Below are positions 1 through 33,122 of a stretch of DNA of 33,122 bases, one piece after another; within the stretch, counting starts at the first letter, position 1; each line of letters starts with the position of its first letter. The notes below the pieces were generated by a model, which made no database searches, was not told where the DNA came from, and was given only the letters and a program-made list of their open reading frames with translations. Made by a program: the position numbers and the translations under genes. The DNA is taken from positions 1 to 33,122 of the forward strand of contig CAMAKJ010000004.1 of assembly GCA_945836055.1 (NCBI GenBank). Reading direction: 5' to 3'. This DNA comes from an uncultured Clostridia bacterium (lineage in GTDB: Bacteria; Bacillota; Clostridia; Oscillospirales; Oscillospiraceae).

Positions 1-806
1 CCAACGGCTCCTCCTGGAACATCGCCAAGTCCGTCTTTGACGCCCTGGGGGCCAAAACCTACGTCATCAACGCCGAGCCTGACGGCTACAACATCAACAA
101 GGACGCCGGCTCCACCCACATTGAGGTGCTGCAGCGCTATGTGTTGGAAAACGGCCTGGACGTGGGCTTTGCCTACGACGGCGACGCCGACCGCTGCATG
201 TGCGTGGACGAGAAGGGCAATATCGTCACCGGCGACCACATTCTGTACATCTACGGCAAGTACATGAAGGAGCGGGGCAAGCTCCTGGGCAACACCGTGG
301 TCACCACCATCATGTCCAACTTTGGCCTCTACAAGGCCTTCGACGAGCTGGGTATCGGCTACGCCAAGACCAAGGTGGGCGACAAATACGTCTATGAGTA
401 TATGATGCAGAACGGCTGCCGTCTGGGCGGCGAGCAGAGCGGACACATCATTTTTTCCAAATACGCCACCACCGGCGACGGCATTCTCACCAGCCTGAAG
501 ATCATGGAAGCCATGCTGGCAAAGAAGAAGACCCTGAGCCAGCTGTGCGAGGGCTTCACCTTCTACCCCCAGGTTCTGAAGAATGTCCGGGTCGCCGACA
601 AGCCCGCCGCTCAGTCCGATCCTGACGTCCAGAAGGCCGTGGCGGAGGTCACTGCCAAGCTGGGGGACACCGGCCGCATTCTGGTGCGGGAATCCGGCAC
701 CGAGCCGGTAATCCGGGTTATGGTGGAGGCCGAGAGCAAGGAAATCTGCGAGCAGTATGTGGACTACGTTGTGGACACCATCCGCGCCAAGGGCCACTGC
801 GTGTAA
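1..806 (+). CDS. glmM: Phosphoglucosamine mutase, C-terminal 267 residues (5' end outside window)
   Basis: Converts glucosamine-6-phosphate to glucosamine-1-phosphate for UDP-GlcNAc and peptidoglycan synthesis, in the cytoplasm. The reading frame is open from base 3, so the gene starts before the window; the family is about 445-450 residues, so roughly 60% is visible. Visible signatures are the Mg-binding loop YDGDADRC, the sugar-binding loop GGEQSGHIIF, and the C-terminal phosphate-binding loop RESGTEPVIRVMVEAE. GEQSGH, rather than the GEMSGH typical of phosphomannomutase/phosphoglucomutase, favours GlmM within this superfamily. The catalytic phosphoserine would lie upstream of the window and cannot be checked. 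The gene ends in front of a shared hairpin terminator and converges on the cobalamin operon. Confidence 0.88.
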   Translation, partial: NGSSWNIAKSVFDALGAKTYVINAEPDGYNINKDAGSTHIEVLQRYVLENGLDVGFAYDGDADRCMCVDEKGNIVTGDHILYIYGKYMKERGKLLGNTVVTTIMSNFGLYKAFDELGIGYAKTKVGDKYVYEYMMQNGCRLGGEQSGHIIFSKYATTGDGILTSLKIMEAMLAKKKTLSQLCEGFTFYPQVLKNVRVADKPAAQSDPDVQKAVAEVTAKLGDTGRILVRESGTEPVIRVMVEAESKEICEQYVDYVVDTIRAKGHCV

Positions 807-849
807 ACGTAGGAATGCAAAATGCTGAAACCAATGAGCATGTAGTATT

Positions 850-889
850 AAAACGGAGCGCCGTCCCGGCTGGGGTGGCGCTCCGTTTT
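850..889. terminator. Bidirectional intrinsic terminator
   Basis: A perfect 13-bp inverted repeat (AAAACGGAGCGCC / GGCGCTCCGTTTT) with a 14-nt loop. A-tract and T-tract are symmetric, so it can end both glmM on the plus strand and the convergent cobalamin operon on the minus strand, whose last stop codon is at its edge. Confidence 0.85.
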
Positions 890-1441
890 CTATGGGATTG
901 GGGAATAGGTTTTTCCGGTCACGGCGTAGCCCCGGCCGGGCTTTGGCTGCCATTGGTAGCGGTTTTTCCCTTCCTCTGGGAATAGCGATTCCATGACGGC
1001 GGCAATGACGCCGCCGTGGGTTACAATCACCGTGTCCCGGTCGGTTTCCAGAACCGGCCGCAGCGCCCGGAGAACGCGGCGCTTCATCTGCTCTCCGCTT
1101 TCCCCGCCGGGGGGCGGCGTACGCTCCGGGTCGGCATCCAGCCACGCCTGGTATGCCGGGTCGTCTTTTAACTGTTCATAGCTGTGCATTTCAAAGGCGC
1201 CGAAGTCGATTTCCCGGAAATCCGGGCAGACTTCACAGTTTACGTCTCCAAAAAGAACGGCGAGCGTCTCCCGGCACCGCAGCATGGGGCTGGTGAGAAA
1301 CCGGGCGTCGCCCACAGAAATGCGGGGCTGATTCTCCAGCGCCGTCCTACCCCCTTCCGACAGGGGCAGATCGGTGCTGCCGCAGTACAGGTGCCGCTCG
1401 TTTGCCAGCGTCATCCCGTGGCGGATGAGGTACACCGTCAT
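890..1441 (-). CDS. cobC: Histidine phosphatase, alpha-ribazole-5'-phosphate phosphatase (CobC) type
   Basis: Branch-1 histidine phosphatase of 183 residues. The N-terminal YLIRHGMTLAN contains the RHG motif with the phosphorylated His. The second arginine region is in SPMLRCRETL, an acidic EIDFGAFE segment follows, and the second catalytic His is in VIVTHGGV. CobC removes phosphate from alpha-ribazole-5'-phosphate (or from adenosylcobalamin phosphate) in nucleotide-loop assembly. The family as such is promiscuous; the specific role comes from being the last gene of an operon with cobT, cobU and cobS. I chose the start at YLIRHG: it overlaps the preceding stop by an ATGA, while an upstream in-frame extension would run deep into the previous gene and lacks family homology. 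Confidence 0.85.
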   Translation of the reverse strand: MTVYLIRHGMTLANERHLYCGSTDLPLSEGGRTALENQPRISVGDARFLTSPMLRCRETLAVLFGDVNCEVCPDFREIDFGAFEMHSYEQLKDDPAYQAWLDADPERTPPPGGESGEQMKRRVLRALRPVLETDRDTVIVTHGGVIAAVMESLFPEEGKNRYQWQPKPGRGYAVTGKTYSPIP

Positions 1442-1812
1442 TTGAGCCGCTCCTCCAGGCCGCAGAAGATCCGGCTGACCCGGGCAGCCTCTCCGGACAG
1501 ATACCGGCACGTCAGGCCGTTCATCTGCCGCCACGAGCGCATGTCCGCCCCCATGGGCACCACCCCTGCGGAGATGTCCCGGCAGATCAGAATGCTGTCC
1601 CGCCACTGTTCCCGGTGGGACTGAAAATAAGCCACGGCATCCACTCCCGACCGGGCGCAGGCGTAGGTAAATTCCTCAATGTGGTCAATGCACCGTCTGG
1701 AAAAGTCGATTTCCCCGCCGGTGCAGGTAAAAATGTCCGCCGGCTTCAGGTCGAACGTGGATTTCGCAAAATCCAGTTTTCCCTGATAGGCACCGCCGAT
1801 AATCAGTACCAT
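1438..1812 (-). CDS. Short CobU-like protein (124 aa), second CobU paralog
   Basis: Resembles adenosylcobinamide kinase / adenosylcobinamide-phosphate guanylyltransferase (CobU) but is only 124 residues against about 180. It starts with a P-loop-like GGAYQGKLDFA (residues 6-16), in which the usual Ser/Thr after GK is Leu. The C-terminal half has DISAGVVPMGADMRSWRQ (about 79-96), which matches the NEVGxGIVP...R.(F)R stretch of classical CobU. The middle section carrying the guanylylated His (RHxxxR) is absent. It lies 9 bp after cobS and overlaps cobC by ATGA, so it is translated within the corrinoid operon. It may be a partner or regulatory subunit for the full-length CobU at 2559-3104, or a degenerate copy; the function is not established by sequence alone. 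Confidence 0.7.
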   Translation of the reverse strand: MVLIIGGAYQGKLDFAKSTFDLKPADIFTCTGGEIDFSRRCIDHIEEFTYACARSGVDAVAYFQSHREQWRDSILICRDISAGVVPMGADMRSWRQMNGLTCRYLSGEAARVSRIFCGLEERLK

Positions 1813-1821
1813 ACGCTCCTC

Positions 1822-2562
1822 CTAAATCAGTGCGTACACCGCCACGGCGCACGCTTCGCCCACAGTCAGGGCATAACCGGAAATATCCCCGTTCATACCT
1901 TCAAGAGACTTGTACCCCCGGTGCAGAGCCAGTGCGTACCCCGCCAGGCACCCGAGCAGGGCAAAGCCGTACTTCCCGCAGAGCAGGAACCCCGCCGCCA
2001 GAAAGGCCGCCAGCATACCGGCGAGAATCCACTGGTGGGCTTTGTTCTTTTCCTGGGCGGCATACTGGCTGGTGGCCATGGGCGGCAGGCCCTTCACCGC
2101 GAGAGCTGAGCAGCACCGGCTGACGGCGGGAATCAGGATCAGAATTCGCCAGTCCGCCGTCTCCGGTACGGAAGCCAGCAGGGCAAACTGGGTCAGCATC
2201 AGCAAGCACAGGCCAATGACCGCAAAGGAACCGACGTGGGAGTCCTTCAGAATCGCCCGGCGCTTTTCCAGGTCCCGGCAGGATTTCACCGCGTCGGTCA
2301 CGTCCATAAACCCGTCCAGATGGAGAAATCCCGTTAAAACGAAGGGGCAGGCGCAGAGAATCAGTCCGCTCACCAGGCTGGGCAGGCGCAGCAGGCGGAC
2401 AAGCCAGGCCAGCACCGCCCAGATGCCGCCGATTTTCAGTCCCACCACCGGCAGGAACAGCAGCATCTGCCCACGTGCCTTCTCATCCCAGAGATTTCCG
2501 GGAAAGGGAATGGCGCAGAACATGGACTGGCACATGGCAAAGCCGTAAAGCAGCCGTTTCAC
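1822..2562 (-). CDS. cobS: Adenosylcobinamide-GDP ribazoletransferase (cobalamin synthase)
   Basis: Integral membrane enzyme (246 aa) that joins adenosylcobinamide-GDP to alpha-ribazole(-phosphate), the last major step of cobalamin assembly. The acidic Mg-binding motif is in GFLHLDGFMDVTDA (Asp83, 87, 90), followed by the family motif LKDSHVGSF (about 105-113). Several hydrophobic segments are visible (about 35-55, 62-82, 112-130, and two or three near the C-terminus), as expected. The start is GTG, overlapping the cobU stop as GTGA, which implies translational coupling. Confidence 0.93.
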   Translation of the reverse strand: MKRLLYGFAMCQSMFCAIPFPGNLWDEKARGQMLLFLPVVGLKIGGIWAVLAWLVRLLRLPSLVSGLILCACPFVLTGFLHLDGFMDVTDAVKSCRDLEKRRAILKDSHVGSFAVIGLCLLMLTQFALLASVPETADWRILILIPAVSRCCSALAVKGLPPMATSQYAAQEKNKAHQWILAGMLAAFLAAGFLLCGKYGFALLGCLAGYALALHRGYKSLEGMNGDISGYALTVGEACAVAVYALI

Positions 2563-3104
2563 AGCGGCAGCACCCCCTTATAAACAATCGGATTTCCGGC
2601 GGTGACCTCAATTACAGTGTCGCAGGCCGCCGCGAGACACCGGTCGATTCCGGCGAGACTTTTCCGGTAAAGCTCCGTGATCTCGTCGTAGCGCTGGGCG
2701 TCGGCGTAGATGTAGTCGCTGACCACCACCGCGTGCTTCACGGCTCCGAGAAACGCAATCAGCTCGTCGGCGCACCGCTTCGCGCCCTCCAGGTCCAGTT
2801 CGTAGTTCTTTTCCCGGGGAAACAGAGCGTTCTGCAGCAGGGCCGTGGCGCTGTCCACCAGAAACGTACCGTTTTTGTCCGCCCTGTCCAGGCAGGACAG
2901 CATATTTTTCTCGCACTCCACGGTTTCAAACCCCAGCCCCGCACGGTCTGCCACATGCCGCCGGATGCGATCGTAGTCCTCCTCGTCTGTGGGAATCATG
3001 GTCGCCACATAGTAGCGCTTTCCCTCCCCGGACAGCTTCACCGCCAGCTGCTGGGCCAGGGTGGATTTTCCGTTTTTCGCGCCGCCGGAGAGAAAAACCG
3101 TCAT
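2559..3104 (-). CDS. cobU: Adenosylcobinamide kinase / adenosylcobinamide-phosphate guanylyltransferase
   Basis: Activates salvaged or newly made adenosylcobinamide by phosphorylation and GMP transfer, giving the substrate of CobS. The 181-residue protein has the P-loop GGAKNGKST (7-15), the YYVATM strand, and RIRRHVADR, whose His50 corresponds to the guanylylated histidine of CobU. The C-terminal AACDTVIEVTAGNP fits the family. It differs from textbook CobU where NEVGxGIVP is expected: here the segment reads VVSDYIYADAQRYDE. That missing motif is present in the short paralog two genes downstream. Start and stop overlap both neighbours by four bases (ATGA with cobT, GTGA with cobS). Confidence 0.88.
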   Translation of the reverse strand: MTVFLSGGAKNGKSTLAQQLAVKLSGEGKRYYVATMIPTDEEDYDRIRRHVADRAGLGFETVECEKNMLSCLDRADKNGTFLVDSATALLQNALFPREKNYELDLEGAKRCADELIAFLGAVKHAVVVSDYIYADAQRYDEITELYRKSLAGIDRCLAAACDTVIEVTAGNPIVYKGVLPL

Positions 3105-4195
3105 GTTTTCCCCTCCACCGTGAACTGGTCGCCCTGGCGGATCTCGTCTAAGTACCCGTCGTCAATACCCGCCTGATCAAAGGTCGCCATATTGTTGATG
3201 ATGGCACAGGCGGCGGAGAGCACCTGGAAGGCCAGCGGACAGCCGCTTCCCTCCCCCAGGCGCATCCCCAGCTGGAACAGGGGCTGCAAGTCCATGGCCT
3301 CCATAGCAAGGCGGTAGCCGATTTCAAAGGACGCATGGCTGGGAATCAGATAGCCCCGGGCCTCCGGGCACAGCCGAACGGCGCACAGCGCCGCCACGGC
3401 GGAGATAAAGCCGTCGATGACCACCGGACGGCGGGAGGCCGCCGCGCCCAGAAACGCGCCGCACATGGCGGCAATGTCAAAGCCGCCTACCTTTGCCAGC
3501 ACGTCCACCGGGTCATTTCTTTCCGGCCGGTTGACGGCGATAGCCTGACGGATGACCTCCTTTTTCCGGCGGAAGCTGTCATCGGTGATGCCGCCCCCCC
3601 TGCCGGTGACGGTCTCCACGTCCGCAGACAGCAGAACAGCCAGAATTGCGGAAGAGGTTGTGGTGTTGCCGATGCCCATTTCTCCCACGCCCAGAGCGTC
3701 GGCATCGGTATTGCGTGCCAGCTCCGCGCCGGTAAGGATGGCGGTGACCGCCTGCTCCCGGGTCATGGCAGGGCCATAGGTCATATTCCGGGTGCCGTAG
3801 GCGATTTTCCGGTTCACAACCGCCTTGTCCCGGATATCGGCGTTGACGCCCACGTCGCACACCGTGATGCCGCTGCCAAAGTGCTTTGCCAGCACGCTGG
3901 CCCCGGTTTTCGCCCGGGTGAGATTCACCGTCTGCATCAGCGTCACGGAATGGGGCGCGCTGGACACCCCCTCCGCCACCACGCCGTTGTCGGCGGCGAA
4001 GACCAGCAGATGGGTTTTTTCCATCCGGTTGTGCACCCGCCCGGTGATGCCCGCCAGCTGGATGGACAGGTCTTCCAGCCGCCCCAGACTTCCGGGAGGC
4101 TTGGCAAGCTCCGCCTGACGCTTCCGGGCTTCCGCCATGGCCGCCTCGTCCAGCGGCTGAATGATCGACAACAGTTCTTTCAGTTTTGTTTCCAT
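3101..4195 (-). CDS. cobT: Nicotinate-nucleotide--dimethylbenzimidazole phosphoribosyltransferase
   Basis: Makes alpha-ribazole-5'-phosphate from nicotinate mononucleotide and a lower-ligand base. The 364-residue protein shows the family pattern: RQAELAKPPGSLGRLE near the N-terminus, FAADNGVVAEGVS, the glycine-rich GEMGIGNTTTSSA, RGGGITDD, and the catalytic-Glu region RLGEGSGCPLAF with INNMATFDQAGI after it. I place the start at METKLKELL because GGAGG precedes it by 7 nt. A longer in-frame extension has a low-complexity Gly/Ala leader that overlaps the upstream gene and is not CobT-like. The start overlaps the TIM-barrel gene by 16 bp. Base specificity (DMB, adenine or phenolics) cannot be read from the sequence. 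Confidence 0.95.
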   Translation of the reverse strand: METKLKELLSIIQPLDEAAMAEARKRQAELAKPPGSLGRLEDLSIQLAGITGRVHNRMEKTHLLVFAADNGVVAEGVSSAPHSVTLMQTVNLTRAKTGASVLAKHFGSGITVCDVGVNADIRDKAVVNRKIAYGTRNMTYGPAMTREQAVTAILTGAELARNTDADALGVGEMGIGNTTTSSAILAVLLSADVETVTGRGGGITDDSFRRKKEVIRQAIAVNRPERNDPVDVLAKVGGFDIAAMCGAFLGAAASRRPVVIDGFISAVAALCAVRLCPEARGYLIPSHASFEIGYRLAMEAMDLQPLFQLGMRLGEGSGCPLAFQVLSAACAIINNMATFDQAGIDDGYLDEIRQGDQFTVEGKT

Positions 4196-4953
4196 ACCCA
4201 ATCCTCCAAAATTCCCCGTTCCTGCAGCCAAAGCACCGCCGGAGCCGCCTGACGCACTTCCAGGGTAAATGTTGCCCCGGGGCACGCCGATTCTGCCGTC
4301 CGCAGAAGGCTTTCCAGCGAAATCGTGCCCTCTCCCGGCAGACTGTGGCTGTCGTAAGAGCCGTCGTTATTGTGAATGTGAAAATGGGACAGCCAAGGAG
4401 CGCATTTTTTCAGCCACTCCTCCGCCGGAACCGGGGAATAGGCATTCACATGCCCAACATCCAGGCACAGGCGCAATCGGGGATGGTCAACCGCCTGCAT
4501 AATATCCCCAAGCATCTCCGGCTGCCCCTCCAGCACATTTTCCAGGACAATATCCACCCCGGGGTCCTCCTTCAGAAAGTCCTTCCAGAACACGATGGAC
4601 TGCTCCGTATACCAGCAGGAAAAATACAGCCGGGGGTTGTATCCGCCGTGGATAATCACCTTCTCCGCGCCGTAACGCTTCGCCAGAGAGATGGCCTGCC
4701 GGTAGCGAAAGCGCGCTAAATCCCGGGCCTTGGGGTCAACGGCGCAGGGAAACAGCTCGCTGAAGGGTGCGTGGAGCAGTCGCCGGCTGACACCGTCAAT
4801 TTCCTGCTCCACAATCCCGTGGGTTTCGGCAAATTTCTCGTCCATATTCCACGCCGTGCAGTATTCCGCGATTTCCAGCCCCAGGCCGAACCCCTTTGCC
4901 GTATCAGCGGCGTCCGGCGCGATGGTGGAAAGGTAAATCTGATTCGGATTCAC
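4180..4953 (-). CDS. TIM-barrel protein of the sugar-phosphate isomerase / AP endonuclease 2 superfamily in the B12 operon
   Basis: 257-residue protein with the xylose-isomerase-like TIM-barrel pattern. Putative metal ligands sit at the usual barrel positions: His61 (LLHAP), His102 (VIIHGGY), Glu139 (VLENV), Asp165 and His168 (LDVGH), His190-194 (HFHIH), and Glu232 (TLEV), so it is probably an active metalloenzyme. The start is a GTG overlapping the S-component stop (GTGA), and the end overlaps cobT by 16 bp. It is therefore co-translated with corrinoid uptake and lower-ligand genes. The substrate is unknown; the superfamily includes sugar epimerases, isomerases and endonuclease IV, none of which has an obvious role here. 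A function in corrinoid or lower-ligand metabolism is inferred from operon position only. Confidence 0.85.
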   Translation of the reverse strand: MNPNQIYLSTIAPDAADTAKGFGLGLEIAEYCTAWNMDEKFAETHGIVEQEIDGVSRRLLHAPFSELFPCAVDPKARDLARFRYRQAISLAKRYGAEKVIIHGGYNPRLYFSCWYTEQSIVFWKDFLKEDPGVDIVLENVLEGQPEMLGDIMQAVDHPRLRLCLDVGHVNAYSPVPAEEWLKKCAPWLSHFHIHNNDGSYDSHSLPGEGTISLESLLRTAESACPGATFTLEVRQAAPAVLWLQERGILEDWVWKQN

Positions 4954-5663
4954 GGGTGCCCACTCCCCTCTTCCACCGCCAGAATGCCGTATTTCGTCTT
5001 AACCCGGTCCAGCTTCTCCAGCAGCGGTTTTCCCAGAAGCAGAAGCACCGCTGCCGTTGCAATGGCCTGATTCACATTCACGGCGAAGCCAGAAACGTAG
5101 AAGGCCATCGCGCCCTTCAGGGAGATTTTGGACAGCACCAGAAACACCGAACAGGTATCCAGCAGCGGCCCCACAAAAAACGCCACCGCGAGAAACCCGA
5201 ATAAGCCCATCACCACGGGCTTTCTGGGCAGCAGGTTTTTGGCAAACAGGAACCCCGCCAGCATGCCCCCCGCGCCGTAAGCCATCATCTGCCAGGGGGT
5301 GTAGGGTCCCTGGCTGTAGAAAAAGTTGCTGGCCAGGGCGCTGACCGCCCCCACCAGAAACCCGGACTCCGGGCCGAAGGCGATGCCGGCGATCATGATA
5401 ACGGCGAAAATCGCCTTGAAGCCGGGAACGGGAATGGCCACCCGCCCCGCTACCGCCAGGGCGCACATCACCGCCAGCAGCACCAGCTCCCGGGCCTGGG
5501 GGCGTCTGCCCTCAAAGGCCAGGAAAAAGGGAATCAGCAGCTCCACAATCACCAGCGTGCTGGTGACGTAATACGCCCGCCCGGGCAGGCGGCTTCCCAG
5601 CACCAGCGTCGCGGGAATCACTGCCAGAAACACGATTAACGTAGCAATATGGGATTTTTTCAT
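4950..5663 (-). CDS. ECF transporter S component, probably corrinoid/cobalamin-specific
   Basis: Membrane substrate-binding subunit of an energy-coupling factor importer (237 aa). About six hydrophobic segments are visible from the N-terminus (IATLIVFLAVIPATLVLG) to AIATAAVLLLLG. The central GFKAIFAVIMIAGIAFGPESGFLVGAVSALASNF region matches the AxxxA-rich S-component core that contacts EcfT. I chose the start after a GGGAGG site 7 nt upstream; it overlaps the EcfA stop as ATGA. Specificity is inferred: the operon has a cobalamin riboswitch and nucleotide-loop genes, so cobalamin, cobinamide or another precursor (such as alpha-ribazole) is likelier than a different vitamin. Assignment to a named subfamily such as CbrT is not possible by eye. 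Confidence 0.85.
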   Translation of the reverse strand: MKKSHIATLIVFLAVIPATLVLGSRLPGRAYYVTSTLVIVELLIPFFLAFEGRRPQARELVLLAVMCALAVAGRVAIPVPGFKAIFAVIMIAGIAFGPESGFLVGAVSALASNFFYSQGPYTPWQMMAYGAGGMLAGFLFAKNLLPRKPVVMGLFGFLAVAFFVGPLLDTCSVFLVLSKISLKGAMAFYVSGFAVNVNQAIATAAVLLLLGKPLLEKLDRVKTKYGILAVEEGSGHP

Positions 5664-7306
5664 GGAGTATCCTCCCGGTTTTTCCGGCACAGGGCAATCA
5701 CATCCTCCGCCGTGACAGCATTTTGGAACACATGGCGGCTCATGCGGTTGGCCGCCGTGGTGTAGAAGCTGTTGGCCCCAAAGAACCGCCGGGGCGTGTC
5801 GGTGGTGAGAATCTGCCCGTCAAAGAACATGCTCACCCAGTCGGCATACCGGGCGCAGAATTCCACGTCGTGGGACACCATGACGATGGTAATGCCCTCC
5901 GCCTTCAATTTTGCGAGAATCCCGGCGAAGGTCTCCTTGAAAAAGCAGTCGATTCCCTTGGTGGGCTCGTCCAGAAGCAGCAGCTTTGGCTGGGTCAAAA
6001 GCACCTTGGCAAGGGCGGCGCGCTGCTGCTCGCCGCCGGACAGGTCGTAGGGGTGGCTTTGCAAAAGGGGCGTAATCTGGCAAAGCGCCGCTGTTTTGGC
6101 AAGCAGTTCCTCGTCCCGGGTCATTTCCCGCAGGTCTTCCAGAACCGTCTTTCCCACGAACAGGCTCTTGGGGTCCTGGGGAAGCATGGCAAGGCAGCCC
6201 TGAAACAGATTGGGCGTCTTTTCCACAGGCCTTCCGAACACACGGATTTTCCCCCGGTAGGGCCTGCAGGTTCCGCACACGGCTTTGAGCATGGTGGATT
6301 TTCCCGCGCCGTTGCCGCCCACAATGGCGTACAGGCAGCCTCTGGGCACTTCCGCCGTCACCCCTCGGAGAACGTCCGGGCTGTCCTTTTCGTAGCGGAA
6401 CCACACTTCCTTCATGGAAAGGGCGCACTCCGCCGGTTCCGCGTTGCCCCGCTCCGGCAGGGCGGTGTGCTTCGGCGGCTCCGGAAAGGCGCGGCTGAGC
6501 CAGTTTCGCCCTTCCCGTACGGTCAGGGGGCACTCCCCCGTTCCCCCGGCACCGTAGAATACCCGGACGGGCGTCGGCATGGCGGAAAACATCCCGCTGC
6601 CGCTGCTCCAAAGGTGCTCTGCTGTGGCTCTGGGCGCGTCGTCCGCAATCACCCGGCCGCCGTCCATCATCACCGCCCGGTCGGCATAGGGAAAAATGTC
6701 CTCGATCCGGTGCTCCGTGATGATCACGGTGGTGCCCAGCTCCGTGTTGATTTTCCGCAGGGTATTCAGAAAGTCCGACGCCGCGATGGGGTCCAGCTGG
6801 CTGGTGGGCTCGTCCAGAATCAGCACCTCCGGCTGCATGGCCATGATGGAGGCCAGGTTCAGCAGCTGCTTCTGTCCGCCGGAGAGATTCGCCACGTCCC
6901 GGTGAAACCAGTCCTGGATGCCAAAGTAGCAGGCCATTTCCGCCACCCGGGCGCGCATGGTTTTCTGGTCGCAGCCCAGGCTCTCCAGGCCGAAGGCCAG
7001 CTCGTGCCAGACCTTATCCGTGACGATCTGGTCGTCGGGATTCTGCATCACAAAGCCGATTTTCCCGGCCTGCTCCCGCTGGGATAGCTCCGTCAGCGGC
7101 ACGCCGTCCAGCAAAATTTCACCGCTGCGTTTGCCGTAGGGGGTCAGCACCGTCTTCAGATGCCGCAGCAGGGTGGTTTTTCCGCTGCCGCTTTTGCCCC
7201 AGAGCACCACATATTCTCCCCTGTGGATGGTCAGATTCACATCCGACAGGGCGCTGCGTCCGCTGGGGTAGGAAAAGGTCAGATTTTGGATCTCGATCTG
7301 CGCCAT
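5660..7306 (-). CDS. ECF transporter ATPase, two ABC domains fused in one polypeptide
   Basis: 548-residue cytoplasmic energy module. The first ABC domain has Walker A GKSGSGKTT (37-45), LSGGQKQ (141-147) and LILDEPTSQLD (about 162). The second has GGNGAGKST (330-338), LSGGEQQRAALA (422-433) and LLLLDEPTKGID (about 442). EcfA1 and EcfA2 are separate in many Firmicutes, so a single double-length protein is the YkoD-like arrangement. The linker around residues 225-295 is Pro/Gly/Ala-rich. The start overlaps ecfT by 28 bp and the stop overlaps the S component by 4 bp. It is therefore a dedicated transporter rather than a shared ECF module, judging by gene order. Confidence 0.93.
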   Translation of the reverse strand: MAQIEIQNLTFSYPSGRSALSDVNLTIHRGEYVVLWGKSGSGKTTLLRHLKTVLTPYGKRSGEILLDGVPLTELSQREQAGKIGFVMQNPDDQIVTDKVWHELAFGLESLGCDQKTMRARVAEMACYFGIQDWFHRDVANLSGGQKQLLNLASIMAMQPEVLILDEPTSQLDPIAASDFLNTLRKINTELGTTVIITEHRIEDIFPYADRAVMMDGGRVIADDAPRATAEHLWSSGSGMFSAMPTPVRVFYGAGGTGECPLTVREGRNWLSRAFPEPPKHTALPERGNAEPAECALSMKEVWFRYEKDSPDVLRGVTAEVPRGCLYAIVGGNGAGKSTMLKAVCGTCRPYRGKIRVFGRPVEKTPNLFQGCLAMLPQDPKSLFVGKTVLEDLREMTRDEELLAKTAALCQITPLLQSHPYDLSGGEQQRAALAKVLLTQPKLLLLDEPTKGIDCFFKETFAGILAKLKAEGITIVMVSHDVEFCARYADWVSMFFDGQILTTDTPRRFFGANSFYTTAANRMSRHVFQNAVTAEDVIALCRKNREDTP

Positions 7307-8163
7307 TGCAGTTCCTCCTTAAGGTGAAGTACCGAGGGAATCAAAAGATACGCGCAGTAGGCGGCAAAGCCCAGGGCGTAAATGCCGCTGACCGGCGCGA
7401 TGGACAGTACCGGGGTAAATTCCGCGGCAGTCGCACCCATGGCTGACACGGCAATGACCGCAGCCGCAAGAAACATCAGGACGGCAAGCAGGCACCAGTC
7501 GCCCCGCTTCATCGTGTAAATCTGAAAGCTGGTGCGTCTGCCGCTGCCGTAGCCCCGGGCGCGCATGGAATCCCCGGTCACCACGCTGCCCTCCAGCGCC
7601 CAGTCCGTCAGCGCCGAGAGCACCCCCATGCCGTGTCGGATTTTGTCCCTGTTTTTCTCCCCCGCGCCCAGGCCGATGGCTCTTCGCGCCAGGGTGATCT
7701 GCCCGGCCTTGCGGATAAAGCCAGGGATCATCCGCAGCACCATCACCAGCAGAAGGGAAAGGGCCGGAATGAGGTTGCCGAACAGGCTGGTAAACTTGTC
7801 GCTGGTCATCACGGCGTTATAGCATCCGAACCAGAGCATCATCACCACGAACACCCCGGCAATGGCTCCGCCGTAAAGCAGGGCTTCCAGCGTGTAAGGC
7901 CTGCCAAAAACATGGAACAGCACCCGCTCGCCGTAGGTATTGAACAGCGGGTTAACCGCCGTCAGCAGAAGGAACATGGGCACCAGCATTCCGATCCGCT
8001 TCCAGCCTTTTCTTCCGCTGAGCAGCAGATAGTACGCTGCCGCCCCCAGCGCCCCCGCAATCAGATACGCCGGATGCTGAATCAGCACGGCAAAGCCGAT
8101 GGCGCCCAGAAAAAAGAGAAAGTTCACCGCCGGGTGGCGGTTGGAAAAGGCGTCTGACGTCAT
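7279..8163 (-). CDS. ecfT: ECF transporter transmembrane coupling protein EcfT
   Basis: First gene of the corrinoid operon. The 294-residue membrane protein joins the S component to the ATPases. It begins with hydrophobic segments (VNFLFFLGAIGFAVLIQ and further). The cytoplasmic coupling region carries ALEGSVVTGDSMRARGYG with the Ala-Arg-Gly motif that docks on the ATPase. I chose MTSDAF as the start because AGGAGG lies 5-6 nt upstream. A longer frame reading through the leader is an artefact of the riboswitch sequence: it crosses the terminator hairpin. Expression should depend on the cobalamin riboswitch in the 250-nt leader. Confidence 0.92.
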   Translation of the reverse strand: MTSDAFSNRHPAVNFLFFLGAIGFAVLIQHPAYLIAGALGAAAYYLLLSGRKGWKRIGMLVPMFLLLTAVNPLFNTYGERVLFHVFGRPYTLEALLYGGAIAGVFVVMMLWFGCYNAVMTSDKFTSLFGNLIPALSLLLVMVLRMIPGFIRKAGQITLARRAIGLGAGEKNRDKIRHGMGVLSALTDWALEGSVVTGDSMRARGYGSGRRTSFQIYTMKRGDWCLLAVLMFLAAAVIAVSAMGATAAEFTPVLSIAPVSGIYALGFAAYCAYLLIPSVLHLKEELQWRRSRSKI

Positions 8164-8178
8164 AATCTCCTCCGAAAA

Positions 8179-8206
8179 AGAAAAAAGTCCCCAATCCGGG
8201 GACTTA
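8179..8206 (-). terminator. Riboswitch-controlled intrinsic terminator in the ecfT leader
   Basis: On the minus strand AAGTCCCC-GGATT-GGGGACTT is followed by a T-rich run, located just before the ecfT ribosome-binding site. It is the expression platform of the upstream cobalamin aptamer. A linker segment at 8232-8236 (GGGGA on the minus strand) could pair with TCCCC of the 5' arm and act as an antiterminator; that pairing is an inference. Confidence 0.85.
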
Positions 8207-8253
8207 CATACAGCAAAACCACCGGCAGGCATCCCCAAGAGCCCTCCGGAAGA

Positions 8254-8399
8254 AAAGTCAGCGCACCGTATTCCGGCTCTGGACGCCATCTGCCCAAGGC
8301 CTTCTCGGGATTGCCCCAATGACCCTGCGCGGCATACTGTCCATCTACGGCGGCTTGGTACCGCTGGGATTGCCCCATTCCAGTGTGCAGCCTGACTTT
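8254..8399 (-). ncRNA. Cobalamin riboswitch aptamer upstream of the ecfT-cob operon
   Basis: Read on the minus strand, the leader contains the B12-box-like GAGCCGGAATAC (about 8269-8279) and an upstream conserved core (GGGGCAATCCC, then AGCGGTACCAAGCCGCCG, then TTGGGGCAATCCCGAGAAGGC). The ends close perfectly: AAAGTCAG (8392-8399) pairs with CTGACTTT (8254-8261). The stem continues inward, GC then GCAC against GTGC-GC, with one bulged T. At 146 nt it is compact, which suggests a class II-type fold, but the class is not certain. The transcription terminator just downstream and the nine B12 genes after it support ligand-dependent termination. Confidence 0.87.
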
Positions 8400-8420
8400 A
8401 TTCTCTATTCTATCCGGGAC

Positions 8421-8449
8421 ATTGTATCACAATTCCCCGAAAACAGCAA
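8421..8449 (-). promoter_or_regulatory. Sigma-A promoter of the ecfT-cob operon
   Basis: Minus strand TTGCTG, 17-bp spacer, TACAAT, with an extended -10 TG (TGATACAAT). Transcription would begin about 8414, some 15 nt before the aptamer. Confidence 0.8.
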
Positions 8450-8470
8450 CGCCCATTTGGAAAAATACCG

Positions 8471-8499
8471 ATTGCAATTAAAGGTTCGTTGTGCTACAA
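8471..8499 (+). promoter_or_regulatory. Sigma-A promoter of the DUF4430 lipoprotein transcript
   Basis: TTGCAA, 17-bp spacer, TACAAT with extended -10 TGC. It faces away from the ecfT promoter, with 21 bp between the two -35 boxes, and starts transcription at the edge of the plus-strand aptamer. Confidence 0.8.
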
Positions 8500-8500
8500 T

Positions 8501-8670
8501 AGGCCTGCCGTTTGGGGAAGGGGGTGCAAATCCTCCGCGAGCCCGTCGCCGTGATGCGCAGTCAACCGTTATGATTCTGACCCGAAGCCGCATTTGGGGA
8601 AACGCCATTGGAGCAATCTGAGAAGGCCGACTGATAACGCGCAGAAGCCGAAATATCCAACCGGCAAAAC
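8501..8670 (+). ncRNA. Cobalamin riboswitch upstream of the DUF4430 lipoprotein
   Basis: The conserved cobalamin core is readable in order: GGGGAAGGGGGTGCAAATCC, the GCGAGCCCGTCGCCGTGA segment, CGCCATTGG...GAGAAGGC, and the B12-box-like GAAGCCGAAATATCC. A closing stem pairs GCCGTTTGG (8506-8514) with CCAACCGGC (8657-8665), with one mismatch. Downstream a CCTCTT/AAGAGG hairpin (8670-8703) precedes the AGGAG site, but there is no clean terminator T-run, so the control mechanism (termination or translation) is unresolved. Confidence 0.87.
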
Positions 8671-8731
8671 CTCTTTTCAGCACCGCGAGGCCGGCGTAAG
8701 AGGAATCTGATTTTATTAGGAGAATGCACTT

Positions 8732-9172
8732 ATGAGCAAGAACAGCAGAAAAAAGCTGCTGTCCATCCTCCTGTGTATCGCGCTGATTGCGGCTATGGCG
8801 CTGTGCACTGCCGGATGCGGCAGCAAGGACGCTCCCGAAACCACGGTTTCCGCCGGAGCTGCCGGAGCCACCTCCGTGGGTGAAGGACAGACTGCCTTCC
8901 TCTTCACCGTGGTGGACGCGGACGGCAAGGAAACCGCCTTTGACGTGCACACCGACGAAACGACCGTAGGCGCGGCACTGCTGGCCCTGGGGCTGATCGA
9001 CGGCGACGACAGCGAATACGGCCTGTACGTCAAGACCGTCAACGGCCTCACCGTGGACTATGACAAGGACGGCAAGTACTGGGCGTTCTATGTGGACGGC
9101 GAATACGCCGCCACCGGTGTGGATTCCACCGACATCGCTGCCGGTTCCACCTACACCTTCAAGGTCGAGTAA
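8732..9172 (+). CDS. DUF4430 (transcobalamin C-terminal-like) lipoprotein, candidate corrinoid-binding surface protein
   Basis: 146-residue exported protein. The N-terminus is Lys/Arg-rich (MSKNSRKK), followed by a hydrophobic stretch and a lipobox-like CTAGC with Cys29. The -3 residue is Thr, so this lipobox is slightly non-standard. After a short Gly/Ala/Ser linker comes a DUF4430-type domain (about 50-146): VGAALLALGLIDGDDSEYGLY, then VNGLTVDYDKDGKYWAFYVD, then GEYAATGVDSTDIAAG. This domain is related to the C-terminal domain of animal transcobalamin/intrinsic factor. It has its own cobalamin riboswitch and sits between an ECF importer and BtuFCD. I infer that it binds corrinoid at the cell surface and hands it to an importer; direct binding is not shown. 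AGGAG lies 9 nt before the ATG. Confidence 0.85.
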   Translation: MSKNSRKKLLSILLCIALIAAMALCTAGCGSKDAPETTVSAGAAGATSVGEGQTAFLFTVVDADGKETAFDVHTDETTVGAALLALGLIDGDDSEYGLYVKTVNGLTVDYDKDGKYWAFYVDGEYAATGVDSTDIAAGSTYTFKVE

Positions 9173-9184
9173 AATGCGAAAACT

Positions 9185-9226
9185 GCCGGTATGGCCTCCC
9201 GTTTGGGTGTCATACCGGCGTTTTTT
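9185..9226 (+). terminator. Intrinsic terminator after the DUF4430 gene
   Basis: GCCGGTATG (9185-9193) pairs with CATACCGGC (9211-9219), followed by T6. The 17-nt loop can itself fold (CCC/GGG). It separates the lipoprotein gene from the convergent btuD. Confidence 0.85.
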
Positions 9227-9980
9227 ATTCTGCGGAGAAGAAAATCTTGCCTTCCTCTCCCACGGTATACCGCTTCAGGGAGAAGGTTTTCTCCAGGATT
9301 TCCCCATCCAGGCATTCCTGCTTTGTGCCCGCGAACACCAGTCTGCCGCCGTCCAGCACCACGAAATCGTCGGCATACTGAGCCGCCACGGTCAGGTCGT
9401 GAAGCACCACCAGGAAGGTCTTTTTCTTCTTTTGCTTCAGAGACGTGAGCATTTGCAGAAACGCCGCCTCGTGGCTTAAATCCATGTGGGCGGTCGGCTC
9501 GTCCAGCAGGGCGATTGGCGTGTTCTGGGCCAGAATCATGGCAAGGGCAGCCCGCTGCTTTTCTCCCCCGGAGAGGGTATCCACATAGCGCTCCGAAAGG
9601 CTCTCCGCTCCTGCGTCCCGCAGGGCGGCAGCCACGGCCTCTTTGTCCTTCCGGGTCAGGCGCCCCGTGAAGTCCAGGTAGGGATTCCGCCCGAAACAGG
9701 CCATCTCCCAGGCCGTGATATTCGGCGCGGGAATGGTCTGGGGCAGAATGGCCACCGTCTTTGCCCGCTCCCGGGGCTGCAGCAGCGCCAGATTCTTCTC
9801 CCCCTCCAGAATTTCCCCAGTGTAGGGGATGCGCTGGTTCACACAGGCAAGCAACGTGGATTTTCCGCTGCCGTTTCGTCCCACCAGCGCCGTCAGCCGG
9901 TGGGGCCGTAGGGAGAAGGAGATGTCCTCCAGAATCTGCCGCTGTCCCAGCCGGACGGAAAGATTATGAAACGATAGCAT
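9225..9980 (-). CDS. btuD: ABC transporter ATP-binding protein, BtuD/FecE type
   Basis: 251-residue ATPase energising the adjacent BtuC permease. It has Walker A GRNGSGKST (34-42), LSGGEKQRAALA, and ALLDEPTAHMDLS with Walker B and D-loop. The start overlaps btuC by 17 bp. By sequence the family also serves siderophore and haem uptake. The corrinoid assignment rests on neighbouring B12 genes and on the absence of iron-uptake genes. Confidence 0.83.
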   Translation of the reverse strand: MLSFHNLSVRLGQRQILEDISFSLRPHRLTALVGRNGSGKSTLLACVNQRIPYTGEILEGEKNLALLQPRERAKTVAILPQTIPAPNITAWEMACFGRNPYLDFTGRLTRKDKEAVAAALRDAGAESLSERYVDTLSGGEKQRAALAMILAQNTPIALLDEPTAHMDLSHEAAFLQMLTSLKQKKKKTFLVVLHDLTVAAQYADDFVVLDGGRLVFAGTKQECLDGEILEKTFSLKRYTVGEEGKIFFSAE

Positions 9981-10950
9981 ACTGTCTCCTCCGGCAAAGC
10001 AGAATCAGGAAATAGGGTGCGCCGATGAGGCTCATGAAAATGCCCACCGGCAGCTCCGAGGGCGCAAACAGCGTCCTGCCCAGCAGATCCGCCAGCACCA
10101 CCAGAATCGCCCCCATGAGAGCGGAAACCGGGAGCATCTTCCCGGGCTGCTGTCCCACAAGCCGCCGGGCGATGTGGGGCACCACCAGTCCCACGAAGCC
10201 AAGCAGCCCCGCAAAGCTCACCACCGCCGCCGCGCAGGCGGCCGCGCAGGCCAGCGCCCCGATCCGGAGCCGCTTGACCCGGATGCCCAGCGCCGCCGCT
10301 GCCGCGTCTCCCACGGAAAGAACCCCCAGCCGTCCGGACATGGCAAGGGAACCCCCGAACGCACCGACGATTATGACCGCGGGAATCATCAGATCGTCCA
10401 TCCGGATGCCTTTCAGGCTGCCCACGGTGAAGTGATTGTACTGGGCCAGCACCCCCTCGTCCAGCAGGGACAAAAAGGAAATCACCGCGTTGAGCAGGGT
10501 GGTAACGGCAATGCCGATGAGCAGAATTCCGGAGCGGGAGCCGCCGATCCGGTCCGCCGCCAGCAGAATCACCAGCGCCGCGGCGAAGGCGCCCGCAAAG
10601 GCGGCGAAGGGCAGCGCCCCGCCCGCCATGGGAAATGCCGTCAGGGTGAGAATCACCGCCAGCCCCGCGCCGGAATTGATACCGATGATATTGGGGCTTG
10701 CCAGGGCGTTGGCGGTGACGCTTTGCAGAAGCACACCGGCTGTGGACATGCCGATGCCCGCCAGCACTCCGGCCGCCACCCGTGGCAGACGGATCTGCCA
10801 CAGAATCAGCCCAACGCTTTCCTCTCCCGCCCCCGTCGCAGCCTCCCAAAGCTGTGAAAGGGAAAGCGGGGCGCTGCCAAAGCAAAGCCCCGCCGTCATC
10901 GTGAGCGCGAGCAGCGGGATACAGATGGAGATAATCCGCCGCAGTTTCAT
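9964..10950 (-). CDS. btuC: ABC transporter permease, BtuC/FecCD family
   Basis: 328-residue inner-membrane permease with about nine or ten hydrophobic segments. It carries the family motifs RLPRVAAGVLAGIGMSTAGVLLQ near residue 55 and GFVGLVVPHIARRLVG near residue 240, the latter being the cytoplasmic coupling loop. It overlaps btuF by ATGA and btuD by 17 bp. It would form the translocation pore as a dimer with two BtuD. The corrinoid role is inferred from context. Confidence 0.85.
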   Translation of the reverse strand: MKLRRIISICIPLLALTMTAGLCFGSAPLSLSQLWEAATGAGEESVGLILWQIRLPRVAAGVLAGIGMSTAGVLLQSVTANALASPNIIGINSGAGLAVILTLTAFPMAGGALPFAAFAGAFAAALVILLAADRIGGSRSGILLIGIAVTTLLNAVISFLSLLDEGVLAQYNHFTVGSLKGIRMDDLMIPAVIIVGAFGGSLAMSGRLGVLSVGDAAAAALGIRVKRLRIGALACAAACAAAVVSFAGLLGFVGLVVPHIARRLVGQQPGKMLPVSALMGAILVVLADLLGRTLFAPSELPVGIFMSLIGAPYFLILLCRRRQYAIVS

Positions 10951-11885
10951 ACAATCTCTCCGTAAAGCAGCTCAATCAGGTATTCATACGCCTCGTCCCA
11001 GCGGGAATTGGGCTTGTACTGGAACAGGTCCTTGGGAAGCTGGTAGACCCGCCCCTCCTTCACCGCCGTCATGGACTGCCATACCGGGTCGGCAAGCAGG
11101 CTCTGCATATAGGCAACGCCTGTGCTCTCATCTCCCATGGTGGTATACAGAATGGCGTAGGGGTCGGACAGCAGAATCTCCTCCGTGCTCAGCCCGTCCA
11201 GCAGAACGGGCGCGTTCTCCGCTATGTTCACCGTTCCCAGCTCCTGGAGCATGGCGCAGACGAAGCTGGTATCCGCCGTCTTGGCCTTGGTGTATTTGGC
11301 GCTGGAGCCGGCCCGGACGAACAGGATTTCCGGCTGGTTTTCCTGCTCCCGGGCTGCGGAAATCAGACTCTCCACCCGGCGCTTCACCTGCTCGCCGTGG
11401 GTTTCATAGGCTTCCTGCGTCTGCAGAATATCCGTGGCGATCTTCAGCACCCGCAGATAGTCATTGAAGGTATCCACCGCAAACCCGGCTGTGGGAATTC
11501 CGGCGGTGCGCAGAGTATCCGCGCATTCCTTTTGGCCGGCCAGATCGGAGGCATAGAGCACGAAGTCCGGCTTCTCGGCAATCAGCAGCTCCAGATTGAT
11601 GGTTTTGCCTGCTCCATCGTCCACCAGCACCGCGTCCTGCCCGGCAAAGCCCCGGGTCACGGTCTCGCCAACGGTGATATCCACCGCACCTCCCGCGGTC
11701 ACCCACAGGTCCGCCAGGGACGACAACAGCACCGCCACCTTCCCGGGCTGGCATGGAACCTCCACCTCCGCGCCGGTGTCATCGGTAAACCGGACCGTTT
11801 TGCCGGGGGATACGTCCTTCACCGCCGGAGAAGCGCAGCCCGCCAGCAGCAGGGCGCAGAGCAAAAGAATCAGCAATCGCTTCAT
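10947..11885 (-). CDS. btuF: ABC transporter substrate-binding lipoprotein, BtuF/FecB type
   Basis: 312-residue extracytoplasmic binding protein with signal peptide and lipobox LLAGC (Cys17). It belongs to the periplasmic-binding-protein 2 family: an N-terminal DDTGAEVEVPCQPGKVAVL, then GFAGQDAVLVDDGAGKTINLELLIAEKPDFVLYAS, with a long helix joining two lobes. I place the start at MKRLLILLL because a GGAAAGGA site lies upstream and the signal peptide begins there. Longer frames add residues with no ribosome-binding site. It probably captures cobalamin or cobinamide, but a siderophore cannot be excluded. Unlike the two other B12 transcripts, its leader is too short for a riboswitch. Confidence 0.82.
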   Translation of the reverse strand: MKRLLILLLCALLLAGCASPAVKDVSPGKTVRFTDDTGAEVEVPCQPGKVAVLLSSLADLWVTAGGAVDITVGETVTRGFAGQDAVLVDDGAGKTINLELLIAEKPDFVLYASDLAGQKECADTLRTAGIPTAGFAVDTFNDYLRVLKIATDILQTQEAYETHGEQVKRRVESLISAAREQENQPEILFVRAGSSAKYTKAKTADTSFVCAMLQELGTVNIAENAPVLLDGLSTEEILLSDPYAILYTTMGDESTGVAYMQSLLADPVWQSMTAVKEGRVYQLPKDLFQYKPNSRWDEAYEYLIELLYGEIV

Positions 11886-11916
11886 TTCAGGTTTTTTCCT
11901 TTCCGATAGTGGCTTC

Positions 11917-11945
11917 ATCATATCATAATCCGGCAGGAAAAGCAA
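11917..11945 (-). promoter_or_regulatory. btuF: Sigma-A promoter of btuFCD
   Basis: Minus strand TTGCTT, 17-bp spacer, TATGAT. The start would be about 11909, only 24 nt from the ATG, leaving no room for an aptamer. A second, more distal candidate is TTGCTG-17-TATTAT (12061 down to 12033), formed by the end of a repeat element. Confidence 0.65.
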
Positions 11946-11999
11946 CTGCCATTGCCTCCCAGTTGTGCGCTGCGCTTTCCATACAGGCGCGGCAATCGT

Positions 12000-12028
12000 T
12001 TGACATCATTCCGATTCTATGGTATATT
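12000..12028 (+). promoter_or_regulatory. Strong sigma-A promoter for the yfhO-rlmI operon
   Basis: TTGACA, 17-bp spacer, TATATT. It lies about 310 nt before the yfhO start codon, so the repeat between 12045 and 12315 would be transcribed as a long leader. Confidence 0.7.
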
Positions 12029-12040
12029 TTTTATAATATG

Positions 12041-12315
12041 TATATTGGCTTAACTCAGCAAACCGGCAAATTGCAGTTTGGCGCGACAAAGCCTTCCCCT
12101 TTGGGGAAGGTGGCTCGCCGTAAGGCGAGACAGATGAGGGTTGCCCCAGTACGAATTCGCCGAAACGCTCCGGATGATTGCTCCACAGTACCGCCCCTCA
12201 TCAGTCAAAAATCAAAGATTTTTGCCAGCGGACACTATGGTATGATTGCCACCGGCAATCATGATGATTATGATTCGCTGCGCGGAGCACCACCCCGAAG
12301 GGGAAGCCTTGGGCG
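12041..12315 (+). repeat. Composite repeat: TIR fragment plus MITE-like hairpin element in the yfhO leader
   Basis: This occupies the 402-bp gap between btuF and yfhO. Bases 12045-12075 match the end of the 26305-26626 element (GGCTTAACTCAGCAAACCGG, then CAAATTG). From 12090 an AAGCCTTCCCC / GGGGAAGG hairpin and a CGCCGTAAGGCG hairpin lead to GATGAGGG. The opposite arm, CCCTCATC then CCCCGAAGGGGAAGCCTT (about 12187-12310), is its inverted counterpart. I see no coding potential. Such TTCCCC...GATGAGGG elements recur in Oscillospiraceae genomes. Confidence 0.65.
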
Positions 12316-12347
12316 CTGCGCGCATCCATTCTCTTGGGAGGAAGATC

Positions 12348-14714
12348 ATGAAAAAAACGACGAAATTGTCATGCGGCAAATGCTCCGGCTTCAGGGGGCT
12401 GCTCCTGGCCGCCGCTCTTGGCGCCGGGGTCGGTCTGCTGTCCTTTCTGCCGTTTCTTCTGCGCAGCCGGGGACAGTATCTGGACGGGGGAGACTATTAT
12501 GCCCAGTACGTCCCCTTCCTCCTGGAGCTGAAGCGCATGATTTCCTCCGGCTCCCTGGCCTGGAGCTGGAATTCCTTCCTGGGCGACAGCTTCGCTTCCG
12601 CCTATTCCTACTATACCGCATTCAATCCCTTTGCCTGGATTGCCGCCATGTTCCCCGAATCCGGTCTGCTGTACGGCACCGCCCTCGTCACACTGCTGAA
12701 ATTCTCCGTCAGCATGGTGGGCGCCATGCTGTACATGCGGCGGTTCTGCCGGGAAGACGCCTATGCCCTCATCGGCGCGCTGCTGTATACCTTCTCCGGT
12801 TTCACCGTTATCAATACCGATTTTTACTTCTTTCTGGACGTGATCGCGGTATTTCCTTACCTCATGTACGGTCTGGAGCGGCTCATTGTGGACGGAAAGG
12901 CCGGAGCCTATATTCCGGCGCTGGTTCTCAACGCCGCCATTAACTTCTATTTCTTCATCGCCACGGTTTTCCTCGTGATTCTGTACGTTGTCTTCCGGCT
13001 GGAGCTGTACCGCCCCTCCGGCTGGAAGCGGCATTGGAAAGCCTTTGTATCCGTCGCCGTATGCAGCATCATCGGCGCAGGGCTGGCCTGCTTCGCCCTG
13101 GTGCCCTCCTTCTTCGGCATCCTCGGCTCCGGAAAGGCGATGAGCAGCGTCGGCACCAAGTTCACCCTCGCTTACCCCCTGCAGGATATTCTGGAGCGGC
13201 TGCGTGCCTTTGTGTCGCCCATTGAAAGCGGCATCCGTCACGCCTTTTATGACTGCCGTTCCTGGAGCTCCACCGCCCTTTACCTGCCCGTTTTCGGCGT
13301 CTGTCTGGCGGTGTCCTGGTGCGTGTCGGAAAAGGGCTGGCTGAAAAACGCCTGTCTGGCGCTGAGCCTGTGCCTCTTCGTGCCGCTGCTGAACGCCGTG
13401 TTCAATCTGTTTACCTCCGCAGGCTACACCCGGTGGCTGTACGGCCTGGTGCTGCTGCTCTGTCTGGCAACCGTCCTCAGTCTGGAGCGGATCGGGCAGG
13501 GTCGGGCGCGCTTCCCCGTGAAGATCCTGGCCGGACAGACCGTTCTCGCGGGGATATTGCTGCTGGTGCCAACGGCGGTGTACAGCTTGTACCGGCTGGG
13601 TTTCTGTGATGTCACCGCCTTTGCCAGCGCCTGCACCTCGGCGTATTTTATCGGCTACCGCAAGCTGCTTATCATGCTCCTGCTCACCGCCGCCAATTAT
13701 GGGGCGCTGTGGTATCTTGCCCGCGCCCGGGAGTTCCGGATGAAGCGGACGGTGTGGATTGTCATTGCCGCCTGCGCGGTGAATTTCGCCGTCTTCAACG
13801 AGATGAACTACGACTATGCCTCCTGCTATGATGTCTATCAGACCACTATGGTCCAGGGCTGCGACCTGGATGGCGGCGATATGCAATACCGCGCGGACTA
13901 TCCGTCCGGGATTCAGAATTACGGTCTGTTCCAGGATGTCCCTTCGGTGAATTACTATAATTCCATGCAAAATCCCAACAGCACCCGGTTCGCCCAGGCG
14001 GTGGGAATCGCCAATGATCCCCGGGATATCATCTTTGAAATGCCCGCTGCCGGCAGGGAGGCCCTGGGCGCTCTGCTCTCCGTCCGGTACTATCTGGATT
14101 ACACCGGCGATGCCGCCATTCCTCAGGGCTTCCGGTTTGTGAAAACGGAAAACGGCGTGGATCTGTACGAAAACGACAATTACATTCCCATGGGCTTTGT
14201 CTATGACACCTACTGTCCGGAAAGCAGGCTTGTGGAAACCGCAGCCGAAAGTCGGGCGGCTGTCATGCTGAAGTCTCTCGTCATTCCGGATGAAGACGAG
14301 GCTCTTGTGCGGGAATACCTCCGTGAGGACACCTCCGCGGTTGTCCCGGAGCTGTCGGAGATGTCCGCCCGGCGGCGGGAGACGGTTTGCGGCTTCTTTG
14401 CGGGAACCTCCCGGGGCTTCTCGGCAGAAATTACCCTGGATCGGAAAAACATTGTCTTTTTCAGCATTCCCAACAGCCCGGGATGGACCATTACCGTGAA
14501 CGGCGAACAGGCGGACACCCTGGAAGTCAACTACGGGCTGATGGGCATCTGCTGTGAGGCCCTGGAAAACCGCATCGAGGCGGTTTACCACACCCGGGGC
14601 TGGATTCCCGGCATCGCCCTCAGCGCTTTGTCCGGCATTGTCTGGCTTGCGCTGGCAGCAATCAAAAAAAGCGGGAAGGTCGCTTGGCAAATTACGTTGG
14701 AACAGGAGAAATGA
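12348..14714 (+). CDS. YfhO-family multi-spanning membrane protein (GT-C-like)
   Basis: 788-residue protein. About a dozen hydrophobic spans are visible in residues 15-480, followed by an extracytoplasmic domain (about 500-760) and a final span near the C-terminus (ALSALSGIVWLALAAIK). The first outer loop carries GGDYYAQYVPF (48-58). YfhO proteins have a GT-C glycosyltransferase-like fold; B. subtilis YfhO is needed for lipoteichoic acid glycosylation, so transfer of a lipid-linked sugar to a cell-surface polymer is plausible but not proven here. The start follows GGGAGG with 6 nt spacing. It is followed after 1 bp by rlmI, and a second YfhO protein lies on the opposite strand at 16123-18849. 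Confidence 0.85.
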   Translation: MKKTTKLSCGKCSGFRGLLLAAALGAGVGLLSFLPFLLRSRGQYLDGGDYYAQYVPFLLELKRMISSGSLAWSWNSFLGDSFASAYSYYTAFNPFAWIAAMFPESGLLYGTALVTLLKFSVSMVGAMLYMRRFCREDAYALIGALLYTFSGFTVINTDFYFFLDVIAVFPYLMYGLERLIVDGKAGAYIPALVLNAAINFYFFIATVFLVILYVVFRLELYRPSGWKRHWKAFVSVAVCSIIGAGLACFALVPSFFGILGSGKAMSSVGTKFTLAYPLQDILERLRAFVSPIESGIRHAFYDCRSWSSTALYLPVFGVCLAVSWCVSEKGWLKNACLALSLCLFVPLLNAVFNLFTSAGYTRWLYGLVLLLCLATVLSLERIGQGRARFPVKILAGQTVLAGILLLVPTAVYSLYRLGFCDVTAFASACTSAYFIGYRKLLIMLLLTAANYGALWYLARAREFRMKRTVWIVIAACAVNFAVFNEMNYDYASCYDVYQTTMVQGCDLDGGDMQYRADYPSGIQNYGLFQDVPSVNYYNSMQNPNSTRFAQAVGIANDPRDIIFEMPAAGREALGALLSVRYYLDYTGDAAIPQGFRFVKTENGVDLYENDNYIPMGFVYDTYCPESRLVETAAESRAAVMLKSLVIPDEDEALVREYLREDTSAVVPELSEMSARRRETVCGFFAGTSRGFSAEITLDRKNIVFFSIPNSPGWTITVNGEQADTLEVNYGLMGICCEALENRIEAVYHTRGWIPGIALSALSGIVWLALAAIKKSGKVAWQITLEQEK

Positions 14715-14715
14715 C

Positions 14716-15918
14716 ATGGAAAACGGCGCAGTGATTCTGAAAAAAGGCGAGGGCCGCAGCCTCAGAGAAGGCGGCCCCTGGATTTACGACAATGAAGTGG
14801 ACCGGATCGAGGGGGAACCGTCGGACGGCGACATTGTGTCCGTCCACGATTTTAACGGTTTCTGCCTGGGCAAGGGCTTTCTCAACCGCCGCTCCAAGCT
14901 CCGGGTGCGGATGCTGACCCGGAACCGGAACCAGGAAATCGACGAAGCGTTTTTCCGGATGCGGGTACAGAACGCCTGGGAATACCGGAAGAAAACGGTG
15001 GACACCGGCAGCTGCCGGGTGATCTTCGGCGAGGCGGATTTTCTGCCCGGGCTGGTGGTGGACAAGTTCTCCGACGTGCTGGTGGTGCAGTCCCTGGCCC
15101 TGGGTATGGACCGGTACAAGGGGCTGATTCTGGACACGCTGCAGCAGCTGATGGCGGAGGACGGCATCGCCATCCGGGGCGTCTACGAGCGCTCCGACGC
15201 CAGGGTGCGGGAGCAGGAGGGCATGCCCCGGGTCAAGGGCTTCCTGTCCGAGCCCTTCGATACCAAGGTAGAAATCGTGGAAAATGACGTCAAATATCTG
15301 GTGGATGTGGCCGAAGGGCAGAAAACCGGCTTCTTCCTGGATCAGAAGTACAACCGCAAGGCCATCTGGCCCCTGTGCCCCGGCGCGAAGGTGCTGGACT
15401 GCTTCACCCATACCGGCTCCTTTGCCCTGAACGCGGCGAAGGCAGGGGCAAGCCATGTGCTGGGGGTGGACGCTTCCGAGCTGGGCGTGGCTCAGGCCCG
15501 GGAAAACGCGGCCCTCAACGGTCTATCCGACCGGGCGGAATTTCTATGCGCGGATGTTTTTGAACTTCTGCCGGAGCTGGAGGCGAAGGGCGAAAAATTT
15601 GACCTGGTGATCCTAGATCCCCCGGCCTTTACCAAGTCCCGGGCCTCCGTGAAAAAAGCGGTGACCGGCTACCGGGAGATCAACCTGCGGGCCATGAAGC
15701 TCATAAAAGACGGCGGCTTCCTCGCCACCTGCTCCTGCTCCCACTTTGTAGACTACGAGCTGTTCACCCAGACCGTTGGCCAGGCCGCCCGGAATGTCCA
15801 CAAGCGGCTGCGCCAGGTGGAGTACCGCACCCAGGCCCCGGACCATCCCATTTTGTGGGGCGCGGAAGATTCCTATTACCTGAAATTCTACATTTTCCAG
15901 GTTTGTGACGAGAAATAG
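14716..15918 (+). CDS. rlmI: Class I SAM-dependent rRNA methyltransferase, RlmI-like (23S rRNA m5C)
   Basis: 400-residue enzyme. A PUA-like N-terminal RNA-binding domain (about 1-75; EGRSLREGGPWIYDNEVDR) is followed by an EEHUD-like linker and a Rossmann methyltransferase domain (from about 190). The SAM motif VLDCFTHTGSFALNAA is at 226-241, motif IV DPPAF at 301-305, and Cys339/Cys341 are in ATCSCSHFV, the likely catalytic cysteines for cytosine C5 methylation. RlmI of E. coli methylates C1962 of 23S rRNA; which position is used here cannot be told. AGGAGA lies 7 nt before the start; the gene is translationally linked to yfhO. Confidence 0.88.
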   Translation: MENGAVILKKGEGRSLREGGPWIYDNEVDRIEGEPSDGDIVSVHDFNGFCLGKGFLNRRSKLRVRMLTRNRNQEIDEAFFRMRVQNAWEYRKKTVDTGSCRVIFGEADFLPGLVVDKFSDVLVVQSLALGMDRYKGLILDTLQQLMAEDGIAIRGVYERSDARVREQEGMPRVKGFLSEPFDTKVEIVENDVKYLVDVAEGQKTGFFLDQKYNRKAIWPLCPGAKVLDCFTHTGSFALNAAKAGASHVLGVDASELGVAQARENAALNGLSDRAEFLCADVFELLPELEAKGEKFDLVILDPPAFTKSRASVKKAVTGYREINLRAMKLIKDGGFLATCSCSHFVDYELFTQTVGQAARNVHKRLRQVEYRTQAPDHPILWGAEDSYYLKFYIFQVCDEK

Positions 15919-15992
15919 AGCGTGATAACGCTTGGTTCGAAAACATTCAGGGTGTCCAAACACTTTACCTGAACAGAAAACTTCGGAACTTT

Positions 15993-16015
15993 GGGGCGTC
16001 AGGGATGCCGCCCCC
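15993..16015. repeat. 23-nt GC-rich hairpin motif, copy 1
   Basis: GGGGCGTCAGGGATGCCGCC plus CCC. The reverse complement of the same 23 bases is at 21257-21279. It can fold as GGGGCG/CGCCCC around an 11-nt loop. No T-run follows. Confidence 0.6.
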
Positions 16016-16082
16016 AACGCAGGCTTTTTTGCCGTGGCGCCGATTCCGGTGCGGCATTTTTCCTGAACTCATATCGGATGCA

Positions 16083-16116
16083 AAAACGCAGGCACTTTTT
16101 TGTGCCTGCGTTTTTT
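16083..16116. terminator. Bidirectional intrinsic terminator between rlmI and the second YfhO gene
   Basis: AAAACGCAGGCAC (16083-16095) pairs with GTGCCTGCGTTTT (16102-16114), loop TTTTTT, with T-runs on both strands. It serves convergent transcription from both sides. Confidence 0.88.
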
Positions 16117-16122
16117 ACGCGC

Positions 16123-18849
16123 TCATTTTTGATATTTCCCGGATTTGCGCATTTTTCTCACGTTGGGCTTGCAGATGCTCCAGGCCAGCGCGCCAAAGAC
16201 GGCGGCGCAGGCGAGGCTCACTTTCCAGCCCAGGGAGAACGCGGCGTTTCGGTAGGTCAGGCGGATGGTGTGGGTTCCTTCGGTCAGCTCCAGGGCAAGC
16301 ATGCAGTCCCCCACCAGCTGGGTCTGTACCGCCTTTCCGTCCACCTCCGCGTACCAGTTTCCGTTCTGGGGAACCGAGGTATACAGCAGTCCGTCCCGGC
16401 TGCAGTCGATGGTTCCCTCCACCCGGGTGGAGCGGAACCGGGTCAGCTCCAGCGTGGACGCCACCAGGACTTCGTACCCTTGCCGGAACCGGTCTTCATT
16501 GAGAATCGCCGCGCTGAGGGTCATGGTGCTGCTCTCTCCCTCGTCGCAGACGATGCGGATGTCAATCACGTCTCCGGCCTGCACATCCCCCACCGCGATC
16601 ATCTGGGGCAGGCTGATGGTCTCTTTGTACAGCTCCACGCCGTTGACGCTGACATAATAGTCGTTCCGCTTGGGCAGGTTCAGATGGATGCAGGCAAAGC
16701 CGTCCCGGTCGGCCACATAGGAATAGGTCACGTCGGAGAAATACTGGCAGTCCTGGTACTTGCAGTAGCCGCTGTTATTCTGCTCCGTGACGGTTACGCC
16801 GTTGCCGGTGATGGTCAGATTCTCCCCCTGCAGCTTGTGCCACACCTCTCCGGAGACGCCGGTCGCCGCCGTGAACAGCTCATTCTGGAAGGAGAAGGTG
16901 CCGGCGCTTGCGGAAAAGTCCACCGTCAGCAGCTCCGGTTCCGCCAGAAAGCCCAGGGGAAGGTAGGCGTTGTTTTCCAGCAGCACCGTGTCGCCGAAGC
17001 GGTTCACTTCCGTAAACCAGGTGCTGGACTTGTCCTTTCCGTCCCGCTCAATCATATATTTCAGTCCCAGAAACAGGTTCGCCACCGGGGAGCTTTCCTC
17101 AAAGCAGTAGCGGTTGTAGGTGTTTTTCGCCCCGTAGCCCAGGGCCTTCATGAACTCCGTGGTCTTGACGTTGGCGGAGCTGGTGAAGGCGGAAACGCCG
17201 TTGTAGCCGTTGAGGGCGCCGTCGTTCAGGGTCTGGGAATGGGTGGTCTCCGCCCGGAAGAAGGGGTTGCTCCGCTCCCGCTCGTACATATAGCGGATGA
17301 CGGAAGCGGTGTAGGTGGTGCCCTTGGGGTAGTTGGACACGCCGGTGCCGGTAAAGTACAGGCCAAAGCAGATCAGCGTGCCGATCAGCTCTGCCCCCAT
17401 GACCCCCAGAGCCAGAATCCGGGCGCGGGCACGCTGGCGGTTTTTCTTGGCCCGGGCACGCATCAGCTGCCGCTGGGTGGCCTCCGCCGGTACGCTTACC
17501 TCCAGCTGCCCGTAGAGCATGACCACCAGGTACAGCACCAAAAACGTCAGGTTATAGATGAAATACAGGGGAATATCCAGCGTCAGGCTGCCAAGATTCA
17601 ATGACTCGGTTTCAAACAGCTCGTTTGAACAGCCGAGGATTCCCGCCGTGAGCAGCCCCGCCAGAATAATCTGCGCCGGCCGGAATTTTCTTCGCATCAG
17701 CCAGGCCCGGTAGGCCATATACAGCACCACGAAGCTGTACAGGAAGCTGAAGCGGTAGGGAATCATATTGGTGAAGTGGAAGCCGTGCCAGACATAGTCC
17801 AGCTGCCGGATGATAAAGCTGACATTGAAAAACAGCAGCAGCGTCACGGCGCAGAGCTTGTCCCGGAGCTTGATGTCCTTCCCCATCAGGTACAGGAACA
17901 TCAGCAGGATGCTGAAAATTCCGCAATAGACGTTGGGCAGTCCCTCCTTGAAGGTGGGCTCGATGCTGCCGCCCATATTCCCCGCCACCTGGCGCATGGC
18001 GTCCAGCAGCCCCTTGAGGGTATTCTCCCTGGCGATGTTCAGCTTAAAGCCGGTGGGAAACTGGTTGACGCTGGACTGGGTGGTCTGCAGCGCGGACAGG
18101 GCCGGGAGAGTCAGAATGGCGGTCATGCCGATGGCAAGGGCGGAATACAGGGCGATTCTGCACAGGTCGGCAAAGAACTTTTTCCCACCGCCCCAGCGGC
18201 AGATTTCGTAGACGAAAAACAGAAGGAAAACAAAGATGCAGGTGAAAAATCCGATATAGTAGTTGGAATAAACGGACAAAAACAGCGTGACGGTGTAAAG
18301 AAAGAACTTTTTCTCCTTCAGCAGGCTCACCGCCCCCAGCGCCACCAGAGGAAGCAGGGCGAAGGTATCCAGCCACATCACGTTCCACTGGTATCCCAGC
18401 GCCCAGGCGCAAAGGCCGTAAAAGGCGCCGAACACCGCGATGGACAGATCGTTTTTGCCGAAAATCTTTTTGAGGAAAATGGCGAAGAACAGTCCCGCCA
18501 ACCCCAGCTTCACCGGCACCAGCAGGGAAAAGAATTCCAGCAGCCATGTTTCCGGCACCAGGACGCTGAGCAGGTTCAGAGGCGACGCCAGGTAGTAGGA
18601 AATCAGCCCCAGGTAGTCCATGCCCATGCCGACGCTCCAGGTGTAGAGCAGCCCATTTCCGCTGCGCAGCGCCTTGCGGAAGGCCACAAAGAAGGGATAA
18701 TATTGATGGTACATATCGGAATACAGCATGGAGTACTTGCCGAAGGGCTCGTACTTGCTGATCATCATGACAAACAGCATGCCAACGCAGGGCAGCAGGA
18801 AGGCCAGCGCCAGATAATTCCGCTTAAGCGCCTTGCCGGTTCGTATCAT
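16123..18849 (-). CDS. YfhO-family multi-spanning membrane protein, second copy
   Basis: 908-residue protein. The N-terminal span LALAFLLPCVGMLFVMMI (13-30) is followed by YSDMYHQYYPFFVAF (43-57), which aligns with the first outer loop of the other YfhO protein (DYYAQYVPF). There are many further spans to about residue 510, a large extracytoplasmic part containing short beta-rich stretches, and a last span GWKVSLACAAVFGALAW near the C-terminus. It is about 120 residues longer than its neighbour and on the opposite strand, so it is not a recent tandem copy. A role in glycosylating a surface polymer is inferred from family knowledge. GGGGGAG precedes the ATG. Confidence 0.85.
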   Translation of the reverse strand: MIRTGKALKRNYLALAFLLPCVGMLFVMMISKYEPFGKYSMLYSDMYHQYYPFFVAFRKALRSGNGLLYTWSVGMGMDYLGLISYYLASPLNLLSVLVPETWLLEFFSLLVPVKLGLAGLFFAIFLKKIFGKNDLSIAVFGAFYGLCAWALGYQWNVMWLDTFALLPLVALGAVSLLKEKKFFLYTVTLFLSVYSNYYIGFFTCIFVFLLFFVYEICRWGGGKKFFADLCRIALYSALAIGMTAILTLPALSALQTTQSSVNQFPTGFKLNIARENTLKGLLDAMRQVAGNMGGSIEPTFKEGLPNVYCGIFSILLMFLYLMGKDIKLRDKLCAVTLLLFFNVSFIIRQLDYVWHGFHFTNMIPYRFSFLYSFVVLYMAYRAWLMRRKFRPAQIILAGLLTAGILGCSNELFETESLNLGSLTLDIPLYFIYNLTFLVLYLVVMLYGQLEVSVPAEATQRQLMRARAKKNRQRARARILALGVMGAELIGTLICFGLYFTGTGVSNYPKGTTYTASVIRYMYERERSNPFFRAETTHSQTLNDGALNGYNGVSAFTSSANVKTTEFMKALGYGAKNTYNRYCFEESSPVANLFLGLKYMIERDGKDKSSTWFTEVNRFGDTVLLENNAYLPLGFLAEPELLTVDFSASAGTFSFQNELFTAATGVSGEVWHKLQGENLTITGNGVTVTEQNNSGYCKYQDCQYFSDVTYSYVADRDGFACIHLNLPKRNDYYVSVNGVELYKETISLPQMIAVGDVQAGDVIDIRIVCDEGESSTMTLSAAILNEDRFRQGYEVLVASTLELTRFRSTRVEGTIDCSRDGLLYTSVPQNGNWYAEVDGKAVQTQLVGDCMLALELTEGTHTIRLTYRNAAFSLGWKVSLACAAVFGALAWSICKPNVRKMRKSGKYQK

Positions 18850-18881
18850 AGGGACTCCCCCAAATTTGCATAGTTATGAGT

Positions 18882-18910
18882 ATTATACCACGACGGGGAG
18901 AACGGGTAAA
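18882..18910 (-). promoter_or_regulatory. Sigma-A promoter of the second YfhO gene
   Basis: Minus strand TTTACC, 17-bp spacer, perfect TATAAT; transcription begins about 25 nt before the ATG. Confidence 0.75.
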
Positions 18911-19115
18911 GGCTTCCGCTCATTAAATTTTTCTAAACGGCGGCGGGGATGCCCCCGCGGGCAATGCGTGCACGGGCGGTCTATCCTCGTTACGCCATTG
19001 GGCACCGCTCGGTTCGTTACGTGGTACTATGCTGATTGCTTTAGAACGCCTCGCCCCCCTCATTTATGAGAGGGGCAAGGTGTACCCCCGCAAATTGCGA
19101 TTTCCGGTGTGAACC
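18911..19115. other. Non-coding region with a hairpin, no gene seen
   Basis: The gap between the second YfhO gene and the PH-domain gene has no convincing ORF. It holds GCCCCC/GGGC-type palindromic pieces and, at 19049-19080, a long imperfect hairpin (CCTCGCCCCCCTCAT / ATGAGAGGGGCAAGG). It resembles a degraded intergenic repeat. No tRNA-like fold is evident. Confidence 0.5.
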
Positions 19116-19156
19116 AAAAAAGCAACCGCCACAGTTTCACCTGAGCGGTTGCTTTT
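19116..19156 (-). terminator. Intrinsic terminator after the PH-domain gene
   Basis: Minus strand AAAAGCAACCGC and GCGGTTGCTTTT arms (19118-19129 and 19145-19156) with a T-run at the 3' end, lying directly downstream of the stop codon. Confidence 0.85.
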
Positions 19157-19177
19157 CGTAACGATTCCTTGAAAGTC

Positions 19178-19573
19178 TCAGCGGTCATCGTCAATATCGT
19201 CATCGTGATCGTCGGTGCCGGTGGTGGCAATCTCGCCGAAGCGAACCCGGCGCTGAATCTTCATCTCCTCCACCTGCTTATGGATCAGTTCCTTGACAAA
19301 AACGGGGTCCTTCACGTTTTTCAGCACCAGGGTGGGCATGGTCTTGTCGGAGGACAGCACCGTGACCGTTCCCACGCCAAACAGACGCTGCCACAGACTG
19401 CGGCTGGTATCGATGTCCCGCACCCGGTACAGAAGCACTTCGTCATCCTTAATATTCAGAAAGCCCTCGGACAGAAACAGCCGATCCTCGGACAGCTGAT
19501 AGCGAGTGAAGGACAGGGGCAGCCCCAAGTGGCGCTTGCGGTCTTTCCACAGATACGCGATGTTGATGGACAC
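19178..19573 (-). CDS. Small bacterial PH-domain protein (bPH2/YdbT-like)
   Basis: 131-residue soluble protein. Residues about 15-110 have the pattern of the bacterial pleckstrin-homology domain of the YdbS/YdbT type: LSFTRYQLSEDRLFLSEGFL, then DDEVLLYRVRDID, then GVGTVTVLSSDKTMPTLVL. It has no membrane span, unlike most YdbT proteins, and ends in an Asp-rich tail (about 120-131). The GTG start is preceded by AAGGGAGG at good spacing. It is transcribed alone from a TTGACA-17-TAAACT promoter just after spoIVA. The function is not known. Confidence 0.75.
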   Translation of the reverse strand: MSINIAYLWKDRKRHLGLPLSFTRYQLSEDRLFLSEGFLNIKDDEVLLYRVRDIDTSRSLWQRLFGVGTVTVLSSDKTMPTLVLKNVKDPVFVKELIHKQVEEMKIQRRVRFGEIATTGTDDHDDDIDDDR

Positions 19574-19602
19574 GGTAATGTTCCTCCCTTGTTTTTTCCT
19601 AT

Positions 19603-19631
19603 AGTTTACCCCCAGATCAGCCGAATGTCAA
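19603..19631 (-). promoter_or_regulatory. Sigma-A promoter of the PH-domain gene
   Basis: Minus strand TTGACA, 17-bp spacer, TAAACT. Confidence 0.6.
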
Positions 19632-19668
19632 GGGAGGAAGGCAGCGGGAACCCGGAGAATTCGCTTTT

Positions 19669-21132
19669 CTACAGAATCAGGCAGATCAGTCCCGTCGCGC
19701 CCTCGTTGACGATTCTCGTCAGAGTGCCCCGGAATTTGGTTCTCACATCCTCCGGCATTCCCAGCAGCTTGGCGCTTAAGCCCTCCTGAATCAGATCGTA
19801 CACCGATTTTCCGAAGATGTTGCTCTGCCACAGCTTTTCCGGGTCCTCTCCCATGAGGGAATTCACCAGAGCCTGGGATTGCTTCTCGTCGCCTACCATG
19901 GGGTTGATCTCCGTGTCGATGTCCACCCGCACCATGTGAATGGAGGGCGCGCCCGCCCGCAGCTTCACTCCGAAGGCGCCGCCCTTGCGGATGATTTCCG
20001 GAGTTTCCAGCTTCATTTCCTCCGCCGTCGGCATCACCACGCCGTAGCCCGTGGCCTTGACGGCGGACAGGGCATCGGAAATCCGGTCGTATTCCTGCTT
20101 GATCTGGGACAGCTCCGTGAGCAGCCGCAGAAGCTGGGCGTCGCTTTTGATGGGCATACCCGCCCGGGCGCTGAGAATCTCATAAAACAGCGCCTCCGGG
20201 AACACAATGGCGCAGCTTACCACGCCGCTGCCCAGATCCACGCTGCGCAGGCTGTAGTCCTGCACCTGGGGCAGCTCCCGCAGTCCAGCGAGCTCCCCTT
20301 CCGCCTGACCTAGGTTGTGGATGTTCTCCGCCTTTTCCAGCAGCGCCTGGTACAGCGCTGCCTTCACCGGGTGCTCCGGCTCCAGGGCGTCCATCCACCG
20401 GGGCAGATGCACCCGCAGCTGGCTCATGGGGAAGGTGTACAGCAGTGCCTTCATGAGCCTGGCGATGCCGTCAGAATCCAGCGCCTGGCAATCCGCGATG
20501 ATGGGCTCCACGGAGAATGTGCTTTCCAGGTATTTTTTCACCCCGGCCGCCGCCTCGCCGGATGGATTGCGGGAATTGATGACCACCAGGAAGGGTTTTC
20601 CCGTTTTCTGCATGTCAGTGACGGCGCGTTTTTCCGCCTGGATGTAGTCCTCCCGGGGAATTTCCGTGATGGTGCCGTCGGTGGTCACCACAATGCCGAT
20701 GGAGCAGTGGCCCTCCATTACCTTCTTCGTCCCCAGCTCCGCCGCCTGGGTCATGGGAATCTCGTGGTCAAACCAGGGGGTCGTGACCATCCGGGGCTCG
20801 CCGTCCTCTTCCGCCCCCACCGCGCCGTCCACCATATAGCCCACGGAATCGATGAACCGCACCCGCAGCTTCGTCACGCCGTCGGGGGAGATTTCCACCG
20901 CCTCCTCCGGGACGAATTTCGGCTCCGAGGTCATAATGGTCTTGCCGGAGCCGCTCTGGGGCAGTTCATCCCTGGCCCGTTCCTTGCGGTAGGGGTCGGA
21001 GATGCCGGGAATCACCAGTTCCTCCATAATACGCTTAATCAGGGTTGACTTCCCGGTTCGCACCGGCCCCACCACACCCACATAAATATTGCCGCCGGTT
21101 CGTGCGGCGATGTCCGCGTAAATCTGATCCAT
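19669..21132 (-). CDS. spoIVA: Stage IV sporulation protein A, spore coat morphogenetic ATPase
   Basis: 487 residues, close to the 492 of the B. subtilis protein. SpoIVA is an ATP-hydrolysing cytoskeletal protein that polymerises on the forespore surface and anchors the spore coat. The N-terminus has Walker A GPVRTGKST (22-30), followed by RFIDSVGYMVDGAVGAEEDG (switch/Walker B region), TDGTITEIPREDY, and INSRNP. The C-terminal segment (LIQEGLSAKLLGMPEDVR and onward) is the conserved region needed for localisation. AAGGAGG lies 6 nt before the ATG. It marks the organism as an endospore former. Confidence 0.97.
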   Translation of the reverse strand: MDQIYADIAARTGGNIYVGVVGPVRTGKSTLIKRIMEELVIPGISDPYRKERARDELPQSGSGKTIMTSEPKFVPEEAVEISPDGVTKLRVRFIDSVGYMVDGAVGAEEDGEPRMVTTPWFDHEIPMTQAAELGTKKVMEGHCSIGIVVTTDGTITEIPREDYIQAEKRAVTDMQKTGKPFLVVINSRNPSGEAAAGVKKYLESTFSVEPIIADCQALDSDGIARLMKALLYTFPMSQLRVHLPRWMDALEPEHPVKAALYQALLEKAENIHNLGQAEGELAGLRELPQVQDYSLRSVDLGSGVVSCAIVFPEALFYEILSARAGMPIKSDAQLLRLLTELSQIKQEYDRISDALSAVKATGYGVVMPTAEEMKLETPEIIRKGGAFGVKLRAGAPSIHMVRVDIDTEINPMVGDEKQSQALVNSLMGEDPEKLWQSNIFGKSVYDLIQEGLSAKLLGMPEDVRTKFRGTLTRIVNEGATGLICLIL

Positions 21133-21181
21133 AGCCAGCCTCCTTCTCGGCAGGAGAAAGGCTCCTGCGCTTGGTTACTGC

Positions 21182-21210
21182 ATGGTATGTCCCGGGGCGG
21201 CGGTTTAGAA
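21182..21210 (-). promoter_or_regulatory. spoIVA: Candidate sigma-E (mother-cell) promoter of spoIVA
   Basis: Minus strand TTCTAAA, 14-bp spacer, CATACCAT. The -10 matches the sigma-E consensus CATACAnT at 7 of 8 positions; the -35 is weaker. It lies about 50 nt before the start codon. Confidence 0.5.
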
Positions 21211-21422
21211 CCGGACACATGGCGCATTGGAAATTGGGCGGGAAACGTCTTTCACAGGGGGCGGCATCCCTGACGCCCCCTGCCCACGGGTTTCCATTGC
21301 CTGAATGATATCCGCAGGTTTCCCTGCGCCCCTGACCTCTGATTCCCGACTCCGAATCCCCCGCTGTCCTGTATTGCCGTTGATTCCTGCTGAAAAAACC
21401 AAAGATTATGCGAAAAAACCAT
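21211..21422. other. Non-coding gap between spoIVA and yceD
   Basis: No coding potential seen. It contains copy 2 of the 23-nt GC-rich hairpin motif (21257-21279, inverted relative to 15993-16015). The remainder is C/T-rich on the plus strand without recognisable structure. Confidence 0.5.
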
Positions 21423-21451
21423 TTGACAAATGGCGCTTTACCCTATATAAT
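21423..21451 (+). promoter_or_regulatory. Consensus sigma-A promoter for yceD-rpmF
   Basis: Perfect TTGACA, 17-bp spacer, perfect TATAAT, about 32 nt before the start codon. It should be one of the strongest promoters in the window. Confidence 0.9.
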
Positions 21452-21482
21452 ATCTAGGCACGACTGTGAGGAGGGGAAAAGT

Positions 21483-21983
21483 ATGCTGCTGGGACTTACC
21501 AAAATCATGGATACTCCCGGTGCGTCGGTTCCCTTTTCCACCAGTGTTGACCTGAGTGATCTTTGTTACGGTGTCAGCTACCCCGTGTCCGAGCCGGTTC
21601 TGGCGGAGGGTACGGTGCGGAACACCGCCGGTGTCCTGGTGATGACCGGGCGGATTTCCACCACCATCCACGGCACCTGTGACCGCTGCGCCAGGGACTT
21701 TGACCGGGAAGTAACCTTTCCCATCGATGTGGTCCTGGTGACGGAAATGGCTGACGAAGAGAACGAAGACGAGTGGGTATTCCCTCTGGAGGGAGACAGC
21801 GCCGATTTGGATGACATTGTCAGGACGGTTTTCGTCCTGAATCTGGATTCCAAGCTGCTGTGCAGGGAGGACTGCAAGGGAATTTGCCAGCGCTGCGGCA
21901 AAAACCTCAGCGACGGCCCCTGCGGCTGCCAGAAGGAGCTGGATCCCCGATTTGCTGCTTTGAAGCAGCTTCTTGAGAAGTAA
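21483..21983 (+). CDS. YceD/DUF177-family protein, cotranscribed with rpmF
   Basis: 166-residue cytoplasmic protein of the YceD family, which is linked to 23S rRNA/ribosome maturation and lies next to rpmF across bacteria. Zinc-type cysteines are visible: CDRCARDF in the middle, then LLCREDCKGICQRCGKNL and CGCQ, with ELDPRFAALKQLLE at the C-terminus, the usual YceD ending. The start follows GAGGAGGGG. Cotranscription with rpmF, 48 bp downstream, is the classic arrangement. Confidence 0.9.
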   Translation: MLLGLTKIMDTPGASVPFSTSVDLSDLCYGVSYPVSEPVLAEGTVRNTAGVLVMTGRISTTIHGTCDRCARDFDREVTFPIDVVLVTEMADEENEDEWVFPLEGDSADLDDIVRTVFVLNLDSKLLCREDCKGICQRCGKNLSDGPCGCQKELDPRFAALKQLLEK

Positions 21984-22031
21984 ATCCATATTGAACGCTG
22001 TTAAAAGCAGTTTGACCAAGGAGGTGTCACC

Positions 22032-22217
22032 ATGGCTGTCCCTAAGTGTAAAGTGTCCAAGGCCCGCCGCGATAAGCGCCGTGGCTCCAACTGGAAGCTG
22101 TCCGCTCCCAGCGTAACGGTTTGCCCCAAGTGCGGCGAGCCCGTCATGCCCCACAGAGCCTGCAAGGCTTGCGGTACCTACAATGGCCGTCAGGTCGTGG
22201 CTGTTGAGGCTGAGTAA
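22032..22217 (+). CDS. rpmF: 50S ribosomal protein L32, zinc-ribbon form
   Basis: 61-residue L32: MAVPKCKVSKARRDKRRG at the N-terminus, then a C-x2-C pair (VCPKCGEP) and a second pair (CKACGTYNGR). All four cysteines are kept, so this is the zinc-binding version rather than the zinc-independent paralog. AAGGAGGTG precedes the ATG. Confidence 0.97.
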   Translation: MAVPKCKVSKARRDKRRGSNWKLSAPSVTVCPKCGEPVMPHRACKACGTYNGRQVVAVEAE

Positions 22218-22235
22218 GGAAAAAGCGGAAAAGCA

Positions 22236-22262
22236 GAGGAAGGCGTGCGCCTTCCTCTTTTT
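22236..22262 (+). terminator. Intrinsic terminator after rpmF
   Basis: GAGGAAGGC / GCCTTCCTC with a GTGC loop followed by TTTTT. Confidence 0.92.
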
Positions 22263-22379
22263 CCATGCCTTTTTACCGTCTTTGAACCGCACCACCGACG
22301 TTTTTCGTTTTTCTCCTCCCCGGGCAGAAATAATCACCAAAAACCCTATGTAAATTTTGTATGAATCCACTTTTCCTCA

Positions 22380-22408
22380 TTGCTTTTGCGGGGAAGATGT
22401 GTCATAAT
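22380..22408 (+). promoter_or_regulatory. Probable sigma-A promoter of der-plsY-gpsA
   Basis: TTGCTT, 17-bp spacer, CATAAT, about 30 nt before der. Confidence 0.55.
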
Positions 22409-22444
22409 AAAGAAGAATCTGCAGTACGGAAAGGAAGTGTTCCC

Positions 22445-23782
22445 ATGGCAAAACCTCTGGTCGCCATAGTCGGGCGGCCCAACGTGGGCAAGTCCATGTT
22501 ATTCAATAAACTCACCGGCCAGCGCACCTCCATTGTGGAGGATACCCCGGGCGTCACCCGGGACCGGATCTACGGCAGCTGCGAGTGGTGCGGGCGCACC
22601 TTCTCCCTGGTGGATACCGGCGGCATCGAGCCGGGCACCGACAGCGAAATGCTGAAATTCATGCGCCGCCAGGCGGAAATCGGCATCGAGCTGGCCGACG
22701 CCATCATCATGGTGGTGGACGTGCGCTCCGGCGTCACCGCCGCCGATCAGGACGTGGCCACCATGCTGCGCAAATCCGGCAAGCCCATCGCCCTGGCGGT
22801 GAACAAGTGCGACTCCATCGGTCTTGTGAATCCCGATGTGTACGAATTCTACAGTCTCGGCATCGGCGACCTGTTTGAAACCTCCGCCATCCACGGCCAC
22901 GGCACCGGCGACCTGCTGGACTGGGTTCTCGAAAACATCCCCGAGGACGACGAGGAGGATGAGGACAGCGATGTCATTAAGGTCGCCATCGTGGGCAAGC
23001 CCAACGTGGGCAAATCCAGCCTGCTCAACCGGATTCTGGGGGAAGAACGGGTCATCGTCTCCGACGTAGCCGGCACCACCCGGGACGCCATCGACTCCTA
23101 CTTTGAAAACGAAACCGGGAAGTACTGCTTCATCGACACCGCCGGTATGCGGCGGAAAAGCAAGGTGGACGACGCCATTGAAAAATACTCCAACATGCGC
23201 TCCATCAGCGCCATCGACCGGGCGGATGTATGCCTGATTCTCATTGATGCCAACGACGGCGTCACCGAGCAGGACACCAAAATCGCCGGGCTTGTCCACG
23301 AGGCGGGAAAAGCCGCGATCATCGTGGTCAACAAGTGGGACGCGGTGGAGAATAAGGAAACCAACACCATGCGGGACATGGAAGCCAAGGTTCGCCAGGG
23401 CCTGAGCTACATGCTCTACGCCCCGGTGCTGTTCCTGTCCGCCCTGACGGGGCAGCGGGTGGATCGGCTCTTCCAGGTGATTCAGGACGTCCATGCCCAG
23501 AACACCAGCCGCATCACCACCGGCGCGCTGAACAGCGTTCTGGCCGACGCCACCGCCCGGGTGCAGCCCCCCACGGACAAGGGCCGCCGCCTGAAAATCT
23601 ACTATATGACCCAGGCCAGCACCAAGCCGCCCCACTTCGTCATCTTCTGCAACGACGCAAGGCTTTGCCACTTCTCCTATCAGCGGTATCTGGAAAACCA
23701 GATTCGGGAGGTTTTCAATCTGACCGGCACCCCCATCCGCATCACCATCCGCCAGAAGGGCGACAAGGAGGAGCAGTCATGA
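22445..23782 (+). CDS. der: Ribosome-assembly GTPase Der (EngA)
   Basis: 445 residues with two tandem GTPase domains. The first has GRPNVGKS (10-17), DTPGVTRD and NKCD; the second has GKPNVGKSS (about 183), DVAGTTRDAID, DTAGMRRKSK and NKWD. A C-terminal KH-like domain starts near residue 350 and ends in GTPIRITIRQK. Der is needed for 50S subunit maturation. I chose MAKPLVAIVG as the start, after an AAGGAAGTG site; the longer frame upstream would cover the promoter. The stop overlaps plsY by ATGA. Confidence 0.97.
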   Translation: MAKPLVAIVGRPNVGKSMLFNKLTGQRTSIVEDTPGVTRDRIYGSCEWCGRTFSLVDTGGIEPGTDSEMLKFMRRQAEIGIELADAIIMVVDVRSGVTAADQDVATMLRKSGKPIALAVNKCDSIGLVNPDVYEFYSLGIGDLFETSAIHGHGTGDLLDWVLENIPEDDEEDEDSDVIKVAIVGKPNVGKSSLLNRILGEERVIVSDVAGTTRDAIDSYFENETGKYCFIDTAGMRRKSKVDDAIEKYSNMRSISAIDRADVCLILIDANDGVTEQDTKIAGLVHEAGKAAIIVVNKWDAVENKETNTMRDMEAKVRQGLSYMLYAPVLFLSALTGQRVDRLFQVIQDVHAQNTSRITTGALNSVLADATARVQPPTDKGRRLKIYYMTQASTKPPHFVIFCNDARLCHFSYQRYLENQIREVFNLTGTPIRITIRQKGDKEEQS

Positions 23783-24408
23783 TTCTATCCGTGATTCTCG
23801 CCGCCGTCATCGCTTACCTGCTGGGCAATCTGAACGGCGCGGTCGTCATCAGCCGTCTGGTAGCCCATGAAGATGTGCGCACCAAGGGCAGCGGCAATGC
23901 CGGTCTGACCAACTTCACCCGAAACTACGGCGCCGCCACCTCCGTGTTCGTCATTCTGATCGATGTGGGCAAAGCCGTGGCTGCCTGCCTCATCGGCGGA
24001 CTGCTGCTGAAGCGCTTCGGTCATTACACGGATGGCATCGCCCTTGGCGGTCTGTTCGTCATTCTGGGCCATGATTTTCCTGCTCTGCTGGGCTTCAAGG
24101 GCGGCAAGGGTATCTTAAGCGGCGTCACAGTGGCACTGATGATGGACTGGCGCATCGGCCTGTTGGTATTCGGCATTTTCCTGGCGGCCTATCTGCTGAC
24201 CAAATATGTTTCTCTCGGAAGCGTCCTGTCCTCGGGCTCCTATGGCTTTTTCTACGCCTGGATTCACTGGGGTGAGGGCTGGTTCCCCATAGCGGTGGGC
24301 CTCTTCCTCAGCTGCCTGATCGTCTGGATGCACCGGAGCAACATTGTGCGCCTTGTGAAAGGCGAAGAAAGAAAAACCAATCTCTTTGGGAAAGGAAGCA
24401 AAACATGA
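23779..24408 (+). CDS. plsY: Acyl-phosphate:glycerol-3-phosphate acyltransferase
   Basis: Membrane enzyme (209 aa) that acylates glycerol-3-phosphate from acyl-phosphate, the first step of phospholipid synthesis in Firmicutes. Family motifs are KGSGNAGLTNFTRNYG (glycerol-phosphate site) and GHDFPALLGFKGGKGI; about five hydrophobic spans are seen. It overlaps der and gpsA by 4 bp on each side. GpsA makes its substrate, a sensible pair. Confidence 0.95.
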   Translation: MILSVILAAVIAYLLGNLNGAVVISRLVAHEDVRTKGSGNAGLTNFTRNYGAATSVFVILIDVGKAVAACLIGGLLLKRFGHYTDGIALGGLFVILGHDFPALLGFKGGKGILSGVTVALMMDWRIGLLVFGIFLAAYLLTKYVSLGSVLSSGSYGFFYAWIHWGEGWFPIAVGLFLSCLIVWMHRSNIVRLVKGEERKTNLFGKGSKT

Positions 24409-25403
24409 AAGCAGCAGTTGTGGGCAGCGGCGCCTGGGGTACCGCCCTGGCCGTCCGCCTGTGCAAAAACGGTCACGACGTGACCATGTGGACCTACGAA
24501 AAAGACCTGATCCCCGAAATGCTGGCAACCCACCATAACCCCCGCCTTCCCGCGGCGATTCTGCCGGAGGAATTGAAGATCAGCGGCGACTACGCCTGCG
24601 TCAGCGGGTGCAAGCTGGTGGTCATGGCCAGTCCCTCCTTCCCTCTGCGTTCGGTCTGCCGGGGTGTGGCCCCTTACATTGACGAGGACGCCGTGGTGGT
24701 TTCCGTCACCAAGGGCCTGGAACAGGGTACCCATCTGCGCATGAGCCAGGTGGTGGCCCAGGAAACCGGCAAAGAGGTCGTGGCCCTCACCGGCCCCAGC
24801 CATGCCGAGGAGGTCTGCGTCAACGTCCCCACCGGTCTGCTGTCGGCCAGCACCAACCAGGCGCTGGCGGAATTTGTGCAGGACGCGTTCATGTCCGATA
24901 CGCTGCGGGTGTACACCAGCCCCGATCCCGCAGGGGCGGAGCTGGGCGCGGCGCTGAAAAACGTCATTGCCCTGTGCGCCGGTATCACCGACGGCTTAGG
25001 CTTCGGCGACAACACCAAGGCCATGCTGATGACCCGGGGTCTGACGGAAACCGCCCGGCTGGGCGTAGCCCTGGGGGCGAAAAAGGAGACCTTCGCGGGT
25101 CTGGCCGGCGTGGGCGATCTCATCGTCACCTGCACCTCCATGCACTCCCGGAACCGCCGGGCCGGCATTCTCATCGGCCAGGGCAAGAACCCCCAGGAGG
25201 CCATGAAAGAGGTTGGCGCGGTGGTGGAGGGCTACTACGCCGCCAAATCCGCCTATGAGCTGGGCAAGCAGCAGGGCATTGACATGCCCATTACCGAGGC
25301 CGCCTATAAGGTTCTGTATGAGGGCGCGGATGTGAAGGAAGCCGTAAAGAGTCTCCTGAGCAGACAGCGCAAGGCAGAATCTGAGGACGCAGGCTGGCTG
25401 TAA
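24405..25403 (+). CDS. gpsA: NAD(P)H-dependent glycerol-3-phosphate dehydrogenase
   Basis: 332-residue cytoplasmic enzyme that reduces dihydroxyacetone phosphate to sn-glycerol-3-phosphate for PlsY. The N-terminal dinucleotide fold has GSGAWGTALAVRLC (about 6-19); later come SVTKGLEQGT, ALTGPSHAEEV, and the active-site ALKNVIALCAGITDGLGFGD, then NTKAMLMTRGL. Length and motifs are normal. Confidence 0.97.
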   Translation: MKAAVVGSGAWGTALAVRLCKNGHDVTMWTYEKDLIPEMLATHHNPRLPAAILPEELKISGDYACVSGCKLVVMASPSFPLRSVCRGVAPYIDEDAVVVSVTKGLEQGTHLRMSQVVAQETGKEVVALTGPSHAEEVCVNVPTGLLSASTNQALAEFVQDAFMSDTLRVYTSPDPAGAELGAALKNVIALCAGITDGLGFGDNTKAMLMTRGLTETARLGVALGAKKETFAGLAGVGDLIVTCTSMHSRNRRAGILIGQGKNPQEAMKEVGAVVEGYYAAKSAYELGKQQGIDMPITEAAYKVLYEGADVKEAVKSLLSRQRKAESEDAGWL

Positions 25404-25418
25404 TACTATTTCTTGATA

Positions 25419-25450
25419 AAAATGTTTCATCCAGATCGATGAAACATTTT
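25419..25450 (+). terminator. Terminator-like hairpin after gpsA
   Basis: AAAATGTTTCATC / GATGAAACATTTT with a 6-nt loop, 13-bp perfect stem. The U-run is only four bases. Confidence 0.7.
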
Positions 25451-25477
25451 AAAAGAGAATCAGTATAATACCACGCA

Positions 25478-25509
25478 AAAAACGGCATCCCGCCCGGGAT
25501 GCCGTTTTT
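25478..25509. terminator. Intrinsic terminator between gpsA and the S51 peptidase gene
   Basis: AAAAACGGCATCCC / GGGATGCCGTTTTT with a GCCC loop; symmetric, so it can end transcription from both sides. Confidence 0.9.
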
Positions 25510-25519
25510 CAATGAGCCG

Positions 25520-26251
25520 TCAATCCAATTCTGCCATGTCCAGAACCTCGCCGTCCTCCGTCAGGGGTTCCAGAGCGCCGTCGCGGATGAGATAGCTTTC
25601 GCCGAATAGCAGAAGCTGCTCGTCATCCTGGCAGAAGTAGCTGCCGTCCGGGATGGCGAAGAAGGTGTGTCCCCAGCTGTCGGCGTAGGTGATGTCCTCA
25701 AACAGGCGAAGGCCGTCCAGAATGCCATCCTTTACCTTCTGATAGTGGGGCAGGACGTTCACCCCGGTCAGCCCAAGTCCGGCGGTAAAGCGCTGGAAAT
25801 CCGGGTCGGACTCCCCTTCCTCCTCCGGCTGGACGTAAACCTCGTCGGCGCAGTTCATGCTGCCCGCGCTGATGCCCATGACCACGCCCTCGTATCCCTC
25901 CAGAATCTCCCGGAGGTGAATGTCCCGGAAGAACGCGTTCTGGGTGGGCACATGGCCTCCGGCGAGGACGATAAAATCACTCTGTGCCACCAGTTCCTCC
26001 GCCTCATCGGCGTTGGTGCCGTCCAGAACGGCGTAGCGGCTGAAATACATGCCCTCATCGCCGAAGGCGGAAACCATATCCGTGCCGAACTGGCAGGTTA
26101 AATCGTGGCGCTCCGGGTCGGAGCAGACAAAAAGCGCCCGGCAGAAGGGCGGCAGCGCCTCCCGAATGCGGTCAACGAAGCCGTTGGCATTGGAAAGCAC
26201 CGCCCGGTCGGCCCCGTCCACAAAGGGGCTGCTGGTTAAAAATACGGTCAT
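25520..26251 (-). CDS. Peptidase S51 / class I glutamine amidotransferase-like protein (dipeptidase E-like)
   Basis: 243-residue cytoplasmic protein. The nucleophile elbow GISAGSMN contains Ser128, preceded by LAGGHVPTQN, and LPHY supplies His169. This is the S51 serine-peptidase layout shared by aspartyl dipeptidase PepE and cyanophycinase. The start at MTVFLTSS follows AGAGGTG. The 20-residue upstream extension is encoded by GATACRA repeats and is unlikely to be translated. The substrate is unknown. Confidence 0.83.
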   Translation of the reverse strand: MTVFLTSSPFVDGADRAVLSNANGFVDRIREALPPFCRALFVCSDPERHDLTCQFGTDMVSAFGDEGMYFSRYAVLDGTNADEAEELVAQSDFIVLAGGHVPTQNAFFRDIHLREILEGYEGVVMGISAGSMNCADEVYVQPEEEGESDPDFQRFTAGLGLTGVNVLPHYQKVKDGILDGLRLFEDITYADSWGHTFFAIPDGSYFCQDDEQLLLFGESYLIRDGALEPLTEDGEVLDMAELD

Positions 26252-26269
26252 ACAGACACCTCTTAAGCA

Positions 26270-26298
26270 GATACGAGATACAAAGATACAAGATACGA
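26270..26298. repeat. Four short GATACRA direct repeats
   Basis: GATACGA, GATACAAA, GATACAA, GATACGA in direct succession, in the 5' region of the S51 peptidase gene and against the edge of the repeat element. Repeats have no spacers, so this is not a CRISPR array. Confidence 0.6.
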
Positions 26299-26304
26299 AA
26301 TAAT

Positions 26305-26626
26305 GTTTCATGCATATCGGCTTAACTCAGCAAACCGGCAAATTGTAATTTATCGTTCCTTCGGAACGATGGCATTCTGCGAATGCCGGGGAAAACGGAT
26401 TGCCACACCAGCCTGATGGCTGGTTCGCAATGACATCGTTTTTCGTTTTCTCTCTATTCTATCGCAGCGTCACGTTGCAGCGGTATGTCATTGCGAACCA
26501 GTGCGCGCACTGGTGTGGCAATCCGTTCCTTGCAATGCGCAGCATTGCGTCGGCCGTAGGCCGATCACGTTAGGTGCACAAATTCCAATTTGTCGGGCAG
26601 CTGAGTAAAACCGATAAGCACATAAT
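26305..26626. repeat. MITE-like element with about 40-bp imperfect terminal inverted repeats
   Basis: The left end TATCGGCTTAACTCAGC, then CCGGCAAATTG, is mirrored at the right end by CAATTTGTCGGGCAGCTGAG, then ACCGATAAGCAC. Inside is a second inverted pair: CGGATTGCCACACCAG with CTGGTTCGCAATGACAT (26397-26436), and its reverse complement at 26485-26525. There is no transposase ORF. The inner 55 bases at 26529-26583 recur, reverse-complemented and identical, at 33068-33122. It fills the gap between the S51 gene and rluA. Confidence 0.85.
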
Positions 26627-26631
26627 GTTTT

Positions 26632-27597
26632 TCAGATTCGGGTACCGGGGAAGTATTCTTCCACAAAGTCTACCTTCTCCACCTGGAAGGACTTGCCGTT
26701 CAGGCAGGCAAGCGCCCCCGCATCGGTGGTGAAGGCGAAGGTGAGCTTGTAGGAATACAGCGCCTGGTAATTGCGGTCAAAGCGCTTGTCCAGCTTGCCG
26801 TACTTGCCGTCTCCCAGCAGGGGGTGGCCCGCGTGGGCGAACTGGGCCCGGATCTGATGGGTGCGGCCGGTAATCAGTTCGCACTCCACCAGGGACAGGC
26901 CGCTGGCGCTGGCAATGGTTCGATAGTTGGTCTGGCAGGTTTTGCTGCCGGGCTGGGGCGTATCCGTGACGAACACCCGGTTTTTCTTCGCGTCCTTAAA
27001 AAGATACCCCTTCAGGCTCCCCTCCCGGGGCTTGGGGGTGCCCTCTACGATGGCGAGATACCGTTTGTCGATCTCACGGTCCTTGATCTTCTGGTTCATC
27101 ACCCGCAGCGCCTCGGCGGTTTTGGCGGCGATGACGATGCCCCCGGTGTTCCGGTCGATGCGGTTGCACAGGGCGGGAGTAAAGGCATTTTCCTCCCTGG
27201 GCCGCCACTCCCGCTTCTGGTACAGATAGGATTGAATCTGATCGATGAGGGTCCGGCCGTACTCCGCGCCGTCGTGGGGGTGCACCGCAAGACCCGGGCG
27301 CTTGTCCACAAGGAGGATGTGTTCGTCCTCGTAGACAATGTTCAGCCTGGGATTCGCTACGGTCAGGTAGGCGTTATCCTCCCGGGGCTTGTCGAAAAAC
27401 TCGTCGTTGATGTATAGCTGCAGCACGTCCCCGGTCTGGAGCCGGGTGTCCCGCTCCACCCGCTTGCCCCCCAGCTTGATGCGCTTCAGGCGGATATACT
27501 TCTGGGCCAGGGAAGCCGGCAGCAGGGGCACGGCCTTGGCCAGGAAGCGGTCGAGACGCTGCCCCGCGTCGTTGGGGCCGATGGTGATTTCTTTCAT
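26632..27597 (-). CDS. RluA-family pseudouridine synthase
   Basis: 321 residues. The N-terminal S4 RNA-binding domain (about 13-65) is followed by the synthase domain. The catalytic Asp148 is in CNRIDRNTGGIVIAAK; family motifs NIVYEDEHILLVDKRPGLAVH and ELITGRTHQIRAQFAHAGHPLLGDGKYG flank it. It modifies uridine in rRNA or tRNA; the exact site cannot be deduced. It is translationally coupled to hprK by a 4-bp overlap and ends at the edge of the repeat element. Confidence 0.93.
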   Translation of the reverse strand: MKEITIGPNDAGQRLDRFLAKAVPLLPASLAQKYIRLKRIKLGGKRVERDTRLQTGDVLQLYINDEFFDKPREDNAYLTVANPRLNIVYEDEHILLVDKRPGLAVHPHDGAEYGRTLIDQIQSYLYQKREWRPREENAFTPALCNRIDRNTGGIVIAAKTAEALRVMNQKIKDREIDKRYLAIVEGTPKPREGSLKGYLFKDAKKNRVFVTDTPQPGSKTCQTNYRTIASASGLSLVECELITGRTHQIRAQFAHAGHPLLGDGKYGKLDKRFDRNYQALYSYKLTFAFTTDAGALACLNGKSFQVEKVDFVEEYFPGTRI

Positions 27598-28538
27598 AGC
27601 GCTCCCATGTTTTCTTCAAAGTGGCGGTTGACCTGATCGGTAAACTCCACGGCGGCGTTGTAGCCCAGCTTCTTCTGACGGTTGTTCATGGCGGCGACCT
27701 CCAGAATCATGGCCAGGTTCCGTCCCGGGGTGATGGGGATGGTGTTCATGGGCACCTTGACCCCCAGAATTTCCATGCACTGCTCCTCCAGACCCAGCCG
27801 GTCGTAGACCTCCTGGGTGTTCCAGGGAACGATGTTCACCACCAGGTTGATTTCGTTTTCCGTGCGGACGGCGCCCATGCCGAACAGCTTCGCCACGTTG
27901 ACAATGCCGATGCCCCGCAGCTCAATGTAATTGCGGATCAGCGCCGGCGCGGTACCCACGATGGAATTCGTGGAGACCTTGCGGATTTCTACGGCATCGT
28001 CGGCGATCAGCCGGTGTCCGCGCTTGAGCAGCTCCACGGCGGCCTCGCTTTTGCCGATGCCGCTGTCGCCGATGAGCAGGATCCCCTCGCCGTAAACCTC
28101 CACCAAAACGCCGTGGCGGGTAATTCTGGGGGCCAGCGCGGCTTTCAGATAGGTGATGATGGTGGACACCACGGTGCTGGTGGCCTCTTTGGAGAGCAGG
28201 ACGGTGACATTGTGCTTCTTCGCCATCTGCAGGCACTCGGCGTGGGGCGGGATATCCCGGGCAATGATCAGCGCCGGGAATTTGTAGGAAAACAGCCGGT
28301 CGAAAATCGCGGCCCGCTCCTTCGTGTGCATTTTGTCCAGGTAGCTCATTTCCGCGTTGCCCATAATCTGCAGACGCATGGGTTCAAAATGGTCAAAATA
28401 CCCCGCCAGCTGCAGCCCCGGACGGGCCACGTCCTCCACGGTGATGCGGATGGCATCAAAATCCGTGGAGCCAAAGGCCACCTCCAGCTGAAATTCCTGA
28501 ACCAGCGTTTTCAGCGGCACGCTGTATGTATCGACCAT
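27594..28538 (-). CDS. hprK: HPr kinase/phosphorylase
   Basis: 314-residue bifunctional enzyme that phosphorylates and dephosphorylates Ser46 of HPr, the central carbon-catabolite sensor of Firmicutes. It has His142 in RHGVLVEVYGEG, P-loop GDSGIGKS (157-164), IADDAVEIR, and the signature YIELRGIGIVNVAKLFG. The C-terminal MNTIPITPGRNLAMILEVAAM helps with binding. GGGGTGG precedes the ATG. Confidence 0.97.
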   Translation of the reverse strand: MVDTYSVPLKTLVQEFQLEVAFGSTDFDAIRITVEDVARPGLQLAGYFDHFEPMRLQIMGNAEMSYLDKMHTKERAAIFDRLFSYKFPALIIARDIPPHAECLQMAKKHNVTVLLSKEATSTVVSTIITYLKAALAPRITRHGVLVEVYGEGILLIGDSGIGKSEAAVELLKRGHRLIADDAVEIRKVSTNSIVGTAPALIRNYIELRGIGIVNVAKLFGMGAVRTENEINLVVNIVPWNTQEVYDRLGLEEQCMEILGVKVPMNTIPITPGRNLAMILEVAAMNNRQKKLGYNAAVEFTDQVNRHFEENMGAL

Positions 28539-28567
28539 GATTCCACCCCAGATCAGCAGTTTTCATC

Positions 28568-28596
28568 ATTATACCCGCGCCGGGCTGGAATATCAA
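28568..28596 (-). promoter_or_regulatory. Sigma-A promoter of hprK-rluA
   Basis: Minus strand TTGATA, 17-bp spacer, perfect TATAAT, diverging from the rpmB promoter. Confidence 0.85.
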
Positions 28597-28634
28597 TACG
28601 TTTTGAAAAAAAACGATTTTTTTCAAAAAAGTGC

Positions 28635-28663
28635 TTGCATTTTTCCGGAAAGTCTGGTATCAT
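28635..28663 (+). promoter_or_regulatory. Sigma-A promoter of rpmB
   Basis: TTGCAT, 17-bp spacer, TATCAT. An A/T-rich palindromic stretch precedes it. Confidence 0.7.
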
Positions 28664-28727
28664 ATCGTAGCGCCTGTGAACGGGCGTAGTCTAATTGAGT
28701 GATCATTCGGATGGGAGGTGCAAGAAA

Positions 28728-28916
28728 ATGGCGAAATGTGATTTTTGTGGTAAGGGCGTAACCTTCGGTATCAAGGTCTCTCACTCCCACAGACGTTCCA
28801 ATCGTGCCTGGAAGCCCAACGTCAAGCGCGTTAAGGCTGTCGTCAACGGAACTCCCTGCCATGTGTACGCATGTACCAGATGCCTCCGCTCCAACAAGGT
28901 TGAGCGTGCCATCTGA
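28728..28916 (+). CDS. rpmB: 50S ribosomal protein L28, zinc-ribbon form
   Basis: 62-residue L28 with CDFCGKGVTFGIKVSHSHRR at the start and YACTRCLRSNKV near the end, giving two C-x2-C pairs, so it is the zinc-binding version. The start follows GGGAGGTG. An upstream ATG in frame is less suitable because no ribosome site precedes it. Confidence 0.97.
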   Translation: MAKCDFCGKGVTFGIKVSHSHRRSNRAWKPNVKRVKAVVNGTPCHVYACTRCLRSNKVERAI

Positions 28917-28934
28917 TTTCCCTGGCTGATAAAT

Positions 28935-28965
28935 ACGCCGCTGAAGGTTTTTCAGCGGCGTTTTT
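28935..28965 (+). terminator. Intrinsic terminator after rpmB
   Basis: ACGCCGCTGAA / TTCAGCGGCGT, short loop, then TTTT. Confidence 0.92.
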
Positions 28966-28977
28966 ATTTCCCCTTCC

Positions 28978-29766
28978 CTACCCCAGCATCACGTCCAGCA
29001 GCATCATCACGGCAAAGCCCAGGATGATGCCCATGGTGGCGCAGTAGGGCTGCTCCTTCTGATTGCTCTGGCACTCGGGAATCAATTCATGTACGGCCAC
29101 CAGAATCATGGCCCCGGCAGCAAAGGACAGGGCGTAGGGCAAGATCTCCTCCATGGAAACCACCAGCAGCGCCCCCACCACACCGGCTGCCGGCTCCACC
29201 AGACCGGAAGCCTGCCCCAGCAGGAAGCTCTTCCGCCGGGAGTAGCCCTCCCGCCGCAGAGGAACGGACACCGCCGCTCCCTCGGGAAAATTCTGCAGTC
29301 CGATGCCCACCGCCACGGATACCGCGCCCATCAGCCCTTCGGGGCTGCCGCCCCTTCCCAGCGCGCCAAAGGCCACCCCCACCGCAAGCCCCTCGGGGAT
29401 ATTGTGCAGGGTAATGGAAAGCACCAGCAGGATAATGCGGTTCATCCGCTGCATACCCGAGCCTGCTCTTCTTCTGGCATAGCAGACCGCCTTATCCGAC
29501 CCCCACAAAAAGAGCGCTCCCAGCAGAAAGCCGGACACCGCCACGAGCCATGCAGGACACCCCTGCGCCGCCTCCGCCCGTTCAATGGCGGGCTGCAGCA
29601 GCGACCAGAAGCTGGCGGCAATCATAACCCCGGCGGAAAACCCCAGCATCAGATTCAGCGCTTTGGTGCCGGGGGATTTGAAAAAGACGACTGTGGCTGC
29701 GCCCAGGGCCGTGACAAACCAGGTACCCAGCGTGGCCGCCAGCGCCATCCAAACATACTGTTCCAC
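28978..29766 (-). CDS. ZIP-family divalent metal transporter (ZupT-like)
   Basis: 262 residues with about eight hydrophobic spans. The paired metal-binding motifs of transmembrane segments 4 and 5 are present: LHNIPEGLAVGVAFGALG and GLQNFPEGAAVS, then QASGLVEPAAGVVGAL. It would bring zinc or related divalent metals into the cytosol. The GTG start has AGGAGG 5 nt upstream. Metal choice (Zn, Fe, Mn) is not predictable. Confidence 0.93.
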   Translation of the reverse strand: MEQYVWMALAATLGTWFVTALGAATVVFFKSPGTKALNLMLGFSAGVMIAASFWSLLQPAIERAEAAQGCPAWLVAVSGFLLGALFLWGSDKAVCYARRRAGSGMQRMNRIILLVLSITLHNIPEGLAVGVAFGALGRGGSPEGLMGAVSVAVGIGLQNFPEGAAVSVPLRREGYSRRKSFLLGQASGLVEPAAGVVGALLVVSMEEILPYALSFAAGAMILVAVHELIPECQSNQKEQPYCATMGIILGFAVMMLLDVMLG

Positions 29767-29824
29767 ATCGCACCTCCTGTATCCAGTATAGCCGCGAAAC
29801 CACGATTCGGTGCGTGCCGGGGCG

Positions 29825-29856
29825 AAAAAAAGAAGGCCAGCGTAAGCTGACCTTCT
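29825..29856 (-). terminator. Intrinsic terminator for DegV-side transcription
   Basis: Minus strand AGAAGGTCAGC-TTAC-GCTGGCCTTCT followed by a T-run. It separates the degV transcript from the ZIP gene. Confidence 0.85.
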
Positions 29857-29924
29857 TACCGGTATTGAAACGATTCAGCAGCGGCAAAGAATTTCGCGTA
29901 AATGATTGTTTAGCGCAGCAGTTC

Positions 29925-30071
29925 GCGTAGGGGCGACCCTTGCGGTCGCCCGTTGCCGGAGGCACCGGATTTGTCAGTTTGCCGGAGGGCTTCCCTGCAC
30001 ACGAATCCGCCCTACGCTTCCGGATAGCCATACGTTCCCCTGCCGGGCGACCGCAAGGGTCGCCCCTACGC
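29925..30071. repeat. 147-bp element with perfect 28-bp inverted ends
   Basis: GCGTAGGGGCGACCCTTGCG plus GTCGCCCG (29925-29952) is perfectly reverse-complemented at 30044-30071. Each arm is also palindromic (GGGCGACC/GGTCGCCC). It encodes no protein. It takes up most of the gap between the ZIP and DegV genes; the remaining sequence up to 30175 shows no feature. Confidence 0.85.
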
Positions 30072-30175
30072 GGAGGTGTCCGGCATTATCATTTCTATGC
30101 GGAATTCAGGGTACAACTGAATGGCTACCCAGTTTTTTATTGACCTCTCAGCGTCCCCGGAAAAGTGGAAGCAGG

Positions 30176-31048
30176 TTACTCCCGGGCCTCTTCCGCCATA
30201 ATCGCGGCGGCGACGGAATTCATGCCCACATGGCAGGCAATGCTGCAGGGAAGGTTGGCATAACTAACCTCCGCGAAGGGGAACGCCGCCTGCACCTGCT
30301 GCCGCCAGGCTTCCGCCAGTTCCGGATTTTCCAGGGTTCCCGCAGTCTGAATCAGCAGCCGGGATTCGGGCACATCCCCAAAGCGGTCGACCCGGTCCTG
30401 CTTCACCGCCTCGATCATTCTGGCCTGGGCCTGCTTCATCCCCCGCACCTTGGCGAAGGCGTCCAGCTTGTCCCCCTGAATGGTGAGCACCGGCTTCAGG
30501 TTCAGCACCGTCGCCAGGGTGGCTGCGGCGGGGGTGACTCTGCCGCCCTTTTTCAGATACTCCATGGAGTCCACGGTGATATAGATGCTGGCGTCGTAGG
30601 CGTGCTCCTCCAGAAAGGCCTTGATCTGGGAGGCGTCAAGGCCCTGCTCTGCCAGCCGCAGGGCGCTGAGCACCGATTCTCTCTGGGTCACAGAGATCCG
30701 GTGGTTGTCCACCACCTGCACCTTACCGTCGTAATCCTGGGCAAACAGGATGGCGCTCTGGCAGGAGCCGCTGAGGCCGCTGGACATGGGAATATACACG
30801 ATCTGATCGTACCCATCGGCCAGAATGCCCTCCCACAGCTCCATAAGCTGCCCGGGAGACGGCTGGGAGGTGGACACATCCCGGTGCTGCCGCATGGCGT
30901 CGTACAGCTCTTCGGACGTAATGTCGATTCCCTCGTAATGGACGCTGCTTTCCAGATTCACGGGCATAGCCAGGACGTATACGCCCAGCCGGGCGCCTTC
31001 CTTCGCGGTGATTCCGCTGTTGGTATCCGTTGCGATTGCGACTTTCAT
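30176..31048 (-). CDS. DegV-family fatty-acid-binding protein
   Basis: 290 residues. DegV proteins bind fatty acids (FakB-type) and can present them to the kinase FakA. N-terminal KVAIATDTNSGIT, the PVNLESSVHYEGIDIT segment, DVSTSQPSPGQLMELWEG, and YIPMSSGLSGSCQSA match the family, as does YLKKGGRVTPAAATLATVLNLKPVL. No fakA lies in this window. The ribosome site is weak (AAAGG). Confidence 0.92.
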   Translation of the reverse strand: MKVAIATDTNSGITAKEGARLGVYVLAMPVNLESSVHYEGIDITSEELYDAMRQHRDVSTSQPSPGQLMELWEGILADGYDQIVYIPMSSGLSGSCQSAILFAQDYDGKVQVVDNHRISVTQRESVLSALRLAEQGLDASQIKAFLEEHAYDASIYITVDSMEYLKKGGRVTPAAATLATVLNLKPVLTIQGDKLDAFAKVRGMKQAQARMIEAVKQDRVDRFGDVPESRLLIQTAGTLENPELAEAWRQQVQAAFPFAEVSYANLPCSIACHVGMNSVAAAIMAEEARE

Positions 31049-31095
31049 AGCGTTAACTGCCTTTCTGCTTTTCCGGTTTCATTTCTTACCCGGGG

Positions 31096-31124
31096 ATTGT
31101 ATCACGATTTCTCCGGTTCTTCAA
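31096..31124 (-). promoter_or_regulatory. Sigma-A promoter of the DegV gene
   Basis: Minus strand TTGAAG, 17-bp spacer, TACAAT, extended -10 TG. Confidence 0.7.
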
Positions 31125-31155
31125 GCGCCGATCCGCAAAAAGCCCCGAACCTTTC

Positions 31156-32970
31156 TCAGGAATTGAGAATACTCATAAATTCGTCGCCGGTGATGGTCTC
31201 CTTTTCGTACAGGAACCTGGCAAGCTTTTCCAGCTTTTCACTGTTTTCCGTCAGAATTGCCTTGGCCTTTTCGTGTTGCCGCTTGACCAGAGCCACCACC
31301 TGCCGGTCGATGTCCGCCTGGGTTTCGGCGGAGCAGGCCAGGGACGCGTCACCGCCCAGGTACTGGTTGGTGACGGTTTCCAGAGCCACCATGTCAAAGT
31401 CCTCGCTCATGCCGTAGCGGGTAATCATGGCCCGGGCCAGCTTGGTGGCCTGCTCGATGTCGTTGGACGCGCCGGTGGAAATGGTGCCGAACCTCACTTC
31501 CTCCGCCGCCCGTCCGCCGGTATAGGTGGCAATCTGATCCAGGATTTCCTCCTTGGTCATCAGATAATGGTTGCCCTGCTCCACCTGCATGGTGTAGCCC
31601 AGCGCCCCGGAGGTGCGGGGAATGATGGTGATTTTCTGCACTGGAGCGGAGTGGCTCTGCATGGCGGCCACCAGAGCGTGGCCGATTTCATGGAAGGCAA
31701 CCGTCCACTTTTCCTTGTCGGTGAGGATGGCGTTCTTCTTCTGGTAGCCCGCGATGACCACCTCGATGGATTCCTCCATGTCCGCCTGGGTGGCGAACTT
31801 CCGGCCGTCCCGGACGGCCCGGAGGGCGGCCTCGTTGACGATGTTGGCAAGCTCCGCACCGCTTGCGCCGGAGGCCATTCTTGCAACCTGCTTGAAATCC
31901 ACGTCGTCGGCAATTTTGATTTTCTTTGCGTGCACCCGCAGAATGGCTTCCCGTCCCTGGAGGTCGGGCAGCTCCACGGGCACCCGGCGGTCAAACCGGC
32001 CCGGGCGGGTCAGGGCGGGATCCAGGGATTCGGGGCGGTTGGTAGCGGCGAGAATGATGACGCCGGAATTGCCCTCAAAGCCGTCCATCTCGGTGAGCAG
32101 CTGGTTTAAGGTCTGCTCCCGCTCGTCGTTGCCGCCCATGGCACCAGTGTTCCGCTTCTGGCCGATGGCGTCGATTTCGTCGATGAACACGATGCAGGGT
32201 GCCTTCTCCTTGGCCTGCTTAAACAGGTCCCGCACCTTGCTCGCGCCCATGCCCACAAACATCTCCACAAATTCCGAGCCGGATATGGAGAAGAAGGGTA
32301 CGTTGGCTTCGCCGGCCACAGCCTTGGCCAGCATGGTTTTGCCGGTGCCCGGAGGGCCCACCAGCAGCACGCCCTTGGGCATGGAGGCGCCGATTTCCCG
32401 ATACTTGTCGGGGTTGTGGAGGTAATCCACGATTTCGTGCAGGCTCTCCTCCGCCTCGTCCACGCCTTCCACGTCGGTAAATTTGATGCCGTCGGAGGAC
32501 TGAACGTAGACCCGGGCGTTGGATTTGCCGCCGTTGAACATCATGGAATTGGGGCCGCCAGCTCTGTCCATGAGCTTTTTGGACATAAACTGCCCCAGCG
32601 CGACAAAAAGCACGATGGGCAGAATCCAGTACAGAAGGATGGTGACCAGCGGCGAGGTTTCCTCGATAATCTCCCCGCCGAATTTCGCGCCGGAGTCGTA
32701 AAGCCGGGTTACCAGCTCCGGATCATACATGAGGCCGGTTTTGTATACCTTGGTTCCGTCCTTGTTGGTGAAGAGGATCTGGTTGTCCTGTACCTCCACC
32801 TGGCCGATTTCCTTACTTTCCGTCATGGTGATAAAGGTGCTATAGTCCACCTTCACAATCTGCCGCCTGGCAATCCAGGGCATCAGCAGGAAGTTGAACA
32901 GCATCAGCGCGATCATGACCAGGGTGTAGTAGTAAATCAGCGGCTTCTTTGGTTTCTTTACTTCATTCAT
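31156..32970 (-). CDS. ftsH: ATP-dependent zinc metalloprotease FtsH
   Basis: 604-residue membrane-anchored AAA+ protease for quality control. Two N-terminal spans (about 12-33 and 108-128) flank a short extracytoplasmic domain. The AAA domain has Walker A GPPGTGKT (205-212), Walker [13 protein letters not shown] (259-270), and the second region of homology [19 protein letters not shown] (311-329). The zinc site is HEIGH (427-431), with a later Asp in [23 protein letters not shown] lies 11 nt before the ATG. Length is at the short end, with a reduced C-terminal tail. Confidence 0.97.
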
Positions 32971-33024
32971 ATCCGTATTTCCTCCTTATCTGCCGGCCCG
33001 TGGGCGTGAGCCGGTCTCTATTTC

Positions 33025-33053
33025 GTTATGTGCATAGCGGCTTAACTCAGCAA
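33025..33053 (-). promoter_or_regulatory. ftsH: Candidate ftsH promoter built partly from a repeat end
   Basis: Minus strand TTGCTG (33053-33048) lies inside the repeat end; 17 bp later is CATAAC. The transcript would start about 47 nt before ftsH. Confidence 0.5.
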
Positions 33054-33122
33054 AGCGGCAAATTGAGATTTGTGCACCTAACGTGATCGGCCTACGGCCG
33101 ACGCAATGCTGCGCATTGCAAG
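33030..33122. repeat. Second copy of the 26305-26626 element, cut by the window edge
   Basis: Begins with the same terminal repeat (GCGGCTTAACTCAGCAAAGC, then GGCAAATTG). From 33068 it is identical to the reverse complement of 26529-26583 for 55 bases, up to the last base of the window. The rest lies outside. Confidence 0.9.

Follow-up and report, generated by a model that had tools for sequence, protein, structure and literature searches.

Surface capture of corrinoids ahead of import is familiar from Bacteroides, in which BtuG and BtuH reside on the outer membrane of a Gram-negative cell and serve the TonB-dependent transporter BtuB. Small extracytoplasmic partners are also known for the ECF transporters of cobalt and nickel (CbiN and the NikKL-type accessories), and these differ in fold and in ligand class from the proteins considered here. 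In the animal B12 carriers, which comprise transcobalamin, intrinsic factor and haptocorrin, the β-domain binds first and the α-domain, an α/α toroid, closes second (PMC11107200). The isolated β-domain of human transcobalamin binds cyanocobalamin (CNCbl) and cobinamide in crystals (PMC5599065), and B12 transport proteins consisting of a β-domain only are also mentioned, with reference to a zebrafish study (PMC11107200). In the β-domain of haptocorrin, the bulky residues Arg357, Trp359 and Tyr362 stabilise the complex with corrinoids that lack the nucleotide (PMC4350170).

By published account (PMC5997447), the S-component of an ECF transporter itself acts as the substrate-binding protein, and so a separate catcher for such an importer would be a variation on the known type. 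CbrT is the S-component of an ECF transporter that imports both cobalamin and cobinamide; transport has been shown for ECF-CbrT of L. delbrueckii, where the published gene order is nrdJ-cbrS-cbrT-pduO and the partner protein is only named (PMC5997447). A search of the open-licence literature, which may have missed published work, found no study of the function of CbrS and neither a function for DUF4430 nor a link between this domain and corrinoid capture. Already known are the DUF4430 domain family, the gene name cbrS and a homologous structure, 3u7z (RUMGNA_00854 of Ruminococcus gnavus), which is a DUF4430 domain with the β-domain fold of the B12 carriers that was deposited as a “putative metal binding protein”; the accessible parts of the literature on this entry state no link to cobalamin.

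The window analysed here, a whole stretch of 33,122 nucleotides from an uncultured Clostridia bacterium of the gut, contains a short DUF4430 gene that lies between an ECF operon and an ABC importer (Table 1). With a probability of roughly 0.7, the lipoprotein that it encodes is a surface corrinoid catcher serving an ECF transporter.

Table 1. Features surrounding the DUF4430 lipoprotein gene, in window coordinates
Feature	Position	Strand	Basis
CobC-like α-ribazole phosphatase	890..1606	-	TIGR03162, 114 bits, below cut-off 163
CobS	1822..2562	-	PF02654
CobU	2559..3104	-	PF02283
CobT	3101..4285	-	TIGR03160, 427 bits, over cut-off
CbiR-like TIM-barrel protein, cobamide remodelling	4180..4953	-	NF041277, 39.6 bits
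ECF S-component, CbrT-related	4950..5690	-	Profile A3 against CbrT structure 6fnp_A; hhalign against family A1
EcfA-EcfA fused ATPases	5660..7306	-	TIGR04520, over cut-off
EcfT (CbiQ-like)	7279..8163	-	PF02361, weak; homologues adjoin DUF4430 genes
Intrinsic terminator between minus-strand riboswitch and EcfT start	8185..8205	-	Sequence scan
Probable second cobalamin riboswitch, leader of ECF operon	8266..8384	-	RF00174, 25.3 bits, below gathering 31.5
Promoter-like site of lipoprotein gene, TTGCAA-N17-TACAAT, TG before -10	8472..8500	+	Consensus scan
Cobalamin riboswitch of DUF4430 gene	8513..8658	+	RF00174, 35.5 bits, gathering 31.5
Lipoprotein signal peptide	8732..8818	+	Residues 1-29, lipobox TAGC; sequence and one N-terminal helix (5-27) in model
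DUF4430 lipoprotein gene	8732..9172	+	146 aa; PF14478, AF2 model, PDB matches
FecCD-family ABC importer, BtuD-/BtuC-/BtuF-like genes	9225..11945	-	PF00005, PF01032, PF01497

Architecture and predicted fold of the lipoprotein

The open reading frame starts with an ATG just 3′ to an AGGAG ribosome-binding site. Its product begins with MSKNSRKKLLSILLCIALIAAMALCTAGC, followed by GSK, and this N-terminus is positively charged and then hydrophobic, with the lipobox T-A-G-C at residues 26-29; the segment AMALCTAGC (residues 21-29) agrees with the sequence pattern of bacterial lipoproteins, which bears out the lipoprotein signal that a sequence-only reading of this DNA had ascribed to the protein. Many members of the family have a plain N-terminal membrane anchor instead of a lipobox. 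Between the signal and the DUF4430 domain is a linker that the AlphaFold2 model renders with low confidence, and the remainder of the 146-residue chain is a single DUF4430 domain, no second domain being found by Pfam or in the model. The PF14478 match spans residues 78-145 (36 bits, E=9.8e-9; Pfam gathering cut-off 23.8), and the region with the transcobalamin β-domain fold covers residues about 51-146.

The AlphaFold2 model, obtained with 42 family members, has a pLDDT of 89 that rises to about 98 over the domain, and it was compared with solved structures using Foldseek and VIA-align 2. In all listed entries, the β-domains of transcobalamin, intrinsic factor and haptocorrin match the model at Z 11.8-13.1 over 92-96 residues, and the first other fold follows at Z 6.7. 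The resemblance to the C-terminal domain of the animal B12 carriers, previously proposed from the letters, is thus upheld by structure comparison. The closest solved structure is 3u7z (Z 17.1, 30% identity). Identity to the animal domains is only 12-17%, and the sequence profile of the DUF4430 family reaches haptocorrin (4kki) by itself with E=4.9e-5.

In the profile alignment, the haptocorrin segment R-S-W-G-P-Y, numbered 357-362 by reading of the alignment, lies opposite S94-E-Y96-G-L-Y99 of the window protein, with Y96 and Y99 falling at the positions of Trp359 and Tyr362. Aromatic residues occupy position 96 in 33 of 37 family members and position 99 in 34 of 42, and W117 is invariant in the family alignment. 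As a sign of corrinoid binding, these retained aromatic positions, read from aligned sequences, are suggestive only, and the fold shared with the animal carriers is not in itself proof of a shared ligand.

The window protein differs from the animal carriers, which sandwich the corrinoid between two domains, in having no α-domain in the same chain, a second domain being present in other DUF4430 proteins of the order, and in its predicted bacterial lipid anchor, which would place it at the membrane beside an importer. A β-domain working alone, which the sequence-only reading regarded as a distinct solution, nevertheless has precedents in the isolated human transcobalamin β-domain (PMC5599065) and in the β-domain-only proteins that PMC11107200 mentions. 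The claim of distinctness is further weakened by a homologue that, by gene order, already bears the name cbrS (PMC5997447) and by the existence of 3u7z.

Cobalamin riboswitches precede DUF4430 genes

The lipoprotein gene has its own cobalamin riboswitch, as had been noticed from the letters, and in the whole 1.73-Mb genome assembly no other RF00174 match exceeds the cut-off. The riboswitch, whose end is separated from the start codon by 74 bases, is kept at the same place in an 88%-identical relative (locus L171), and scores 84.8 bits against a covariance model of the lineage, a value to be read with the window copy being part of the training set. That model was built from 19 riboswitches found in the scanned DUF4430 loci and ECF operons. 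The promoter-like site just 5′ of the riboswitch is, by its consensus match, suggestive only of a promoter. A scan of the stretch from the riboswitch to the start codon found no terminator, and the stretch from the aptamer onward folds no better than shuffled sequences.

A second element, which the sequence-only reading lacked, resides on the minus strand in the leader of the ECF operon. It probably works as a cobalamin riboswitch despite its score below the RF00174 gathering threshold, because the lineage model scores it at 41.8 bits (E=7e-9) and because it is conserved in L171 and is followed by an intrinsic terminator, which is the probable expression platform.

Similar arrangements are found elsewhere. 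Four scans covering about 568 kb returned RF00174 matches over gathering in 19 of 54 loci, and all 19 are located just upstream of a DUF4430 gene on the same strand. The lineage model places a cobalamin riboswitch immediately before the DUF4430 gene in 47 of the 56 named relatives of the window protein, with scores of 68-98 bits for 45 of these switches, and only four additional matches occur in the 758 kb around the relatives. A chance neighbourhood of riboswitch and DUF4430 gene is ruled out, because every one of the 19 RF00174 matches stands just 5′ of such a gene and stray matches of the lineage model are so few. Upstream of some DUF4430 genes, the long type is replaced by candidate shorter cobalamin switches of about 70-100 bases (L057, 1791-1894; also L046, L050, L054, L065, L067, L069, L074 and L083), one of which is a sub-threshold AdoCbl-II match. 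In addition, RF00174 is present in 8 of 11 ECF operon regions that contain a long DUF4430 protein.

Importers adjoining the lipoprotein gene

The minus-strand operon has the order EcfT, EcfA-A, EcfS, CbiR-like protein, CobT, CobU, CobS and CobC-like phosphatase, and is an importer joined to a line for cobamide salvage and remodelling. Translation of EcfT likely starts at the in-frame ATG at 8163, which stands behind a GGAGGAG motif, rather than at the TTG at 8319. The CbiR-like protein scores below the NF041277 cut-off of 105, yet NF041277 is its top match in the model library. The kinship of the S-component with CbrT is visible only from family to family: the profile of the window EcfS family (A3) matches chain A of 6fnp with E=1.8e-17 over 175 residues, and hhalign of the CbrT-type family (A1) against A3 gives a probability of 98.1, whereas the match of the CbrT family to the single window S-component is weak. 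Entry 6fnp is taken here to be the CbrT structure of the L. delbrueckii study (PMC5997447).

The sequence-only reading had placed the lipoprotein gene between an ECF importer and BtuFCD. The ECF importer (T, fused A-A and S) is indeed present on the left and an importer of the FecCD type on the right, but the identity of the latter as BtuFCD is less secure. The NCBIfam models for BtuF, BtuC and BtuD all score below their curated cut-offs across 9225-11945, and the binding protein gives 52 bits with IsdE against 26 bits with BtuF. Because the putative BtuF has no match over the cut-off of the BtuF model, a corrinoid-specific BtuFCD is only a likely reading of these genes. Farther along the window are two genes for YfhO-family membrane proteins, close together and in opposite directions (12246-14714, plus strand, and 16123-18849, minus strand).

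DUF4430 genes are partnered with CbrT-type S-components

Short DUF4430 genes were drawn from 147 genomes of the same order, yielding 50 loci with a clear gene of this kind. In 41 of the 50, a CbrT-type S gene of about 175 codons resides directly behind the DUF4430 gene on the same strand, mostly touching or overlapping it and in all cases within 400 bases (the count was read from the locus table; a narrower distance window gave 36). The S family found at these positions (alignment A1) matches 6fnp chain A at a profile E-value of 4.7e-20, and no Pfam or NCBIfam model was found for this widespread CbrT-like family (e.g., L041, 6095-6643). Among the 56 named relatives, a DUF4430 gene is followed by a CbrT-type S gene in 46, and a CbrT-type or CbrT-related S-component adjoins the DUF4430 gene in 49. 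Together with the riboswitches described above, this survey, which the sequence-only reading had suggested as a check, excludes the possibility that the family lacks a conserved association with B12 loci. BtuFCD was considered as the conserved partner and rejected: BtuFCD-like genes adjoin in the window and L171 only, and the conserved partner is the CbrT-type S-component.

The partnership extends beyond the order. In a sample of 299 genomes from the phylum, 64 of 78 CbrT-like genes share their strand with a DUF4430 gene, among the matches listed, that lies no more than 8 kb away, and the DUF4430 gene is the upstream member in all 64 of these listed same-strand pairs. DUF4430 is also present in 72 of the 76 sampled genomes that have CbrT-like genes (Fisher p=1.8e-46, which is only a guide because related genomes are not independent). 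In L. intestinalis the gene order is nrdJ-DUF4430-S-PduO, in which the DUF4430 protein occupies the place of CbrS in L. delbrueckii, and by this gene order alone cbrS is very probably a DUF4430 gene. The window differs from the CbrS case in that the neighbour is a dedicated ECF operon and not a lone CbrT, and in that a riboswitch governs the gene.

For seven of the 50 short DUF4430 genes of the order, the neighbourhood contains no CbrT and no RF00174 match. The short DUF4430 lipoproteins of L047, L066 and L061, which form a small clade and lack both CbrT and a riboswitch, may have a different ligand; the gene at L066 adjoins a 2-hydroxyacid dehydrogenase gene. An OLE RNA (430 bits) is found at L068 (5757-6390), near a DUF4430-CbrT locus.

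The window itself is without a CbrS-CbrT pair. No CbrT-type S gene lies behind its DUF4430 gene and none was found elsewhere in the genome, from which the loss of CbrT is not proven because the assembly is 84% complete. In the tree, the window gene is nested among CbrT-linked DUF4430 genes, and its nearest relatives have CbrT; the nearest of all, L092 (65% identity), has both CbrT and a riboswitch. L171 keeps the whole window arrangement. At L209 (54% identity) the DUF4430 gene likewise stands divergent to an ECF operon of the same remodelling type, and BtuFCD is missing; at L215 (52% identity) the DUF4430 gene, EcfT, EcfA-A, EcfS and a CbiR-like gene form one co-directional array. In loci that lack CbrT, a CbrT-related ECF system can instead adjoin the DUF4430 gene, as in the window and these three loci. 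DUF4430 thus keeps an S partner of the CbrT type even though the type of ECF transporter changes, which is the strongest argument that the lipoprotein and the S-component work together.

Proposed mode of action and alternatives

The system would probably operate as follows. Low intracellular cobalamin would lead the riboswitch to permit synthesis of the lipoprotein, which its lipid anchor would keep on the outer face of the membrane, with the domain carried by a flexible linker of some 20 residues. One face of the domain would bind cobamides as well as cobinamide, in broadly the manner of the isolated β-domain of transcobalamin, and the domain would then hand the corrinoid to the CbrT-related S-component, the product of the divergent, riboswitch-led operon, at its exposed binding site; the S-component would fill the role that the α-domain has in the animal carriers. 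Import would be driven by ATP hydrolysis in the ECF transporter, and the corrinoid would subsequently be remodelled by the CbiR-like, CobU, CobT, CobS and CobC-like enzymes. Binding of a corrinoid by the lipoprotein appears likely, and delivery to the S-component, if binding takes place, somewhat less so. Because the study that showed transport by ECF-CbrT names the partner protein and says no more of it, the lipoprotein would be at most an aid that captures substrate or raises affinity and is not essential.

Alternatively, the lipoprotein could belong permanently to the ECF transporter as an extracytoplasmic subunit that stabilises or gates the S-component, in the manner of CbiN and the NikKL-type accessories of cobalt and nickel systems, and holds no corrinoid itself. 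Such a subunit would suit the observation that DUF4430 genes pair closely, and in an unvarying order, with S-component genes of two related types, and also the plain N-terminal anchors of many family members, which would hold them at the membrane. This arrangement seems unlikely, however, given the specific match of the fold to a corrinoid-binding domain and the retention of the ligand-side aromatic positions, for which a mere scaffold would have no need. A catcher that hands its corrinoid to the adjoining FecCD-type (BtuFCD-like) importer is distinctly less probable again: although the two lie side by side in the window and L171, and BtuFCD-like genes are found near DUF4430 genes on another contig of the same genome (C85), an importer of this type brings a binding protein of its own, and a full BtuFCD-like set accompanies one of the 56 relatives as against 49 with a CbrT-type or CbrT-related S-component.

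Slightly less probable still is a ligand of another kind, such as a metal ion or a different tetrapyrrole, for example haem. The deposited label of 3u7z and its many calcium sites (PMC3975891) point in that direction, and the binding protein of the ABC importer scores higher with IsdE than with BtuF. The same passage of PMC3975891 speaks of nonspecifically bound calcium ions, however, and against a ligand of this kind stand the cobalamin riboswitches that control the gene and its relatives and the cobalamin type of the partner S-components.

Should the lipoprotein indeed be a conserved, B12-regulated catcher of corrinoids, it would add an extra step to vitamin capture in Gram-positive bacteria, which would then compete directly for gut corrinoids. 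Its role would mirror that of BtuG and BtuH in Bacteroides, which likewise catch corrinoids at the surface for an importer but have another fold and reside at the outer membrane. DUF4430 would gain a testable function and cbrS a likely role, the “metal binding” label of 3u7z would be replaced, and the animal B12 carriers would be tied to a bacterial family.

Two-domain and split relatives

Long DUF4430 proteins are encoded directly upstream of EcfT in most high-scoring loci, and relatives of the window EcfS with 40-48% identity are found in these long-DUF4430 ECF operons. At L011 (82-1755), upstream of EcfT, a 557-residue protein comprises a toroid, a membrane helix and a DUF4430 domain in the domain order of transcobalamin, and the top 15 Foldseek matches to its predicted structure are all entries for intrinsic factor, transcobalamin or haptocorrin. 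The toroid of the two-domain proteins also matches terpene cyclases and epimerases at Z 18-21, and on its own is a common fold. Tentatively, and with slightly less than even confidence, clostridia and lactobacilli may possess a transcobalamin system of their own, in which lone β-domains and toroid-plus-β proteins act as extracellular carriers for CbrT-type ECF transporters and share ancestry with the animal carriers.

Contig C85 of the window's genome (L034, 1659-7827) encodes toroid-DUF4430 and DUF4430 proteins together with an EcfT-like gene and a divergent FecCD-type importer; the DUF4430 domain of the first gene in this cluster seems cut at its start, perhaps by a frameshift or an assembly error. 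At L162 (1349-10998), a cobalamin riboswitch leads an operon with a separate secreted toroid and an anchored DUF4430 protein, followed by EcfT and EcfA-A-S, and this pair resembles a transcobalamin divided into two proteins.
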